From Actinomycetota bacterium (GTDB lineage Bacteria; Actinomycetota; Acidimicrobiia; Acidimicrobiales; AC-14): a stretch of 64,000 nucleotides of DNA. The position numbers and the translations under genes were made by a program. Shown here one piece after another: positions 1 through 64,000 of this stretch (the first letter of the stretch is position 1; each line of letters starts with the position of its first letter). The stretch is taken from positions 62,001 to 126,000 of the forward strand of contig JBFMCT010000004.1 in the NCBI GenBank assembly GCA_040754375.1, read 5' to 3'. The notes under the pieces are model-generated. The model made no database searches. It worked only from the letters and a program-made list of their open reading frames with translations, and was not told the origin of the DNA.

Positions 1-161
1 ATGCACCCAACCCTGTCCCGGCCAAGGCCATGATGCGCCTTCTCGGCCACCCTGTCGGCCAGTGCCGGCTCCCTATGGGCCCCGCCCCGGCCGGTCTCGA
101 AGACCGTGCCAGGGCCGTGATCGCCGACCTGCGGGCGCCGGAGCCCCGTGCCGATGGCTGA
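1..161 (+). CDS. dapA: 4-hydroxy-tetrahydrodipicolinate synthase, C-terminal end (partial)
   Basis: Reading from base 3, an open frame runs into the window from the left edge and stops with TGA at 159-161. Its 52 residues contain NPVPAKAMMRLLGHPVG, which matches the conserved C-terminal helix of DapA, where (N)P(I/V)PVKAAL and LG(H)xVG are typical. DapA condenses pyruvate with aspartate semialdehyde in lysine and diaminopimelate synthesis. Its stop codon lies inside the start of the RNase J gene, a dapA-rnj order common in actinobacteria, so the two are probably co-transcribed and translationally coupled. The catalytic part is outside the window. A second DapA-family gene lies at 62618-63409, but this one, in the conserved context, is the likelier lysine enzyme. 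Confidence 0.8.
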   Translation, partial: APNPVPAKAMMRLLGHPVGQCRLPMGPAPAGLEDRARAVIADLRAPEPRADG

Positions 162-1821
162 CCCCGTCCGCATCACCTTCCTGGGCGGCCTGGGCGAGAT
201 CGGCCGCAACTGCGCAGCCGTCGAGATCGCCGGGCGGATCATGCTGCTCGACTGCGGCCTGATGTTCCCCGACGTGGAGATGCCGGGAGTCGACCTGGTC
301 CTGCCCGACTTCACCTGGCTGCGCCAGAATGCCGACCGCATCGAAGGGTGCATCCTCACCCACGGCCACGAGGACCACGTCGGGGCGCTGTCGTTCCTGC
401 TTCGCGACCTGTCGTTCCCGGTCTACGGGTCGGCTCTGACCCTGGGCCTGGCCCGCAACCGCATCGAGGAGGCCGGCCTTCTCGACCGCACCGAGCTGAT
501 CCCCGTGGCCGACGGCGAGCGCCGGCGTATCGGGCCGTTCGACTGCGAGTTCATCCCCGTGACCCACTCGGTGCCCGACGGGTTCGCCACCGCCTTCCAC
601 ACGCCCCAGGGCGTGGTCCTGCACACCGGCGACTTCAAGATCGACCTGACCCCGGTGGACGGCCGGACCACCGACCTGGCCCGCATAGGTGCCCTGGCCT
701 CGGCGCCCGGGGGCATCCGGCTCCTGCTGTCGGACTCCACCAACGCCGAAGAACCGGGCCATACCACCAGCGAGAAGGCCGTGGGCCGGGTCCTGAAGGA
801 CCTGTTCCGCTCGGCCACCGGCCGGCGTGTCCTGACGGCCTGCTTCGCCAGCCACATCCACCGGGTCCAGCAGATCGCCGACGCGGCCGTGGCCACCGGC
901 CGCAAGGTGGCCACCTTGGGCCGCTCGATGGGCAAGAACGTGGCCTTGGCCCGCCAGATGGGCCTGCTCCACATCCCCGACGACGCCCTGGTCGACATCG
1001 AACGTATCGGCGAACTGCCGCCCGGCCAGGTGTGCGTCATCTCCACCGGGTCCCAGGGCGAGCCCATGTCGGCCATGGCCCTGATGGCCGCCGGGGAGAA
1101 CAAGTGGATCAAGCTGGGCGACGGTGACCTGGTCGTCATCAGCGCCCACGCCATCCCCGGCAACGAGTACACCGTGAACAAGGTGATCGACGGCCTCTAC
1201 CGCCTGGGGGCCGAGGTCGTGCACGCGGGGATCGCCGACGTCCACGTCAGCGGCCACGGCATGCAGGGCGAGCTGCGCACCATGCTGACCGTCACCCGGC
1301 CCGAGTACTTCATCCCCGTGCACGGCGAGTTCCGCCACCTGACCCACCACTGCCGGCTGGCGATGGAGATGGGGGTGGCCGAGGAGCACGTGCTGCTGGC
1401 CGAGGACGGTGACGTGGTCGAGCTGACCGACGACAGCCTCGACTTCGTGGCCACCGTGCCCGCCGGCTACCTCTACGTGGACGGCATGGTGGGTGACGTG
1501 GGCCACGGCGTGCTGCGCGACCGCCGGGTGCTGGCCGAGGAAGGGTTCGTGGTCGTGGTCGTGACCGTCGACGCCCACAGTGGCGAGGTGGTGGCTGCGC
1601 CCGAGATCATCACCCGGGGGTGGGTCCATGCCCCCGAGGCCGAGACGCTGCTCGACGAGGCCCGGGCCCGGGTGGAGCAGGCGCTGGCCGAGCACACGCC
1701 CACCGAGGGGACCATCGACGTCGAGACCCTGAAGCGCCGGGTGCGCCAGGTGGTGGGCCGGTTCGTGGCCGAGCGCACCCGGCGCCGCCCCATGATCGTG
1801 CCCGTCGTGGTGGAGGCCTAG
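148..1821 (+). CDS. rnj: Ribonuclease J
   Basis: A 557-residue metallo-beta-lactamase/beta-CASP ribonuclease that processes and degrades RNA with endonuclease and 5'-3' exonuclease activity. The N-terminus ITFLGGLGEIGRN is the RNase J hallmark. The zinc-site motif THGHEDHVG lies near residue 73. Further family signatures follow: HTGDFK, SDSTN, the beta-CASP region TACFASHIHRVQQIAD, and PVHGEFRHL near residue 390. Length is normal. Two starts are possible: GTG at 148, preceded by GGAG at 140-143, or ATG at 154. Both overlap the dapA stop, which indicates coupling. The gene ends 11 bases before the stop of the convergent methyltransferase gene, with no obvious hairpin between them. Confidence 0.96.
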   Translation: MPMADPVRITFLGGLGEIGRNCAAVEIAGRIMLLDCGLMFPDVEMPGVDLVLPDFTWLRQNADRIEGCILTHGHEDHVGALSFLLRDLSFPVYGSALTLGLARNRIEEAGLLDRTELIPVADGERRRIGPFDCEFIPVTHSVPDGFATAFHTPQGVVLHTGDFKIDLTPVDGRTTDLARIGALASAPGGIRLLLSDSTNAEEPGHTTSEKAVGRVLKDLFRSATGRRVLTACFASHIHRVQQIADAAVATGRKVATLGRSMGKNVALARQMGLLHIPDDALVDIERIGELPPGQVCVISTGSQGEPMSAMALMAAGENKWIKLGDGDLVVISAHAIPGNEYTVNKVIDGLYRLGAEVVHAGIADVHVSGHGMQGELRTMLTVTRPEYFIPVHGEFRHLTHHCRLAMEMGVAEEHVLLAEDGDVVELTDDSLDFVATVPAGYLYVDGMVGDVGHGVLRDRRVLAEEGFVVVVVTVDAHSGEVVAAPEIITRGWVHAPEAETLLDEARARVEQALAEHTPTEGTIDVETLKRRVRQVVGRFVAERTRRRPMIVPVVVEA

Positions 1822-1832
1822 TGCCTCGGCGG

Positions 1833-2789
1833 TCAGGGCCGATGGGCCACCACCAGGGTCATGGGGGGTTCGCCTCCTAGGGGGTGGACCTCCTGGCGGG
1901 ACAGGCCGGCGGCCCTGCACCAGCGGGACAAGTCGGCGATGGCGTGCACCCGGCCGTGGGTGGTGCGGCTGAAGAGCCCGAGCTCGTAGCGTCGGAGCAG
2001 CTTGTCCGTGTCGGGTGCTGTCTGGCCGCCGGGCCCGCTGACGATGTCGATGACGGCCAGGCTCCCGCCCGGGGCCAGCGCGGCCGCGGCCCGACCTACG
2101 AGGGCCTCGGCCTGGTGCCCGTCGAACAGGTGGCACACGTGGGCCAGGAAGACAACGTCGGCCCCGGTTGGCAGGTCGTCGACGGTGAAGTCCGCGGCCC
2201 GCACGGTGGCTCGGCCCTCCATGCCCGCGGCCACGACGGCGGCCGTGGTCTCGGGCACGACCTCGGGCCGATCGACGGCCGTGAGGGTGGCCGTCGCCTC
2301 ACGCCGCAGCACGGCCAGGCTCCAGGGGGCGGCCCCCGCGCCAACGTCGAGCACGTGAGCTCCGGGCCTGCCCACCAACTCCGCCACCCGTTCGGCCATT
2401 GCCGCCACCATGGAGCCGAGTGGGCCCACGACGTGGGGGTAGAGGCCGTGGTCGGCCCCGTTGCCGGCGCGATCGGCGGCCAGGGCGGCGGGCAGGCCGG
2501 CGAGCTTGGTCTCCATTATGGCGGCCAGGGTCCCGACGCACGGGTGGGCGCGGAAACGGTCCTCGGCCCGCTCGACGACCCCGGCGTCGGCCAGCACTCC
2601 CAGCATCACGGCCGTACGGTGGGGGTCGAGGCCGCAGCGCCGAGCGACGTCGCCGGCGGCCAGCCCGCCCTCGCCCTCACCGGAGATGGTCGTCAGAGCG
2701 CCGGTGGCGATGGCCGCCCGCAGGGCGGCGGCCGGGAGGAAGGTCGCTTCGAGGGCCCCGAGACGGGGCGGCCGCGTGGCGCGGCTCAC
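1833..2789 (-). CDS. SAM-dependent O-methyltransferase, dimerisation plus catalytic domain
   Basis: A 318-residue protein of the small-molecule O-methyltransferase family (hydroxyneurosporene/plant-type). Residues 1-100 look like a winged-helix dimerisation domain (AARRCGLDPHRTAVMLGVLADAGVVE). The catalytic Rossmann fold follows, with motif I VLDVGAGAAPWSLAVLRR and a later LAPGGSLAVIDIV strand. The start is a GTG whose bases overlap the stop of the upstream phosphotransferase-like gene (GTGA), so translation is coupled. It is the last gene of a TetR-led operon and may modify a drug or secondary metabolite; the substrate cannot be read from sequence. Confidence 0.85.
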   Translation of the reverse strand: MSRATRPPRLGALEATFLPAAALRAAIATGALTTISGEGEGGLAAGDVARRCGLDPHRTAVMLGVLADAGVVERAEDRFRAHPCVGTLAAIMETKLAGLPAALAADRAGNGADHGLYPHVVGPLGSMVAAMAERVAELVGRPGAHVLDVGAGAAPWSLAVLRREATATLTAVDRPEVVPETTAAVVAAGMEGRATVRAADFTVDDLPTGADVVFLAHVCHLFDGHQAEALVGRAAAALAPGGSLAVIDIVSGPGGQTAPDTDKLLRRYELGLFSRTTHGRVHAIADLSRWCRAAGLSRQEVHPLGGEPPMTLVVAHRP

Positions 2790-5344
2790 CGGGGCGGGCC
2801 GACGCCGGTCCCGCCTTCGGCGCCCACGGTGCCGACGGGGGCGCCGTGGACCTCGACCGTGCCTGACGTGCCGTCGACGGTGACGACCTGACCGTCGCGC
2901 AGCACGGTGGTGGCGTTCACCGTACCCAGCACGGCGGGCACGTTGTGCTCGCGGGCCACGATGGCGGCGTGCGAGAGGGCGCCCCCGGCGTCGGTGACCA
3001 TGGCCCCCACCCGGCCGAACAGTACCGACCACGCCGGGTTGGTAATGGGGCAGACCAGCACCTCGCCGGCCTGGACCGTGCCGAACCTGGCTTCGTCGAG
3101 CACCACCCGGACCGTGCCTGTGTAGCGGCCCGGAGCGCCGGGCACCCCTCGCAATCCCTCGCCCGCCTGGCGTTCGCCGGGGTACTCCTGGTCGATCGCC
3201 CACAGCATGGCGCCCGTCGTTCGCCGGACCGCCTCGGGGGCGGCCCTGAGGTCGGGCGGGCGATGGGGGGGCGGGCCGATGACGGCCGGGCCGGGGTGGG
3301 CGAGGGCCCAGGCCCACTCCGCCCTGCGGCGGGCGACCTTGGCCCGCAGGTCGCCCAACTCGGCATGGCCGCCGCCGGCTGCCGCGAAGATCTCGGGGGC
3401 CTCCAGCCAGCAGGCATCGTCGGACTGGCGGAGGGCGCCGGCCGCGACGAGGCGACGGCCCAGCTCGAGCACGGCCAGGCGAAGCAGGCCCGAGGGCAGC
3501 GAATCGGTGTAGAAGAGGTTGTCTTCCCGCATGGGCCACGCCCGGCGGGCCCTGTCGACCACATCGAGGAGCCGCGCCCGGTCCTGTGCCCCGACCTGGC
3601 CGACAGTCAGGGCCTCCTGCAGACGAGCATCGGCCGCGGCCCGGCGCCCCGCTAGTGCCTCATCCAGACCACCGGGAGTAGCCCCCGAGGCCACCAGGTC
3701 CCGCAGGGCCCCGAGCACCAGGTCGGGGCGCTCGGCGATGGACGGCTGCCCGGGGTCGTAGCCGGTGGTGCGGCAGCCGAACCGCTCGAAATGGGCTTCG
3801 ATGCCGGCCGCGATCTCGTTCGCTCCGCTGGCCCGGAGGGCGGCCAGCACGTCGCCGAGTGGTTCGCCTGACCAGGCCGCCAACTGGTCCCAGGCCCCCC
3901 GGTGGTCCTGGGCCAGGCCAGCCAGGGCGCGCAGGTGGCGAGCGGGGGCCGACGAAGTCCCTGACAGGCCACCGACCAGTTCCAGGGCCTGGCCCTCGTC
4001 CCACCCGATCAGGTCATGGGCCGTGGTGGTGAGGTCGTGGAGAGCCATCACATAAGGGACGAACAGCAGGAAGTGGATGCGCTGGCCCTCCACTGTGAGC
4101 TCGACGACCCGGTCGAGGTGGGCCTTCAGGCCAGCAGCGTCGAGCGACCCCAGATCGGCGGCCCGGAGCTCGGCGATACGGGCTTCGAGGGCGGGGCGCA
4201 GCTCGGTCGGCCAGCGCTCGACGAGCTTGTCGGGCAAGCCTTCGGCCAGTGCCCGCCGGGCGGCCCGCAGCTTGGCCCGCATGGGCGGCACGGCCCGCAG
4301 GAGCACGCCCATCAGCCACCACGGCGGGGCCGGGCCGTCTTTGCCGCCCGGGGGGATGACCCGGGTGTACATCTCGCCTCCCAGCGAGCGGGTCTCCACC
4401 CCGTCGATGAGCAGGCCGTAGGTCCGGGCCATCTCGGCCACGGCGGCGTCGATCGGTGCGAGGTAGAGCGAGGACCCGACGGGAGTGAGGGGCACGGTGA
4501 AGTGGCTGGTGTCCTTGATCCAAGTTCCTTGGGTGGGCAGTTCGATGTCGGGCGGGACGGGCAGGGCGGTGATGGGCCGGGCTTGGAGGACGTGAAGGAG
4601 GCCTCCACTGATGGCCCACTCCATGTCGACGGGGGCGCCGATCGCAGCCGCCAGCCGGAGCGCCTCCCGGGCCACCTCGGCCACGTCGGCGGGCCCCAGC
4701 ACGGTCTCGGGCCCGCCCTTTCGGACCGGCGGTGCGCCGGGCCGCTGGGCCCACTCCTCGGGGTCGACCTCACCGGCCACCAGGCGGTCCGCCAGGCCCC
4801 GTACGGCGCTGACCAGCACCTCGTCGTCGCCGGTCACGGGGTTGGCGGTGAAGGCCACGCCGGCCGCCTCGGCCTCGACCTGCTGCTGGACCATCACCGC
4901 CATCGGGCCTGGGCCGGTGCCCGTGTCGCGGCCGTACCCGGTGGCCCGGGCCGACCACGCACTGGCCGCGCACCGGTCGATGGCGTCCCACAGTTCGGCC
5001 GCCGAGCGCACGCCGAGGACCGACTCGTACTGCCCCGCCCACGATGCATCGGGTCGGTCTTCGACGACCCCCGACGAGCGGACGGCGACGACCCCTAGGA
5101 CGGCGATGGCCTCCTCCAGCTCGTGGCGGATGTCGGGGGGCAGGACGTCGGCGGCCGGCCCGTCGCCCAGGGAGGCGGCCAGCTGGACGGGAACGACGAG
5201 GGCGGGCGGCACGCGGTGCCCGGCTCGGCGCAGCCGGGCCAGCGTGGCGGCCTTGTGGCCCACGGTGGCCGGGTCAGTGGAGACCTCGTCGTCCAGGGTC
5301 GGGAGGTGGCGGGTGGGCAGGGGCGACGGGGCGGTGGCGGACAT
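2786..5344 (-). CDS. PEP-utilising phosphotransferase, rifampicin phosphotransferase-like
   Basis: 852 residues with the architecture of rifampicin phosphotransferase: an N-terminal ATP-grasp domain (VAVRSSGVVEDRPDASWAGQ near 85-110; GVAFTANPVTGDDEVLVSA near 160; LQARPITALP near 255), a long helical middle domain, and a C-terminal swivelling phosphohistidine domain (VCPITNPAWSVLFGRVGAMV, then GGALSHAAIVARE with catalytic His near residue 793). The C-terminal TIM barrel of PEP synthase and pyruvate phosphate dikinase is absent, and the length fits Rph (about 865). Rph moves the beta-phosphate of ATP to rifampicin through this His. The ATG start has AAGGAGCG upstream. It lies 15 bases after the TetR stop and overlaps the next gene. 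A role in antibiotic inactivation is likely, but the substrate is inferred. Confidence 0.82.
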   Translation of the reverse strand: MSATAPSPLPTRHLPTLDDEVSTDPATVGHKAATLARLRRAGHRVPPALVVPVQLAASLGDGPAADVLPPDIRHELEEAIAVLGVVAVRSSGVVEDRPDASWAGQYESVLGVRSAAELWDAIDRCAASAWSARATGYGRDTGTGPGPMAVMVQQQVEAEAAGVAFTANPVTGDDEVLVSAVRGLADRLVAGEVDPEEWAQRPGAPPVRKGGPETVLGPADVAEVAREALRLAAAIGAPVDMEWAISGGLLHVLQARPITALPVPPDIELPTQGTWIKDTSHFTVPLTPVGSSLYLAPIDAAVAEMARTYGLLIDGVETRSLGGEMYTRVIPPGGKDGPAPPWWLMGVLLRAVPPMRAKLRAARRALAEGLPDKLVERWPTELRPALEARIAELRAADLGSLDAAGLKAHLDRVVELTVEGQRIHFLLFVPYVMALHDLTTTAHDLIGWDEGQALELVGGLSGTSSAPARHLRALAGLAQDHRGAWDQLAAWSGEPLGDVLAALRASGANEIAAGIEAHFERFGCRTTGYDPGQPSIAERPDLVLGALRDLVASGATPGGLDEALAGRRAAADARLQEALTVGQVGAQDRARLLDVVDRARRAWPMREDNLFYTDSLPSGLLRLAVLELGRRLVAAGALRQSDDACWLEAPEIFAAAGGGHAELGDLRAKVARRRAEWAWALAHPGPAVIGPPPHRPPDLRAAPEAVRRTTGAMLWAIDQEYPGERQAGEGLRGVPGAPGRYTGTVRVVLDEARFGTVQAGEVLVCPITNPAWSVLFGRVGAMVTDAGGALSHAAIVAREHNVPAVLGTVNATTVLRDGQVVTVDGTSGTVEVHGAPVGTVGAEGGTGVGPPR

Positions 5345-5359
5345 CAGACGCTCCTTGGG

Positions 5360-5989
5360 TCAGGGCGGCGGGACTGGGCCGGAGGCGGTCAGGGACAGCG
5401 CGTCCGGTAGGGGTTCGAGCGAGGGGGTGCGGCCCGCCCGTAGGGCCTCGATGAGCACGGTCGTGGCCCAGGTCGCCGCCCGGGCGGCCTGTTCGTCCTC
5501 GAGGCCGGCATCGCGCAGGTGGAGCCAAGCCCGGCTGCTGGCCATCAGCCTGACCACCGCCGCCCCCATGACGGCGTCGGCTTCCGAGGGCACGGGGAGG
5601 CCTTGGGCCACGAGCTCGTGGAAGAGGTCCGAGCGCTGGCGGCGGTCCCTGGTCTCGATGGCGGCACCCACGCCGAAGCGGACGCTGGCCTCCATCGTCC
5701 GGGCGTGGCGGGCGAACAGCCTCCAGTTGCGAGCGACGGCTCCCGGCAGTTCGTCGAGCCCGCCGGGCTCGTCGATCACGCCCTCGGCCTTCATCCGTGC
5801 TCCCACGGCCTTGCTCAGGCCTTCCAGTAGCGACTCGCGGGTCGGGAAGTGGCGGTAGACCGTGCGGTGGGAGACCCCGGCCCGATCGGCCACCTCTTGG
5901 ACGGAGAAGGCCGGGAGCCCGCCCTCGACTATCACCGCGACGAGGGCGTCGAGAATGCGTTCGGCGGTGGTGGGGGCCGGGTCAGCCAA
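5360..5989 (-). CDS. TetR-family transcriptional repressor
   Basis: 209 residues. The N-terminal helix-turn-helix is typical: AERILDALVAVIVEGG, then VQEVADRAGVSHRTVYRHFPTRESLLEGL (about residues 28-56). The rest is an all-helical ligand-binding domain with no recognisable ligand specificity. The start is TTG at 5989, preceded by AAGGAGGG with a 7-base spacer. It is the first gene of an operon with the phosphotransferase-like and methyltransferase genes. A perfect inverted repeat 32-53 bases upstream (6021-6042) is its probable operator, so the operon should be self-repressed and released by an effector, plausibly the drug acted on by its neighbours. Confidence 0.93.
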   Translation of the reverse strand: MADPAPTTAERILDALVAVIVEGGLPAFSVQEVADRAGVSHRTVYRHFPTRESLLEGLSKAVGARMKAEGVIDEPGGLDELPGAVARNWRLFARHARTMEASVRFGVGAAIETRDRRQRSDLFHELVAQGLPVPSEADAVMGAAVVRLMASSRAWLHLRDAGLEDEQAARAATWATTVLIEALRAGRTPSLEPLPDALSLTASGPVPPP

Positions 5990-6020
5990 TCGGGGTCCCT
6001 CCTTGCAGGTCTGGTGTCAG

Positions 6021-6042
6021 AACTTATGACTGTTCATAAGTT
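6021..6042. promoter_or_regulatory. Putative TetR operator (perfect palindrome)
   Basis: AACTTATGA and TCATAAGTT form perfect 9-base arms around the spacer CTGT. The site lies in the only AT-rich stretch of the divergent gap between tetR and ftsK. TetR regulators usually bind such palindromes next to their own gene. It could also affect ftsK, whose start is 35 bases away. Confidence 0.75.
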
Positions 6043-6076
6043 ATGACTCACCCCGGCGGAACTGTCAAGGACCGGG

Positions 6077-8536
6077 GTGTTTGGCCGGTCCGGGGCTGTT
6101 GCTGCTGTTACGGTTGTTGGCACTGTGGCCACGAAGACGACGGCCAAGCGGGGCGGGCCGCCGGCCCGCAAGGGCAGTGGCGCCCGCAAGAGCACACCGG
6201 CCAGGCCTCCGGGCGGCCGTCCCGGCGGCGCGCGGCCCGGGGCAGGCCGGGGCGGGAACGGGCGGGGCGGCGCGGGGCGGTCCGCAGCAGGGCCCGAGCG
6301 GCGTCCCGGCCACGGCCAGGACATGGCCGGCCTGGCCTTGGTGGCCGCCGGCGTACTGGCCGGTCTGGCTGTGTTCGCCGACCTCGCCGGCCCGGCCGGC
6401 AGTTCGTTGGCCACGGCTACGGCCACCGTGTTCGGGGCCGGTCGCTTCGTGGTCCCGCCGGTGGTAGTCGTGGCCGGCGGGCTCGTCCTGTGGAGGAGGC
6501 CGCTGACCGGGCCGCTACGCCTGGCTGCCGGTCTGTCCGTGCTGGTGGCCGGGGCCACCGGTCTGCTTCACATCGCCCGGGGTGGGCCGGCCTTCGAAGG
6601 CGCCACGGCCGATGCCCTGGGCCGGGCCGGGGGAGCCGTGGGCCTGGTGATGGCCGAGCCCGTGCGGGCCGTGGTCGGGCCCTGGGGCGCGACCCTCGTA
6701 CTGGTGACGGCCATGGTCGCCGCCCTGCTGGTCGTGACCCGTACCACGGCCCACGACGGTGCGGCCCGGCTGGCCCGGGTAGGCGGGCGGGGCTGGCGGT
6801 GGGTGTCGGGGGCGGTGGTGGGGCTCGTCCACCTGCCGGGTGAGCCCGACGGGGCCGAGCCCCCGCAGGCCCCACCGAAGCGCCCGAAGACCCCGCGTCC
6901 CCGGCCCGAGGTGGCCGTCGAGCCGACCGTCGCCGGACCGGAGCCGGCGCCCCTCGTGCCCGACCCGCCGGTGGCCGTGCACGTGCCCACCGGCCCCGAG
7001 CCCAAGGGTGAGCAGTTGGCCATCGACCTGGGCCCGGCGGCCGAGCCCGGCTCGTGGAAGCTGCCGTCGCTGTCTCTGCTCAAGCGGGGCAGTGCCCAGC
7101 GCATCGACCACAAGCAGGTGGAGGCCGGCGGTCGGGCCCTGGAGGCCGCCCTGGCCGCCCACGGCGTCGAGACCCGGCTGGTGGGCATGACCGTTGGGCC
7201 CACCGTGACCCGCTACGAGCTGGAGCTGGGCCCAGGGGTGAAGGTGGCCAAGGTCACCAACCTCCACAAGGACATCGCCTATGCCATGGCGTCGGCCGAC
7301 GTGCGGGTCCTGGCCCCCATCCCCGGCCGGTCGGCCATCGGCGTCGAGGTCCCCAACAAGCAGCGCGAGCTCGTCCTGCTGGGCGACGTCCTGGCCTCGC
7401 CCGAGGCCCAGCGGGCCAGCCACCCCCTCGAGTCAGCCATGGGCCGTGACATCGCCGGCCGGGCCGTGCTGGCCAACCTGGCCGACATGCCCCACGTGCT
7501 CATCGCCGGGGCCACCGGCGCGGGCAAGTCGTCGTGCATGAACTCGATGATCACCTCGATCCTGATGCGGGCCACTCCCGACCAGGTGCGGATGATCCTG
7601 ATCGACCCCAAGCGGGTGGAGCTGGGCAACTACAACGGCCTGCCTCACCTGCTCACCCAGGTCGTCGTCAACCCCAAGAAGGCGGCCAATGCCTTGTCGT
7701 GGGCCGTCCACGAGATGGAGCGGCGCTACGACCTGCTGTCCGAGGTGGGCGTCCGTGATATCACCGGTTACAACGCGGCCTACGACCGGGGCGACCTGCG
7801 GGCCGGGCCCGACGAGCGCGGTGCGGAGCCGGCCACCGAGTACCAGCGCCTGCCGTTCATCCTGGTCGTGGTGGACGAGCTCAACGACCTGATGATGGTG
7901 GCCGCCCGCGACGTGGAGGAGTCGATCTGCCGCATCGCCCAGATGGCCCGGGCCGTGGGCATCCACCTGGTGATCGCCACCCAGCGGCCGTCGGTCGACG
8001 TGATCACGGGCGTCATCAAGGCCAACATCCCGTCCCGGTTGGCGTTCGCCGTTTCCTCGCTGGCCGACAGCCGGGTCATCCTCGACCAGATGGGGGCCGA
8101 ACGGCTGATCGGCAAGGGCGACATGCTCATGGCCATCGCTTCCTCCAACGTCCCCCGCCGGGTGCAGGGGGCGTGGGTGGGCGAGGACGAGGTCCACAAG
8201 GTCGTGGCCCACTGGCGCCGCCAAGCCACCCCCGACTACGTGCAGGGGGTCGAAGGCGACGAACCCGGACTGGGTGACGGGGCTGGGGCGGAGGGCGGGG
8301 CCGGCTCCGACGACGACGACCTTGTCGAGGCGGCCATGGAACTAGTCGTACGGTCCCAGCTGGGCTCGACGTCGATGCTCCAGCGCAAGCTGAGGGTCGG
8401 CTTCGCCCGGGCCGGCCGGCTCATGGACCTGCTGGAGCTGCGGGGGGTGGTGGGCCCGTCCGAGGGTTCGAAGGCCCGCGCCGTGCTGATGACACCCGAG
8501 GAGCTCGACGAGCGCCGGGGCCGGGCCGCCGGCTGA
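6077..8536 (+). CDS. ftsK: DNA translocase FtsK/SpoIIIE
   Basis: An 819-residue septal DNA pump for chromosome segregation. A basic, Gly/Pro/Arg-rich N-terminus (1-85) is followed by about four membrane segments between residues 85 and 255, a proline-rich linker, and the RecA-like motor with Walker A GATGAGKSS near 478 and Walker B FILVVVDELNDL near 595. A C-terminal winged-helix gamma domain (about 755-815, VRSQLGSTSMLQRKLRVGFARAGRLMDLLE) recognises polar DNA motifs (KOPS/SRS type). GTG at 6077 is preferred because AAGGA lies at 6067-6071; GTG at 6125 is an alternative. Single gene, ending in a convergent gap with hairpins. Confidence 0.95.
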   Translation: MFGRSGAVAAVTVVGTVATKTTAKRGGPPARKGSGARKSTPARPPGGRPGGARPGAGRGGNGRGGAGRSAAGPERRPGHGQDMAGLALVAAGVLAGLAVFADLAGPAGSSLATATATVFGAGRFVVPPVVVVAGGLVLWRRPLTGPLRLAAGLSVLVAGATGLLHIARGGPAFEGATADALGRAGGAVGLVMAEPVRAVVGPWGATLVLVTAMVAALLVVTRTTAHDGAARLARVGGRGWRWVSGAVVGLVHLPGEPDGAEPPQAPPKRPKTPRPRPEVAVEPTVAGPEPAPLVPDPPVAVHVPTGPEPKGEQLAIDLGPAAEPGSWKLPSLSLLKRGSAQRIDHKQVEAGGRALEAALAAHGVETRLVGMTVGPTVTRYELELGPGVKVAKVTNLHKDIAYAMASADVRVLAPIPGRSAIGVEVPNKQRELVLLGDVLASPEAQRASHPLESAMGRDIAGRAVLANLADMPHVLIAGATGAGKSSCMNSMITSILMRATPDQVRMILIDPKRVELGNYNGLPHLLTQVVVNPKKAANALSWAVHEMERRYDLLSEVGVRDITGYNAAYDRGDLRAGPDERGAEPATEYQRLPFILVVVDELNDLMMVAARDVEESICRIAQMARAVGIHLVIATQRPSVDVITGVIKANIPSRLAFAVSSLADSRVILDQMGAERLIGKGDMLMAIASSNVPRRVQGAWVGEDEVHKVVAHWRRQATPDYVQGVEGDEPGLGDGAGAEGGAGSDDDDLVEAAMELVVRSQLGSTSMLQRKLRVGFARAGRLMDLLELRGVVGPSEGSKARAVLMTPEELDERRGRAAG

Positions 8537-8552
8537 GGACCGCTAGACCAGC

Positions 8553-8580
8553 AGGGCGTGTTTATGCAAGTAAACACCCT
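8553..8580. repeat. Bulged inverted repeat after ftsK
   Basis: GTGTTTA (8558-8564) and TAAACAC (8571-8577) pair perfectly around a 6-base loop. The stem extends to AGGG/CCCT if one C at 8557 is bulged. It lies 20 bases after the ftsK stop and is AT-richer than its surroundings. It could be part of the ftsK terminator or a protein-binding site; there is no T-tract. Confidence 0.5.
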
Positions 8581-8641
8581 CTCGGGTTGGTTCCTGTACA
8601 AGCGTCCGGCTGGCTGGGTCACTTGGGACCGGACGCGCCGA

Positions 8642-8663
8642 AGGCGCCCCCTCGTTGGGGCGC
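8642..8663. terminator. GC-rich hairpin between convergent genes
   Basis: GGCGCCCC (8642-8649) and GGGGCGCC (8656-8663) are perfect 8-base arms around a 6-base loop. It sits between the ends of ftsK and the convergent small membrane gene, so it may terminate both. No U-tract follows, which is common in high-GC actinobacteria. Confidence 0.5.
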
Positions 8664-8687
8664 CATCGGCGGAGCGGGGCCGGTTGA

Positions 8688-9011
8688 TCAGGCGGCGATA
8701 CGGGGACGTTCGGCCCGGCGACCGTCGGTGCCGGCACCGGCCGGCGAACCGAACCAGCCGAGCACGGCCTGCCAGGCGGCGGCCAGCGAACCGGCGATCA
8801 GACCGGTGAAGACCGTGGCTATGGCTTCGTTGCGGACGGTGATGCCGAAGCCACCGAACACCGAGTAGTCGAGGACGACCACGGCGATGATGGCGACGGC
8901 GAACATGGCGAGCGTACGGCTGCGGGCAATGGCGGGGACCAGATCAGTCAGAAGGTCGACCACCTTCAGCGTCACGAGACCCAGCAATGCGAGGGCGGCG
9001 AATTCGTACAT
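8688..9011 (-). CDS. Small integral membrane protein, function unknown
   Basis: 107 residues with three hydrophobic segments (about 4-24, 33-55 and 65-90) and a short hydrophilic, arginine-containing C-terminus. The ATG start is well supported by AAGGAGACAAGGGAAC immediately upstream. No enzyme motif is visible. Size and topology recall phage holins or small accessory membrane proteins, but no phage gene is nearby. It stands alone between ftsK (convergent) and a divergent secreted-protein gene. Confidence 0.7.
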   Translation of the reverse strand: MYEFAALALLGLVTLKVVDLLTDLVPAIARSRTLAMFAVAIIAVVVLDYSVFGGFGITVRNEAIATVFTGLIAGSLAAAWQAVLGWFGSPAGAGTDGRRAERPRIAA

Positions 9012-9112
9012 GTTCCCTTGTCTCCTTTGATGGCGTGTTGCCGATCATTCCGACCGCTGGCCGCCCAAGAAAGTGACACCACCGGCCCAGAGCTGGGTGC
9101 GAGACTGGGCGG

Positions 9113-10060
9113 GTGCTGTCCATGCTGGCCCGAGCCTCTGCCGGGTTCTGCCTGATCGCCGCCGCGCTGGCGGTGACGGCGTCCCCCGCAGCCGCTGGGG
9201 GGTCGTGGCTCTACCCGGTGAGCGACCGCTACGAGCCCGGGTCGTCGGTCACCCTCGTCGGCTACGTGGGCCGGGGCACGCAGGGCTGGCTCGAAGACGG
9301 GCCGTTCTACGGTTACCTGCGCCCGCTGTCGACCGCCGCCGCGCCGCCTGACGCCGGCCTGCCGGTGGGCCCGCTGGCCGTCGAACCGACCGGGTCAGCC
9401 GGCTGGGCCGAGCTACGGGTCTCGCTCGAGGTGTTACTGCCGGCCGACCTGCCGTCCGGCCACTACGAGGTCACCTACTGCAACGACCCGTGCACCGGGG
9501 GCCTGGGCGACCTGGTGGGGAGCGCGGTCGTCAACGTGGGGGTCGCGGCGGTGGCGCCCATGGTGCGGGAGTGGCCCCTGGACGAGCCCATGGTCCGGGC
9601 CCTGGCGCCCGACGCGCTGGTCAGCGCCCCCGGCCACGTGACCACGGCCGCCGACGCCCTCGCCGGCGTGGTGACCACCGTCGTGCGCCCTGCCAACGGG
9701 CCCGGCCCTCCTGGGCGGTTCCCACCCGTGCAGACCGAGCAGGCCCAGCCACCCGCGCCCCTGGGCCCGCGGCCTGAGTTCCCTGTCCTGCAAGGGACGC
9801 CGCCTCTGCCGGCCGCCGCGCCGGCCGCCTCGCCGGCCTCGGCCGCGCCGGCCTCGGCCGCGCCGGCCTCGGTCACCACGCCGGTCACCGCGCCGGTCAC
9901 CGCGCCGGCCTCGGCCGACGAGGGGGCCAACCTCGTGCTCCTGGCCTGGGGCGCGGCGATCGCGGGCTCGTCCACCGCCGGCGTCCTGCTGGCCCTCAGC
10001 CGGTCCGGGCGACCGGGTCGTGCCGCCGCTCAGCCCCCGCTGGTGGCCCGCGCCACCTGA
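9113..10060 (+). CDS. Secreted, C-terminally anchored protein of unknown function
   Basis: 315 residues. A signal peptide (about 1-28, ending ASPAAAGG) leads to a ~140-residue domain rich in Gly, Tyr and Val (YEPGSSVTLVGYVGRG) with a CNDPC pair, possibly a beta-sandwich. A low-complexity Pro/Ala/Thr/Ser linker follows, with tandem APASA and APVT units coded at about 9820-9920. A hydrophobic segment near 280-300 then precedes an arginine-containing tail, which fits a wall-spanning stalk and membrane anchor. GTG at 9113 or ATG at 9122 can be the start. No catalytic motif was recognised. Confidence 0.7.
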   Translation: MLSMLARASAGFCLIAAALAVTASPAAAGGSWLYPVSDRYEPGSSVTLVGYVGRGTQGWLEDGPFYGYLRPLSTAAAPPDAGLPVGPLAVEPTGSAGWAELRVSLEVLLPADLPSGHYEVTYCNDPCTGGLGDLVGSAVVNVGVAAVAPMVREWPLDEPMVRALAPDALVSAPGHVTTAADALAGVVTTVVRPANGPGPPGRFPPVQTEQAQPPAPLGPRPEFPVLQGTPPLPAAAPAASPASAAPASAAPASVTTPVTAPVTAPASADEGANLVLLAWGAAIAGSSTAGVLLALSRSGRPGRAAAQPPLVARAT

Positions 10061-10085
10061 AACGGGCCGCCAGGTCGAGGCGGGG

Positions 10086-10535
10086 TCAGGCGGCCAGGGG
10101 GGGCCGGCGGCGGGGCTTGAGGTCGAAGTCGCGTCCCGCCCGCCATTCCCCGTCGGCCACCGGGCCCCTGCCGGGGCGCAGGTGGTCGAGGATCTCCGCT
10201 GCCGTCTCGGGGCGGAGCGAGCACGTCCACCACAGGCGGTGGCCGGCCTGGGGCCGGCTGGCCCGCAGTGAGGGCCACAGCAGCCGCCCGACGGCGCTGG
10301 TCGGCACGAGCCCGCCACTGTGGGCCCCGCCGTGCCCGTCGCCGGTGTAGCCGGCGTGGCCGTCGAAGAGCAGGGGTACGGCCCAGTCGGTCACCCGCAG
10401 CTTCTGGCGGAAGGTGATCCGCCCTTCGGGCGTGGCCACGAACGGCGCCCCGAGGTGCAGCGTCAGCTCCTCGGCCAGGTCTTCGGGGCTCGCCCCCGCG
10501 GGCCGGGGCCGGCCGTCGATCGCTCTCGTGGTCAC
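10086..10535 (-). CDS. Hypothetical protein
   Basis: 149 residues, no recognised domain. The frame is open further upstream, but GTG at 10535 is chosen because GGAGG lies 5 bases before it. The sequence contains EDLAEELTLHLGAPFVATPEGRITFRQKLRVTDWAVPLLFDGH and a conserved-looking tryptophan pair (RLWWTCSL); it may be a small cytosolic fold. It is divergent from rimO, with an 88-base shared gap, and convergent with the secreted-protein gene. Codon usage matches the neighbours. A true gene is likely but its function cannot be stated. Confidence 0.6.
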   Translation of the reverse strand: MTTRAIDGRPRPAGASPEDLAEELTLHLGAPFVATPEGRITFRQKLRVTDWAVPLLFDGHAGYTGDGHGGAHSGGLVPTSAVGRLLWPSLRASRPQAGHRLWWTCSLRPETAAEILDHLRPGRGPVADGEWRAGRDFDLKPRRRPPLAA

Positions 10536-10610
10536 TTCCACCTCCCGGTACGTGGGTACGCGGCTGCTATCGGCAGGTCCGGTCCCGGACCTGAGGGGTT
10601 GTGGGCCCAA

Positions 10611-10616
10611 TACAGT
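10611..10616 (+). promoter_or_regulatory. -10 element for leaderless rimO
   Basis: TACAGT lies 7 bases before the GTG start at 10624 and matches the actinobacterial -10 pattern TANNNT. Transcription should start at or next to the GTG. Confidence 0.55.
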
Positions 10617-10623
10617 TCCGGAG

Positions 10624-11877
10624 GTGACCGGCCGTTACTGGGTGGAGACGCTGGGCTGCCCCAAGAACCAGGTGGACTCCGACAAGCTCGTCGGCACCTT
10701 GACGGCCGACGGCATGGTGGCGGCCGCCACCCCGTCGGAGGCCGACCTCGTGCTGGTCAACACCTGCGCCTTCATCGAGGCCGCCCGCCAGGAGTCGGTC
10801 GAGGCGGTTCTCGCCCTGGCCGAGGCCCGCCGACCCGGCGCCCGCCTGGTGGTGACCGGCTGCATGGCCGAGCGCTACGGCGCCGAGCTGGCCGAGGCCC
10901 TGCCCGAAGTCGACCAGGTGGCCGGCTTCGGCGTCCCGGTGACGCTGGGACCGTCCCGGGGCACCGGCGCGGCCGCCGCTGTCCCCGAGATGGACCTGCT
11001 CAACCTGCCCAGGCCGGCCGTACCGGGGTCGTGGGCCTACGTGAAGGTGGCCGAGGGCTGCGACCGCACGTGCGGCTTCTGCGCCATCCCCTCGTTCCGG
11101 GGCCGCCAGCGGTCGCGCACCATGGCATCGGTGGTGGACGAGGCCGAGGCCCTGGGTGTCCCCGAGGTCGTGCTGGTGGCCCAGGACCTGGCGTCCTACG
11201 GGCGCGACCTGGGCCGCAAGGGCGACATCATCCCGCTCGTCGAAGCGGTGGCCGCCCGGGTGGCGCGCGTGCGGCTCCTCTACCTGTACCCGTCCGAGCT
11301 CGACGACGGGCTGGTCGACACGATCTGCGCCACCGGGGTGCCGTATTTCGACCTGTCCCTCCAGCACGTCTCCAAGCCGCTCCTGAGGCGCATGCGGCGC
11401 TGGGGCGACGGCCCCCGCTTTCTGGCCCGCATCGGCTCGATCCGGGCGCGCGAGCCCGACGCCGCCTTCCGGTCGTCGTTCATCGTCGGCTACCCCGGCG
11501 AGACCGAGGACGACCACGACCGGCTGCTGGCCTTCGTGGACGACGCCCAGCTCGACTGGGCCGGCTTCTTCGCCTTCTCGCCCGAGGACGGTACCCATGC
11601 CGCCACCCTCGACGGGGCCGTCGACCCCGGGTTGGTGCGTGACCGGCTGGCCGAGCTCGGCGAGGCCCAGGACCGGGTCACCGCCGGGCGCCGGGCGGCC
11701 CTCGTGGGCCGCACGATCGAGGTCCTGGTCGACGAGCCGGGCGTGGGCCGCTCCCACCGTGAGGCACCGGAGATCGACGGGGTCGTGGCCGTGCCCGGCG
11801 ACCTGGCGCCTCGTACGTTCTGCAAGGTCGTGGTGACCGGGGCGGCGGGGCCCGACATCGAGGCGCAGGCCGCCTGA
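10624..11877 (+). CDS. rimO: Ribosomal protein S12 methylthiotransferase RimO
   Basis: 417 residues. RimO adds a methylthio group to an aspartate of ribosomal protein S12 using radical SAM chemistry and two iron-sulphur clusters. The N-terminal UPF0004 domain starts YWVETLGCPKNQVDSDKL, with cluster cysteines also in VNTCAF and VTGCMAE. The radical SAM triad is CDRTCGFC near 146-153. A TRAM-like domain ends the protein. LGCPKNQVDS is typical of RimO rather than MiaB. GTG at 10624 is chosen because family homology begins there and a -10 box sits 7 bases upstream. The next gene, pgsA, follows after 3 bases. Confidence 0.95.
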   Translation: MTGRYWVETLGCPKNQVDSDKLVGTLTADGMVAAATPSEADLVLVNTCAFIEAARQESVEAVLALAEARRPGARLVVTGCMAERYGAELAEALPEVDQVAGFGVPVTLGPSRGTGAAAAVPEMDLLNLPRPAVPGSWAYVKVAEGCDRTCGFCAIPSFRGRQRSRTMASVVDEAEALGVPEVVLVAQDLASYGRDLGRKGDIIPLVEAVAARVARVRLLYLYPSELDDGLVDTICATGVPYFDLSLQHVSKPLLRRMRRWGDGPRFLARIGSIRAREPDAAFRSSFIVGYPGETEDDHDRLLAFVDDAQLDWAGFFAFSPEDGTHAATLDGAVDPGLVRDRLAELGEAQDRVTAGRRAALVGRTIEVLVDEPGVGRSHREAPEIDGVVAVPGDLAPRTFCKVVVTGAAGPDIEAQAA

Positions 11878-11880
11878 GCG

Positions 11881-12438
11881 GTGGCCACCCCGGCCTACGG
11901 ACCGTCGGCGTTGATGACGCCGGCCAACGCCATCACCCTCACCCGGGTGCTGGCCACGCCGTTCCTGGTGGCGCTCATCCTCTCCGAGGAGGCGGGCTGG
12001 GGGCTGGTGGGGTTCTGGACCGTGCTGGCCATCTCCGACGTGTTCGACGGATGGCTGGCCCGCCGCCACGGGGCCACCCGTTCGGGGGCCTTCCTCGACC
12101 CGCTGGCCGACAAGATCGTCGTGCTGGCGGCCATGGCCGCCCTGGTGTCGGTGGGCCGCCTGTGGTGGCTACCGGTGGTGGTCATGGGCCTGAGGGAGGT
12201 GGCCATCAGCGCCTACCGGTCCTACGTGGGCCGCCGGGGTGTGTCGGTCCCGGCCCGGCCCCTGGCCAAGGCCAAGACCTGGGCCCAGGCCATCACCGTG
12301 TTCGTCGCCCTGGTGCCGGCCGAGGGCCGCGGGTTCGACGTGGCCCTGGCCGCGTTGGTGTGGGTGGCGGTGGCGTTGACCCTCGTCACCGGCTCCCAGT
12401 ACCTGTGGGACGGGCGCCGGGTCATCCATGAACTGTGA
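11881..12438 (+). CDS. pgsA: CDP-diacylglycerol-glycerol-3-phosphate 3-phosphatidyltransferase
   Basis: 185 residues, a multi-pass membrane enzyme making phosphatidylglycerophosphate, the precursor of phosphatidylglycerol and cardiolipin. The CDP-alcohol phosphatidyltransferase signature DG-x2-AR-x8-G-x3-D-x3-D is complete in DGWLARRHGATRSGAFLDPL followed by AD, at about residues 55-77. The N-terminal NAITLTRVLATPFLV helix is characteristic. Start GTG at 11881, 3 bases after the rimO stop; the end overlaps cinA by 11 bases. The rimO-pgsA-cinA order is conserved in actinobacteria. Confidence 0.94.
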   Translation: MATPAYGPSALMTPANAITLTRVLATPFLVALILSEEAGWGLVGFWTVLAISDVFDGWLARRHGATRSGAFLDPLADKIVVLAAMAALVSVGRLWWLPVVVMGLREVAISAYRSYVGRRGVSVPARPLAKAKTWAQAITVFVALVPAEGRGFDVALAALVWVAVALTLVTGSQYLWDGRRVIHEL

Positions 12439-13657
12439 GGTCGTAGCGGTCGGCACCGAGCTGCTGCTCGGCCAGGTCGTGGACACCAACTCGGCGTGGC
12501 TGGGCCAGCGCCTGGCCATGGCGGGCATCGACTGCCGCTTCCAGACCCGGGTGGGCGACAACGAGGGCCGGATCGCGGACGCCGTGCGGGTCGCCCTGGG
12601 CCGCAGCGATGCCGTGTTGGTGTGCGGCGGCTTGGGCCCCACCCAGGACGACATCACCCGCGAAGCCCTGGCCGCCGTGCTCGACGTGCCCCTCGTGCGG
12701 GACGGGGCCATGTTGGAGTCGATCGGCCAGATCTTCGCGGCCCGCCGCCGGGAGATGCCCGAGGCCAACGTCCGCCAGGCCGACCGGCCCGAGGGGGCCA
12801 CGTTCGTCCCCCAGGTGAGGGGGACGGCGCCCGGCCTGATCTGCGAGGCGGGCGGCGGCAAGGTGATCTACGCGGTGCCGGGCGTGCCCCACGAGATGGT
12901 CGAGATGGTCGAGCGGGCGGTGGTCCCCGACCTGGTGCGCCGGGCCGGCGCCCGGGCCGTCATCGTGAGCCGCCTCCTGCGCACCTGGGGCCTGGCCGAG
13001 GCTGCCCTGGCCGAGCTGGTGGCGCCGCGCGTCGACCGCCAGACCAACCCCACGATCGCCTTCCTGGCCCAGGGGATCGAGGGGATCAACCTTCGGTTGA
13101 CGGCCAAGGCGGCCGATCCGGGGGCGGCCGCCGACCTGCTCGACGCCGAGGAGGCCGAGCTGCGGCGCCTGCTGGGTGAGCGGCTCTTCGGCGTCGACGA
13201 CCAGACGATGGAGAAGGTGGTGGCGGTGCTCCTCGAGGAGAGAGGCCTGTCCCTGGGGGTGGCCGAGTCGCTGACGGGCGGGCTGGTGGGCGCCCGGCTG
13301 GCCGAGACCGAGGGGGCGAGCCGTTGGTTGCGTGGTTCGGTCGTGGCCTACGACAGCCAGGTCAAGTTCGACCTGCTCGGGGTGCCCGAGGGCCCGGTGG
13401 TGTCGGCCGAGGCGGCGGCCGCCATGGCCCGGGGCGCGTGCCGGGCCCTGCGGGCCGACGTGGGCCTGGGGATCACGGGCGTGGCCGGCCCCGCCACCCA
13501 GGAGGACCAGGCCGTGGGGACCGTGTTCATGGCCGTGTCGGTCCGAGGCGAGGTGACCACGGCCGAGGCCCACTTCCCCGGTGACCGCCAGCACGTCCGC
13601 CACTTCTCGGCCATCACCCTTCTCGACATGGCCCGCCGCCGGCTGCTGTCGACCTGA
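12428..13657 (+). CDS. cinA: CinA-family competence/damage protein (NMN deamidase and ADP-ribose pyrophosphatase)
   Basis: 409 residues with both CinA domains. The N-terminal MoCF/COG1058 domain opens EVVAVGTELLLGQVVDTNSAWL and has CGGLGPTQDDITRE near 72. The C-terminal NMN-deamidase domain has VAESLTGGLVGARLAE near 278-293, containing the nucleophile region, and GITGVAGP near 350. Such proteins recycle pyridine nucleotides. ATG at 12428 overlaps pgsA by 11 bases, showing tight coupling. In many actinobacteria cinA precedes clgR and recA; here clgR is absent and thpR follows. Confidence 0.93.
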   Translation: MNCEVVAVGTELLLGQVVDTNSAWLGQRLAMAGIDCRFQTRVGDNEGRIADAVRVALGRSDAVLVCGGLGPTQDDITREALAAVLDVPLVRDGAMLESIGQIFAARRREMPEANVRQADRPEGATFVPQVRGTAPGLICEAGGGKVIYAVPGVPHEMVEMVERAVVPDLVRRAGARAVIVSRLLRTWGLAEAALAELVAPRVDRQTNPTIAFLAQGIEGINLRLTAKAADPGAAADLLDAEEAELRRLLGERLFGVDDQTMEKVVAVLLEERGLSLGVAESLTGGLVGARLAETEGASRWLRGSVVAYDSQVKFDLLGVPEGPVVSAEAAAAMARGACRALRADVGLGITGVAGPATQEDQAVGTVFMAVSVRGEVTTAEAHFPGDRQHVRHFSAITLLDMARRRLLST

Positions 13658-13688
13658 GCGGGCCGTTCCGGTCCAGGAGGCTGCCGGC

Positions 13689-14237
13689 GTGCCCCGCCTG
13701 TTCGTCGCCGCCTGGCCGCCGCCGGAGGTGGCCGAGGCCATCACCGGGGCCGCCCGCCAGGCCCGGGCCGTGCTGGGCCCGGACGCCCCCGTGCGCTGGA
13801 CCACCCCGGAGCAGTGGCACGTGACCCTGCGCTTTCTCGGCGCGGTACCCGACGCCGCCGCGCTATCCGAGGCCCTGGCCGGCGCGCCCCTCCCGGTCGG
13901 GCCGCTGGCCACGCTCGGGCCGGGCGTGGCCTGGCTGGGCCGGCGGGTGCTCCACGTGCCTGTGGCCGGCCTCGACGACCTGGCCGGGGTGGTGGCCGGG
14001 GCCACGGCCGGCTTCGGCCGGGAGAAGCCGGGCCACCCCTTCACGGGGCACGTCACGCTGGCCCGCGTGCGCGAGGCCCGGGGCCGGCCCCGGGCCGTGG
14101 GCGGGGTCGCGGGCCTGGTGGGCGTCGAGGTGGCCGGCTCGTGGACGGTGGACGAGGTGACCCTGGTCGAGAGCCACCTGTCAGCCGCCGGCGCCCGCTA
14201 CGAGGTGCTGGGACGCTGGCGCCTGGGCCCTCGCTGA
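13689..14237 (+). CDS. thpR: RNA 2',3'-cyclic phosphodiesterase (2H family)
   Basis: 182 residues. The two HxT signature motifs of the 2H phosphoesterases are present: HVTLRFLG near residue 44 and HVTLARV near 124. The N-terminus PRLFVAAWPPPEVAEAI is typical of ThpR/LigT, which opens 2',3'-cyclic phosphates on RNA ends. GTG at 13689 is supported by AGGAGG eight bases upstream. It follows cinA after 31 bases in the same direction and precedes the recA promoter region. Confidence 0.9.
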   Translation: MPRLFVAAWPPPEVAEAITGAARQARAVLGPDAPVRWTTPEQWHVTLRFLGAVPDAAALSEALAGAPLPVGPLATLGPGVAWLGRRVLHVPVAGLDDLAGVVAGATAGFGREKPGHPFTGHVTLARVREARGRPRAVGGVAGLVGVEVAGSWTVDEVTLVESHLSAAGARYEVLGRWRLGPR

Positions 14238-14281
14238 GCGGCCGGCGCCCGGCCCCCGGAGCGGTCCTGGCCTGGCGGTGC

Positions 14282-14310
14282 TTGATCGAACGCCCGTTCG
14301 CAACTACCCT
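14282..14310 (+). promoter_or_regulatory. recA promoter with LexA (SOS) box
   Basis: TTGATC (14282-14287) and TACCCT (14305-14310) are separated by exactly 17 bases. The perfect actinobacterial SOS box CGAACGCCCGTTCG (core 14288-14299, GAAC-N4-GTTC) fills the spacer, so bound LexA would block polymerase directly. The leader to the recA GTG is about 90 bases. Confidence 0.85.
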
Positions 14311-14405
14311 CCTGAAAGTACACCGACGTAACTGTCATACCCCCTTCGTAGGGTGAGGGCAGCCACTCCCCCCGACGTTCGACACGAAGAGAGAAGGGAC
14401 CACCC

Positions 14406-16529
14406 GTGGATCGTGACAAGGCCCTCGAGATGGCGATGGCCCAGATCGACAAGCAGTTCGGCAAGGGCTCGGTTATGCGAATGGGCGAGAAGCCCCACAT
14501 GGATATCGAGGCGGTGCCTACCGGGGCCCTCGCCCTCGACCTGGCCCTGGGGGTGGGCGGTCTGCCCCGGGGCCGCATCGTGGAGATCTTCGGGCCGGAG
14601 TCGAGCGGCAAGTCGACGCTGGCCATGCACGTGGTGGCCGAGGCCCAGCGCAACGGTGGCATCTGCGCCTACATCGACGCCGAGCACGCCATGGACCCGG
14701 TCTACGCCCGGGCCATCGGGGTCAACGTCGACGACCTGCTGATCTCCCAGCCCGACACCGGGGAGCAGGCCCTGGAGATCGCCGACATGCTGATCCGCTC
14801 GGGCGCCCTCGACGTGCTGGTGGTCGACTCGGTGGCCGCCCTGACCCCCCGGGCCGAGATCGAGGGCGAGATGGGCGACAGCCACGTCGGGCTCCAGGCC
14901 CGCCTTATGTCCCAGGCCCTGCGCAAGCTCACGGCCACCCTCAACAAGGCCAACACCATCGCCATCTTCATCAACCAGCTCCGGGAGAAGATCGGCGTGA
15001 TGTACGGGTGCTTCTCCTATGGCTCCCGGGTCGTGCTGGCCGACGGCACCTCGATGCCGATCGGCAAGATCGTCAACCAGAAGCTCCCCGTCGAGGTGCT
15101 GTCCTACGACCCCGAGGTGGGCGCAGTCGTGCCCAAGAGGGTCGTGAGCTGGTTCGACAACGGCAAGACCGACCAGTTCCTCCAGTTCACGGTGGCCAAG
15201 GGGGCGGGCAACGGCCGGGCCCAGTTCGGCTGCACCGCCAACCACCTGATCCGCACGCCCGGCGGCTGGCGCGAGGCCGGCGAGCTGTCGGTCGGCGACC
15301 GGGTGCTCCAGGCGGTGCCCCACCTGCTGTCCGACCGGCAGTGGGAGGTCGTGCGAGGCGCGCTGATGGGTGACGGCCGCCTCTCGCCGACCCGTAGCGG
15401 CCATGGCGCCCGCCTCCGGCTGTCCCACAGCGAGGCGCAGGCCGAGTACGCCGACTGGAAGGCCTCCTTGTTGGCCAACGTGGGCGTGAGCCGGTCGGTG
15501 CGTGAAAGCGACGGGGCCGTGTCCCACGACTTCGGGGCGCTGCCGGAGCTGGCCGAGCTGCGACGGTCGGTCTACGGCCCGCTCGGCCAGAAGGTCTTCG
15601 ACGACGACGGGTTGAAGGGGCTCACGCCCCTGTCGCTGGCCGTCTGGTACCAGGACGCCGGCACGGCCCACGGCAGTGGTCGCTCGGAGATCTGCGTGGA
15701 GGCCATGGCCCCGGCCACGCGCGAACGAGTCGCCGCTTACCTGCGCGACACGTGGGGCATCTCGCCGACGCTCGTGAATGAGGCCGGCAAGGCCGTGCTG
15801 GTGTTCGCCAAGGAGGAGACGGCCAAGCTCCACGCCTTGATCGCGCCGTTCGTCCACCCGTCGATGGAGCACAAGCTGCTTCCCCGCTTCCGGGGCCGGT
15901 TCGCGGTGGAGCCCGACCTGCGACCGATGCGGTACGAGCTCGTGCCCATGCCCATCACGAAGATCGCCACCAAGGCACCCACCCGCTCGACGCACCGGTT
16001 CGACATCGAGGTCGAGGGCTCGCACAACTACTTCGTCGACGGAGTGATGGTGCACAACTCGCCCGAGGTCACCCCCGGTGGGCGGGCCCTGAAGTTCTAC
16101 TCGTCAGTGCGCCTCGACATCCGCCGCATCGAGTCGATCAAAGACGGGGTCGAGGTCGTGGGCAACCGGGTCCGCGTCAAGGTCGTGAAGAACAAGGTGA
16201 GCGCCCCGTTCAAGCAGGCCGAGTTCGACATCGGGTTCGGCAAGGGCATCAGCCGGGAGGGTTCGCTGCTCGACGTGGGTGTCGACCGAGGGATCATCAA
16301 GAAGTCGGGTGCCTGGTACACCTACGAGGGCGAGCAGCTCGGCCAGGGCCGGGAGAACGCCAAGGCCTTCCTGATCGACAACCCCGAGATCATGGTGGAG
16401 GTCTCCGAGCGGGTCCGGGTGGCGGTGGGCATCGCTGCCGGTGGCGGGCTGGCCGTCGATGTCCTGGGCGACGATGGGCTGGCGGAGAACCAGCGTGACC
16501 CCGACGACGAGCCCATAACCCTGGGTTAG
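14406..16529 (+). CDS. recA: Recombinase RecA precursor containing one intein
   Basis: 707 residues as translated; removal of a 350-residue intein leaves a normal 357-residue RecA. RecA polymerises on single-stranded DNA, performs strand exchange and triggers LexA self-cleavage. The N-extein has Walker [10 protein letters not shown] and the DNA-binding region to KIGVMYG. The C-extein resumes [23 protein letters not shown]. Start GTG at 14406 with GAAGGGA upstream. The intein interrupts loop L2, so unspliced protein should be inactive. recX, which normally follows recA in actinobacteria, is absent; a spoVS-like gene follows instead. Confidence 0.96.
15009..16058 (+). other. RecA intein with decayed LAGLIDADG endonuclease
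   Basis: Residues 202-551 of the precursor. Block A begins [13 protein letters not shown] with Cys1. Block B has [12 protein letters not shown]. The C-terminus is [11 protein letters not shown], followed by Ser as +1 nucleophile. The residues required for splicing are all present. From memory, sequence and site match the Mycobacterium leprae RecA intein rather than the M. tuberculosis one. The first endonuclease motif keeps its acid (GALMGDG, D323). The second reads LAVWYQDAG, with Ala418 where the catalytic Asp is expected, so homing activity is probably lost. Confidence 0.93.
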
Positions 16530-16692
16530 CACCGAGGGGTGCCGGGGTGGCCGGCCACCACTCCGGCACCCGTCCCCCTGGGTCATCGGTCGGGCCCGGG
16601 CAGGAGATGGCGGTTAGCCTGTCGAACCGGTACTCCAGAAAAGCCGTGAGCTGGGGGCAGCTCTAGTTTCGGCGCTGATCGTGGGGGACAGC

Positions 16693-17148
16693 ATGGTCGA
16701 GGTCCTGAAGGTATCCAGCAAGTCCAACCCGAACGCGGTCGCAGGTGCGCTGGCGGGCGTCCTCCGCCAGGCCGGGGTGGTCGAGGTGCAGGTTGTGGGA
16801 GCTGGGGCCCTCAACCAGGCCATCAAGGCCATCGCCATCGCCCGGGGGTTCGTCACCCCGTCCAACATCGACCTCGTATGTGTGCCGACGTTCGCCGACA
16901 TCGAGATCGACGGCGAGAGCCGCACCGCCATCCGCCTGGCCGTCGAAGACCGGTCGCGCCGCCCCGGGGCCGAGACCGTCGTGCCGGCTCGGGTGACGGC
17001 GCCGCCGACCGCGTCGGCGCTGGGCCCGCCGCCGGTCCCGACGACCGCCCCGCCCGTCCCGGTGGGGGAGCCGGCCACCGTCGCCCGGGGTTCCTACCGG
17101 CCCGTCTACAACGGCACCCACGCCACCGCCAACCTGCTCGGCTCCTGA
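16693..17148 (+). CDS. SpoVS-family (stage V sporulation protein S-like) protein
   Basis: 151 residues from ATG at 16693 (GGGGGA four bases upstream); an in-frame GTG at 16681 would add four. Residues 1-87 (VEVLKVSSKSNPNAVAGALAGVLR, then ALNQAIKAIAIARGFV) are nearly canonical SpoVS, an Alba-fold, probably nucleic-acid-binding protein. SpoVS is usually about 86 residues; here a ~60-residue Pro/Ala/Thr tail has been added. A TAGTTT -10-like element lies at 16664-16669. It takes the recX position between recA and miaB. No sporulation genes are seen nearby, so a regulatory or nucleoid role is more likely. Confidence 0.88.
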   Translation: MVEVLKVSSKSNPNAVAGALAGVLRQAGVVEVQVVGAGALNQAIKAIAIARGFVTPSNIDLVCVPTFADIEIDGESRTAIRLAVEDRSRRPGAETVVPARVTAPPTASALGPPPVPTTAPPVPVGEPATVARGSYRPVYNGTHATANLLGS

Positions 17149-17164
17149 CCCGTCCGGCGCCCCC

Positions 17165-17170
17165 TAACCT
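17165..17170 (+). promoter_or_regulatory. -10 element for miaB
   Basis: TAACCT lies 9 bases before the ATG at 17180, fitting TANNNT and a leader of two or three bases at most. Confidence 0.5.
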
Positions 17171-17179
17171 GGGGCGCCT

Positions 17180-18574
17180 ATGACCAGCAGGTACCTCATC
17201 CGCACCTTCGGGTGCCAGATGAACGAGCACGACTCCGAGCGCCTGGCCGGCCTGCTGGAGGCCGACGGCTACGAGGCGACCGACGACCTCGAGCAGGCCG
17301 ACGTCGTGGTGCTCAACACCTGCTGCATCCGTGAGAACGCCGACAACAAGCTCTACGGCCATCTCGGCCACCTGAAGGCGGTCAAGGCCCGCCGGCCCGG
17401 GATGCAGATCGCGGTCGGGGGCTGCCTGGCCCAGAAGGACCGCGACCTCGTCCAGCAGCGCGCCCCCCAGGTGGACGCCGTGTTCGGGACCCACAACGTG
17501 GGCCGGGCCGTCGACCTGCTGCACGAGGCGGCCGCCGGGGGCGGCCCGGTCATGGAGATCTGGGACGAGGCCGACCTCGACGAGGAGACGGCCTTCCCCT
17601 CGGCCCTGCCCGTCCGCCGGGACGTGGCCTGGTCGGCGTGGGTGACCATCCAGATCGGCTGCGACAACGCCTGCGCCTTCTGCATCGTCCCGGCCGTGCG
17701 GGGCCGGGAGATCAGCCGCCCCTTCGGTCAGGTGGTGGCCGAGGTCGAGGCCCTGGCCGCGGCCGGCACCACCGAGGTCACCCTGCTGGGCCAGAACGTG
17801 AACTCCTACGGCCGCGACCTGGCAGCCCGGCAGTTCAAGCCCCTGTTCGCCGAGCTACTGAGCGCCGTCGGGGCTGTCGAGGGCATCCGGCGGGTGCGCT
17901 ACACCAGCCCCCACCCCAAGGACCTGAGGCCCGACACCATCGCCGCCATGGCGGCCGGCGGGGCGGTGTGCGAGCACCTCCACCTCCCCCTGCAGTCGGG
18001 CAGCGACCGGGTGCTGGCCGCCATGCACCGGGGTTACACGGCCGAGCGTTACCTGGCCCGGCTGGCGCAGGCCCGGGCCGCGATCGACGACCTGGCCGTG
18101 ACCACCGACCTCATCGTCGGGTTCCCGGGGGAGACCGACGACGACTTCGAGCGGACCCTGGAGGTGGTGGCCGAGGCCGCCTACGACAGTGCCTACACGT
18201 TCGTGTTCTCGCCCCGGTCGGGTACCGAGGCGGCCGAGCGCACCGATCAGTTCGTCCCCGCCGACGTGGTGGCCGACCGCTTCGAGCGCCTGCGGGTGGT
18301 CGTCGAGCGTTCGGCCCTGGCCCGCCACCAGGCCCGGGTCGGGCGGGTCGAGGAAGTGTTGGTCGAGGGCCCGGGTAAGAAGGGGACGGCCCTGGCCGGC
18401 CGGACCAGGCAGAACAAGCTCGTCCACTTCGCGGCGGGTGAGCGCCCCCTGCCGGCTGGCAGCTATGCCACCGTGCGGGTCACGGCGGCCGCCCCCCACC
18501 ACCTCAGCGGCGAGCTGGTGGAGGTCACGGCCCGCCCCCGGCACCGCACCCGCATCCCCGTGGTGGCCGTCTGA
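17180..18574 (+). CDS. miaB: tRNA-2-methylthio-N6-dimethylallyladenosine synthase MiaB
   Basis: 464 residues. MiaB thiomethylates isopentenyl-A37 of tRNAs reading UNN codons, acting after MiaA, which is the next gene. The N-terminal cluster domain has IRTFGCQMNEHDSERLAGLLE, LNTCCIREN and VGGCLAQ. The radical SAM triad is CDNACAFC near residue 160-167. A TRAM domain ends the protein. FGCQMN distinguishes it from RimO at 10624. Start ATG at 17180 behind a -10-like box. Thirty-five bases separate it from miaA. Confidence 0.96.
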   Translation: MTSRYLIRTFGCQMNEHDSERLAGLLEADGYEATDDLEQADVVVLNTCCIRENADNKLYGHLGHLKAVKARRPGMQIAVGGCLAQKDRDLVQQRAPQVDAVFGTHNVGRAVDLLHEAAAGGGPVMEIWDEADLDEETAFPSALPVRRDVAWSAWVTIQIGCDNACAFCIVPAVRGREISRPFGQVVAEVEALAAAGTTEVTLLGQNVNSYGRDLAARQFKPLFAELLSAVGAVEGIRRVRYTSPHPKDLRPDTIAAMAAGGAVCEHLHLPLQSGSDRVLAAMHRGYTAERYLARLAQARAAIDDLAVTTDLIVGFPGETDDDFERTLEVVAEAAYDSAYTFVFSPRSGTEAAERTDQFVPADVVADRFERLRVVVERSALARHQARVGRVEEVLVEGPGKKGTALAGRTRQNKLVHFAAGERPLPAGSYATVRVTAAAPHHLSGELVEVTARPRHRTRIPVVAV

Positions 18575-18609
18575 GGGCACCCCCGGCCTCCGGCACCCCC
18601 GCCCGCCAC

Positions 18610-19515
18610 ATGGCATTGGTGGGGCCGACGGCGTCGGGCAAGACGGCCCTGGCTGTGGCCGTGGCCCGGCGGCTGGGGAACGTGGAGCTGGTCTCGGCCG
18701 ACTCGATGGCGGTCTACCGGGGGATGGACGTCGGCACGGCCAAACCCACGGCCGCCGAGCTCGAGGGCGTGGTCGTCCACATGGTCGACGTGGCCGACCC
18801 GGCCGAGGACTACTCGGTGGCCCGTTTCCAGAACGAGGTCCGGGCGGTGGTGTACGACATCGAGTCCCGGGGCCACCGGGCGCTGCTCGTCGGGGGGACG
18901 GGGCTCTACGTCCAGGCGGTGGTCGACGGCCTGGACGTGCCCGGCTCGTGGCCCGAGCTGAGGGCCGAGCTCGAAGCCGTGGCGGCCGAGCCCGCGGGGG
19001 TGGCCACGCTCCACCGCCGGCTGGCAGCCGCCGACCCGGTGGCCGCGGCCCGCATCCACCCGGCCAACGCCCGGCGAACGGTACGGGCCCTTGAAGTCAC
19101 ACTGGGCAGTGGGCGGCCGTTCTCCTCCTTCGGGCCGGGGGTAGGCGCCTACCCTCCGAGCCGGTTCCGCCTGGCCGGGGTGTGGCTGCCGCGGGTGGCT
19201 GTGGCCGGGCGCATCGCCGCCCGCTACCGGGCCCAGGTCGAGGCCGGCTTCGTGGACGAGGTCCGGGCCCTGGCGAGCCGGCCCCGAGGCTTGTCCCGCA
19301 CCGCCCGCCAGGCTCTCGGCTACCGCGAGCTGCTGGCTCACCTGGCCGGGGAGTGCTCTTTGGCCGAGGCGATCGAGGAGGCCGGGCGCCGGACCCGCGA
19401 GCTCTCCCGGCGCCAGCGCATGTGGTTCCGACGTGACCCGCGTGTCGCCTGGTTCGGGGCGCCCGCTAACCCGGTCGCCTTACAGGCCGCGCTGCTGGAA
19501 CACTGGTCGGCCTGA
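18610..19515 (+). CDS. miaA: tRNA dimethylallyltransferase MiaA
   Basis: 301 residues. It transfers a dimethylallyl group to A37 of tRNA, the substrate for MiaB. The P-loop GPTASGKTALAVAVARRL starts at residue 5, followed by the diagnostic SADSMAVYRGMDVGTAKPT, then VGGTGLYVQAVVDGL. The C-terminal FRRDPRVAWF region is typical. ATG at 18610 sits directly before the family-conserved start. The TGA stop shares its A with the ATG of dapF (TGATG), indicating coupled translation. Confidence 0.96.
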   Translation: MALVGPTASGKTALAVAVARRLGNVELVSADSMAVYRGMDVGTAKPTAAELEGVVVHMVDVADPAEDYSVARFQNEVRAVVYDIESRGHRALLVGGTGLYVQAVVDGLDVPGSWPELRAELEAVAAEPAGVATLHRRLAAADPVAAARIHPANARRTVRALEVTLGSGRPFSSFGPGVGAYPPSRFRLAGVWLPRVAVAGRIAARYRAQVEAGFVDEVRALASRPRGLSRTARQALGYRELLAHLAGECSLAEAIEEAGRRTRELSRRQRMWFRRDPRVAWFGAPANPVALQAALLEHWSA

Positions 19516-20219
19516 TGCGCCTGCGTAAGTACCACGGACTGGGCAACGACTTCCTCGTGCTGGTCGACCGCGACGGCTCGGTGCCCGCGGGCGCGGCCAT
19601 GGCCCGCGCCCTGTGCGAGCGCCACCGGGGGGTCGGGGCCGACGGGCTCATACGGGTCACCCCCGGGCCCGACGGCCCGGTGATGGAGCTGTACAACGCC
19701 GACGGCAGCCGGGCCGAGACGAGCGGCAACGGCCTGCGCTGCGTGGCCCGGGCGGCCGTCGACGCCCGCCTGGCCACCGGGCCCGAGGTGACGATCACGA
19801 CCGATGCCGGCCCCCGCCGGGCCCGCATCCGTCCCGACGGGCTGGTCAGCGTGGAGATGGGCACGGCGACCGTGGACGGCCAGCACGTCGACATGGGCAA
19901 CCCCCACCGAGTGGAGCTGGTGGAGGACTTGGCGGCGGTTACCGGTCCTGACCGCCCTGACCTCAACGTGGAGTACGTGGTGGCTGGCCCGGGTACGGGC
20001 CAACTGTCGATGAGGGTGTTCGAGAGAGGGGTGGGCGAGACCCAGGCGTGCGGCAGTGGGGCGTGCGCGGCCGCGGCCGTGGCCCACGCCAAGGGGCTCG
20101 TCGGGCCCACCGTCACCGTGAACCAGCCTGGGGGGGCCGTGACCGTGGAGCTGGGTGACCCGGTGGTGCTGACCGGGCCGGCGGTCTTCGTGTTCGAGGC
20201 GGAGGTGCCATGGCCCTGA
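19515..20219 (+). CDS. dapF: Diaminopimelate epimerase with Cys-to-Ser at one catalytic position
   Basis: 234 residues, shorter than the usual ~275. It converts LL- to meso-diaminopimelate for lysine and peptidoglycan. Family motifs: KYHGLGNDFLVLVD, GADGLIRV, NADGSRAETSGNGLRC and GVGETQACGSGACAAA. In characterised enzymes two cysteines act as acid/base pair, in (C)GNG and in ACGSGA. The second is present (Cys179), but the first position is Ser70 (codon AGC, 19722-19724), with another Cys at 76. ATG overlaps miaA by one base; the end overlaps hflX by 10. Either a variant active site or a weakened enzyme; the rest of the fold looks intact. Confidence 0.9.
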   Translation: MRLRKYHGLGNDFLVLVDRDGSVPAGAAMARALCERHRGVGADGLIRVTPGPDGPVMELYNADGSRAETSGNGLRCVARAAVDARLATGPEVTITTDAGPRRARIRPDGLVSVEMGTATVDGQHVDMGNPHRVELVEDLAAVTGPDRPDLNVEYVVAGPGTGQLSMRVFERGVGETQACGSGACAAAAVAHAKGLVGPTVTVNQPGGAVTVELGDPVVLTGPAVFVFEAEVPWP

Positions 20220-21493
20220 TCGAAAGGGGGCGGCGGGAGACCGTCGTCCTGGTGGGCGTGGCCATCCCCCCCACGACCGTCGAGGCCGCCGAGCAGTCCC
20301 TCGAGGAGCTGGCTGCCCTGGCCGACACGGCCGGGGCGGACGAGGCCGAACGGGTCCTGCAGAGGCGCGACGAGCCCGACCCGGCCACCTTCGTGGGCAA
20401 AGGCAAGGCCCACGAACTGCGGGAGATATCCGAGACGGTGGACGCCGACACGGTCATCTTCGACGACGAGCTCAGCCCCGCTCAGAGCCGCAACCTGGAG
20501 AAGATCCTGGGCCGCACGGCCATCGACCGTACGGCCCTCATCCTGGACATCTTCGCCCAGCACGCCCACACCCAGGAGGGCAAGAACCAGGTCGAGCTGG
20601 CCCAGCTCCGTTACCGGTTGCCCCGGCTGCGGGGCCGGGGCAAGGGCCTCAGCCAGCAGTCGGGCGGCATCGGCACCCGGTTCGGCGGGGGCGAGACCAA
20701 GCTGGAGGTCGACCGCCGGCGTCTGCTGCGCCGGGTCACCAAGCTGGAGGCCGAGCTCAAGGAGCTGTCCAAGAACCGCCGTACCCAGCGCAAGGCCCGG
20801 GCCCGTTCCAACCTGTCGACCGTGGCGCTCGTCGGTTACACCAACGCTGGTAAGTCGACGGTGCTCAACCGCCTGACCGACGCCGGCGTGGTGGTCGAGG
20901 ACCGGCTGTTCGCCACCGTCGACCCCACCACCAGGCGCTTCACGCTGCCGGGGGGCGAGCCGGTGCTGCTGACCGACACCGTCGGCTTCGTGCGCAAGCT
21001 GCCCCACCAGTTGGTCGAGGCCTTCCGCTCGACGCTCGACGAGGTGATCGAAGCCGACCTGCTGCTGCACGTGGTCGACGTGTCCTCGGCCGATCCCGAG
21101 GGCCAGATCCGGGCTGTCCGTGACGTCTTGGCCGAGATCGGTGCCCACGAGGTGCCCGAGCTCATCGCCTTCAACAAGGCCGACAACCTGGCCCCTGGGA
21201 GCGACGCCCTGCTGGCCGGCCTGCGCCAGCGCCACCCGGGTTCGGTCCTCATCTCGGCCGTCACCGGCGAGGGCGTCGACGGCCTGCTGGCCGCTCTGTC
21301 CGACCGGCTGCGGGCACTGTTCCGGGTGGTCGAGCTGGTCGTGCCCTACGACCGGGGGGACGTCCTGGCCGCCGTCCACCGGGCCGGCGAGGTCCTGTCC
21401 GAAGAGCACGAGGCCGAGGCCACCCGGCTGCGGGCGAGGCTGCACGAGTCCGACGCCCCCCGTTTTGCCGAGTTCGTCCGGTCCTCCGGGTGA
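20210..21493 (+). CDS. hflX: GTPase HflX
   Basis: 427 residues. HflX is a ribosome-associated GTPase that rescues stalled or hibernating ribosomes under stress. The N-terminal domain carries FVGKGKAHEL and FDDELSPAQSRNLEK. The linker has the signature GIGTRFGGGETKLEVDRR. The G domain has GYTNAGKST (G1), DTVGFV (G3) and FNKADN (G4). The start overlaps dapF by 10 bases; the stop overlaps the GTG of the aminotransferase (GTGA). The dapF-hflX order is conserved in actinobacteria. Confidence 0.96.
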   Translation: MALIERGRRETVVLVGVAIPPTTVEAAEQSLEELAALADTAGADEAERVLQRRDEPDPATFVGKGKAHELREISETVDADTVIFDDELSPAQSRNLEKILGRTAIDRTALILDIFAQHAHTQEGKNQVELAQLRYRLPRLRGRGKGLSQQSGGIGTRFGGGETKLEVDRRRLLRRVTKLEAELKELSKNRRTQRKARARSNLSTVALVGYTNAGKSTVLNRLTDAGVVVEDRLFATVDPTTRRFTLPGGEPVLLTDTVGFVRKLPHQLVEAFRSTLDEVIEADLLLHVVDVSSADPEGQIRAVRDVLAEIGAHEVPELIAFNKADNLAPGSDALLAGLRQRHPGSVLISAVTGEGVDGLLAALSDRLRALFRVVELVVPYDRGDVLAAVHRAGEVLSEEHEAEATRLRARLHESDAPRFAEFVRSSG

Positions 21494-22620
21494 CGGCCAC
21501 TGAGGTGGGCTGGGAGCCCCCGCCTTACCCCTACGACCGCCTCGACGGCCTCAAGGCCCTGGCCGCGGCCCACGAGGGCGGGCTGGTCGACCTGTCGATC
21601 GGCACGCCCTGTGACCCGCCCCCGCGGGCGGTGGTCGAGGCCCTAGCCACCTCGGGGGCCGAGCGGGGTTACCCGGCTTCGCTGGGCAACGCCCGCTTCC
21701 GCCAGGCGGCCGTGGCCTGGATGGCCCGTCGCTTCGGGGTGGACGTGCCACCCGAGGCGGTGGCCGCCTGCGTGGGGACCAAGGAGCTGGTGGCCAGCCT
21801 GCCCCAGATGCTGCACCTGCGTTCGCCCGGGCGGGACACCGTCCTGTACCCGGCCGTGGCCTATCCCACCTACGAGATGGGCGCGGTGCTGGCCGGGTGC
21901 CGGGCCGTACCCGTCCCCGTGGACGGCCGGTGGAGGCTCGACCTGAGCGCCGTCGATGAAGCGGACGCGGCCCGTGCGCTGTGCCTGTGGGTCAACTCGC
22001 CGGGTAACCCGGCCGGCAACCTCGACGACCTGGGAGCGGCCGCCCGCTGGGGCCGGGCCCGGGGCGTTCCCGTCCTCTCGGACGAGTGCTACGCCGAGTT
22101 CACGTGGGCCGACCGCCCCCGGACGGTCCTCGAGGCCGGCCTCGATGGGGTGTTAGCCGTCCACTCGTTGTCGAAGCGTTCCAACCTGGCCGGTCTCCGG
22201 GCTGGCTTCTACGCCGGCGACCCGGCTCTGGTCCACTACCTGGGGGAGGCCCGCAAGCACGCCGGGCTGATGATGCCAGGGCCCGTCCAGGCGGCCGCAG
22301 CCGTCGCCCTCGACGACGACGGCCACGTCGACGAGCAGCGGGGCCGCTACGACGAGCGCCTGCGCTATCTCGCCGGTGCTCTGGCCGAGGCCGGGCTGCC
22401 CGCCCCACTGCCCGGGGGTTCGTTCTACCTGTGGGTGCCGGCCCCCGGCGGTGACGCGTGGGCCTTGGCCCACCGCCTGGCGGCCGACGCCGGGGCGCTG
22501 GTGTCGCCCGGTGACCTCTACGGCCCGGCGGGCGCGGGCCACGTGCGCCTGGCTGTAGTGCAACCCCTCGACCGGCTCCACCTCGTGGGCCGGCGGCTGG
22601 GCGCGCCGGCCACGGGCTGA
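21490..22620 (+). CDS. dapC: PLP-dependent aminotransferase, probable succinyldiaminopimelate transaminase
   Basis: 376 residues of fold-type I. Motifs: VDLSIGTPCDPPP near residue 33, YPASLGNARFRQAAVAWM, WVNSPGNPAGN, LSDECYAEF and SLSKRSNLAGLRAG, whose Lys near 227 should bind PLP. These agree with actinobacterial DapC, which makes N-succinyl-LL-diaminopimelate from the DapD product. Context supports this: it is coupled to dapF-hflX, and dapD and dapE are 11 kb away. Start GTG overlaps the hflX stop. A general alanine/aspartate-type aminotransferase cannot be excluded. Confidence 0.82.
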   Translation: MTATEVGWEPPPYPYDRLDGLKALAAAHEGGLVDLSIGTPCDPPPRAVVEALATSGAERGYPASLGNARFRQAAVAWMARRFGVDVPPEAVAACVGTKELVASLPQMLHLRSPGRDTVLYPAVAYPTYEMGAVLAGCRAVPVPVDGRWRLDLSAVDEADAARALCLWVNSPGNPAGNLDDLGAAARWGRARGVPVLSDECYAEFTWADRPRTVLEAGLDGVLAVHSLSKRSNLAGLRAGFYAGDPALVHYLGEARKHAGLMMPGPVQAAAAVALDDDGHVDEQRGRYDERLRYLAGALAEAGLPAPLPGGSFYLWVPAPGGDAWALAHRLAADAGALVSPGDLYGPAGAGHVRLAVVQPLDRLHLVGRRLGAPATG

Positions 22621-22621
22621 C

Positions 22622-23749
22622 TTGACCAACATCGCCTGGCGCAACCTGGCCCACGAACGCACCCGGTTCGCCATCTCGGTGGCGGGTGTCGCCCTGTCGG
22701 TCGTGCTCGTCGTCATCCTGCGGGCGCTGTACTGGGGGGTGGTGCAGGAGGCCACCCGCTACGTGCGGACCTCGGGCGCCGACCTGTGGGTCGCCCAGGA
22801 GGGCACGCCCGGCGACTTCTTGCAGTCCCGGTCGATCCTGCCGCTGGCCGCCGGGGAGGCCATCGCGGCGGTGCCGGGGGTGGTGGGCGTGGCGCCCCTG
22901 ATCAGCCGGCCCGCGGGGTTCCGGGTGGGGGCCAAGGACGCCGACCTCTTCCTGCTGGGGGCGCCCGCGGGCGGGGGAGTGGGCTGGCCCGAGGCCGTAC
23001 GCGGCCGTGACCGTCCACTGGCCCCCGGCGAGATAGCCGTCGACCGGGTGTTCGCCAAGAACTTCGACGTGAAGGTGGGCGACACCCTCGACATCGGCCC
23101 CGGCGGGCTGCGGGTGGCGGCCGTGGTCAGCGGGGGGAACGCCTTCGCTTACCAGTTCGCCTGGGCCAACCTCGACGACGTGGCTGCCATCTCGGGGGCC
23201 GCTGGGTTCACCAGCTACTTCCTGGTGACCGTGGAAGGTGGCCCCGACGTGCCGGCCGAGGCCGCCCGGCATGTCGGCGACGCCATAGTCGGGGCCGTGC
23301 CCGGCACCCAGGTGTTCGCCGGCACCGAGCTGGCCGACCGCAACTCCGACAACCTGCGCGAGGCCTTCCTGCCCGTCCTGTGGGTGCTGGTGGTGGTGGC
23401 CTTCGTGGTGGGAACGGCCGTGATCGGGCTGATCATCTACACGGCCACGCTGGAGAAGTCCCGGGAGTACGGGGTGCTGAAGGCCATCGGGTTCAGCAAC
23501 CGCAGGCTGTACGCCATCGTGTTCCAGCAGTCGATGGTGGCCGCCATGGCCGGGTTCGTCCTGGGCTGCCTTCTCAGCCTGGGCCTGGGCCCGGCCATCG
23601 AGCAGATCGTGCCCGTGTTCGTCACCGAGGTGCGCTGGCGCGACGTGGTGTTCGCCGGGACGGGGGCGCTGGCCATGGCCGTGGTGGCGTCGTTCATCCC
23701 CGCTCGGCCCGTGGCCCGCCTCGACCCCGCCGAGGTGTTCCGGGCTTGA
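22622..23749 (+). CDS. ABC transporter permease, FtsX/MacB type
   Basis: 375 residues. One N-terminal membrane helix (about 18-42) is followed by a large extracytoplasmic MacB-PCD domain (about 45-250) and three C-terminal helices (about 255-365). The coupling region [23 protein letters not shown] between the second and third helices is characteristic of DevC/FtsX permeases, which form MacB-like exporters or mechanotransmitters with an ATPase. The start is TTG one base after the aminotransferase stop. The ATPase gene overlaps its stop. The substrate is unknown, perhaps a lipid or peptide. Confidence 0.88.
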
Positions 23750-24411
23750 ACCCGCTGCTACGGCTCGACGGGGTGAGCAGGGTGTTCGGTTCCGGGCCCT
23801 CGCAGGTCACGGCCGTGTCCTCTGCCACCTTGGAGGTGGCGGCCGGCGAGATGGTGCTGGTCATGGGGCCGTCGGGCGCCGGCAAGTCGACTTTGCTGCA
23901 GCTCGCGGGTGCCCTGCTGCGCCCCACGGCCGGTCGGGTGTGGGTGGACGGCACCGAGGTCACGGCCCTGACCGAGAAGCGCCTACCCGCCCTGCGCCTG
24001 GCCAAGGTGGGGTTCATCTTCCAGTCCTTCCAGCTCCTGGCCAACCTGACGGCCCTGGAGAACGTTCGTATCGTGCTGGAGGCAGCCGGCTGGGAGCGGG
24101 CGGCGGCCGCCGCCCGGGCCCACGACCTGCTGGTCGGGCTCGGCCTGGGCCACCGGCTGTCGGCCCGGCCGGCCACGCTGTCGGGCGGGGAGAAGCAGCG
24201 GGTGGCGGTGGCCCGGGCCCTGGCCAACGACCCGCCCCTGGTCCTGGCGGACGAACCCACCGGCAACCTCGACTCGGCCACCGGGGCGGCCGTCATGGCC
24301 CTGCTGGCCGAAGTCCGTTCGCGGTCCAAGGCCGTGCTGTGCGCCACCCACGATGAGCGCGCCCTGGCATTGGCCGACCGGGTGGTGCGCATGGAGGACG
24401 GTCGCCTATGA
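23746..24411 (+). CDS. ABC transporter ATP-binding protein, LolD/MacB type
   Basis: 221 residues. Walker [11 protein letters not shown]-loop [18 protein letters not shown], signature [15 protein letters not shown], Walker [15 protein letters not shown], and H-loop ATHDE are all present. NLDSATG is typical of the MacB/LolD/DevA group, in agreement with the permease upstream. The start is TTG overlapping the permease stop (TTGA), so this and the permease are two consecutive TTG-initiated genes. Its end overlaps the convergent yceH by six bases. Confidence 0.92.
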
Positions 24412-25077
24412 CGGTCGCTCCCGGGAGCCACGGACCTCGGCCCGGAGCTCGGCCAGCTCGGCCTGCAGGACGGCGACGGCGTCCTCCAGGGCCTCGATGC
24501 GCTCGGTCCGGGACTGGCCGCGCGACCCGTCCCCGCCCCCCGGGGGCGAGGCCGAGGCCAGGGCCAGCTCCTCGGGGCCCACGTCGCCCGCCAGCAAGTG
24601 CGCCCACCGGGCCTCGCGGTGGCCCGGCAGGGGTGCCAGCCTCACCGCCAGCGGTGCCGGGGAACGGGTTGCCAGGCGGGCTAGGGCCTCATCCACTTCG
24701 TCGGGGCCGGCGAAGCGGTGGAGCCGTTCGGTGCGCGCCCGCAGCTCGGCCACCGTCTGGGGGCCCCGCAGCATGAGCACGGCCAGGAGCGAGACCTCGG
24801 CGTTGCCCACCCCGAGCACCTGGTCGAGCACGTGGCGGTACTTGTCGGCGCGGTTGGAGCGGCTGTGGTCGATGCGGACGAGGTTGTCGGCCCGCAGGTT
24901 GACGATGGCGTTGGACACCACGGCCTCGGTGAAGGTCACCACCGGCGAGCGGTTGGTCGTCTGGTTGCAGGCGGTCAGCAGGCCGTTCATGGTGAGGGGG
25001 TAGTTGTCGGGGGTGGTCCGTTCCTTCTCGACCAGGCACCCCAGGACCCGGACCTGGACGGGCGTCAGCGGCTGCAC
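24406..25077 (-). CDS. YceH/DUF480 family protein
   Basis: 223 residues with the DUF480 double winged-helix fold: [25 protein letters not shown] at the N-terminus, [15 protein letters not shown], and later [18 protein letters not shown] coiled-coil-like C-terminus ([25 protein letters not shown]) is typical. Function is unknown, probably nucleic acid or protein binding. GTG at 25077 is chosen because homology starts there and TACTGT lies 7 bases upstream on the same strand. The last codons overlap the convergent ABC gene. Confidence 0.85.
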
Positions 25078-25084
25078 CCCCGAT

Positions 25085-25090
25085 ACAGTA
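25085..25090 (-). promoter_or_regulatory. -10 element for yceH
   Basis: On the minus strand TACTGT precedes the GTG at 25077 by 7 bases, consistent with a leaderless message. Confidence 0.5.
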
Positions 25091-25111
25091 CGGACCGCCG
25101 CCCCACCCGGC

Positions 25112-25660
25112 TCAGTTGGCGTCCGGGTTGTCGGGGAAGTTGGCGAACATGGCCAGCCGGCCCCGCTGGCGGCGCAGGACGGACCGCCACAGGTTCTCGG
25201 GCTCCGACGACAGAGCGTCCTCGGGCCGGGCGTCGATGACGAACCAGGCGCCCGCCTCCACCTCGTCCTCCAGTTGCCCCGCACCCCAGCCCGCGTAGCC
25301 GGCGAACACCCGGATGCCCTGGAGCCCGGCGGACACCTCGCCGGGGTCGACCGACAGGTCCACGGTGCCGACCGCCCCCACCACCGGCTCCCAGGCGGGC
25401 GAGGGTTCGTCGGGCCACGACCGGCCCAGGCAGATGGCCCCGTCGGGCGACACCGGGCCGCCGTCGAACACCACCGCCGGTTCGAGGGCCAGCCGGTGCC
25501 AACCGGGGAGCGGGTCGCCCACGTCGGTGGCCGTAGGCCGGTTGAGGACCACGCCCGCGGCCCCGTCGTCGCCGTGCTCGAGGACGAGCACCACCGTGCC
25601 GTCGAAGTTGGGGTCGACGAGGACGGGCGAGGCCACCAGCAGACGGCCCCTGAGCGACAT
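25112..25660 (-). CDS. YqgE/AlgH family protein
   Basis: 182 residues from ATG at 25660. The family pattern is clear: SLRGRLLVASPVLVDPNFDGTVVLVLEHGDDGAAGVVLNRP at the start, VFDGGPVSPDG in the middle and FAGYAGWGAGQLEDEVEAGAWFV near residue 115-140. This GYAGW-x2-GQLE stretch is the DUF179 hallmark. AlgH/YqgE has no agreed biochemical role; links to alginate regulation and stress are reported in other phyla. It is followed by yceH in the same direction after 34 bases. Confidence 0.93.
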   Translation of the reverse strand: MSLRGRLLVASPVLVDPNFDGTVVLVLEHGDDGAAGVVLNRPTATDVGDPLPGWHRLALEPAVVFDGGPVSPDGAICLGRSWPDEPSPAWEPVVGAVGTVDLSVDPGEVSAGLQGIRVFAGYAGWGAGQLEDEVEAGAWFVIDARPEDALSSEPENLWRSVLRRQRGRLAMFANFPDNPDAN

Positions 25661-25830
25661 CACGGCCGGCCAGGCGCCCGGAGCCGGCGGGAGGGCTCGA
25701 CTTCGGGGGCAGTCGGAGGGCGGTCCATGGTCGGGCGATGGGCGGCCGGGCCGCCGGCGCGGGACACTACCAGCGCCCGGCCAGGTCCCTGCCGAGCGGC
25801 GGCCCTTGCCTCCCGGGCCCAGGTCACGAA

Positions 25831-25836
25831 TACTCT
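25831..25836 (+). promoter_or_regulatory. -10 element for the gene at 25842
   Basis: TACTCT precedes the GTG at 25842 by 5 bases, matching TANNNT and leaderless initiation. Confidence 0.5.
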
Positions 25837-25841
25837 TGGCC

Positions 25842-26147
25842 GTGATCCGCAAGACGGCCGCCGACCTCCAGGTGGGCGACACGTTCTACCGGGAGACGTA
25901 CAAGCCGCCCACCCCTGGCGTCGACTGGAAGTACACGGTCCTGCGCCTGCAGCGCGTCCCCCAGCGAGACTTCTTCGGCAAGCTGTCCGAGCGGGTGGAG
26001 GTGTCCTGCGAGAACCACCTCCTGGGCCCGGCCCAGCTCAGCTTGGGGATCGAAGAGACCGTCTGGCTCACCGAGCCCGACCCGCCCCGGCCCCCCGACC
26101 GCTCCTCGGGCCGGGGCCTAGGTTGGCGGTTCCGCCGCCACGACTGA
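25842..26147 (+). CDS. Small hypothetical protein
   Basis: 101 residues, no recognised family. The sequence IRKTAADLQVGDTFYRETYKPP and WKYTVLRLQRVPQRDFFGKLSERVEV suggests a compact beta-rich fold, with a basic Pro/Arg tail (PPDRSSGRGLGWRFRRHD). No signal peptide or membrane segment. The GTG start is selected by the -10 box five bases upstream. It stands divergent from algH, and a tandem 13-base repeat follows it. Confidence 0.6.
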   Translation: MIRKTAADLQVGDTFYRETYKPPTPGVDWKYTVLRLQRVPQRDFFGKLSERVEVSCENHLLGPAQLSLGIEETVWLTEPDPPRPPDRSSGRGLGWRFRRHD

Positions 26148-26162
26148 CAGCCCAAAGCCGTC

Positions 26163-26216
26163 CGATGGACACCGGCGATGGACACCGGCGATGGACACCG
26201 GCGATGGGCACATTGG
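26163..26216. repeat. Tandem 13-base direct repeat
   Basis: Three perfect copies of CGATGGACACCGG (26163-26175, 26176-26188, 26189-26201) and a diverged fourth copy (26202-26216), followed by another CGAT. It lies between the small hypothetical gene and the end of the toxin gene, at one edge of the lower-GC island. It may be an expansion, a binding array or a scar of insertion. Confidence 0.85.
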
Positions 26217-26231
26217 CGATCGGGTGCCAAG

Positions 26232-26753
26232 TCACGTGGTCATGCCGCGGGGTGGGACCGGAGGCTCTTCCCAACGATCCGGCGGCGGCACTGCCCTGAC
26301 GCCCCCAAGTTCGGGTCTTCGCCAGAACAGGCACAAGACTTCCCCCGCTGGCCGGGCTGCCGAAGGAGCGACCAACCCGTCCCAGCCTTCCCGGAACAAC
26401 TGCTCGCCGACGTCCTGGTACGGGGCCCATGTGAGCGAGTCTGGTGTGGGCAGCGCGAGCCCATGCTCGGCCAACCGCTCGGCGGTGGAAAGGTCGGCGA
26501 CTTCGATGTCCACGTCGAAACGCCAAAGGTGGCGGAGGTCGGCCTTCAGTGGCGGGATCCCCCACTCCGCTAGGTACCGGTACCACTCGGCACGAACTGT
26601 GTCCTCCGACTCGGCGAGGTAGAAGCCCCCGATGACTCGTCCGCGCTGCCACCTTCCGTCCGCGTGATCGGCGGGCGTAGCCAGCGGTGACCGGTCGGTC
26701 CGGGCGTGGCGGAGCCAGGTTCCCGCCAACCGTCGCCGTTCTGGGGAGGCCAC
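26232..26753 (-). CDS. RES-domain toxin (putative NAD+ phosphorylase/hydrolase)
   Basis: 173 residues. The layout fits RES toxins, named for invariant Arg, Glu and Ser. WLRHAR near residue 14 supplies Arg. DGRWQRGRVIGGFYLAESEDTVRAEWYRYL (32-61) gives the GRW-x-G-Y-A-E block with the Glu in RAEW. GLVAPSAARP near 127 gives Ser. Characterised members (MbcT, ParT, Xre-RES) destroy NAD+ or modify enzymes. The gene begins GTG at 26753, 16 bases after the stop of an Xre/MbcA-like antitoxin gene, the usual antitoxin-first order. GC content is lower than in the flanking genes, suggesting transfer. Activity is inferred from family membership. Confidence 0.8.
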   Translation of the reverse strand: MASPERRRLAGTWLRHARTDRSPLATPADHADGRWQRGRVIGGFYLAESEDTVRAEWYRYLAEWGIPPLKADLRHLWRFDVDIEVADLSTAERLAEHGLALPTPDSLTWAPYQDVGEQLFREGWDGLVAPSAARPAGEVLCLFWRRPELGGVRAVPPPDRWEEPPVPPRGMTT

Positions 26754-26769
26754 TCGGAGCCGCTAACAG

Positions 26770-28029
26770 CTATGACGCGACCGGGGACTCGAGGCCGGCC
26801 ACCATCCGGCTGATCTTCCTGTAGTCACCGCGAGCGAGCAGGTCGAGCGGCTTCTGGTCCCCGAGCACCCGAAGCGGCTTGCGCAGCCAGAGCGGTATGA
26901 AGTCGGCGTCGATGACATCGGCGAGGCGCTCGACTATCCCGGAGAGCTCGTTGAGGCGAGCGGTCTCGATGCCCGCCGGCTCCTCGTCGTCGCGCAGCCA
27001 GGCACGTACTGTTTCAACAGCCACGCCCGTCGCCTGTGCCACGTCGAGGTCCGTCAGCCTTCCTGCTTCGATGACATGCTGAACAACCTCGGCGAACGGC
27101 GATGCCGTGTCATGGTGCTCGAGTTCGAACAAGTGGTTGAGCCGGCAGACCTCTTCGTTGCCTCTCAGCAACCGGACGCGGGCTCGCACGACGGAACCCA
27201 AACGGCCGGTCCGGACTCCGCCGTCGATCGAAGGCGCGTCCACCACGAACTCGTTCCGGCTCACCAGCCCTTCGAGCACGTACCGTGACCCGATCCCGGT
27301 ACGGCCTTCCGGCGGGCGGCCCCACTCCGGCTCGACGGGCCCGACGACCGTGTGTTGGGCACCTGCTGGAGCGCTGGTGATGCGCACCAGTCCTCGTGGG
27401 AAGACGGAGACCTCGCACCGCAGACCTTGCGCGTTCTCGACCGCTTCGGGGACGGCAGCGGCGATGACGACCTCGTGGACGATCGTCGCGTCACGCTTGA
27501 GCAACTCGTCGCTGAGGCGGCTGATCAGCCGCAGGTTGCTGGCGGGGATGCTGAGAGACTTGACCAGCCCCGCTTCTGAGGGAGGGCGGAGCATTGAGGG
27601 CACCCGAGGGCCGTTCAGGTCCTGCGCCTCGCGGATGACGGTTCGCGCGTCCGTCTCGGAGGTGGCGGACTGGCTAATCATGTCCTCCATGATCGGGAGC
27701 GCACCCGGCCGGGCAACCACGTGAGCGAGGCCCTTTGCTTCGCTGTGCCCCGGCAGCGGGGTCCAGATCAGCGAGAAAGGTTCGTTCTTGCCGGGGCTAC
27801 CGACATTGATCCGTACTGCCGAAGCCGTGACATGGAGGTCCTGGCCGGTTTCGAGGTACGCCTCGGTTGACATCACTGTGTACCCGGAGGACACGACCGC
27901 CTCGGGGAAGACGACGACCTCGGCTGGGGCGAAGAAACCCCCTCGCATCTGGACCGACGGGCACAGGCTTACCAGCGCGTGGGGCGTGAGCGGAGTCGGC
28001 CAGACGTAGAGGGTCTCCTTGTCACCCAT
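26770..28029 (-). CDS. Xre/MbcA/ParS-type antitoxin fused to a large unknown N-terminal domain
   Basis: 419 residues from ATG at 28029 (an in-frame TTG at 28068 would add 13). The last ~95 residues are a complete antitoxin module: helix-turn-helix LTDLDVAQATGVAVETVRAW (325-344), then the DUF2384-like toxin-binding part, IVERLADVID and PLWLRKPLRVLGDQKPLDLL (378-396). RES antitoxins are usually only 110-160 residues. Residues 1-320 match nothing I recognise: mixed alpha/beta sequence with few Cys, no signal peptide, no membrane segment, and a beta-rich middle (VRITSAPAGAQHTVVGPVEPEW). It precedes the RES gene. The N-terminal part may sense a trigger or control the toxin; this is inference. Confidence 0.78.
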   Translation of the reverse strand: MGDKETLYVWPTPLTPHALVSLCPSVQMRGGFFAPAEVVVFPEAVVSSGYTVMSTEAYLETGQDLHVTASAVRINVGSPGKNEPFSLIWTPLPGHSEAKGLAHVVARPGALPIMEDMISQSATSETDARTVIREAQDLNGPRVPSMLRPPSEAGLVKSLSIPASNLRLISRLSDELLKRDATIVHEVVIAAAVPEAVENAQGLRCEVSVFPRGLVRITSAPAGAQHTVVGPVEPEWGRPPEGRTGIGSRYVLEGLVSRNEFVVDAPSIDGGVRTGRLGSVVRARVRLLRGNEEVCRLNHLFELEHHDTASPFAEVVQHVIEAGRLTDLDVAQATGVAVETVRAWLRDDEEPAGIETARLNELSGIVERLADVIDADFIPLWLRKPLRVLGDQKPLDLLARGDYRKISRMVAGLESPVAS

Positions 28030-28310
28030 CAGCGCACCACCGCCCGTTCGCAAGACGTGCCAGACCAACCCGGCTGGGCCCGACGCAATCTAGTGCCTCC
28101 ACGGTCAAAGTTTGCCTCGCTTCTCGCCCTACTTCCGGTTGGTCCTGGGCAGCTCATCTGTGGCGAACAGCCGTTTGGGTCAAGCGAGGAACGAGGCAAG
28201 CCTCTCCTGATGAGGCACGAGCCGCGAGTCATTGCCCACGAAGGCCCAGAGTACCGCCCAGTCAGTGATCGCGGACCGGGCCCGGGCCGGGCGCCTACCA
28301 TTCCCGGCCG
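28030..28310. other. Intergenic region upstream of the toxin-antitoxin locus
   Basis: About 280 bases of comparatively low GC between the divergent antitoxin gene and the small HTH gene. It contains TTGCCTC (28112-28118) and its complement GAGGCAA (28193-28199), and a short palindrome GAGGC-AA-GCCTC (28193-28204). Xre-type antitoxins bind inverted repeats at their own promoter, so these are operator candidates. No reading frame with coding character is visible. Confidence 0.5.
28296..28301 (+). promoter_or_regulatory. -10 element for the gene at 28311
   Basis: TACCAT lies 9 bases before ATG 28311. Confidence 0.45.
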
Positions 28311-28589
28311 ATGGACGACGAAGACGCGGCGACGCCCGACCCCGACGCACCCGACGAGATCCTGCTCGGGCTGACCAGCCTCATCGACCAGGCCAAGGAC
28401 CCGGCAGGTTCACCCACGGCCCGCATCCAGGCCTTGATCGCGTCCAAGGCCTACATGGAGGGCCTGACCCGCCGGTTGGTCAACGAGGCGCGCGAGCAGG
28501 GGGTCACATGGGAGGACCTGGCCGTGATCTTCGGCACCAGCCCGGTCAACGCCAAGGCCCGCTACGGGGACTACAACGACTACGACTGA
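28311..28589 (+). CDS. Small protein with helix-turn-helix-like C-terminus
   Basis: 92 residues. An acidic N-terminus (DDEDAATPDPDAPDE) leads to a helical region LLGLTSLIDQAKDP and then RLVNEAREQGVTWEDLAVIFGTSPVNAKARYG. The latter resembles the sigma-region-4/HTH pattern GxTWxxIAxxLGxSxxxAxxRF found in small actinobacterial proteins. It could bind DNA or act as a small regulator. ATG start with a TANNNT box 9 bases upstream. It is divergent from the toxin-antitoxin locus; its higher GC argues that it belongs to the core genome. Confidence 0.7.
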   Translation: MDDEDAATPDPDAPDEILLGLTSLIDQAKDPAGSPTARIQALIASKAYMEGLTRRLVNEAREQGVTWEDLAVIFGTSPVNAKARYGDYNDYD

Positions 28590-28628
28590 GCGCGGCAGGG
28601 GCGCCGGCGTCGGGCCCGGGCGCCGCCC

Positions 28629-30464
28629 TCACTCCTCGAAGCGGCCCCCGAGGTGGCGGGCCAGGAACTTCTCGGCCACCGCGTAGAACTTCAGCCGGTT
28701 CTCGGGCTTGGCGAAGCCGTGGCCCTCGTCGGGGAACAGCATGTACTCGTGGTCGATGCCCTTCTCGGTGAGGGCGGCCACGATCTGTTCGGCCTCGGCC
28801 TGCTTGACCCGGGGGTCGTTGGCCCCTTGGGCGATGAGCAGGGGGATGCGGATGTCGCCCGCCTTCGACAGCGGGGACCGTTCCCACAAGAGGTCGGGCT
28901 CGGTCTCGGGGTTGCCCACCCGGGTGTGGAACTGGGCGATCATGGGCGCCCAGTAGGGCGGGATCGACCCGATCAGGGTGGCCAGGTTGGACGGCCCCAC
29001 GATGTCGACCGCGCAGCGGAACAGGTCGGGGGTGAACGCCGCACCCACGAGGGCCGCGTACCCGCCGTAGGACCCGCCGTAGATGGCCACCCGATCGGGG
29101 TCGGCGTGGCCCTGCTCGACCACCCAGGCCACGGCGTCGACGAGGTCGTCGTGCATCTTGGCGCCCCACTCCCGGTCGCCGGCGCTGACGAACGACTTGC
29201 CGTAGCCCGTGGAACCCCGGTAGTTGACCTGGACACACAGGTAGCCCCGGTTGGCCAGCCACTGGGCCTCGCCGTCGTACCCCCACGAGTCGCGCGCCCA
29301 CGGGCCGCCGTGCACGTTGAGCACGGCCGGCAGGCCCGAACGCTCCTCGCCCGGGGGGAAGGTCATGTAGCCGTGGATCTCCAGGCCGTCGCGGGCCGTG
29401 AACGTGAACGGCTCCATCTTGGCCAGCGTGTACTGGCCCAGCGCGGGCTGGTGCTCGAAGAGGAAGGTGGCCTTCTTGGCCTCGCGGTCGTAGGCGTGGT
29501 AGCGGACGGGCCCGTCGTCGTTCATGTGCGCCACCAGCCAGGTCCGGTCGGCGTCGTCCTCGTTGAGCAGGCTCAGGTCGCCGTCCTCCAGGGCCTCCAA
29601 GATGGCGATGTCCTCGGCGATGGAGGGGTCGAGCACCTGGTGCTCCACCCGGTCGCGCAGGAACGAGATCATCTGCGGCTCGCGGCTCTCGTGGTGCAGC
29701 TTCACGCCCGACACGTCGTACTGGGGGTCCTCGGCCACCACCTCGGCCTCGCCCGTGGCCGCGTCGATGCGCACGAACCGCCCGGTGTTGGCGTCCACCG
29801 AGCTGATGGCCCAGATGCCCTTGCCGTCGGCCGTGTAGGTGATGGGGAAGGTCGACAGCGCGTCCTCCTGGCCGACCTGGAACAGCAGGCGCCACTCGTC
29901 CTCGGGGGTGTCGCGCACGAGCACGGACAGGCCCCCGTCGGGCTGGGGGGCGACCCCGCCCCGCACCTGGAGCTGGGCGTCGATCACGAACCCGATGAAG
30001 CCGGGGTTCTCGACGATCTTGTCGAGCTCCCCGGTGCGCAGGTCGAGGTGGTAGACGTCGTGCAGCTCGGGGTTGTCGCGGTTGAGCCCCACCAGGATCT
30101 CGTGGGGGTAGTGGCGGTCGACCTCCTCGATGCGGGCTTGCACCCCGTCGAACGGGGTCAGGTCGGCGATGTCGCCCGAGTCGAGGTCGACGCTGTAGAG
30201 GCGCCAGTTCTCGTCGCCCCCCTTGTCCTGGATGTAGAGCAGGTGGCGGTTGTCGTGTGCCCAGAAGTAGCTGCGGATGCCCCGGTCGCGGTCGTTGGTG
30301 ACCGGTTCGGCCTCGTCCATCTGCCCGACGGGCGACACCCAGACGTTGAGCACGCCTTCGTCGGGGGCGATCCAGGCGAGGCGGAGGCCGTCGGGGGAGA
30401 TGCGGGGGCTGGTGCGCTCGGGGTTGCCGAACAGCACCTGGCGGGGGACGAGAGGGACGTTCAT
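28629..30464 (-). CDS. S9-family prolyl oligopeptidase-like peptidase
   Basis: 611 residues. The N-terminal half is a beta-propeller with TolB-like repeats (SPRISPDGLRLAWIAPDEG). The C-terminal half is an alpha/beta-hydrolase with nucleophile motif YGGSYGGYAALVG (Ser near 463), acid in AQGANDPRV (near 545) and His in FPDEGHGFAKP (near 583), a complete triad. The closest subgroup is acylaminoacyl-peptidase/dipeptidyl-peptidase-like S9C. There is no signal peptide, so it acts on peptides in the cytosol. ATG at 30464 matches the family N-terminus. Confidence 0.92.
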   Translation of the reverse strand: MNVPLVPRQVLFGNPERTSPRISPDGLRLAWIAPDEGVLNVWVSPVGQMDEAEPVTNDRDRGIRSYFWAHDNRHLLYIQDKGGDENWRLYSVDLDSGDIADLTPFDGVQARIEEVDRHYPHEILVGLNRDNPELHDVYHLDLRTGELDKIVENPGFIGFVIDAQLQVRGGVAPQPDGGLSVLVRDTPEDEWRLLFQVGQEDALSTFPITYTADGKGIWAISSVDANTGRFVRIDAATGEAEVVAEDPQYDVSGVKLHHESREPQMISFLRDRVEHQVLDPSIAEDIAILEALEDGDLSLLNEDDADRTWLVAHMNDDGPVRYHAYDREAKKATFLFEHQPALGQYTLAKMEPFTFTARDGLEIHGYMTFPPGEERSGLPAVLNVHGGPWARDSWGYDGEAQWLANRGYLCVQVNYRGSTGYGKSFVSAGDREWGAKMHDDLVDAVAWVVEQGHADPDRVAIYGGSYGGYAALVGAAFTPDLFRCAVDIVGPSNLATLIGSIPPYWAPMIAQFHTRVGNPETEPDLLWERSPLSKAGDIRIPLLIAQGANDPRVKQAEAEQIVAALTEKGIDHEYMLFPDEGHGFAKPENRLKFYAVAEKFLARHLGGRFEE

Positions 30465-30469
30465 GGCCG

Positions 30470-30475
30470 TACAGT
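30470..30475 (+). promoter_or_regulatory. -10 element for the methyltransferase gene
   Basis: TACAGT is 6 bases before GTG 30482 and selects that codon over ATG 30485 for a leaderless start. Confidence 0.5.
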
Positions 30476-30481
30476 CTCGCG

Positions 30482-31084
30482 GTGATGGACCAGTCGCCGC
30501 GCAGCCGGTGGTCAGCCGAGGCCCAGGGCCGGGCCTCGACCTACGACGACCGCTGGTCGGACCTGGCCGCCCAGGGCGAGAACGTCCACGGCGAGGCCGA
30601 CTTCGTGGCCTCCCTGGGCGGCCGGTCGGTGCTCGACGCCGGGTGTGGCACGGGCCGGGTGGCCATCGAACTGGCCCGGCGGGGCTTCGACGTAGTGGGC
30701 GTCGACCTCGACCCCGCCATGCTCGACAAGGCCCGGGCCAAGGCCCCGGCGCTGGACTGGGCCCAGGCCGACCTGGCCACTGTCGAGCTGGGCCGGCGCT
30801 TCGACACCGTGGTGTTGGCCGGCAACGTGATGATCTTCGTGGCCCCAGGCACCGAGGCCCAGGTGGTGGCTGCCCTGGCCCGCCATCTCGAGCCCGGTGG
30901 AGCCCTGGTGGCCGGCTTCCAGCTGGAGCCCGGTCGCCTCGACCTGGCGACCTACGACCGGTGCGCGGCCGTGGCCGGCCTGGCGCTGGTCGAGCGGTGG
31001 GCCACGTGGTACCGCCAGCCCTACGCGGGCGGGGACTATGCCGTGTCCGTCCACCGGTCCGGGGCCGGTCCCGGCGGCCGGTGA
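30482..31084 (+). CDS. Class I SAM-dependent methyltransferase
   Basis: 200 residues. Motif I VLDAGCGTGRVAIELARRG near 57-75 and the acidic post-motif VVGVDLDPAMLDKARAKAP are textbook class I. Motif II/III regions FDTVVLAGNVMIFV and LEPGGALVAGFQL follow. It looks like a small-molecule methyltransferase of the Methyltransf_25 type; the substrate is unknown. Its stop overlaps the GTG of a glycosyltransferase gene (GTGA), so the two may act on the same molecule. Confidence 0.88.
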   Translation: MMDQSPRSRWSAEAQGRASTYDDRWSDLAAQGENVHGEADFVASLGGRSVLDAGCGTGRVAIELARRGFDVVGVDLDPAMLDKARAKAPALDWAQADLATVELGRRFDTVVLAGNVMIFVAPGTEAQVVAALARHLEPGGALVAGFQLEPGRLDLATYDRCAAVAGLALVERWATWYRQPYAGGDYAVSVHRSGAGPGGR

Positions 31085-32220
31085 ACGCAGGCCGCCGGCG
31101 GCTGCTCTACGTCGTCAACGTCGACTGGTTCTTCGTCTCCCATCGCCTGCCCTTGGCGGTGGCCGCTCGAGAGCGCGGGTTCGAAGTGTGGGTGGCGGCC
31201 AAGGACACCGGCTTTCGGGCCAAGATCGAGAGCCGGGGCATGCACTTCGTCCCCCTCTCGATGAGCAGGGCCAGCCTCAACCCACTGCGGGAGGTGGTGC
31301 CCCTCGTGCAGGTGGTGCGGGCCTACCTGGCGGTGAAGCCCGACATCGCCCACCACGTGAGCCTCAAGTCGATCCTGTACGGGTCGCTGGCCGCCCGCCT
31401 CGTGCGCCGGACCAAGGTGGTCAACGCCGTGGCCGGCCAGGGCGGGTTGGCCGTGGGTGGAGGGTCGCGGTCGTCAAGGGTGGCAGCCCGGGCGGCGGCC
31501 CGTGCGGTCGCCGTCGTCATGCGGGGCCGCCAAGCTCTGGCCATCTTCCAGAACGTTGACGACCGCCGGCAGTTCGTCGAGTCCTACGGCTTCCCGCCCG
31601 ACCGGGCGCACGTGATCCCTGGCTCGGGGGTGGATTGCGAGCTCTTCAGGCCGTCGGCCCTGCCCGACGGCCCTCCCGTGGTGGTGATGGCCGGCCGGTT
31701 GCTTTGGCCCAAGGGGGTCGGGGAGTTCGTCGAGGCGGCCCGCACGGTTCGCAGGCGCCACCCCGGGGCCCGCTTCGTGCTCGTCGGCGCGCCCGACGAG
31801 GACTCTTCGTTCAGCGTGAGCCGCGACCAGTTGGAGAGCTGGGCCGAGGCCGGCGACGTGGAGTGGTGGGGTGTGCGCGACGACATGCCCTCGGTGCTGA
31901 GGGAGGCCACCGTGGTCGTGCTCCCCACGTACTACGGCGAGGGTGTGCCCAAGGTCCTGCTGGAAGCGGCCGCCTCGGCCCGCCCGATCGTCACGACTGA
32001 CACGCCCGGGTGCCGCGACGTCGTGCAGCACGGCGTGACGGGACTGCTGGTGGGGGCCCGCGACCCACAAGCGCTGGCCCAGGCTGTGGGCGACCTTCTG
32101 GCCGACCGGGCCCAGTGTGCGGACATGGGGGAGCGGGGCCGGGCCCTGGTCGAGGGAGAGTTCAGGGTCGAGCAGGTGGTGGACCGCACCCTCGACCTCT
32201 ACTACGACCTGCTTCGCTGA
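31081..32220 (+). CDS. Glycosyltransferase family 4 (GT-B)
   Basis: 379 residues. The N-terminal Rossmann domain opens RRLLYVVNVDWFFVSHRLPLAVAARERGFEVWVAA. The C-terminal nucleotide-sugar domain contains VVMAGRLLWPKGVGEFVEAA, ARFVLVG and the EX7E motif EGVPKVLLE near residue 286, typical of retaining GT4 enzymes. The N-terminus resembles the family working on N-acetylated sugars in capsule or lipid-linked oligosaccharide synthesis (for example PglA-like). The GTG start overlaps the methyltransferase stop. No polymerase, flippase or other glycan genes are in the window. Confidence 0.9.
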   Translation: MNAGRRRLLYVVNVDWFFVSHRLPLAVAARERGFEVWVAAKDTGFRAKIESRGMHFVPLSMSRASLNPLREVVPLVQVVRAYLAVKPDIAHHVSLKSILYGSLAARLVRRTKVVNAVAGQGGLAVGGGSRSSRVAARAAARAVAVVMRGRQALAIFQNVDDRRQFVESYGFPPDRAHVIPGSGVDCELFRPSALPDGPPVVVMAGRLLWPKGVGEFVEAARTVRRRHPGARFVLVGAPDEDSSFSVSRDQLESWAEAGDVEWWGVRDDMPSVLREATVVVLPTYYGEGVPKVLLEAAASARPIVTTDTPGCRDVVQHGVTGLLVGARDPQALAQAVGDLLADRAQCADMGERGRALVEGEFRVEQVVDRTLDLYYDLLR

Positions 32221-32228
32221 GACCGGCG

Positions 32229-33260
32229 TCAGCGCCGCACGGTCTCGAAGATGGGGGCCGCCGCCCCTCCCCGGCTCTCGCTGGTGGCCAGGAGCGCTTG
32301 GCCGTCGAGCCGGTAGGCCACGGCCTCGCCCTGGGGCCGGAGCCCGAGGTCGACGGGCTGGGGGGAGGCCGACCAGACGGCGTCGAACGAGGAGGCCCCG
32401 GCCGGGAGCGTCAGCTCGACTCCCTCCAGGTAGGTCGACAGCGCCACCCGCGTCCCGTCGGGGGAGATGTCGCCCCCGGTGACCAGCGTGAACAGGTCGC
32501 CCCCGCTGATGCCCAGGGTCGCCACCCTCTCCAGGGTCGTGGTCCCGGTGGTCGACAAAGGCGCCCGGGCGACATAGACGTTGGGCCCGGCCTCCTTGGA
32601 GACGATGTAGAGGTCGCCGGTGGTGGGGTGGACCATGAGGGCCTCGGCGTCGCGCGGCCCGTCGGGATAGCGGAGGCGGATGGCCTCGGCCGCCTCGGTG
32701 GGCAAGGGGGCCGAACCACCAGCCGGGGGCGGGCCGTCGCCCACAGCCGGCTCGGGCACCCGGTAGACGGTCATCTGGGCCTGGTCGGCCAGGTTGTCGC
32801 CGATGTCGCCGATGTACAGGTAGTCGGTCCCCGCCACCGGGCCCGGGCCGACGGCCATGTCCTCCCAGTCCCGCGCCGCCGCCCCTGTCACCCGCCACGT
32901 GCCGCACGGTTCGCCCGAGGGGGCCAGGCAGTAGATGAAAGGCCCGTCCCCCGAGTCGTTGTGCGTCCACAGCCGCCCGGGGTTGCGGCGGGAGGCGGCC
33001 AGCCCGCTGCTCTCGTCGACCTCGGGAGCCAGCGTGCCCAGGCGAACGGGCGGGAGCCACCCTGCGCCCTGGCCTCTGTTGGCCGTCTCCGCCGTCGGGT
33101 CAGCAGCAGGGGGACGGTCCCCGCCCGTCCCCGCCGGGCGCGAGCAGGCGGCCAGGGCGACCAGCACGGCGGCCAGCGCCGCGACCCGTACGGCCGAGGC
33201 CAGCCGGTCCGCCCGACGCCGGGGGCCGGCCCCGGGCCGATCACCTGTGGGCCGGGGCAC
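32229..33260 (-). CDS. Predicted lipoprotein with beta-propeller-like domain
   Basis: 343 residues. After an arginine-rich n-region (PRPTGDRPGAGPRRRADR), a hydrophobic segment ends in the lipobox LAAC (Cys near 39), so the protein is likely lipid-anchored outside the membrane. The mature part has repeats of propeller type (SSGLAASRRNPGRLWTHNDSGD, DWEDMAVGPGP, YIGDIGDN, ISPDGTRVALSTY) seen in secreted phytase/SdiA-regulated-like propellers. No catalytic site is evident. GTG start with TAGCCT six bases upstream. It is convergent with the glycosyltransferase gene. Confidence 0.78.
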   Translation of the reverse strand: MPRPTGDRPGAGPRRRADRLASAVRVAALAAVLVALAACSRPAGTGGDRPPAADPTAETANRGQGAGWLPPVRLGTLAPEVDESSGLAASRRNPGRLWTHNDSGDGPFIYCLAPSGEPCGTWRVTGAAARDWEDMAVGPGPVAGTDYLYIGDIGDNLADQAQMTVYRVPEPAVGDGPPPAGGSAPLPTEAAEAIRLRYPDGPRDAEALMVHPTTGDLYIVSKEAGPNVYVARAPLSTTGTTTLERVATLGISGGDLFTLVTGGDISPDGTRVALSTYLEGVELTLPAGASSFDAVWSASPQPVDLGLRPQGEAVAYRLDGQALLATSESRGGAAAPIFETVRR

Positions 33261-33266
33261 GGGCGC

Positions 33267-33272
33267 AGGCTA
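33267..33272 (-). promoter_or_regulatory. -10 element for the lipoprotein gene
   Basis: On the minus strand TAGCCT precedes GTG 33260 by 6 bases. Confidence 0.5.
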
Positions 33273-33355
33273 CCGGGGGCCCCCAGGGGGTGGTGTTCGC
33301 CTCGGCGCGGTGAGCCGAAGGGCACCAGGCCCCTCGGGCCCGCGGGCAGCGGAAC

Positions 33356-33361
33356 TACGGT
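33356..33361 (+). promoter_or_regulatory. -10 element for dapD
   Basis: TACGGT lies 9 bases before ATG 33371, leaving at most a few bases of leader. Confidence 0.45.
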
Positions 33362-33370
33362 TGGCCCCCG

Positions 33371-34198
33371 ATGGCTGACATCCAGGCACAGATCGAGCAA
33401 CTGTGGGAACGGAGAGCCGAGCTCGGGCCCGGCGACGGCGACGCCGTCGCCACCGTCCACAAGGTGATCCGCCGGCTCGACCGGGGCGAGGTGCGAGCCG
33501 CCGACTACGACCCCGTGACCGACCAGGTCACGGTCAACGTCTGGGTCAAGCAGGCGATCCTGCTCCTGTTCCGGGTGTCGGCCATGGAGACCGTCGAACT
33601 GGGGCCGTTCGAGTTCGCCGACCGCATCCCCCTCAAGCACGGCTTCGAGGAGGCGGGCGTGCGGGTCGTGCCTGGGGCGTCGGCCCGCTGGGGGTCACAC
33701 CTGGAGCGAGGTGTCGTGATGATGCCTAGCTACGTCAACATCGGCGCCCGGGTGGGGGCCAACACCATGGTCGATACCTGGGCCACCGTGGGCTCGTGCG
33801 CCCAGGTGGGGGCCAACGTCCACCTGTCGGGCGGGGTGGGCATCGGCGGCGTGCTGGAGCCCCCCCAGGCCGCCCCCGTGATCATCGGCGACGACTGCCT
33901 CATCGGCAGCCGCTGCATGATCACCCAGGGGGCCAGGGTGGGCGACGGCTGCGTGCTGGCCGAAGGCGTGATCCTCAACCCCGGCATCCCGGTGATCGAC
34001 GCCCAGACGGGCGAGCAGCTCAGCCGGGGGGTCGTGCCGCCCTGGTCGGTGGTCGTGCAGGCCTCGCGGCGGCGGGAGTTCCCGGGCGGGGAGTTCGGGC
34101 TGCCGTGCGCGCTCGTCATCCGCCGGCTCCAAGAAGGCGAGCGCCACGACAAGGGCAAGCTGGAGGACATCCTGCGCGAGCACGGGGTGGGCACCTGA
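33371..34198 (+). CDS. dapD: 2,3,4,5-tetrahydropyridine-2,6-dicarboxylate N-succinyltransferase
   Basis: 275 residues, the length of the E. coli enzyme rather than the longer M. tuberculosis type (about 317). It succinylates tetrahydrodipicolinate in diaminopimelate synthesis. The left-handed beta-helix hexapeptide repeats are clear from about residue 115 (MPSYVNIGARVGANTMVDTW, GSCAQVGANVHLSGGVGIGG, VLEPPQAAPVIIGDDCLIGS). LKHGFEEAGVRVVPGA is conserved. ATG start near a -10 element. The stop overlaps the probable CTG start of dapE. Confidence 0.95.
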   Translation: MADIQAQIEQLWERRAELGPGDGDAVATVHKVIRRLDRGEVRAADYDPVTDQVTVNVWVKQAILLLFRVSAMETVELGPFEFADRIPLKHGFEEAGVRVVPGASARWGSHLERGVVMMPSYVNIGARVGANTMVDTWATVGSCAQVGANVHLSGGVGIGGVLEPPQAAPVIIGDDCLIGSRCMITQGARVGDGCVLAEGVILNPGIPVIDAQTGEQLSRGVVPPWSVVVQASRRREFPGGEFGLPCALVIRRLQEGERHDKGKLEDILREHGVGT

Positions 34199-35253
34199 CC
34201 GACCTGCTGGCCCTGACCGCCGAGCTGGTCGACATCCCCTCGACCAGCCACAACGAGCGGGCCATCACCGACCACCTCGAATCGCTCCTGCGGCCGGTGC
34301 CGTGGCTGGAGACCGTGCGCATCGGGGACAACCTGGTGGCCCGCACGTCGCTGGGGCGGCCCGCTCGGCTGCTGCTGGCCGGGCATACCGACACGGTGCC
34401 GCCCAACGGCAACGAGCGGGCCCGGCTGGTGGGCCAGCAGTGCTGGGGCATCGGCGCCTGTGACATGAAAGGCGGCGTGGCCGTGCTGGCCGAGCTGGCC
34501 CGCACGGTGGAGGCGCCAGCCGTCGACGTCACCTATGTGTTCTACGAGTGCGAGGAGATCGACAGCCGCTACAACGGCGTGGAGCGGCTGTTCCGGGAGG
34601 CTCCCGAGCTGCTGGCGGCCGACGCCGCCGTGCTGGCCGAACCCACCGGGGCCAGGGTCGAGGCCGGGTGCCAGGGCACGCTGCGGGCCCGGCTCACCTA
34701 CACGGGGGTGCGGGCCCACTCGGCCCGGCCGTGGCTGGGCCGCAACGCCATCCACCGTCTGGGGCCCGACCTGGCCACCCTCGCCGGGTACGAGACCCGC
34801 GAGGTCGACATCGACGGCTGCCTGTTCCGCGAGAGCCTCCAGGCGGTGTTCGCCGAAGGCGGGGTGGCCGGCAACGTCGTGCCCGACCGGGCCGTGCTGA
34901 CCGTCAACCACCGGTTCGCACCCGACCGCTCGGTGGCCGAGGCCGCCGAACACGTCCGGGCCACACTGGCCGGCGCGGACACGTTCGAGCTGGTCGACTC
35001 TGCCCCGGCCGCTCTCCCGGCCCTGGCCCACCCCCTGCTCATGGCCGTGTTGGAGGCCACCGGGCAACCGGCCGAGGCCAAGCTGGGCTGGACCGACGTG
35101 GCCCGCTTCGCGGCCCGGGGGGTGCCCGCGACCAACTTCGGCCCCGGCGACCCCAACCTCGCCCACCACGCCGACGAGCACGTCGACCGGGCCGACCTGG
35201 AGACCGTCCACCGGGTGCTACGGGCCGTGATCGAGGCTGGGCGCGCCGGCTAA
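34195..35253 (+). CDS. dapE: Succinyl-diaminopimelate desuccinylase
   Basis: 352 residues. A zinc M20-family amidohydrolase releasing succinate to give LL-diaminopimelate. Metal and catalytic motifs are in place: LLLAGHTDTVPPNG near 60, GIGACDMKGGVAVLAEL near 85, YECEEIDSRYNG near 117 and the dimerisation domain after 165. Conserved sequence (LTAELVDIPSTSHNE) begins immediately after the dapD stop, yet no ATG, GTG or TTG lies there in frame. The first codon is CTG at 34195, forming a CTGA overlap like the GTGA/ATGA/TTGA overlaps elsewhere. The next in-frame GTG would remove about 33 conserved residues. Confidence 0.9.
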   Translation: MTDLLALTAELVDIPSTSHNERAITDHLESLLRPVPWLETVRIGDNLVARTSLGRPARLLLAGHTDTVPPNGNERARLVGQQCWGIGACDMKGGVAVLAELARTVEAPAVDVTYVFYECEEIDSRYNGVERLFREAPELLAADAAVLAEPTGARVEAGCQGTLRARLTYTGVRAHSARPWLGRNAIHRLGPDLATLAGYETREVDIDGCLFRESLQAVFAEGGVAGNVVPDRAVLTVNHRFAPDRSVAEAAEHVRATLAGADTFELVDSAPAALPALAHPLLMAVLEATGQPAEAKLGWTDVARFAARGVPATNFGPGDPNLAHHADEHVDRADLETVHRVLRAVIEAGRAG

Positions 35254-35272
35254 CCACCTCCGATCGGGCACC

Positions 35273-36592
35273 ATGTTGGCGATGTCCCCGTCCGTGAGCC
35301 GGCGCCTGTCCGGCGCGGCCCTGCTGTGCCTAGTCCTGGTCGTCGTGGGCTTGGGCGCGCCCGCCCTGGCCTTGGCCAGCGACGACCCGTTCTTCCCCGA
35401 CCAGTGGAACCTCACCCAGATCGGCGCCCCCGAGGCGTGGGCCAGGTCGACGGGCGAGGGGGTCACGATCGGCATCGTGGACACCGGGATCGACGCTGCT
35501 CACCCCGACCTGGGCCCCAAGATCGACGCCCTGGCCACGTGCTTGGGCGGGCCCTGCCGGGAGGGCTCGGCCCACGACGGCCACGGCCACGGCACGGTGG
35601 TGGCCGGGATCGCAGCGGCCGTCACGGGGAACGCCCGGGGCGTGGCCGCAGTGGCGCCGGACGCCCGCCTGGTCGTGGCCAAGGCGGTTGACGACCAGGG
35701 GCGGGCGTCGGTCGAGGACATCAACAACGCCATCCGCTGGGTGGTCGACCGGGGGGCGCGGGTCGTGAACCTCAGCCTGGGCGACCCCAACTTCCTGATC
35801 GTCTCGTTGCTGGGCACGCCGCTGCGCCCGGGGATCGAGTACGCCTGGTCCCGGGGGGCGGTGCCCGTGCTGGCCTCGGGCAACGAGAACGTCGGCCTTC
35901 TCGACCTGGGTAGTTCCAACTACGGCAACCTCAACGCCGTCGTGGTGGGGGCCACCGGCCGGGACGGCTCGGTGGCTCCTTACTCGAGCCCCATCGGCAG
36001 TGCCAAGTGGGGCCTGGTGGCCCCCGGCGGGGGCGGCGCGGGGGCGGGGGCCGACCTCGTTTCGACCTACCCGGGGGGCTACGCCCGGGCGGCGGGGACC
36101 TCGATGGCCACCCCCCACGTGTCCGGGGCCCTGGCTCTCGTGATGGCCCAGGGCCGCAGCCCGGGCGCGGCTGTAGACCGGCTGCTGGCCACCGCCGACA
36201 GGCGGGTGCCCTGCGGGAACGGTTGCCAGGGCCGCCTCGACGTGGCCGCGGCCGTGTCCGACGTGGCCCCGGTGAGCACCGCGGCCCCCGTGACGGCGCC
36301 ACCGGCCCCGGCCACCACGGCCCCGCCGACGACTGCGGCCGGGCCGACCACGACCGCGGGCCGGCCGACCACCACGACCTCCACGACCGTCGCGCCCCCG
36401 CCGCCGGACGCGCTGGCGGGTAACGCCGGGGGAGGCGAGCAGGCCTTCGGGCGGGTGACCATCGAGTACGCAGGCGACGGGGGCCCGCTACCGGTGCCGC
36501 TCGTGGTGCTGGCAGCGGTGATGGCCGCCGGGGCGGCGGCCGCAGCCGGGACCGTGGGCTGGATGCGCCTCAGAGACGGCGCAGGATTGTGA
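35273..36592 (+). CDS. Subtilisin-like serine protease, secreted and membrane-anchored (mycosin-like)
   Basis: 439 residues. A signal peptide (about 8-36) is followed directly by the S8 catalytic domain with the triad Asp in VDTGIDAAHPDL (near 69), His in DGHGHGTVVAGI (near 105) and Ser in AGTSMATPHVSGALAL (near 276), plus oxyanion Asn in ASGNEN. A long Ala/Pro/Thr linker (about 330-385) and a C-terminal hydrophobic helix with short basic tail (MRLRDGAGL) anchor it, as in mycosins. No type VII secretion genes lie nearby, so it may be a general surface protease. ATG at 35273. Confidence 0.92.
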   Translation: MLAMSPSVSRRLSGAALLCLVLVVVGLGAPALALASDDPFFPDQWNLTQIGAPEAWARSTGEGVTIGIVDTGIDAAHPDLGPKIDALATCLGGPCREGSAHDGHGHGTVVAGIAAAVTGNARGVAAVAPDARLVVAKAVDDQGRASVEDINNAIRWVVDRGARVVNLSLGDPNFLIVSLLGTPLRPGIEYAWSRGAVPVLASGNENVGLLDLGSSNYGNLNAVVVGATGRDGSVAPYSSPIGSAKWGLVAPGGGGAGAGADLVSTYPGGYARAAGTSMATPHVSGALALVMAQGRSPGAAVDRLLATADRRVPCGNGCQGRLDVAAAVSDVAPVSTAAPVTAPPAPATTAPPTTAAGPTTTAGRPTTTTSTTVAPPPPDALAGNAGGGEQAFGRVTIEYAGDGGPLPVPLVVLAAVMAAGAAAAAGTVGWMRLRDGAGL

Positions 36593-37208
36593 CCACTTTG
36601 CCGAACACCCGCACGTCGGCGGGGTCGAGCTCTATCGGCTCGTAGGCCTGGTTGGCCGGGAGAAGCACGACTTTGGCTCCCCGGCGGCTGAACGTCTTGA
36701 CGGTGGCCTCCTCGCCCGGGATGCCGGCCACCACGACGTCGCCCTTGCGGGGCTCGCTGCCGTCGGCCCTCACCACCGCGTAGTCGCCGTCGAGGATGCC
36801 GGCTTCGACCATGGAGTCACCCCTGACCCGGAGCATGAATAGCTGGCCGTCGCCCGTGAAGTCGGCCGGCAGCGGGAACAGCTCTTCGATGTTCTCCTGG
36901 GCGAGCACGTCGGTGCCGGCGGCCACGTCACCCACCAGCGGGACGTGGCGGGCGGGTCGGCGCTCGGCCACCATGCCCGAGGCGGCGTCGAAGCGGACCT
37001 CGATGGCCCGGGGCTTGGTCGGGTCGCGCTTGAGGTAACCCAGCTTCTGGAGGGTGCCCAGGTGGGCGTGGACCGTGGAGGTCGAGGTGAGCCCCACCGC
37101 CTCGCCGATCTCGCGCACCGACGGCGGGTAGCCGCGCGATCGCATCTGCGCCTCGATGAACTCGAGGATCCCCTGTTGGCGGGGCGTCAAGCTGCTGGGC
37201 TCGGTCAC
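36570..37208 (-). CDS. lexA: SOS repressor LexA
   Basis: 212 residues from GTG at 37208 (AGAGGAG upstream). The N-terminal winged helix has LTPRQQGILEFIEAQMRSRGYPPSVREIGEAVGLTSTSTVHAHL (residues 7-50). The autocleavage site is Ala97-Gly98 in GDVAAGTDVL. The catalytic dyad is Ser132 (RGDSMVEAGI) and Lys171 (EEATVKTF). RecA filaments trigger self-cleavage and release SOS genes. A GAAC-N4-GTTC box in its own promoter indicates autoregulation. Its 3' end overlaps the convergent protease gene by about 23 bases. Confidence 0.97.
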   Translation of the reverse strand: MTEPSSLTPRQQGILEFIEAQMRSRGYPPSVREIGEAVGLTSTSTVHAHLGTLQKLGYLKRDPTKPRAIEVRFDAASGMVAERRPARHVPLVGDVAAGTDVLAQENIEELFPLPADFTGDGQLFMLRVRGDSMVEAGILDGDYAVVRADGSEPRKGDVVVAGIPGEEATVKTFSRRGAKVVLLPANQAYEPIELDPADVRVFGKVVTILRRL

Positions 37209-37241
37209 CTGGGCTCCTCTCGGCCTGCCCCCCGGTGGGGC

Positions 37242-37253
37242 GAACGGGTGTTC
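37242..37253. promoter_or_regulatory. SOS box in the lexA leader
   Basis: GAACGGGTGTTC, within CGAACGGGTGTTCGG, lies 34 bases upstream of the lexA start and just downstream of its -10 element. Confidence 0.85.
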
Positions 37254-37261
37254 GGAACAGG

Positions 37262-37290
37262 ACGCTACCAGGTACAACGGCCGAAGGCAA
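37262..37290 (-). promoter_or_regulatory. lexA promoter
   Basis: On the minus strand TTGCCT (37290-37285) and TAGCGT (37267-37262) are separated by 17 bases. A degenerate box AAAC-ATTC-GTTC (37289-37300) abuts the -35 element, and the perfect box at 37242-37253 lies near the transcription start. Confidence 0.65.
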
Positions 37291-37310
37291 ACATTCGTTC
37301 GACTGAGGGG

Positions 37311-37340
37311 TTGACGACGAACGCCTGTTCGTGGTTCACT
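37311..37340 (+). promoter_or_regulatory. Promoter candidate of the LysM gene with SOS box
   Basis: TTGACG (37311-37316) and a weak TTCACT (37335-37340), 18-base spacer. The perfect box GAACGCCTGTTC (37319-37330) occupies the spacer, so LexA should repress this promoter. Confidence 0.7.
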
Positions 37341-37345
37341 TCTCC

Positions 37346-37357
37346 GAACAGGCGTTC
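37346..37357. promoter_or_regulatory. Second SOS box upstream of the LysM gene
   Basis: GAACAGGCGTTC, within CGAACAGGCGTTCG, is another perfect GAAC-N4-GTTC site, 57 bases before the LysM start. Two adjacent boxes suggest tight repression. Confidence 0.82.
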
Positions 37358-37413
37358 GCTAGATCGGCGGACGGCGAGCCCGGCAGCGCCGGAGATGGAA
37401 CAGGAGGTCCCCG

Positions 37414-37839
37414 ATGGTCGCAGTCCTGGCGCCCGCACAGCCACGTGCGCCCCGGCCCTTCGCGCCCACAGCCGCACCCGCCGCGCCGGGCGTGCCTGCC
37501 GCCGGTCGGGCCGTCGGGCCGTCGGGCCACCGTCTCCCCGCCAGCACCTACCGCCGCCGCCGGGTCGTTGCCGCCGTCCTGGCCGTCGGGGCCGTGCTGG
37601 TCCTGTGGGTTGCGCTGGGGTTGCTCGGGGGCGGCCCTCTCTTCGCCCCCGAGCGCCCGGGCGCGACCTCGGCCGGCCTAGGCCCCGGCGAGGTCTACGT
37701 CGTCCAGCCCGGTGACACGTTCTGGTCGATCGCGGTGCGCCTGCGCCCCCAGGCCGATCCCCGGCCCCTAGTCGACCGCATGGTGGCTGCCCATGGCGGC
37801 ACGACACTGCACGTGGGGGAGCGCCTCCGCCTCCCGTAG
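37414..37839 (+). CDS. LysM-domain membrane protein, probable SOS cell-division inhibitor (DivS/ChiZ/YneA-like)
   Basis: 141 residues. A Pro/Ala-rich cytosolic N-terminus, one membrane helix (about 51-72) after RRRR, and a C-terminal LysM domain (about 92-140, VYVVQPGDTFWSIAVRLRP and LHVGERLRLP). ATG at 37414 has AGGAGG eight bases upstream. It is divergent from lexA with two SOS boxes, and nrdR follows. This is the same arrangement as lexA-Rv2719c-nrdR in mycobacteria, where the LysM protein halts division after DNA damage. The division-inhibitor role is inferred from size, topology, regulation and synteny. Confidence 0.82.
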   Translation: MVAVLAPAQPRAPRPFAPTAAPAAPGVPAAGRAVGPSGHRLPASTYRRRRVVAAVLAVGAVLVLWVALGLLGGGPLFAPERPGATSAGLGPGEVYVVQPGDTFWSIAVRLRPQADPRPLVDRMVAAHGGTTLHVGERLRLP

Positions 37840-37882
37840 CCCTGCCCGGTCGCGGCGTAGACGGGTAGCTGCGGGTGGGCGC

Positions 37883-37888
37883 TACCGT
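37883..37888 (+). promoter_or_regulatory. -10 element for nrdR
   Basis: TACCGT lies 6 bases before GTG 37895, consistent with a leaderless nrdR message. Confidence 0.5.
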
Positions 37889-37894
37889 TCTGTC

Positions 37895-38350
37895 GTGCGT
37901 TGCCCCTCCTGCGCTAGCCTCGACGACAAGGTCGTCGACTCCCGGATGGCCGACGAAGGTGCGGCCATCCGCCGCCGGCGCGAGTGCCTCGACTGCGGCC
38001 GGCGGTTCACGACCTTCGAGCGTCTCGAAGAGGTGCCCTTCGTGGTCGTGAAGCGCTCGGGAGAGCGGGAGCCCTTCGCCCGCGGTAAGCTGGTGGCCGG
38101 CATGCGGGCTGCGGCCAAGAACCGTCCCGTGAGCATCGAGCAGCTCGACTCGGTGGCTGCCCAGATCGAGGAGTCCTTTCGGCTGGAGGGCGGCGAGCTC
38201 ACGACGGCCCGCATCGGCCAGCAGGTGCTGGCCCGCCTGCGCGAGCTCGACGAGGTCGCCTACCTGCGCTTCGCCAGCGTCTACAAGGGCTTCGAGGCGG
38301 CCGGCGACTTCCAGCGCGAGGCCGGCCTGCTCACCGAGCCCCCCACCTGA
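37895..38350 (+). CDS. nrdR: Transcriptional repressor NrdR
   Basis: 151 residues. An N-terminal zinc ribbon (CPSC at 3-6; CLDCGRRF near 31) precedes an ATP-cone (VPFVVVKRSGEREPFARGKLVAGM, about 46-136) that senses ATP/dATP. NrdR represses ribonucleotide reductase genes; nrdJ, the next gene, is the obvious target. GTG at 37895 encodes the canonical start MRCPSC and has a -10 box six bases before it. No clear match to the classical NrdR box was seen upstream of nrdJ. Confidence 0.96.
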   Translation: MRCPSCASLDDKVVDSRMADEGAAIRRRRECLDCGRRFTTFERLEEVPFVVVKRSGEREPFARGKLVAGMRAAAKNRPVSIEQLDSVAAQIEESFRLEGGELTTARIGQQVLARLRELDEVAYLRFASVYKGFEAAGDFQREAGLLTEPPT

Positions 38351-38668
38351 CGGCCGCGGGTAACCAACGCGATTTCCCCAGGCTGGCGGCCTAGCGATCC
38401 CCAGGAACGGGCCCCTACGGTGGCCCTCGCCGTGCCCGCCCCGCCTGCAAACCTTCGCGAACGGGGTCTGACCAGCAGTGTTGCAACTGCGGGAACGTTG
38501 ACTCCGGACCATTGACACGGCTGAAATTACGCAGTTGTATTGTAAGCTCATCTCGTAGGTCGTTCGGCCTCCGACCACAACATCTTGTGCCTTGGCGCCC
38601 TGTCCCCGGGGGTGGCGGCCAGGATGGCCGGTGTGGAGGCAACCCCAGACGTCGCAGGAGGCGCAGCC
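38351..38668 (+). promoter_or_regulatory. nrdJ upstream region
   Basis: 318 bases without a gene. TTGACA (38512-38517) followed after 17 bases by TTGTAT (38535-38540) is the best promoter. CAACTGCG (38484-38491) and CGCAGTTG (38530-38537) are an 8-base inverted repeat flanking the -35 element, a possible operator for NrdR or another regulator. A ribosome site AGGAGG (38656-38661) sits 7 bases before the chosen start. No cobalamin riboswitch core was recognised. Confidence 0.55.
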
Positions 38669-41600
38669 ATGGCCATGGCCCCGGAAAAGGCAGGGATCGG
38701 ACTCCGCCGGCACTTCACGGTCGAAGGTGTCGACCCCTACGAGCGGGGTGCCGGTTACCGCCTCGACTGGGAGCGGCGCGACGCCCGCATCACCAACTAC
38801 CGCGACGGCTCGGTGGCCTTCGAGCAGCGTGATGTCGAGTTCCCCGTGCCCTGGTCGCAGAACGCCACCAACATCGTGGCCCAGAAGTACTTCCGGGGGT
38901 CGCTGGGCTCGCCCGAGCGGGAGCGCTCGCTGCGCCAGGTGGTCGACCGGGTGGTCGAGACCATCGCCGCCTGGGGCGAGAAGGGCGGCTACTTCGTCGA
39001 CGGGGCCGAGGCCGACGCCTTCCGAGCCGAGCTGAAGCACCTGGTCGTCACCCAGAAGGCGGCCTTCAACTCGCCCGTGTGGTTCAACATCGGGGTGGCC
39101 GGGGAGCCCCAGCAGGCGTCGGCCTGCCAGCCGTGGCACGCCCTGGTCAGCACGCCCGAGGGCCTGGTCCCCATCGGGGCACTGGTCGAGCAGGGCGCGG
39201 TGGGGGCCAAGGTGTGCGACGCCCACGGCCTCACCAGCGTCGTGGCCGTCAAGGCCAACGGCCGCAAGACCGTCCTGCGCCTGCACACGTCGGCCGGCTA
39301 CGTGCTCGACGTCACCGGCGACCACCTCGTGTGGCGGGCCCGGCCGGGCGAGGCCGGGAGCTCCGGGGGCGAGTTCGTCCCCGCCCGCCAGATCACCCGG
39401 GGCGACCTGCTGGAGTGGCACCAGGCCGAGTCGTGGGGCAACGGCCAGATCACCCGGGAGGCGGTGGCCGAGGCCGGCTTGGCCGGCTGGGTCCAGGCCG
39501 GTGGCTTCGTGGTCGACGTCGGGGGCAAGGGCGTGGCCGGTGGCCAGGTGGCCGTCTCAGGCGAGGCTGAGGAGACGTGGCTCCGGCAGTCCCTGGCTGC
39601 CGCCCTTCCCGGCGTACGTGCCGAGAGGGCGGCCCACGGTGGCCGGCTCCCGGGCGTGCCCGGCGCTCGCCTGCGCCTCGAGGGCACCGGGCTGGCGCCG
39701 TTCGTGCAGCGCTGGGGCCTGGCCCGCCAGGGTGTCGAGGCCACCGTTCCCGACGAGCTGTTCAACGCCCCGCTGCCGGTGGCCGCCGGCTACCTGCGCA
39801 GCCTGTTCCAGGCCGAGGGCTGGGTGTCCGACACCGGGTCGGTCATCGGCCTGGCCATGGTGTCCGAGGCCCTCGTGCGGGGGGCCCAGTCCCTCCTGCT
39901 GCGCTTCGGCATCTTCTCCCGGGTGCGCCGGGTGGCCGAGCAGAGGGCCGGCGGCAACCTCTTCTGGGTGCTCAACGTGTCGGTGGGCTCCGACGGGCGC
40001 CGCTTCGCCGACGAGATCGGCTTCATCGGCCCCGACCGCACCCGCGAGCTGGAGGCCGCCCTGGCCAAGGCCGCTCCCGGCGGCGGGCGCAACACGGCCG
40101 TGCGTACGGTCGAGGTCGAGTCGGTGGAGGTGCTGGGCGAGACCGAGGTCTACGACATCCAGACCGAGAGCGGCGAGTACCTGAGCGGCAACCTCCGGGT
40201 GCACAACTGCTTCATCCTGGCCGTCGACGACACCATGCGGTCGATCCTCAACTGGTACGTCGAGGAGGGCACGATCTTCAAGGGGGGCTCGGGGGCCGGC
40301 ATCAACCTGTCCAACATCCGGTCGTCGAAGGAGACCCTCAAGGGAGGAGGCCTGGCCTCCGGCCCCGTGAGCTTCATGCGAGGCGCCGACGCCTCTGCGG
40401 GCACGATCAAGTGCCTGGGTGCGGGCACTCCCGTGGTCACCGACCGGGGCGTCATCGCCATCGAAGACACGGTGGCCGGCGACCAGGTCCTCACGCGGTT
40501 CGGCTTCCGCCCCGTCGACGCCGTCCACGCCAACGGCACCCGCCCCCTCGTGCGGGTGCAGACGGCGCTGGGCGACGAGGTCCTCTGCACGCCCGAGCAC
40601 CGCTTCTGGGTGCGGGGCCGCGATGGGGAGGGTTGGAGAGAGGCCCGCTTCCTGCGCCCTGACGACCACGTCCTGGTCGACGTGGGCGGGGCCGAGCGGG
40701 GCCGGCTGCAGCCCCTGGCCCGCCCCGGGGCGGCGACGGGCGCCGGGGCCGAGGGAGACGGGGGTGGGGCCGGTGTCGAGCTGCCCACCCACCTCGACGA
40801 GGCGTTCGCCATGTGGCTGGGCTGGGCCCACGGTGAGGGCCCGGCCCCATCCCGGTCGGGGGCCAAGTTCGTGGCTGTGCAGATCGGCGGCGACGACCCC
40901 GAGGTCGTGGCTCGCTACACGGACCTGACCCGGGCCGTGTTCGGCCCGGGCGTGCACATCCACGCCGAGCGCCACCCCGACCCGGGCGACGGTCCGGGCG
41001 ACCACTCGGTGTGCGTGCGCTTCGCCTCTGCGGCGGTCAACGCCTTCCTGGAGGCCAACGGCCTCCGCCGGGAGGCCAACGGTGAGCCCAGGGTGCCGGC
41101 CGTCGTCCAGGCCTCGCCGGCCACGGCCCGGGCCGCCTTCCTGTCCGGCCTCTTCGAGGCCGACGGCCACGTCGGCAACGGCTACGCCTGGATGTCGGCG
41201 CCGACCCTGACCATGGCCCAGGACGTGCACCGCCTGCTGCTGTCGCTCGGCATCCCGTCGACGATCGGGGCCCTCGACGACCGCGGCGCCCACGGCCGGC
41301 GGCTGCCGTACACGGTCAGGGTGGTGGGCCGTGAGGGGATGCGCCGGTTCGCCAAGCAGGTCGGCTTCGTGTCCCACCGCAAGCACCAGCGCCTCGAAGC
41401 GGCCGTCGCCGGTGGGGACGCCAGCCCCTACGAGACCCAGTGGTCCCTGCCTCACACCCGGGCCGAGATCGACCGGTTGTGGGCGGGAACGGGCAACGCC
41501 GCCCTGCGCCGGGCTCTGGCCCCTTACCGCCGCGCCGGCAATCCCCGGCGGATCAGCCTCCTGCGGGCGCGCGCCCTGCTCGACCGGTTCCCCGACGAGC

Positions 41601-44600
41601 TGGCCTCGACCAGGTTGGCCCGTTTCGCCTACGGGGACGAGCTCTTCGCTCCCGTCACCGTCGAGCCCGCGGGCGAGGGCCCCACCTTCGACCTGACCGT
41701 CGCTGGGGTGCACGAGTACCTCGTCAACAACCTGGTCACCCACAACTCGGGGGGCAAGACCCGGCGGGCGGCCAAGATGGTGATCCTCAACGCCGACCAC
41801 CCCGACGTCGAGGACTTCATCTGGTGCAAGGCGGTCGAGGAGCGCAAGGCCCGCGTGCTGCGCGACGCCGGGTTCGACATGGACCTCGACGGCCGTGACA
41901 GCCACTCCACCCAATACCAGAACGCCAACAACTCGGTGCGGGTAACCGACGAGTTCATGCAGGCCGTCGTCGACGACCGCGACTGGCACATGCGGGCCGT
42001 GACCACGGGGGACACGGTGCGCACCCTGCGGGCGCGCGACCTGTTCCGCCAGATCGCCGAGGCGGCCTGGGAGTGCGCCGACCCGGGCATGCAGTTCGAC
42101 ACGACCATCAACCGGTGGCACACGGCGTCCAACACGGGGCGCATCAACGGGTCCAACCCGTGCTTCCCGGGCGACCAGCTGGTCCACACCGACAAGGGCC
42201 TGGTCCGCTTCTCCGAGCTGTTCGACCGGGCCCGCGAGGGTGAGTCGTTCGGGGTCTACACCCACGACGCCACCAACCCCGACGCCCCCGCCCAGCGGGT
42301 GGTGGTCACCCGGCCCGAGGCCTTCATGGTCACGGGGGTCAACGAGATCGTGCGCCTGCGCTTCGCCAACGGGGCCGAGCTGAGGTGCACCCCCAACCAC
42401 TCCCTTTTCACGACCAACCGGGGCTGGGTGGCGGCCGCCGAGCTGACGGCCGACGACCGCGTGCGCCTGCTCGACGTGCCCGCCCCGGCCACCGGGGCCG
42501 ACTCCCGCCTGCCCGCGCCCGCGGGCGTGGCCCTGACGGCGGCCGTGCCCGAGAAGTGGTCACCCGAGCTGGCCCACTACCTGGGGTGGCTGGTGGGCAA
42601 CGGCTCGCTCACCGGCGAGGTGGCCACCACCGCCTACGGGCGGGGCGACGGCCAGGCCGACGCCCTCTCCCGCCACTTCGACCTGCTGGGTGGGATCGGC
42701 GGCGACAGGCCGGCGGCGCCCGCCATCGAGGCCGACGGCACCGTCCGGCTGCGCCAGAGCAGCCGGGTGCTGGCTCGCTTGCTGCAGTCCCTGGGCGCCG
42801 GCCCGGGCACGGCCGACGCCACCGTGCCGTGGTCGGTCGAGCAGGCCCCCGGCGAAGTCGTGCTCGCTTTCCTGACCGGGCTGTTCGAGTCGACGGGCCA
42901 GGCGGGTGGGGCCGGCGAGCGGGCCTCGATGACCTCGACCTCGGCCGAGCTGCTCCGCGGTGCCCAGAGGTTGCTGTCCACGCTGGGCCTGGCCTCGTCG
43001 GTCCAGGGCGGGGAGCTGACCGTTGCGGCCACCGGCCGGCTCGACGACCTGGCGGCCCGAGCCGGGGCGGCCGGGGCCGCGCCCGGCGAGACGCGGCTCG
43101 TCTCGCGCGACGACGACGGTGTCGAGCTCACCTACAACCTGTCCGAGCCCCGCAACCACTCCTACGTGGTGGGCGGGTTCGTGGTCCGCAACTGCTCGGA
43201 GTACATGCACCTCGACAACTCGGCCTGCAACCTGGCCAGCCTCAACCTGCTCAAGTTCCTCGACGACCAGGGCGACTTCGACGTCGAGGGGTTCAAGCAG
43301 GCCGTCGAGGTGGTTTTCACCGCCCAGGAGATCCTGGTCGGCAACGCCGACTACCCGACCGAGAGGATCGCCGAGACGTCGCGGCGGTTCCGCCAACTGG
43401 GCCTGGGCTACGCCAACCTGGGTGCCATGCTCATGGCTCTCGGGCTGCCTTATGACTCCGACGAGGGCCGGGCATGGGCCGGTTCGATCACCGCCCTCAT
43501 GACCGGTCACGCCTACGCCACGTCGTCGCGCATCGCCTCGCGCATGGGACCGTTCGCCGGCTACAGCGACAACACCGAGCCCATGAACCGGGTCCTGCGC
43601 CAGCACCGCGATGCCACCCACGAGATCGACCGGTCCAAGGTGCCCGGGGAGCTGCTGGCCGCCGCCCAGGACGCGTGGGACACGGCCGTCGAGCTGTGTG
43701 ACTGGTTCGGGGTGCGCAACTCCCAGGCCACCGTGCTCGCCCCCACGGGGACGATCGGGCTCATGATGGACTGCGACACCACCGGTATCGAGCCCGACCT
43801 CGGCCTGTGCAAGACCAAGAAGCTGGTGGGCGGGGGCACGATGTCGATCGTCAACCAGACGGTGCCCCGGGCGTTGCGCCGGCTCGGCTACGACGAGGGC
43901 CAGGTGGCCGACATCATCGCTTACATCGACGAGCACAAGTCGATCGTGGGCGCCCCCCACCTGGCGGCCGAGCACCTGGCCGTGTTCGCCTGTTCGATGG
44001 GCGACAACGTGATCCACTACTCGGGCCACGTGCGCATGATGGGGGCGGCTCAGCCGTTCATCAGCGGGGCCATCTCCAAGACCATCAACACCCCCGAGGA
44101 CACCTCGGTCACCGAGATCGAGCAGCTCCACATCGACGCCTGGCGGCTGGGCCTCAAGGCGGTGGCCATCTACCGCGACAACTGCAAGGTGGCCCAGCCC
44201 CTGTCGACCACCAAGAAGGCCTCGCTCTCCGAGCCCGTCGAGAAGCTGGTGGCCACGGTGGTGCGCGAGCCCGTCCGCGAGAAGCTGCCCCGGCGGCGCA
44301 ACTCCAAGACGTTCTCGTTCCGGGTGGCCGACTGCCACGGCTATGTGACCGTCGGGGAGTACGACGACGGCCGCCCCGGGGAGATCTTCCTCAAGGTGGC
44401 CAAGCAGGGCTCGACCCTGGCCGGCATCATGGACGCCTTCGCCATCTCGGTGAGCCACGGCTTGCAGTACGGCGTGCCCCTCAAGGCCTTCATCGACATG
44501 TACACCAACATGCGCTTCGAGCCCGCGGGCATGACCGACGACCCCGACCTGCGCTTCGCCAGCTCCCTGGTCGACTACATCTTCCGCCGCCTGGCCGTCG

Positions 44601-44911
44601 AGTACCTCGACCTCGAGGAGCGTTCCGAGCTCGGCATCCTCACCGTGGGCGAGCGCATGCAGCCCACCCTGCCCGGTGTGGAGGAGTCGGCCACCCCGTC
44701 CTCGACGGGCAGCGACGTCGTGCCCGACCCCGCCCCCACGCCCGTCGCCCGGGCCGCAGCCCCGCCTGCCCCGGCCACGGTCACCGCGCCGGCCCAGCCC
44801 CAGGCCGCGGCCTCCGACGCGCCCTACTGCTACCAGTGCGGCATGGTCATGCAACGAGCCGGCGCCTGCTTCGTCTGCTCCAGCTGCGGCACCACCAGCG
44901 GCTGCTCGTGA
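38669..44911 (+). CDS. nrdJ: Adenosylcobalamin-dependent (class II) ribonucleotide reductase precursor with three inteins
   Basis: 2080 residues as translated. Inteins of 361, 445 and 344 residues are removed to leave about 930 residues, normal for actinobacterial NrdJ, which makes deoxyribonucleotides using coenzyme B12. Extein landmarks: FNSPVWFNIGV, CFILAVDDTM, GGSGAGINLSNIRSSKE, RGADASAGTIK joined to SGGKTRRAAKM, GSNP joined to CSEYMHLDNSACNLASLNLL (active-site N-C-E), and APTGTIGLMMDCDTTGIEP. A C-terminal zinc ribbon (CYQCG and CSSCGTTSGC) is present. ATG at 38669 has AGGAGG 7 bases upstream; in-frame codons at 38585 and 38624 lack good sites. All three inteins interrupt invariant active-site segments. 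Confidence 0.95.
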   Translation: MAMAPEKAGIGLRRHFTVEGVDPYERGAGYRLDWERRDARITNYRDGSVAFEQRDVEFPVPWSQNATNIVAQKYFRGSLGSPERERSLRQVVDRVVETIAAWGEKGGYFVDGAEADAFRAELKHLVVTQKAAFNSPVWFNIGVAGEPQQASACQPWHALVSTPEGLVPIGALVEQGAVGAKVCDAHGLTSVVAVKANGRKTVLRLHTSAGYVLDVTGDHLVWRARPGEAGSSGGEFVPARQITRGDLLEWHQAESWGNGQITREAVAEAGLAGWVQAGGFVVDVGGKGVAGGQVAVSGEAEETWLRQSLAAALPGVRAERAAHGGRLPGVPGARLRLEGTGLAPFVQRWGLARQGVEATVPDELFNAPLPVAAGYLRSLFQAEGWVSDTGSVIGLAMVSEALVRGAQSLLLRFGIFSRVRRVAEQRAGGNLFWVLNVSVGSDGRRFADEIGFIGPDRTRELEAALAKAAPGGGRNTAVRTVEVESVEVLGETEVYDIQTESGEYLSGNLRVHNCFILAVDDTMRSILNWYVEEGTIFKGGSGAGINLSNIRSSKETLKGGGLASGPVSFMRGADASAGTIKCLGAGTPVVTDRGVIAIEDTVAGDQVLTRFGFRPVDAVHANGTRPLVRVQTALGDEVLCTPEHRFWVRGRDGEGWREARFLRPDDHVLVDVGGAERGRLQPLARPGAATGAGAEGDGGGAGVELPTHLDEAFAMWLGWAHGEGPAPSRSGAKFVAVQIGGDDPEVVARYTDLTRAVFGPGVHIHAERHPDPGDGPGDHSVCVRFASAAVNAFLEANGLRREANGEPRVPAVVQASPATARAAFLSGLFEADGHVGNGYAWMSAPTLTMAQDVHRLLLSLGIPSTIGALDDRGAHGRRLPYTVRVVGREGMRRFAKQVGFVSHRKHQRLEAAVAGGDASPYETQWSLPHTRAEIDRLWAGTGNAALRRALAPYRRAGNPRRISLLRARALLDRFPDELASTRLARFAYGDELFAPVTVEPAGEGPTFDLTVAGVHEYLVNNLVTHNSGGKTRRAAKMVILNADHPDVEDFIWCKAVEERKARVLRDAGFDMDLDGRDSHSTQYQNANNSVRVTDEFMQAVVDDRDWHMRAVTTGDTVRTLRARDLFRQIAEAAWECADPGMQFDTTINRWHTASNTGRINGSNPCFPGDQLVHTDKGLVRFSELFDRAREGESFGVYTHDATNPDAPAQRVVVTRPEAFMVTGVNEIVRLRFANGAELRCTPNHSLFTTNRGWVAAAELTADDRVRLLDVPAPATGADSRLPAPAGVALTAAVPEKWSPELAHYLGWLVGNGSLTGEVATTAYGRGDGQADALSRHFDLLGGIGGDRPAAPAIEADGTVRLRQSSRVLARLLQSLGAGPGTADATVPWSVEQAPGEVVLAFLTGLFESTGQAGGAGERASMTSTSAELLRGAQRLLSTLGLASSVQGGELTVAATGRLDDLAARAGAAGAAPGETRLVSRDDDGVELTYNLSEPRNHSYVVGGFVVRNCSEYMHLDNSACNLASLNLLKFLDDQGDFDVEGFKQAVEVVFTAQEILVGNADYPTERIAETSRRFRQLGLGYANLGAMLMALGLPYDSDEGRAWAGSITALMTGHAYATSSRIASRMGPFAGYSDNTEPMNRVLRQHRDATHEIDRSKVPGELLAAAQDAWDTAVELCDWFGVRNSQATVLAPTGTIGLMMDCDTTGIEPDLGLCKTKKLVGGGTMSIVNQTVPRALRRLGYDEGQVADIIAYIDEHKSIVGAPHLAAEHLAVFACSMGDNVIHYSGHVRMMGAAQPFISGAISKTINTPEDTSVTEIEQLHIDAWRLGLKAVAIYRDNCKVAQPLSTTKKASLSEPVEKLVATVVREPVREKLPRRRNSKTFSFRVADCHGYVTVGEYDDGRPGEIFLKVAKQGSTLAGIMDAFAISVSHGLQYGVPLKAFIDMYTNMRFEPAGMTDDPDLRFASSLVDYIFRRLAVEYLDLEERSELGILTVGERMQPTLPGVEESATPSSTGSDVVPDPAPTPVARAAAPPAPATVTAPAQPQAAASDAPYCYQCGMVMQRAGACFVCSSCGTTSGCS
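39125..40207 (+). other. NrdJ intein 1
   Basis: Residues 153-513 (361 aa). It starts at Cys of CQPWHALVSTPEG and ends NLRVHN, with +1 Cys of CFILAVDD; the flanking exteins rejoin as QQASA-CFIL. Block B is DVTGDHLVW. The first endonuclease motif reads LAGWVQAGG, with Gly278 in place of the catalytic acid; the second, LRSLFQAEG, keeps Glu383. The endonuclease is therefore probably inactive, while splicing residues are intact. Confidence 0.92.
40412..41746 (+). other. NrdJ intein 2 with apparently intact homing endonuclease
   Basis: Residues 582-1026 (445 aa), from Cys of CLGAGTPVVTDRG to NNLVTHN, with +1 Ser of SGGKTRRAA. Block B is CTPEHRFWV. Both LAGLIDADG motifs keep an acid: MWLGWAHGEG (Glu723) and LSGLFEADG (Asp832). 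It is the largest of the four inteins here and the only one with both acids, so it may still be mobile. Confidence 0.92.
42161..43192 (+). other. NrdJ intein 3 with decayed endonuclease and non-His penultimate residue
   Basis: Residues 1165-1508 (344 aa), from Cys of CFPGDQLVHTDKG to GGFVVRN, with +1 Cys of CSEYMHL. Block B TPNHSLFT is intact. Both endonuclease acids are lost: LGWLVGNG has Asn1311 and LTGLFESTG has Thr1409. The penultimate residue is Arg, not the usual His, which in other inteins assists Asn cyclisation. It sits directly before the catalytic Cys of the NPCSE motif. Confidence 0.92.
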
Positions 44912-44927
44912 CCTGACCCCGCGAGCT

Positions 44928-44967
44928 GGTGTGCGGAACGCGTCGGCGGTGGCGCGTTCCGCACACC
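44928..44967. terminator. Perfect 15-base-pair hairpin between convergent genes
   Basis: GGTGTGCGGAACGCG (44928-44942) and CGCGTTCCGCACACC (44953-44967) pair over all 15 bases with a 10-base loop. It begins 16 bases after the nrdJ stop and ends 10 bases before the stop of the convergent giant gene. It is a strong candidate for a two-way terminator, though no U-tract follows. Confidence 0.75.
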
Positions 44968-44977
44968 GGTGGGGGTG

Positions 44978-47900
44978 TTAGAGAGGGAAGTGGTCGGCGT
45001 AGACGATGCGGTCCTCGAAGCCGGGGTTGTCCAGGCCGAGGGGGTCGGCGGGGAGCCGTTCCCACTCCTCGATCGTGACCCGCCAGTCAGAGCCCTGGCC
45101 CGGGGTCCGGGCCGCGATCGCGACGGGCAGGTCGAGCTGGCCTGACCAGGTGACCACGGAGCCGGCGGCCCCGAGGATGGGCAGGACCTGCTTGGCCACC
45201 GTGACCCAACCCAGGTCGGTCGTGACCGCCGGGCCCAGGCGCTCGAGCCGGGCCACCACCACCCGGGTGAGGGCCACGGTGGCCATGAACCCGCCGCCCG
45301 CGACCGTGCTGGGCACGGACACCCGCGGCACCCCGACGGGGCCGGTCACGATGACGCGGACGTGGCGGTCGTCGGGACGGGTCAGGGTGGCCGTGCGCTC
45401 GGGGGTCAGCTGGGCGTAGTCGCAGATGTGCACGGGCCCCAGGTGCAGGCCGGGCAGGGAACTGGGCTGGTAGCGGGCGACGGCCAGCTTCACGAACGGC
45501 CAGAAGGCGGTGGCCGGGTCGAAGGCGATGTCGACGAACCACAGGCTGCGGTCGACCGAGAACTCGGGCCGGTACCCCAGCACCAGTGCGGTCGGCTTGC
45601 CGGTCACGTCGACCAGGGGAAGCTTGACCGGGCCCCCGACCGGGCGACCGGGTAGCTCGCGGTCGTCGAGCCCCGTCAGATGGAGCAGGTCGACGAGCGG
45701 CAGGGCGGACCGTGAGGCCGGGCCCTGCTGGAGCCATACCGGGTCGCCGGCCCACTGGCTGACCGTGGACTGCACGGCCGCGTCGTTGGACGGCGACAGC
45801 ACCACGCCCAGCAGTTCGCCGTTGCCCGTCATGTACCACGGCCGGTCGAGGTAGACGCGCAAGCCCGCCCGGCGGGACCGGCGCAGGCCGAAGGGCTGGG
45901 CCGGCTCGGTGCGCTCGTCCCACCGGAACAGGGGCAGCACGTCGCGCACGATCACCTTGGCCGGCCGGGCGCTGTTGGGCACGTCCAGCCTCCGCACCGG
46001 GCCGACCACCGAGAGGTCGGCCGGCGACGGCGTGACCTGGGGCGAGAAGTACTCCCGGTAGCGGGTCGTGGCCCGCACCGAGTAGTCGACGTCGCGGTGG
46101 CGGGTATCGCCCAACTGGTGCACCGCCTGGTGCAGCCGCACCGTCGTCCCGCCCAGCGTCACGGTCCCGTCGTTGGCCGCCAGCACGGCCAGGTCCTCGT
46201 CGTAGGACACGTCGCTCCCGAAGGCCACGGCCACGGCCGTGACCTGCTCGGGCTCGGGCTTGGACACGTCGTCCACCCACTCGGTCCACGTGGCCTCCAT
46301 GTCGATGCGCCCGGTGCTCGGGCCGTGGAGGTCGACGGCCCCGAACAGCGTCACTGCCGTGTCGCCCTCGGCCCTCAGCGGCACGAGCACGGTGGGCCGG
46401 GGGACCTCGACGGGCCGGGGCACGGCGTGGACCAGCCGCACCTCGGCCGCGGGTGTCAACCACCAGAACCATCCGTCGGCGGCCGCCTCGGCCAGCAGGG
46501 CGTTGGCCTGGGCGGCGGCCGGCAGTGAACGCCACAGGCCCAGGAGCTCGAGCGAGGCCCGGTCCAGGCAGGACGACACCCGCATCCGCAGGTGCTCCCC
46601 GGGGGGGAGGGTCATGCGCACCACGTGGCCGTCCACCTCGGCCCCCAGTTCGTCACCGCCCGCCAGGGCCAGCCGCAGCGGGGTCGGCGACGGCCACCCT
46701 CCCGGGTAACGCACGGTCGTGCCCTCCAGGGCCAGGAGGCCCTTGAGCAGGTGGTCGCGGCCGGCGTCGGGGAACATGAACGACACCCCGGCAGCCAGCG
46801 GGTCGGGCAGGTAAGGCAGCACCAGCTCGTCGACGTCGTGCACGACGTACTGCCCGGGCGCGGGCGCCTCACCCCGTGGAAGGTCGGCGGGTGTGGCCAC
46901 GTCGGGGACGTCGGCGGTGGGCGCGACGACGAACCTCACGCCCGGCTGGGCGAGGCGCTGGCCGGGGTTCGCCAGGTCGGCCACCGTCACGTCCAAGAAC
47001 GTGCCCGACTCCCGCAGGGCCACGGCCAGCGCGGCCCGCACGGCGGCTGCCGAACCGCTGCCCATGGCGGCGTCGAACCGGCCGTGCAACTCGGCTTCGA
47101 ACTGGCTGGTCTTGGGCGGCGCCAGGTGGCGCTGGCTGTCCTCGCGCCACTGCAGGTCGAGGCCGGGGAAGGCGGCCACGGTCTGTGCCGCGAACTCCGC
47201 CGGGGGCACGACCGTCAGGTCCATGTCCCCCGGGGAGGCCTGCTCGACCCCTGAGCGGACCACCAGACGCAGGAGCGACTCGCCTTCGGTGTAGGGATGG
47301 CGGGCGACGGTGGCCGGCTCGACCACCGGGCCCCACCGCAGGAACGGGCGGGGAGTGGTTACCAGCGTCCCGACCAGGGCGAGGAAGGCGCCCGGGCCCA
47401 GCCCGGCCCCCGGACGGCCCGGACGGCCCGGACGGCCGGGGCGTTCGGGGGTGACAGCGCTCAGGAGGTCTCGCTGGCCGGCGGCCAGCGAGGTCACGGC
47501 CGCGGCGTACACGCCCGGGGCCGTCTGCACGTCGGTGCGGCGCAGCAGATGGGGGGACTCCTGGGCGGTGGCCGCGAAGGTGGTCTCGATCCGGCCCTGG
47601 CGTCCCGGCCCGGCCGCGAACGCGGCCCCGCCCCGGTCGGCCAGCCGGCGGGCGACGAGCTGGTCGACCTCGGCCACGCCGGTGACCTTGACCGCGTCGG
47701 GGTCGACCCCGGGCGCGCCCCGTCTGGGCGCCGGGCCCTCGACGGGGGCGGGCCGCAGCACCGCCAAGCCGTCGCGCACCGCCTCGATGGGCACGGGCGA
47801 GTCCTCCAGGGCGGCGGCCACCGTCGCCTCTGGGGCCTTGGACGCCAAGAGCCGTTCGGCGTGGCCGGTGGCCGCCTTCTCGTCGAACGGAACCCGTGCC

Positions 47901-49630
47901 TTCGCCGGCCTGGGGCCGCTCGGGGGCTGGTCGCCGACGGGCGCCACACCCCCGGCCACCTCGTGGGGGGGCGAGTTGCCGGCCAGGTCGGCGGCGTAAG
48001 CCCGAAAGGCGTAGCGCCGCCCGTAACGCAGCGGCGGTAGGGAGCCGGGCATCACCACGCCCGAGCTGGCCACCGGGTTGACGGGCGACGGGTCGGGAGG
48101 TGGCTCGGCCAGCACCTTCTCCTCGCCGCCGTCGTGGACGACCACGTTCCCCGGGCGGGGGGCAGCCAGCGACCAGCCCTCCCAGCCGGCCAACACCTCG
48201 TGGGCGTGCTTGGGCGCGCCCGGCAGGCCGTCGGCCTGGGACAGCGCCGCCCCTTGGAGAAAGCCGGTGTCGGGTACGCCGTCGAGCACCTGTCCCGCGC
48301 CCTCGACGTCGACCGTCAGCAGCCGCTGGTGCAGGGAACGCCATTGGCCGCTCACGTCGTCCCACACCTCGAGGCGGATGCCCCGGCTCACCTGCTCCAG
48401 CGTGAGGGGCGCGGCCGTGCCGGCCATGAGGTCGGCGTCTTTGGCCGCGGCCCCGTCCAAGCGGCCGTGCAGGGACGCGGCCCGGTCGGCCCGGGCTACG
48501 GCGAACCCCGTGGCCCGCAGCTCCCCGGGGGCGGAGTTCTCGGCGTCCCCGTTGTTCTCGGCGGCTGCCAGCCGGGGCAGGGTGCGGACGTACTGCTCGA
48601 GCTTCAGGCCCGACGCGTCGGGGTCGAGGTCGAGGACGGTGAACCGGTCCTCGTCGCCCAGGCGCAGCATGGCCACCTCGAAGTCCCCCGACGACGACAC
48701 GGTGGTGAAGCTCGGGCCCATCACCCGGCAGGAGACCCTGGGCTGGCTGGTCACGGGGTTGGCCAGGCCCCTGACCACTATGTCGCCCTGGGCCCACACC
48801 AGCCCGGCCAGCAGGTCGAGGTTGTCGACCCGCAGGTCCACGACCAGGCCCAGCCGGCGCAGCAACGGCGACAGGTCGCCGATCATGCCCGCCCGCGCGT
48901 GGAAGTCAGGGTCGGGCTTCTTCACGGGTAGGGCCACGGCCGCCGGGTCGGGCCGCTCCCGGTAGAGGTGCTGTTCCTCGGGCCGCTGGTAGTAGCGGCG
49001 GGCCAGTTCGACGTCGCCCACCAGCCGGGCCAGCGGGGACGCGGCCGACGAGCCGGCCGTGACGTTAAGCCCGGCGCCGACCAGGCGATCGACGTTCTTG
49101 GCCACTATGGCGTCGACCCGGCCGTCGATGACCATCTCCAGAGGGAGCTCGCGCCGGTCGAGGCCCAACGTGGCCAGCAGGGCGCCGGCGATCACGTTGG
49201 CGGTCACGGTCGGCGGGACGACGGGGGAGGACAGGAGCGAGCCCGCGTGCACGAGCAGGGCGTGCTGCTGCATGCGGTGGGCCGGGAAGGTGCGCCACGG
49301 GACGGCCGTGTGGTCGGGGACCTTCCAGGGCCGTACTGGGAGGTCGGCCGGGAAGACACGAGGCCACAGGCCGGGGTCGAGCGACCCCAGTAGGGGGGTG
49401 ACGGGGATGTCGACCACCGTCCCGTCGGCTCGGCCGCCCCGCAGGCGGAAGGCGGGCGGGGGGGTGGCGGCCAGCAAGGCTGCCCAGGCCCGCACGTGGG
49501 GGAAGTCGCCGACTACGCCCTGGGCGCCGTCGGGGGTCAGCCGGTGACTGACGAAGAACGAGACGTGGAAGGGCTCGGCGGTCGAGGCCGAGTAGGGCAG
49601 GGCCGTGACCAGGAACGACTCGGTGGCCAT
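44978..49630 (-). CDS. Giant hypothetical protein (1550 aa)
   Basis: 1550 residues; I do not recognise a family. No signal peptide or membrane helix is evident. The sequence is rich in beta-type segments with ordered domains throughout. Visible parts: an N-terminal alpha/beta region (LVTALPYSASTAEPFHVSFFVSHRL); a middle with a fibronectin-like strand pattern (LPPLRYGRRYAFRAYAADLAGN, near residue 530); a tandem RPGRPGRPG linker from a 9-base repeat at 47410-47436; and a C-terminal portion with MTGNGELLGVVLSP and WFVDIAFDPATAFWPFVKLAVARYQ. It starts 3 bases after the stop of the 1268-residue gene, so both form one operon. A structural or surface-assembly role is conceivable but unproven. Confidence 0.72.
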   Translation of the reverse strand: MATESFLVTALPYSASTAEPFHVSFFVSHRLTPDGAQGVVGDFPHVRAWAALLAATPPPAFRLRGGRADGTVVDIPVTPLLGSLDPGLWPRVFPADLPVRPWKVPDHTAVPWRTFPAHRMQQHALLVHAGSLLSSPVVPPTVTANVIAGALLATLGLDRRELPLEMVIDGRVDAIVAKNVDRLVGAGLNVTAGSSAASPLARLVGDVELARRYYQRPEEQHLYRERPDPAAVALPVKKPDPDFHARAGMIGDLSPLLRRLGLVVDLRVDNLDLLAGLVWAQGDIVVRGLANPVTSQPRVSCRVMGPSFTTVSSSGDFEVAMLRLGDEDRFTVLDLDPDASGLKLEQYVRTLPRLAAAENNGDAENSAPGELRATGFAVARADRAASLHGRLDGAAAKDADLMAGTAAPLTLEQVSRGIRLEVWDDVSGQWRSLHQRLLTVDVEGAGQVLDGVPDTGFLQGAALSQADGLPGAPKHAHEVLAGWEGWSLAAPRPGNVVVHDGGEEKVLAEPPPDPSPVNPVASSGVVMPGSLPPLRYGRRYAFRAYAADLAGNSPPHEVAGGVAPVGDQPPSGPRPAKARVPFDEKAATGHAERLLASKAPEATVAAALEDSPVPIEAVRDGLAVLRPAPVEGPAPRRGAPGVDPDAVKVTGVAEVDQLVARRLADRGGAAFAAGPGRQGRIETTFAATAQESPHLLRRTDVQTAPGVYAAAVTSLAAGQRDLLSAVTPERPGRPGRPGRPGAGLGPGAFLALVGTLVTTPRPFLRWGPVVEPATVARHPYTEGESLLRLVVRSGVEQASPGDMDLTVVPPAEFAAQTVAAFPGLDLQWREDSQRHLAPPKTSQFEAELHGRFDAAMGSGSAAAVRAALAVALRESGTFLDVTVADLANPGQRLAQPGVRFVVAPTADVPDVATPADLPRGEAPAPGQYVVHDVDELVLPYLPDPLAAGVSFMFPDAGRDHLLKGLLALEGTTVRYPGGWPSPTPLRLALAGGDELGAEVDGHVVRMTLPPGEHLRMRVSSCLDRASLELLGLWRSLPAAAQANALLAEAAADGWFWWLTPAAEVRLVHAVPRPVEVPRPTVLVPLRAEGDTAVTLFGAVDLHGPSTGRIDMEATWTEWVDDVSKPEPEQVTAVAVAFGSDVSYDEDLAVLAANDGTVTLGGTTVRLHQAVHQLGDTRHRDVDYSVRATTRYREYFSPQVTPSPADLSVVGPVRRLDVPNSARPAKVIVRDVLPLFRWDERTEPAQPFGLRRSRRAGLRVYLDRPWYMTGNGELLGVVLSPSNDAAVQSTVSQWAGDPVWLQQGPASRSALPLVDLLHLTGLDDRELPGRPVGGPVKLPLVDVTGKPTALVLGYRPEFSVDRSLWFVDIAFDPATAFWPFVKLAVARYQPSSLPGLHLGPVHICDYAQLTPERTATLTRPDDRHVRVIVTGPVGVPRVSVPSTVAGGGFMATVALTRVVVARLERLGPAVTTDLGWVTVAKQVLPILGAAGSVVTWSGQLDLPVAIAARTPGQGSDWRVTIEEWERLPADPLGLDNPGFEDRIVYADHFPL

Positions 49631-49633
49631 CGG

Positions 49634-52600
49634 TCACACCCCTCCGAAGGCGGCGCAGTACTGGGCCCACGCCGGCGAGCTGCCGTCAGCCAGGACGCCG
49701 ATCTGCTGCTCGAAGGTCGGGTCGCCGTTGGACCCGGCCAGCCGCCGTTCACACGACACCGACACCGAGAACGAGAAGAAGAAGATCTCGACCTCTATGG
49801 TGATCGATGCCCGGCCGACCATCTTGCCGGTGCCGAACTCGTAGGTCAGCGACAGTTCCAGGGTGATCGACGCCGAGATCAGGCCCAGGACGTCGACCTC
49901 GCCCCGGATCCGGAAGTAGCCCGTGAGGCTGCCGGCCTCCCCCTCCAGGCGGAGGTACAAGCCGACCATGACCGACACCGAACCACTGGCCACGCCCAGG
50001 TTGACGGACAAGCAGGCGCCCGCCTCCAGCGCCATCTCCAGCAGGACCAGGCCCTTGGGTGACAGCCGGATCCCCACGAACCCGCCGCCGCCGATCATCA
50101 TCACCGTCAGGCGGAACGGCTTGTCCCGTGTGCAGAAGTGGAACCCGATGGTGAGGGCTTCGTCGCCCAGGAACGGCACCCGGGCGTCGGCGCCCAGGCT
50201 GACGTTCTCCAGGGTGAAGACCCCGACGGCCACGCCCGGCAGGGCCACGTCGAACCCGGCCACCACCCCGTCGGCGCTCACGTCGAGGTAAGGCGGGTCG
50301 GAGAAGGCGTCGAAGGGGATCAGCCGCTTGAGCGTCTCGATGAAGCCGAGGACGCCCACGAACTCGATCCCGTTGAAGACCACGTCGACTTCGGGCTTGC
50401 GCCCCGACGCCGCCCGGAAGGCGATCCGGTCGAAGGCCAGCCGCATCAGGGGTGCGCCCGGGAGGAGGTTGAGGGCGAACTGGCGCAGTTCGGCCAGGAC
50501 GTCCACGCCCACCCCGTCGGCGCCCGACGCCCGGGCCTCGACCGACAGCAGGAAGCCGTCGGGCCGCACGACGAACAAGGCGTCGCCGTCGGCCACGTCG
50601 GGGAAGTTGGTGAGGGTCGGCCTCCAGTCGAACTTGGCTCGCACCGACAGGCCGGCGGGGTCGATGCCGTTGACGAACTGGGCGATGCGGTCGATCGTGG
50701 CCGCCATCTCGGCTGCGTCCAGTACGGGCTGGAGGGCGTTGACCAGCCGCTCCAGCGCAGCCTTGACGGGCGCCGGCATGGGCGTGTCCCGCACGGTCCC
50801 AGCGAGGGCCGTGACCACGCCCGCCAGGGTGCCGAGGGCGCCCGACACGGCGGCCGTCACGTCCGCCACCGACGACGGCGTCTCCAGGTCGAGGAGGTCG
50901 CCCACCTTGCCGACCAGCTCGTCGGCCGCGCTCTCCAGTTGGGCGCGGACGGCGTCGATGGCCGCCCGGGCGGCGGACGCCTGGTCCCGTAGTGGCTGGG
51001 TGGCGGCCGTGAGCGCATCGTCGGCCAGCCGGTCGACGCTGCGGGCCACCACGGCCTTGAGCTCCTCGACGTCGGCCAGCAGGGCGGCGATGCGGTCGAG
51101 CTGGTCGGTGACGAACGACGGCGCCCCGTCGAGGCCGACGGCCTTGAGGATGTCGGTCAGCTTGAACAGCCCGAACAGCTTGGGCAGCACGCCGTCGAGG
51201 AACTTGGTGGGGTTGAACTTCTGGCCCGCCGGCTGGTTGACGATGTCGTCGATCTCTCCCACCGCGCCCAGCGCCCGGGAGAGGCCTCGCACCGGCAGGT
51301 CGGGCTGGACGAACCCGCCCGCCCTGTCGGTGCCACCGCCGAACTCGATCTTGGCGGCGGTGGCCAGGGCCAGGAAGACCTGGGCCTCGGCGTTGGCGCC
51401 TGCGAACCCGGCGCTGAGGTAGGGGGCGGCGTAGGAGACGGTGGTGGCCGGCGCGGCCGGGGCCAGGTGGCGCATGGCGGGCACGACCACCTCGGCGTCC
51501 TCCAGCGACGGGGTGGAGGTCAGTTGGCCGGGGGCGCCGGGTTCGCCCACGAACCGCAGCACCGCCGTCTCGAACGACGTGTCCCCCGCTTTGGTCGGCG
51601 CCGCGTAGGCCACCGCCTGGCCGTGGGCGGCGATGGACCGCTCGGGGGCGCTGCGGTAGGTGTTCTTGATGACGGTGGCGGTGAGGGCGCCCTTGGGCAG
51701 CTCGGCGGCCACGAACAGCAGCGGCGCCTGCACCCGCACCCTACGGCCCGCATGGTCGGTGCCGTCGAGCGTGAAGGCGAACCTGCCGGTCGCCGGGATG
51801 GTCGGCCAGAACAGCAACTCGCCGCCCGGCGAGTTCGGCCCCGGTGGCTCGGGGTCGGCGATGTCGGGTGTCACCAGGGGCCGGATGGACACCTGGCGGA
51901 AGGGCATGCGGCGGTCGTCGAACGTGCGCACGGGCTGGCCGACGACGATGAACTTGCGCTGGTACAGGTAGGCCTGGGGGCTGGACGGCTCGAGGATCTT
52001 GCGCTCGGTCACCTTGACCAGCGAGGCCCGGAACCCGAAAGGGAACAGGTAACCGGGGTAGACGACCTGCACGTACTGGTCCCGGCCCATCGGAGCCTCG
52101 TGGTCCCACGACTCGATCGTCCCGAGCTGGTGGGGCGGCTGGGCGTAGGGCTCGATGTCCCACCGGCCGTGGAGGTCGAGGTAGGCACCCAGCGAGGACA
52201 GGTACAGCCGCTTGACATCGGCCGGCTCCGGCGGGGCGATCTGGGGATCGGCCGTCTGGCGGACGAGGATCACCCGGTCGCGCGGGTTGAGCGACATGCG
52301 GAACGGGGACTCGCCCGTCGGGGGGTCGGTGCCGGGCGCCAGGAGCTCCTTGTCGCGCGCCCAGACGGCCCGGACGATCCTCTGCGGATGGCGGCTCTCG
52401 TCGACGGTCACCGAGCCGTCGTCGGGGTCGACCCGTCGTACACCGAGGCGGCTGTGCCACAGCTCGACCCGTTCGGGACCGGCGGGCGCCGAGACGGCGG
52501 CCGGCGAGTGGGCGAACCCCCCGAGGTCGCTGGGCGAGAGGACGAGCCGGAACGGGGCTTCGATGGCTGTCTGCTCGCTGGTGGGGACCGTGGGCCGCCG

Positions 52601-53440
52601 GCGGACGGGTGGCCGCTTGACGGGCGGCACCAGCAGGTCGCCGAAGCCCCGCTGCAGCCGGGCCCCCTTCTGGGGTTGGCGGGCGACGGGCGCGCGGGCC
52701 GGGGCCCGGTCGGAGACGTTGATGGCCGTCTCTTCGGACAGGACGGTCCGGGCGGTGCGCAACGCGGTGGCGGTGGCGAGGACGGCGGCCACGCCCGCGG
52801 GCTTGGCCGCCGCTTGGGTGCGGGCCCGCTTGGTGCCCCGGGAAGGCCCAGCCGCCGGCCCGGCCATCACGACCAGCACGCCCTCGACGGTGCGGGCCAG
52901 CACCAGGCCGCCGGGGAGGGCGGTGATGGGGACGGCCGCCTTCAGGCCGGCGACAGCGGCGCGGGGTGTGGCCAGCGGGGCCACCAGGAGCGGCAGGCGC
53001 GCCATGGCGGCCAGGACGCCGCCGATGCTGTAGTCGACGCGTTCGCCCGCGGGTACGGCGTAGACGAGGCGGGAGCCCCGGGCCGCGAGGGCCTCGACGG
53101 GCGGTGGGCCGGGGGGCTCGGCCACCGGGTTGGGCGGCACCGGCTCGACCCGGAAGAAGGCCCGCTCGCCGAGATGCTGGAAGGGGTAACGGACCTCGAG
53201 GCGGCCGCCGGTGCCGGCCGGTACCAACGCCGGGCCTTGGGGCCCTGCGACCAGGGTGAGGTCCCACCCGGTGACCCCCAGCACGACCAGGTCGTCGGGG
53301 CGCAGCACCCGGAAATGGTGGGTGGCTGTCGAGGCCGGTTCCGGCGCCAGGACGAGGTGCTGCGGGTCGGGGTCGAACCGCAGGGCGCGTCCTTGACGGG
53401 GACGCCGCTGCCGCCTCGAGGCCCTGTCGTCAGCCGCCAT
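49634..53440 (-). CDS. Giant hypothetical protein (1268 aa) with beta-rich C-terminus
   Basis: 1268 residues, no family recognised. A basic N-terminus (ADDRASRRQRRPRQGR) precedes a beta-rich region, then a Pro/Arg/Ala linker (about 205-290) and a second beta-rich region (about 300-640). A helical, probably coiled-coil stretch follows (about 775-905, e.g. QLDRIAALLADVEELKAVVA). The last ~340 residues are alternating hydrophobic beta-strands (VRAKFDWRPTLTNF, FTLENVSLGADARVPF, ASITIEVEIFFFSFSVSVSC), which look like an elongated amphipathic sheet. No signal peptide. It is first in the two-gene unit and leads into the 1550-residue gene with a 3-base gap. Function unknown. Confidence 0.72.
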   Translation of the reverse strand: MAADDRASRRQRRPRQGRALRFDPDPQHLVLAPEPASTATHHFRVLRPDDLVVLGVTGWDLTLVAGPQGPALVPAGTGGRLEVRYPFQHLGERAFFRVEPVPPNPVAEPPGPPPVEALAARGSRLVYAVPAGERVDYSIGGVLAAMARLPLLVAPLATPRAAVAGLKAAVPITALPGGLVLARTVEGVLVVMAGPAAGPSRGTKRARTQAAAKPAGVAAVLATATALRTARTVLSEETAINVSDRAPARAPVARQPQKGARLQRGFGDLLVPPVKRPPVRRRPTVPTSEQTAIEAPFRLVLSPSDLGGFAHSPAAVSAPAGPERVELWHSRLGVRRVDPDDGSVTVDESRHPQRIVRAVWARDKELLAPGTDPPTGESPFRMSLNPRDRVILVRQTADPQIAPPEPADVKRLYLSSLGAYLDLHGRWDIEPYAQPPHQLGTIESWDHEAPMGRDQYVQVVYPGYLFPFGFRASLVKVTERKILEPSSPQAYLYQRKFIVVGQPVRTFDDRRMPFRQVSIRPLVTPDIADPEPPGPNSPGGELLFWPTIPATGRFAFTLDGTDHAGRRVRVQAPLLFVAAELPKGALTATVIKNTYRSAPERSIAAHGQAVAYAAPTKAGDTSFETAVLRFVGEPGAPGQLTSTPSLEDAEVVVPAMRHLAPAAPATTVSYAAPYLSAGFAGANAEAQVFLALATAAKIEFGGGTDRAGGFVQPDLPVRGLSRALGAVGEIDDIVNQPAGQKFNPTKFLDGVLPKLFGLFKLTDILKAVGLDGAPSFVTDQLDRIAALLADVEELKAVVARSVDRLADDALTAATQPLRDQASAARAAIDAVRAQLESAADELVGKVGDLLDLETPSSVADVTAAVSGALGTLAGVVTALAGTVRDTPMPAPVKAALERLVNALQPVLDAAEMAATIDRIAQFVNGIDPAGLSVRAKFDWRPTLTNFPDVADGDALFVVRPDGFLLSVEARASGADGVGVDVLAELRQFALNLLPGAPLMRLAFDRIAFRAASGRKPEVDVVFNGIEFVGVLGFIETLKRLIPFDAFSDPPYLDVSADGVVAGFDVALPGVAVGVFTLENVSLGADARVPFLGDEALTIGFHFCTRDKPFRLTVMMIGGGGFVGIRLSPKGLVLLEMALEAGACLSVNLGVASGSVSVMVGLYLRLEGEAGSLTGYFRIRGEVDVLGLISASITLELSLTYEFGTGKMVGRASITIEVEIFFFSFSVSVSCERRLAGSNGDPTFEQQIGVLADGSSPAWAQYCAAFGGV

Positions 53441-53566
53441 ACGCCCTCCGCCCGTTGTTGCTGGGTCACGCTAACGCCGGCCTCGGCCGAGCGTCAACGG
53501 GTTGGACGGGGGTACGAACCAGGCATCCTGGGTAAGAACACAGCGCTCGCACAGAAGGGAGACATC

Positions 53567-53716
53567 GTGGGCCTAGTGGTCTTGCTACTCATCCTTGCGT
53601 TGCTGTTCGGAGGGGTCGGGCTTTTCGTCGAAGGCCTCAAATGGGCCCTCATCATCGCCCTCGCCCTCGTGATCGCGGGTGCGTTCACCGGTTACCGGGG
53701 CCGCGCCCGGGTCTGA
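53567..53716 (+). CDS. Very small membrane protein (49 aa)
   Basis: 49 residues: two hydrophobic helices (GLVVLLLILALLFGGVGLFV and KWALIIALALVIAGAFTGY) and a basic C-terminus RGRARV. GTG at 53567 is chosen because AAGGGAG lies six bases before it. Similar tiny two-helix hydrophobic proteins are common in actinobacteria, with no known function. The gene is divergent from the giant operon and is followed by a strong hairpin. Confidence 0.75.
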   Translation: MGLVVLLLILALLFGGVGLFVEGLKWALIIALALVIAGAFTGYRGRARV

Positions 53717-53739
53717 ACCACCCATCTCGAACAGGCCGA

Positions 53740-53773
53740 ACGGCCGGCCCGTCACCGTGGACGGGCCGGCCGT
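53740..53773. terminator. Hairpin terminator between convergent genes
   Basis: ACGGCCGGCCCGTC (53740-53753) and GACGGGCCGGCCGT (53760-53773) are perfect 14-base arms around a 6-base loop. It separates the small membrane gene from the convergent sigma-factor gene and should end both transcripts. Confidence 0.75.
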
Positions 53774-53795
53774 CGTCGCGTCCGGCCCTGCGGGG

Positions 53796-55022
53796 TCAGG
53801 CGGTCAACGAGGCCAGGCGCGCTTGGAGGAACCGCCGCTCGGCGTCGTTGGTGACCAAAGCGAGGGCTGAGGCGTAGGCCGCCGCGGCCTCCTCGTCGCG
53901 GCCCAGGCGGCGGAGCAGGTCGGCCCGGGCCGCGTGGAGCAGGTGGTAGCCGTCGAGGTCGAGGCTGTCCATGGCGGCCAGGCCGGCGTCGGGGCCGCGG
54001 GCTTCGGCTAGGGCCACGGCCCGGTTGAGGGCCACCACGGGCGTCGGGTGTACAGCCATCAACTGGTCGTAGAGGGCCACGATCTGGGGCCAGTCGGTGC
54101 CCGCCGCGGTGGCCGCGTCGCTGTGCACGGCTGCGATGGCGGCCTGCAACTGGTAGGGCCCGGGCTGGTTGCGGCGCAGGCACGCCCGCACCACGGCCTG
54201 GCCCTCGGCCACCATGGCCCGGTCCCATAGGGCCCGGTCCTGGTCGGCCAGCAGGACCAACGACCCGTCGGGAGCGGTGCGAGCCGGCCGCCGGGCGGCG
54301 GTCAGCAGGAGCAGGCCGAGCAGGCCGGCCACCTCGGGCTCGTCGGGCATGAGCCCGGCCAGCAGGCGGGCCAGGCGCAGGGCCTCGGCGCACAGGTCGT
54401 CGCGGACCAGTTCGGCACCCTCGCTGGCCGTGTACCCCTCGTTGAAGACCAGGTACACGACAGCCAGCACGGGCCGCAGCCGGTCGGGCAGCTCGGCGTC
54501 ACCGGGCACCCGGTAGGGGATGGCGGCGTCGCGGATCTTGCGCTTGGCCCGGACGAGGCGCTGGGCCATCGTCGGTTCGGGCACCAGGAAGGCCCGGGCG
54601 ATCTCGTGGGTCTGCAGGCCCCCGAGCAGGCGCAGGGTCAGCGCCACCTGGGCGGCGGGGGCCAGGGCCGGGTGGCAGCACGTGAAGATGAGCCGGAGGC
54701 GGTCGTCGTGCACGGGCCCTACCGGCTCCACCGGTCGGGACGACCCGGCGTGGTGGATGAGGGCGGCCTGGGCGTGGCGTTCGTCGCGGGACGACTCCCG
54801 GCGCAGCCGGTCGATGGCCCGGTTGCGGGCCGTGGTGACGATCCACCCGCCCGGGTTAGGCGGCACGCCGTCCTGGGGCCACCGGGTGACAGCCACCGCG
54901 AACGCCTCCTGGACCGCCTCCTCGGCGAGGTCGATGTCGCCGAAGAGGCGGACCAGGGTGGCCACCGCCCGCCCGAACTCGTGACGGAAGGTGGCCTCGA
55001 CGGCTTCGGGTACGACCGGCAC
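53796..55022 (-). CDS. ECF sigma factor of the ECF42-like group
   Basis: 408 residues, twice the size of ordinary ECF sigmas. Region 2 is in the N-terminus ([18 protein letters not shown] and [20 protein letters not shown] near 35-80). Region 4 is near 125-165 ([34 protein letters not shown]). A ~220-residue TPR-like C-terminal extension contains [11 protein letters not shown] and [20 protein letters not shown]. This pattern and the DGPF gene just upstream are the hallmark of ECF42; no anti-sigma gene is present. GTG start at 55022. The 37-base gap to the DGPF gene holds a tandem 12-base repeat (GGCCACGGTCAG units). Confidence 0.88.
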
Positions 55023-55059
55023 GCCCTGGCCCTGACCGTGGCCCTGACCGTGGCCGGGA

Positions 55060-55419
55060 CTAGTCCTCGGCGTCGTCCTGGAAAGGGCGCACCTCGACCG
55101 GGCCCTGGCAGGCGATGGCGCCCCGGGCGGCCAAGGCCAGGGCGGCGTCGAGGTCGGGGGCCTTCACGACCCAGAACCCGCCCAGCTGCTCCTTGGTCTC
55201 GGCGAAGGGCCCGTCGGTGGTGATCACGTCGCCGCCCGGCGTGGGCCGCACCACCGTGGCCGTGTCCGAGGGGTGGAGGCCGCCGGCGAACACCCACGCC
55301 CCGCTGGCCTTCAGCTCCTCGTTGAACACGTCGACGGCCTTGAACATCTCGGCCAGCGTCTCGGGCTCGGGCTCGGGGTCACCTTCGACCATGTGCACGG
55401 CCAGCAGGTACTGCTTCAT
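55060..55419 (-). CDS. YCII-related DGPF-domain protein
   Basis: 119 residues from ATG at 55419 (AAGGAG seven bases upstream). It contains the signature [20 protein letters not shown] near residue 66-85, placing it in the DGPF branch of the YCII family (dimeric alpha+beta barrel). Such proteins regularly accompany ECF42 sigma factors, are often part of the regulon and may help control it. It precedes the sigma-factor gene by 37 bases in the same operon. Confidence 0.9.
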
Positions 55420-55510
55420 GAGGATCTCCTTCCGCAACGGCCGGCACCGTACCGGCCCTACACCCCTTCTACGAACGGCCCCCGCCCCGATCGACAGCCT
55501 GGCAAGAAAA

Positions 55511-56596
55511 TCAGCGCACGCGGACCACGACGAGGCGGTCGTGGGCGGACTCGGCGCCCCAGACCTCGCCCGGGTGGCCCAGGAGCTGGCGGACGTTGGC
55601 CGAGGGGCGTTCCATGGGGTAGGACCGGAACTGCTCGGTGGCGGGGTCGAAGCGCACGATGGCGTTGCCGCCGAAGTCGGTCAGCCACACGGCGTCACGC
55701 TCGTCCACGTAGACGGCGTAGGCCTGGGGCCGGGCCCCGGGCAGCTTCCACTCCCGCCAGTCCCCGGTCCGGGGGTCGTAGACGCTGACCTGGCCCGAGG
55801 TCCACTCGCTGACCCACACCCGGCCCTGGGAGTCCGACCACACCCGGCGGGCGCCCTGGCCGGCGGTGGGCGGGTCGATGGGCGTCGCCGTGTTGGTGGC
55901 CGGGTCGATGCGGGCGATGTGGTTGCCGGCCAGCGAGGCGTAGTAGACCGATCCGTCGGGGGTGACGGTGATGCCGTACGGCCCCCGGCCCCGGGGGGCG
56001 TTGAACACCTCGACCAGGCCGCTGACGGGGTCGAGGCGCCCGTAGTAGCCGCTCTGGCCGGTGAACCACAAGGTGCCGTCGCGGCCGAACACGGCGGTGT
56101 TGAGGTTGGTCGAGGGCGTGCCCGCGGGCATCGGGAACCGCCTTACCTCCTCGGAGGCGGGGTCGACCCGGACGATGGCGTTGAGGCCGCCGTCGGTGAT
56201 CCACGGGGCCCCGTCGGGCCCGACGATGACCCCGTGGGGCGCCGAGCCCTGGCCCAGGGCCACATGGTGGGCCTGGCCCGTGCGGGGGTCGAGGCGGCCC
56301 AGCTCGCCCGAGCCCTGGGCCGTGTACCAGATCGTGCCGTCGGGCGCAGGGGCCACGTCGTGGGGCCGCGACCCAGCCGGTACCGGGAACGACTCGACCT
56401 CGGGCCGCCCGTCGTCGACGGGGGCCGCCTGCGGCGGACTGGTGGTCGACGGGCCGCCGGCGGGAGCGCCCTCGCTGGCTCCGGCGGGGGCGTCGGCGGG
56501 TGCGGGCGAGGACACATCCGGCGGGCTGTCGGCCGAGCAGGCGGACAGGCCGAGGGCGGTCGCGACGCCCACGGCGGCCCAGCGGGTGAGGGGCAC
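55511..56596 (-). CDS. Lipoprotein with virginiamycin B lyase (Vgb)-like beta-propeller
   Basis: 361 residues. A signal sequence ends in lipobox LSAC (Cys20). A Ser/Pro/Ala linker follows, then a seven-bladed-type propeller with regular repeats: RPHDVAPAPDGTIWYTAQGSGELGRLDPRTG, APHGVIVGPDGAPWITDGGLNAIVRVDP, and GPYGITVTPDGSVYYASLAGNHIARIDP. These repeats match Vgb/NHL-like propellers. True Vgb linearises streptogramin B; most lipoprotein homologues have no known activity, so the call is structural. GTG at 56596 with TAGCGT seven bases upstream. Confidence 0.85.
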   Translation of the reverse strand: MPLTRWAAVGVATALGLSACSADSPPDVSSPAPADAPAGASEGAPAGGPSTTSPPQAAPVDDGRPEVESFPVPAGSRPHDVAPAPDGTIWYTAQGSGELGRLDPRTGQAHHVALGQGSAPHGVIVGPDGAPWITDGGLNAIVRVDPASEEVRRFPMPAGTPSTNLNTAVFGRDGTLWFTGQSGYYGRLDPVSGLVEVFNAPRGRGPYGITVTPDGSVYYASLAGNHIARIDPATNTATPIDPPTAGQGARRVWSDSQGRVWVSEWTSGQVSVYDPRTGDWREWKLPGARPQAYAVYVDERDAVWLTDFGGNAIVRFDPATEQFRSYPMERPSANVRQLLGHPGEVWGAESAHDRLVVVRVR

Positions 56597-56603
56597 TCTC
56601 CCT

Positions 56604-56609
56604 ACGCTA
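56604..56609 (-). promoter_or_regulatory. -10 element for the Vgb-like gene
   Basis: On the minus strand TAGCGT precedes GTG 56596 by 7 bases. Confidence 0.45.
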
Positions 56610-56677
56610 GGCGGCTGAGGCCTTCGTGGTCGGCGCCTGGCGGCCGAGCGGCCGACCTGCCCCTGACCAGCACCTCA

Positions 56678-56700
56678 CGGTATGGCCGAGCCTCATACCG
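56678..56700. repeat. Inverted repeat upstream of the DUF1059 gene
   Basis: CGGTATG (56678-56684) and CATACCG (56694-56700) pair around a 9-base loop in the divergent gap 56597-56865. It may be an operator. The gap otherwise shows no gene. Confidence 0.5.
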
Positions 56701-56865
56701 GGTGGTCGGCCGCCTGGGGAGGGCTCAGACACCAGCCACCTCGGCCGAGCCCACCTGCGATATCCGTCGGGATGCGCGATGCTGTCGCCAACAAGCCTCG
56801 TCCGGGGCCCACGTCGGGCCCGTAGAAGTGTGCGAGGAAGGTTCACGAAAGGGAAGGACAGAACC

Positions 56866-57045
56866 GTGGCATACGAGTTCAGCTGCAAGGCCGCCGGCGC
56901 CGAGGGTTGCGGGTGGAAGACCCGGGCGGCGAGCGAGGACGAGCTGGTGGCCAAGGTCGCCCAGCACGCCCAGAAGGTCCACAAGGTCAAGAACGTGACG
57001 GCGACCATCGCCAACTACGCCCGGGCCAGCGCTCGCCAGGTCTGA
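56866..57045 (+). CDS. DUF1059 family small protein
   Basis: 59 residues. YEFSCKAAGAEGCGWKTRAASEDELVAKVAQHAQKVHKVK fits DUF1059, with the conserved C-x(n)-C-x-W and H-x2-KVH elements that may bind a metal. Function unknown; often single genes in actinobacteria. GTG at 56866 has AAGGGAAGGA upstream. A hairpin follows the stop. Confidence 0.85.
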   Translation: MAYEFSCKAAGAEGCGWKTRAASEDELVAKVAQHAQKVHKVKNVTATIANYARASARQV

Positions 57046-57070
57046 CCTAAGCCTTCGGCGGCACCACCGG

Positions 57071-57101
57071 ACGGCCGGGCCCCTCTCGGGGTGCCGGCCG
57101 T
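57071..57101. terminator. Hairpin between DUF1059 gene and the convergent hydrolase gene
   Basis: ACGGCCGG (57071-57078) and CCGGCCGT (57094-57101) form the outer stem, with an inner CCC/GGG pairing. It probably terminates both convergent transcripts. Confidence 0.6.
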
Positions 57102-57110
57102 TCGCCGTCC

Positions 57111-57857
57111 TCAGGAGAGGAACGCCTCCAGTTCGGCGTTGAACGCCACCGGGTTCTCCAGGTTGGACAGGTGGCCGGCACCCGCGACGACGGCCAGCCG
57201 GCCCGACGGTGCCGCGGCGGCCATGTCCCGGGCGACACCGGGCGGTGAGACGGTGTCCTCGTCCCCGACGACGACCAGGACGGGTACGGCCGAGGCGGCC
57301 AGCACGCCGGTCGACCCCGTGCGGACCTTCATGGCCTCCAGGGCGGCGATCACCCACTCGGGGGCCACCCGGCCCATGAGCTCACGGACGTGGGCCACGA
57401 CCTCGGGGCGCTCGCGCTTGGTCGTCGGGCCGGGAAGGGCCTCGGCCATGGCCTCGACCACCGGGGTGGTCCCTTCGGCCGCCACCTGGGCCTGCTGGCG
57501 GGTGCGGCGTTCCCGCACCTCGTCGGAGTCGGGCCCGTCCCGGGTGTCGGCCAGCACCGCGGCCCGCACCAGTTCGGGGTGGCGGCCCAGCAGGGCCATG
57601 GTCACGTACCCGCCCATAGACAGGCCGCCCACCACCACCGGGCCGGCGTCGAGGCCCCGGACGAGCTCGGCCACGGCGTCGGCCATCGCCTCCATGCTCG
57701 GGTGACGGGTGAAGTCGAGGAAGGGGGTCACAACCCGCCAACGGCTGGACAGGGCCTCGACCTGGGGGGCCCACATGTCGGGGACGAGCGGGAAGGCGTG
57801 CAGCAGCACCAGCGGCGCCCCGGTGCCCGCCTCGGTCAGCTCCAACGGTCCGGCCAT
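57111..57857 (-). CDS. Alpha/beta-fold hydrolase
   Basis: 248 residues. Opening strand LVLLHAFPLVPDMWAPQVEAL provides the oxyanion HAF motif; the nucleophile elbow is GGLSMGGYVTMAL (Ser near 91); the acid lies in VLVVVGDEDTVSPPG and the His in AGAGHLSNLENP near 230. This resembles 3-oxoadipate enol-lactonase and similar esterases, but the substrate is not determinable. ATG at 57857 is preferred because TAGGCT lies 7 bases upstream. It shares a palindromic -10 region with the divergent kinase gene. Confidence 0.88.
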   Translation of the reverse strand: MAGPLELTEAGTGAPLVLLHAFPLVPDMWAPQVEALSSRWRVVTPFLDFTRHPSMEAMADAVAELVRGLDAGPVVVGGLSMGGYVTMALLGRHPELVRAAVLADTRDGPDSDEVRERRTRQQAQVAAEGTTPVVEAMAEALPGPTTKRERPEVVAHVRELMGRVAPEWVIAALEAMKVRTGSTGVLAASAVPVLVVVGDEDTVSPPGVARDMAAAAPSGRLAVVAGAGHLSNLENPVAFNAELEAFLS

Positions 57858-57864
57858 GGCCCCG

Positions 57865-57878
57865 AGCCTACGTAGGCT
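57865..57878. promoter_or_regulatory. Palindromic double -10 element shared by divergent genes
   Basis: AGCCTACGTAGGCT is a perfect 14-base palindrome. It reads TAGGCT on both strands, 7 bases before the hydrolase ATG (57857) and 8 bases before the kinase GTG (57887). The two promoters overlap and probably compete for polymerase. Confidence 0.65.
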
Positions 57879-57886
57879 TGCAGCCG

Positions 57887-58441
57887 GTGCTTGCACGTCC
57901 TGGGCTGGTGGTGCTGGTCGGCATACCGGGGGCGGGCAAGTCCACGATGGCGGCCGCCCTGGCCGAGCGTTTCCCCGGGGCCCGGGTCGTCGACAAGGAC
58001 CAGGTCCGCCACGCGCTCTTCGCGCCGTGCGACCACAGCGCGGCCGAGCGGGACGTGACCTACTCGGCCATGCTCGACGCCGCTCGGTACCACCTGGGGC
58101 GGGGCCGGCTGGTGGTGTTCGACGGAATGACGTTCTCCCGGCGGTCCGAGGTCGGGGCCGCCGAACGGGTGGCCGCGGCGGCCGAGGCCTTCTGTGCGGT
58201 CGTGGTGTGCGACGTGCCCGTGGAGGTGGCCGCCGAGCGCTGCGAGCGCGACCGCGCCGGCGGGGACCACCTGGCCACCAATCGTGACGGTGACCTGGCC
58301 CGGCGGGTGGCGTCGGAGATGGAGGAGCCGCCCGGCGACTACCTGACCGTCGCCATGGACGGTGAACTGGCGCCGGCGGTCGACGCCGTGGCCGCCTATG
58401 TCACCGAGTTGGCTGAAGGCCTTGACCTCAAGTCGACTTGA
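57887..58441 (+). CDS. P-loop kinase (AAA/zeta-like, predicted)
   Basis: 184 residues. Walker A GIPGAGKSTMAAAL starts near residue 12. An acidic DKDQVRHALF and the strand RLVVFDGMTFSRRSEV (Walker B-like) follow, then VCDVPVEVAAERCERDR, a lid-like arginine region. These features fit small metabolite or RNA-end kinases of the AAA_33 type; the acceptor is unknown. GTG at 57887 is chosen from the palindromic -10 box; TTG at 57878 is an alternative. Its last codons lie within the SoxR-like operator of the next gene. Confidence 0.8.
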   Translation: MLARPGLVVLVGIPGAGKSTMAAALAERFPGARVVDKDQVRHALFAPCDHSAAERDVTYSAMLDAARYHLGRGRLVVFDGMTFSRRSEVGAAERVAAAAEAFCAVVVCDVPVEVAAERCERDRAGGDHLATNRDGDLARRVASEMEEPPGDYLTVAMDGELAPAVDAVAAYVTELAEGLDLKST

Positions 58442-58452
58442 GGTCGTACGAT
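58422..58452 (+). promoter_or_regulatory. SoxR-type promoter and operator
   Basis: TTGACC (58422-58427) and TACGAT (58447-58452) are 19 bases apart, the overlong spacing of MerR-family promoters. Between and around them GACCTCAAGTC (58424-58434) and GACTTGAGGTC (58435-58445) form a perfect 22-base palindrome. Its centre CCTCAAGTCGACTTGAGG differs from the E. coli soxS SoxR box at only the central TTAA/TCGA. An oxidised or drug-bound SoxR would untwist it and activate the flavin reductase gene. Confidence 0.82.
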
Positions 58453-58459
58453 CGCCGGT

Positions 58460-59020
58460 ATGAGCACCACCCCCCACATTGTCGGCCTCGGCGGGTCCCT
58501 CGGCGAGCGCTCGGCCAGCCGCCACGCCCTGGCGGTGGCCCTGGCCGGTGCCGAGGAGGCGGGCGCCACCACCGAACTGCTCGACGTGGGCCGGCTGGAG
58601 CTGCCCTTCTACGGACCGGGCGTGCGCCCGACCCCGGGGGTGGCCCGGCTCGTCGACGCCACTGCGGCCGCCGACGGCCTCATCTGGAGCAGCCCGCTCT
58701 ACCACGGCACCGTCAGCGGTGTGTTCAAGAACGCCCTCGACTGGCTCCAACTGCTGGCCGAGCGCGACGTCCCCTACTTGAGCACCAAGCCCGTGGGGCT
58801 GATCGCCACCGCGGGCGGGGCTCAGGCCCTGCAGGCCATCAACACCATGGAGTTCGTCGTGCGGGCCTTGCGGGGGTGGACGGTGCCGTTCGTGGTGCCC
58901 GTGCCCCGGGCGTGGGCCGCGTTCGACGACGACGGCACCCCCCGGGACCCGGCCCTGGCCGCCCAACTGGCCAAGCTGGGGGCCGAGGTCAGCGGCGCGG
59001 CCCTGCGCTTCGCCGCCTGA
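58460..59020 (+). CDS. NADPH-dependent FMN reductase, probable SoxR target
   Basis: 186 residues of flavodoxin-like fold. GLGGSLGERSASRHALAVAL near residue 8 and the FMN-phosphate loop GLIWSSPLYHGTVSGVFKNALDWL near 72-96 are diagnostic of the FMN_red family, with LIATAGGAQALQA following. It would reduce FMN, quinones or redox drugs with NAD(P)H. ATG at 58460 is 7 bases after the -10 element, so the transcript is probably leaderless. Genes of this family are known members of actinobacterial SoxR regulons. No soxR gene is within the window. Confidence 0.9.
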   Translation: MSTTPHIVGLGGSLGERSASRHALAVALAGAEEAGATTELLDVGRLELPFYGPGVRPTPGVARLVDATAAADGLIWSSPLYHGTVSGVFKNALDWLQLLAERDVPYLSTKPVGLIATAGGAQALQAINTMEFVVRALRGWTVPFVVPVPRAWAAFDDDGTPRDPALAAQLAKLGAEVSGAALRFAA

Positions 59021-59031
59021 GCGCACGTGGT

Positions 59032-60222
59032 TCACGAACCGGCGGCCCGCCACGCCTCCCGCAGCTTCAGTCTGGGGCCGGGGCGGCGCATCCCGCCGGC
59101 GTAGACGCGGCCCCCCAGGCGGACCGTCCCGTAGGTCATGACCAGCAGCAGGGCCACCGAGAGCGGCACCTCCCACGCGGCCACGTTGCCGATGGCGGCC
59201 CGGGGCATCATGGTCATCGGGGCCATAGGCGGTATGAACGAGACCACCCGGGCCAGCGTGCTGTCGGGGCTCTCGATGCTGGCAAAGGCCAGGAAGTAGG
59301 TCAGCAGGATGAGGACAGTGATGGGTGCGGTGGCGTTGCCGACGTCCTCGGGACGGGCGGCGGCCGCCCCGGCGGCCGCGAACAGGCAGCTGTAGAAGGC
59401 GTAACCCAGCACGGCCCACATGACGATGGACGCCACCGTGAGCGCGCTCCCGGCCGGGACCGACAGCGACCCCCCGAGCACGACGGCCGTCACCCCCGCG
59501 GGTACGCCCACCACCACCAACTGGACGAGGGCGACGACGCCGATCCCGACCACCTTGCCGCCCAGGAGCTGGGCCGGCCGCAGCGTCCCCAGCAGCACCT
59601 CGGACACGCGCGACGACTTCTCCTCCAGCACGCCGTTGGCCACCGTGAACCCGTAGGTGAGCAGCAAGAGGTAGATGACCAGGATGCCGGCGAAGGCCAG
59701 CGGGCGGTTGGAGGTACGCAGGGGCCTGTCGCCCGCGAGCCGCTCGAAGCGCAGCTCGGTGGGCCGCAGCAGGGCGGCCGCCTGCTGGGCGCTGACGCCC
59801 GCGGCAGCCAGCCCGTCGGCCAGGCGGGCCTGGTAGGTGGCGGCCTCGAGCACGGCCGCCAGCCGGGCCGGGGGGCCGCCGCGGGCCAGGGCCCGGCGGC
59901 CGTCGACCACGGCCACGTCGACCGACCCGTCGCGTACGGCCTCCTCGGCGGCCCGGGCGTCGGCCAGCCGCTCGAAGCGCAGGTCGACCCCGAAGGTGGG
60001 CGCGAGCTCACCGGCGGCCCGCTCGAAGGTGGCCGCCCCGTCGCCTGCGACCCCGACGCCATAGAGGGGCCGCGTGTCGGCGTCGCCCACCAGGTGGGGG
60101 ACGACCACCGCGGCCATGGCCAGCAGCAGGTAGATGGCCGTGCTGATCACGAACGACTTGGCCCGGAGCCGCTCGGCCACCTCCCGCCCGACGACCAGCC
60201 TCACGGGGCGGGCTTGGCTCAT
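59032..60222 (-). CDS. ABC-2 type transporter permease, NatB-like
   Basis: 396 residues. One N-terminal helix (about 23-43), a large extracytoplasmic domain (about 48-170), then five or six helices (about 172-385). The sequence FTVANGVLEEKSSRVSEVLLGTLRPAQLLGGKVVGIG is typical of NatB (sodium efflux/ABC-2) permeases, with SFIPPMAPMTMMPRAAIG later. Start ATG overlaps the ATPase stop by four bases. The exported substrate is unknown. It is convergent with the FMN reductase gene, 11 bases away, with no clear hairpin. Confidence 0.88.
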   Translation of the reverse strand: MSQARPVRLVVGREVAERLRAKSFVISTAIYLLLAMAAVVVPHLVGDADTRPLYGVGVAGDGAATFERAAGELAPTFGVDLRFERLADARAAEEAVRDGSVDVAVVDGRRALARGGPPARLAAVLEAATYQARLADGLAAAGVSAQQAAALLRPTELRFERLAGDRPLRTSNRPLAFAGILVIYLLLLTYGFTVANGVLEEKSSRVSEVLLGTLRPAQLLGGKVVGIGVVALVQLVVVGVPAGVTAVVLGGSLSVPAGSALTVASIVMWAVLGYAFYSCLFAAAGAAAARPEDVGNATAPITVLILLTYFLAFASIESPDSTLARVVSFIPPMAPMTMMPRAAIGNVAAWEVPLSVALLLVMTYGTVRLGGRVYAGGMRRPGPRLKLREAWRAAGS

Positions 60223-61121
60223 CGGGCTACCGCCTCGCGGAAGAGCTGAGAGAGCCGGGGCAGCTCCAGGCCGAAGTCGACGACGGACGCACCGGCCGAC
60301 GCCCGCTGGAGCACGGCCAGGGGGTCGACCTCGGGACCGAGGGCCAGCCGGGTGACCCCCCCGGCCGACTCCTGCACGCTCACCCCGTCCATCCCGGCCA
60401 CGGCCGCGGCCACCGACGGGCCGTCGGGAGGGTCGGTCTCGACCCGGAGGTGGCGGTGTCCACCCGCCCGCCGGAGGTCATGGACGACACCCGAGAGCAC
60501 CAGCCGGCCCCGGTCGATGACGGCCACCGAGTGGCACAGGTCCTCGACGAGGTCGAGCTGGTGGCTGGAGAACACGACCGTGGCCCCGGCCGCGGCCCGC
60601 TCGGCCAGCACGTCGCTGAGGGCGTCCACAGCCACCGGGTCGAGGCCCGAGAAGGGCTCGTCGAGCACCAGCAGGTCAGGGTCGTGGACGAGGGCGGCGG
60701 CCAACTGCACCCGCTGCTGGTTGCCGAGCGACAGGGCCTCGGCCCGGTCGGCGCCCCGTTCTTCGATGCCCAGCCGTTCCAGCCAGTAGGCGGCCCGGTC
60801 GGTGGCCGTCCGGCGGTCGAGGCCGTGCAGCCGCCCGAAGTAGCGGAGCTGGTCGCGCACCCGCATCTTGGGGTAGAGGCCCCGCTCCTCGGGCAGGTAG
60901 CCGAAGCGCAGGCGCTCGGCCTGGCCCACGGCCCGGCCCTTCCACCGGACCTCGCCGCCGTCCGCCCGCACCAGGCCGAACACCAGCTTCATGGCCGTCG
61001 ACTTGCCCGCCCCGTTGGGCCCGAGCAGCCCGAAGAGCCGCCCGGGAGGGACCTCCAGGGTCAGCTCGTGGAGGGCCACGACGTCGCCGTAGCGCTTGGT
61101 CAGCCCGGCGAACGCCAGCAC
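60219..61121 (-). CDS. ABC transporter ATP-binding protein, NatA-like
   Basis: 300 residues. Walker A GPNGAGKST, Q-loop region FGYLPEERGLYPKMRV, signature SLGNQQRVQLAAALVHDP (LSLGN in place of LSGGQ, as in NatA-type proteins), Walker B LLVLDEPFSGLDP and H-loop SSHQ. The ~90-residue C-terminal extension is usual in this group. Start GTG 61121, with TACCCT six bases upstream. Coupled to the permease (ATGA). The pair forms an exporter, possibly for Na+ or a toxic compound. Confidence 0.92.
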   Translation of the reverse strand: MLAFAGLTKRYGDVVALHELTLEVPPGRLFGLLGPNGAGKSTAMKLVFGLVRADGGEVRWKGRAVGQAERLRFGYLPEERGLYPKMRVRDQLRYFGRLHGLDRRTATDRAAYWLERLGIEERGADRAEALSLGNQQRVQLAAALVHDPDLLVLDEPFSGLDPVAVDALSDVLAERAAAGATVVFSSHQLDLVEDLCHSVAVIDRGRLVLSGVVHDLRRAGGHRHLRVETDPPDGPSVAAAVAGMDGVSVQESAGGVTRLALGPEVDPLAVLQRASAGASVVDFGLELPRLSQLFREAVAR

Positions 61122-61127
61122 CGGGCC

Positions 61128-61133
61128 AGGGTA
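61128..61133 (-). promoter_or_regulatory. -10 element for natA-like gene
   Basis: On the minus strand TACCCT precedes GTG 61121 by 6 bases, consistent with leaderless initiation. Confidence 0.5.
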
Positions 61134-61184
61134 GGTGCTGCCCGTCGTGGCCTCGGCGATGCGGGGCGGCCGGGCCGGGGTGGG

Positions 61185-61190
61185 TAGGCT
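61185..61190 (+). promoter_or_regulatory. -10 element for the NuoF-like gene
   Basis: TAGGCT lies 11 bases before GTG 61202, implying a leader of about five bases. Confidence 0.4.
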
Positions 61191-61201
61191 CGGGCGCCAT
61201 C

Positions 61202-62584
61202 GTGGCTACGTTCCTGCTGCCGGCCGAGCCGGTCACCTCCGTAGACGGTTGGCGTGCTCTGGGCGGCGGCGAGGGCCTGTCGCTGGCCCGGGCCAAGGGC
61301 CCCGAGTGGGTGATCGGCGAAGTCCAGAAGTCGGGCCTGCGGGGCCGGGGCGGGGGCGGGTTCCCCACGGGCCGCAAGTGGGCCTCGGTGCGGGGCCAGG
61401 AGGCGGCCCACAAGTTCCTGGTGTGCAACGCGGCCGAGGGCGAACCGGCCACGTTCAAGGACCGGGCGCTGCTGCGGGCCAACCCCTACCAGTTGGTCGA
61501 GGGGCTGGCCATCGCCGCCTTGGCCATCGGGGCCGAGCACGTCTACGTCGGCATCAAGGCCAGCTTCGAGCGCGAGCGGGAGTCGCTGGGCCGGGCACTG
61601 GCCGACATGGCGGCCGCCGGGCTGGCGGGCGACGTGCCCATAACGGTCGTCCCCGGGCCCGACGAGTACCTGTTCGGGGAGGAGAAGGCCCTGCTCGAGG
61701 TCATCGAGGGCCGTCCCCCGATGCCCCGCATCCTGCCCCCCTACGAGCACGGCCTGTTCGCGATAAGCCCGCAGTTGGGGTGGGAGGCGTCCCGTTCCCG
61801 GGCGGGGGTGGGGCTCCAGACCGAGGAGCCCAACCCCACGGTCGTGAACAACTGCGAGACGTTGTGCAACGTCCCCCACATCGTGGCCTGGGGGTCGGAC
61901 TGGTTCCGCGAGGCAGGCACGGCCGAGTCGCCGGGCACGATCGTGGCCACGGTGGTGGGCGACGTGGCCCGGCCCGGCTACGGCGAGGTGGAGATGGGCA
62001 CGCCCCTGGCCCAGGTGATCGACGAGATCGGGGGCGGGCCCCGGCCCGGCCACCGGGTCAAGGCCGTGTTCTCGGGGGTGGCCAACCCCGTCCTCACCGC
62101 CGACCAGCTCGCCACACCCCTGACCTACGAGGCCATGGCCGCGGCCGGCAGCGGCCTGGGGGCGGCCGGGTTCGCCGTCTACGACGAGACGGCCTGCATG
62201 GTGGCCGTGGCCCACGAGATCTCCCGGTTCCTGTGGGTCGAGTCGTGCGGGCAGTGCCCGGCCTGCAAGCTCAACAGCGAGGAGATCACCAAGCGGCTGG
62301 CCGCCATCGACGGCTGCCAGGGCAGCGACAACGACGTCGAGGTCATCGGCGCCCGGCTGAAGAAGGTCACCGACGGCAACCGCTGTTACCTGCCCGTCGA
62401 GGAGCAGCTCGTCGTCAGCAGCGTGCTGCGGGCCTTCCCCGAGGAGTTCGCCGACCACGTCGAGGGCGACTGCCCCCGCCACCGCGACGACCTGGCTGTG
62501 CCCAAGATCGTCGACCTCGAAGGTGGCCAGGTCACCTACGACCACCGCCAGGCTCTCAAGAACCCCGACTGGACCTACCGCTGA
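61202..62584 (+). CDS. NuoF-like NADH-binding flavoprotein (51 kDa subunit family), orphan
   Basis: 460 residues. The FMN/NADH site GLRGRGGGGFPTGRKW (near 45-60) and CNAAEGEPATFKDRALL (near 78-94) match the 51 kDa subunit of complex I and related dehydrogenases. The SLBB domain is near 250-310. The 4Fe-4S site has CGQCPAC (near 349-355) with the fourth Cys in GNRCYLPVEEQ. The family passes electrons from NADH to an iron-sulphur partner. No nuoE, nuoG, hydrogenase or formate dehydrogenase gene is adjacent, so this may be a stand-alone oxidoreductase. GTG start at 61202. Confidence 0.88.
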   Translation: MATFLLPAEPVTSVDGWRALGGGEGLSLARAKGPEWVIGEVQKSGLRGRGGGGFPTGRKWASVRGQEAAHKFLVCNAAEGEPATFKDRALLRANPYQLVEGLAIAALAIGAEHVYVGIKASFERERESLGRALADMAAAGLAGDVPITVVPGPDEYLFGEEKALLEVIEGRPPMPRILPPYEHGLFAISPQLGWEASRSRAGVGLQTEEPNPTVVNNCETLCNVPHIVAWGSDWFREAGTAESPGTIVATVVGDVARPGYGEVEMGTPLAQVIDEIGGGPRPGHRVKAVFSGVANPVLTADQLATPLTYEAMAAAGSGLGAAGFAVYDETACMVAVAHEISRFLWVESCGQCPACKLNSEEITKRLAAIDGCQGSDNDVEVIGARLKKVTDGNRCYLPVEEQLVVSSVLRAFPEEFADHVEGDCPRHRDDLAVPKIVDLEGGQVTYDHRQALKNPDWTYR

Positions 62585-62617
62585 CAGCTTGGCCGCCGGC
62601 CGGGGTGTCGCCGGTGG

Positions 62618-63409
62618 TCATCCCAGCCTCGTCACGGCCGAGGTGCCGAACCGTTCGGCGGTGAGCCGCTTGACCTCCCCGGGGAAGTCGTCCATCACTG
62701 CCCGGAAGTCCGAGGCCAGGGCCAGCTGGGCCTCGGCGTGGCCCGCGAAGGCGGCCACCGACCGCTCCGGGGCGTAGTTGGCCAGCACGTCGATGGCCCC
62801 CGGGCACCCGAGGGCCCCGGCCATGAGGAGCAGGGCCGACGACCCCGGGTAGTAGTGGCCGCCGTAGGTGGCCAGGGCCTCGACGAACCGGGCGGGGTCG
62901 CCCGAGGAGTCCTTGCAGGCCACCGCGGGCAGGTCGTCGAGCAGTTTCACAGGAATGCCGGGCGGCGCCAGTTGGGGGAAGTGGTAGGCGATCACCGGCA
63001 CGCCCCGGGCGGCACCGGCGACCACGTCGTAGTAGGGCCGGGGGTCGGCCGCCCCGGGCGGGGAGAGCACGAGCACGGCGTCGGCCCCGCCGTCGGCGGC
63101 TGCGGCCGTGAGGCGGCCCGCCTGGCGGGCCGACGGCGCTCCCGTCCCGGCGATGACGGGCACGCCCGTGACCGCCGCCCGCACGGCGGCCAGCAGCTCG
63201 GCCCGCTCGGCGGCCGACAGGGCGGCGGCCTCCCCCGTGCTGCCGGCCACGACCACGGCGCCCACCCCCAGCTCGACGAGGCGGGCGGCCAGGTCGGCGG
63301 TGGCCGGGGCGTCGAGCTCTCCCCAGGCGTCGAACAGCGTGACCAGGGCCACCCCTACCCCGGTGAACGGCGGGCTGTCCGAACCCGGTCCCGCTTCAGT
63401 GACGCTCAC
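62618..63409 (-). CDS. DapA/NAL-family aldolase (dihydrodipicolinate synthase-like)
   Basis: 263 residues, a TIM-barrel Schiff-base aldolase slightly shorter than DapA. VGVALVTLFDAWGELD opens the barrel; VVVAGSTGEAAALSAAERAELL corresponds to the GTTGE substrate loop (Ser replacing one Thr); VIAYHFPQLAP supplies the Tyr of the usual YN-P motif with His replacing Asn; ACKDSSGD contains the Schiff-base Lys near 155. These changes and the non-lysine context suggest another keto-acid substrate, as in NAL or KDG-aldolase relatives. GTG at 63409 overlaps the upstream gene by 14 bases. Confidence 0.85.
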   Translation of the reverse strand: MSVTEAGPGSDSPPFTGVGVALVTLFDAWGELDAPATADLAARLVELGVGAVVVAGSTGEAAALSAAERAELLAAVRAAVTGVPVIAGTGAPSARQAGRLTAAAADGGADAVLVLSPPGAADPRPYYDVVAGAARGVPVIAYHFPQLAPPGIPVKLLDDLPAVACKDSSGDPARFVEALATYGGHYYPGSSALLLMAGALGCPGAIDVLANYAPERSVAAFAGHAEAQLALASDFRAVMDDFPGEVKRLTAERFGTSAVTRLG

Positions 63410-64000
63410 CGGTGCTCCTGTCCCGTCGTTCGAGGCGGTCGAGCTCCCCGGCCAGGAACGACTCGATGACCGCCACCCGGTTGCTGTACATGCGGGTGCC
63501 GGCCCAGTGGCCCAACCCGGCCACCCCTAGGCCGGCCGACGCGGCCACCAGGAAGACGGGGTGGGCCAGTACGGCCGCCGTCCCCCCGGCCACGGCCAGC
63601 CCGCCCCCGACCACCGCCCCCGACCCGGCCGCGCCCCCCTGGGCGTGGCGGGCGGCCACCACGTCGACGTCGAGGCGCACCAGCGCCCAGCCGTCGCGGT
63701 CGCCCACGACCGACACGTCGAGGTGGTTGACCTCGCGCAGGCACAGCCGGCGGTGGACGGCCCGGTCGATGGCCCGCCTGGTGGTGGCCTCCAGGCTGCG
63801 CCTGCGGACCCACGTGGTGCGGGTGCCCATGTCCCGGCGGACCTCGAACAGCTGGTCGTGGAGGAAGCCGTGCAGGTGGCGCTCCACCTCCTCGACGGGC
63901 CCGGGCACCGAACGGGTAACGGTGAGCACGGCCGGTCCCAGCAGGCGGCGCCGTGGAGGACCGTCGGTCTGGTCGAGCAGCCCGGCCCGGTACTCGGCCA
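63396..64000 (-). CDS. Membrane protein of unknown function (5' end beyond the window)
   Basis: The frame is open to the right edge; the visible part is about 201 residues, and a GTG at 63929 could start a 177-residue form. A soluble alpha/beta region with many Arg and His residues (VEEVERHLHGFLHDQLFEVRRDMG, REVNHLDVSVVGDRDGWALVRLDVDVV) precedes two hydrophobic stretches (GAVVGGGLAVAGGTAAVLA and FLVAASAGLGVAGLG). The basic/acidic C-terminus is RLERRDRSTGERH. No family was recognised. Its end overlaps the aldolase start by 14 bases. Confidence 0.6.
   Translation of the reverse strand, partial: AEYRAGLLDQTDGPPRRRLLGPAVLTVTRSVPGPVEEVERHLHGFLHDQLFEVRRDMGTRTTWVRRRSLEATTRRAIDRAVHRRLCLREVNHLDVSVVGDRDGWALVRLDVDVVAARHAQGGAAGSGAVVGGGLAVAGGTAAVLAHPVFLVAASAGLGVAGLGHWAGTRMYSNRVAVIESFLAGELDRLERRDRSTGERH

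Follow-up and report, generated by a model that had tools for sequence, protein, structure and literature searches.

The E. coli system PaoABC, a Tat hitch-hiker, carries its export signal on one subunit, and the signal-less partner is encoded next door (PMC4273604). The same arrangement is seen in the Tat-bearing relatives of the gene pair described here, A and B, in which folding would likewise precede export. The pair differs from PaoABC in that its proteins (up to 3311 residues for A and 1899 for B) far exceed the 150 kDa given as the limit for Tat cargo (PMC6708511), that it matches no known family, and that A of the sequence studied here carries no signal. Campylobacter jejuni has two TatA paralogues (PMC4148689), and an additional tatA beside the housekeeping set is also found at loci of the pair, where, unlike in C. 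jejuni, it lies directly behind A and B in two distant hosts. Tat cargo is known to reach up to 150 kDa (PMC6708511). The giant β-rich DUF6603 proteins resemble the pair by eye, being large, glycine- and β-rich and of no known function, but homology between the two is undetectable by profile comparison. A gave no Pfam hit to DUF6603 (PF20248) at E ≤ 10, and alignment of its C-terminus against one DUF6603 protein with hhalign returned a probability of 0.4%, so that kinship with this family was rejected; a family search of G000 for DUF6603 found none.

The window, i.e. the whole stretch of 64,000 nucleotides that was analysed, contains A and B next to each other on the minus strand (Table 1), where the first-pass annotation had placed two adjacent giant genes of one operon, separated by 3 bases and not assignable to any family. 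The junction reads GGAGGG-GTG-TGA-CCG-ATG, in which TGA is the stop codon of A and ATG the start codon of B, so that the ribosome-binding site of B (GGAGGG) lies inside the 3′ end of A, indicating translational coupling of the two genes. The start of A is likewise preceded by GGAGGG just 5′ of its ATG. With a GC content at codon positions 1, 2 and 3 of 0.74, 0.51 and 0.94 for A and 0.77, 0.52 and 0.94 for B, both genes display the strong actinobacterial codon bias of typical coding sequence. Furthermore, they are not chance open reading frames, since homologues with ∼25–56% identity, mostly intact, are present in many genomes. The tail-to-tail neighbour of the pair is a ribonucleotide reductase gene (window 38585–44911, plus strand; 2108 aa), which apparently contains three intein insertions, as judged by eye from HN/C borders. 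The pair is directly preceded by an ECF sigma factor gene with DUF6596 (53796–55022), which adjoins a YCII-domain gene (together 53796–55437, minus strand), a common actinobacterial couple. Between them and A, a reading frame for a small hydrophobic protein that is not TatA-like runs divergently on the plus strand (∼53540–53716).

Table 1. Position of the gene pair in the window and segments of protein A.
Feature	Window position	Strand	Description
Gene A	49634..53440	-	1268 aa; upstream gene of the pair
Gene B	44978..49630	-	1550 aa; downstream gene of the pair
Gap between A stop and B start	49631..49633	-	3 bases
A residues 1-289	52574..53440	-	N-terminal part, variable; begins with low-complexity basic sequence (MAADDRASRRQRRPRQGRALRF)
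A residues 290-759	51164..52573	-	Conserved core; invariant G452-R453-D454, R480, D562
A residues 760-930	50651..51163	-	Amphipathic helical, coiled-coil-like; β/α hydrophobic-moment ratio 0.45
A residues 1081-1240	49721..50200	-	Amphipathic β meander, invariant GGGG (1117-1120); moment ratio 2.60

The lack of an assignable family was borne out, since searches of Pfam, PHROGs, NCBIfam, PADLOC and PDB sequences yielded nothing above noise, either with A and B of the window or with profiles of the A and B alignments. In the PDB, sequence and profile searches returned only coiled-coil chance matches and lipase hits at E∼0.7, the profile hits of A being confined to chance matches of its helical segment to coiled coils. 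PADLOC-DB profiles matched neither the window's proteins nor A and B of S. meliloti, and no PHROG matched A or B. One relative with a proline-rich start matches an extensin low-complexity model. In literature searches no description of the pair was found. A and B are a real, conserved and undescribed two-gene system, whose novelty lies in the two protein families and their pairing, and no proven new mechanism is claimed. We give an even chance to the reading that the pair constitutes an undescribed, self-contained giant assembly of non-enzymatic nature, which would be exported by Tat in the signal-bearing relatives and would stay in the cytoplasm in the lineage of the window.

That A and B belong together is practically beyond doubt. 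In all 39 loci examined B lies directly downstream of A, in the same order and on the same strand, with small gaps or overlaps, so that the linkage on which the first-pass annotation had staked its proposal recurs in other genomes. Pairwise distances of A and B are correlated with r = 0.94 over 33 loci, compared with a maximum of 0.31 in 1000 permutations. Split pairs occur in a few loci at contig ends, frameshifts or extra open reading frames (L051, L058, L049, L048, L078), and fragments that stand alone in Ensifer (L064), Bradyrhizobium (L061), Paraburkholderia (L059) and Rhizobium Pop5 (L099) seem to be remnants. An all-against-all comparison of the flanks ruled out a third conserved partner, as no neighbour family appeared in more than a few loci. 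The flanking genes vary from a tRNA ligase and cysteine synthase through to conjugation genes, and most copies stand among housekeeping genes. The suggested check for linkage with type VII or contractile injection systems was negative, with no sheath, baseplate or ESX gene among the annotated or called genes of the flanks examined. An unassigned gene near A is common to a Streptomyces and a Rhizobium plasmid (L054:12348–13325 and L060:11634–12461), with ∼29% identity and no Pfam family. On one IMG/VR contig a third gene without Pfam match lies behind B (L049:13667–14401), with a twin-arginine start and a lysozyme-like appearance by eye.

The regular segments of A stand out when amphipathic moments are averaged over the alignment. 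The coiled coil followed by a β region that had been read from the single sequence is strong on this basis, the β pattern extending also to residues 930–1080 (moment ratio 1.81). For residues 1081–1240 the β moment is 1.311, compared with 0.640 in 500 shuffles (sd 0.086, maximum 0.913). The helical segment is absent in some actinobacterial relatives and much enlarged in rhizobial A, in which the β C-terminus is kept; since some actinobacterial A proteins do without the helical part, the β module is the part of A that stays constant. The amphipathic nature of the sheet hints at contact with membranes or lipids, and the proposal of an elongated sheet or lipid-binding groove is a guess, the structure models having a pLDDT of 37 and 33. 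A lipid-handling or storage assembly, in which the sheet of A would form a hydrophobic groove or line lipid droplets and would reside in the cytoplasm or the envelope depending on the signal peptide, would account for the strong one-sided hydrophobic β pattern and for the lipid-acting genes near some loci, namely patatin in L030 and L051 and PAP2 in L026. Such neighbours are not conserved, however, and the weak Foldseek matches to lipid transfer proteins and porins (E > 0.001, from a poor model) were disregarded and carry no weight, so that we regard this explanation as quite unlikely. The reading of a non-enzymatic assembly draws on the composition of the conserved positions. Among the 46 invariant columns of A, 19 are glycine and only R453, D454, R480 and D562 are charged, the remainder being mostly proline and hydrophobic, and this make-up speaks for a structural rather than a catalytic role.

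B shows no pattern of regularity comparable to the amphipathic segments of A. It contains more invariant polar residues than A, among them several His, Asp and Glu, so that B may be an enzyme. The AlphaFold models of the A core (979 aa; pLDDT 37) and of B residues 351–1550 (pLDDT 33), calculated from shallow alignments of 6 and 5 sequences, respectively, were discarded.

At the N-terminal end of A, where the window's protein has its variable basic start, sister lineages carry Tat signals, and SRRxFL-type twin-arginine motifs followed by a hydrophobic stretch can be read by eye in many relatives. With one rule applied to all proteins, which was home-made rather than SignalP and met uncertain start codons in some loci, a Tat signal was called in 15 of 33 A proteins, none of 33 B proteins and 13 of 503 background open reading frames, a set that includes spurious ones (Fisher p = 5e-13). 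A of G803 adds one more signal, giving 16 of 39 A proteins, and only two changes of the Tat state are needed on the A tree. Judged from these N-termini, Tat targeting of the signal-bearing relatives is very probable. In two of the Tat-bearing loci, L055 (S. meliloti pC) and L047 (G111), whose hosts are distant from each other, a tatA gene follows directly behind B at ∼40–50 bases, its product matching Pfam PF02416 above the curated cut-off. The tatA of L047 is an extra copy, since two further TatA/B genes are present elsewhere in G111. Because only these two loci have it, tatA was rejected as a general partner of the pair. The genome of the window encodes three TatA/B proteins, none near the pair. 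A of the window lacks an RRxFL motif with hydrophobic stretch at its start, and with only 10 open codons upstream of the ATG a hidden in-frame signal is impossible, so a cytoplasmic location of this pair is reasonably probable. The first-pass description of the pair as export-independent is therefore upheld for the window's A, but does not extend to the family, given the signals of its relatives and the two loci with tatA.

We have a slight leaning towards B hitch-hiking on the Tat-signalled A proteins, by analogy with known Tat hitch-hikers. In rhizobia, Agrobacterium and Ruegeria the long A proteins comprise 3043–3311 residues and their intact B partners 1766–1899, which, if exported together, would lie far beyond 150 kDa (PMC6708511). 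In the proposed assembly A and B, produced together, most likely associate into one large, mainly β, non-enzymatic complex, with A providing a helical stalk and an amphipathic β sheet and B a long body; the large-assembly character noted at first sight is supported. The assembly would fold in the cytoplasm, from where the folded A–B complex would probably be exported by Tat in ∼40% of the relatives, with B as the hitch-hiker and sometimes with the help of the pair's own TatA. In the lineage of the window the signal is absent and the assembly would probably remain cytoplasmic, unless another release route is used. In either location its role would be structural rather than catalytic, and for any particular biochemical role our confidence is low. 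That A and B form a giant two-subunit assembly of a new class, moved whole through Tat with a dedicated TatA in the Tat-bearing lineages, is a tentative and rather doubtful extension; if it is true, the rhizobial cargo of ∼3000–3300 plus 1800–1900 residues would be several times 150 kDa and would redefine the size of folded Tat cargo. If the Tat-bearing members are exported whole, few known folded cargos would match them in size, and a natural substrate that comes with a TatA of its own would allow the size limit of Tat to be tested. Furthermore, natural pairs with and without signal offer a way to test the effect of moving the same assembly across a membrane.

The distribution of the pair is patchy, spans phyla and is often plasmid-borne. 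Relatives of A were found in 4 of 99 near-relative genomes, the window's own included, in 7 of 296 genomes within the class and, across the phylum, in 9 of 296 genomes in one search and 14 of 396 in another; the B profile matched in 6 of 198 genomes within the order, and three Micropruina genomes carry the pair. Among 72,556 plasmid records 14–15 match, with hosts including Streptomyces, Cupriavidus metallidurans, Diaphorobacter, Rhizobium, Sinorhizobium, Ruegeria and Agrobacterium vitis. The 39 loci are distributed over actinobacteria, proteobacteria and two unclassified contigs of a viral collection (IMG/VR). Although these two contigs carry the pair, a phage origin was rejected, as none of 50,697 phage genomes searched gave a match. 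On the A tree the clade of the window (12 rows, 100% support) contains Cupriavidus, Diaphorobacter and Rhizobium alongside actinobacteria, indicating that the pair has crossed phyla. Thus, two large families without detectable relatives form a fixed pair in ∼3–4% of the sampled genomes of the phylum and on proteobacterial plasmids, and a widespread bacterial system has apparently gone undescribed.

Patchy spread of this kind, together with the frequent plasmid location and the amphipathic β region of A, would also fit a two-part toxin or antagonism system, with the β region inserting into membranes as a pore and B either binding the target or bearing a toxic part. Some loci lie near DNA-modification or conflict genes: in one rhizobial plasmid copy (L056:1–13019) genes for an N-6 methylase, a UvrD-type helicase and a PD-(D/E)XK nuclease adjoin, in another (L058:29699–36825) the DNA-modification genes dpdE-H, and GASH/EAD1 genes are located near the copy in L059. 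A toxin is nevertheless unlikely, as no immunity gene shows conserved linkage to the pair, no toxin family matches, the C-terminus of A is conserved rather than polymorphic, and the cytoplasmic versions without Tat signal would require another release route. The same rhizobial neighbourhoods and the patchy occurrence could point to an anti-phage defence pair, which we consider very unlikely, since PADLOC gave no match, most copies lie among housekeeping genes, and Tat export would take the pair out of the cytoplasm, the site of most defence systems. A far more divergent A–B-like pair, with A apparently frameshifted, was found in G291 (L082:7455–16295), a hint that the superfamily extends beyond the loci sampled.
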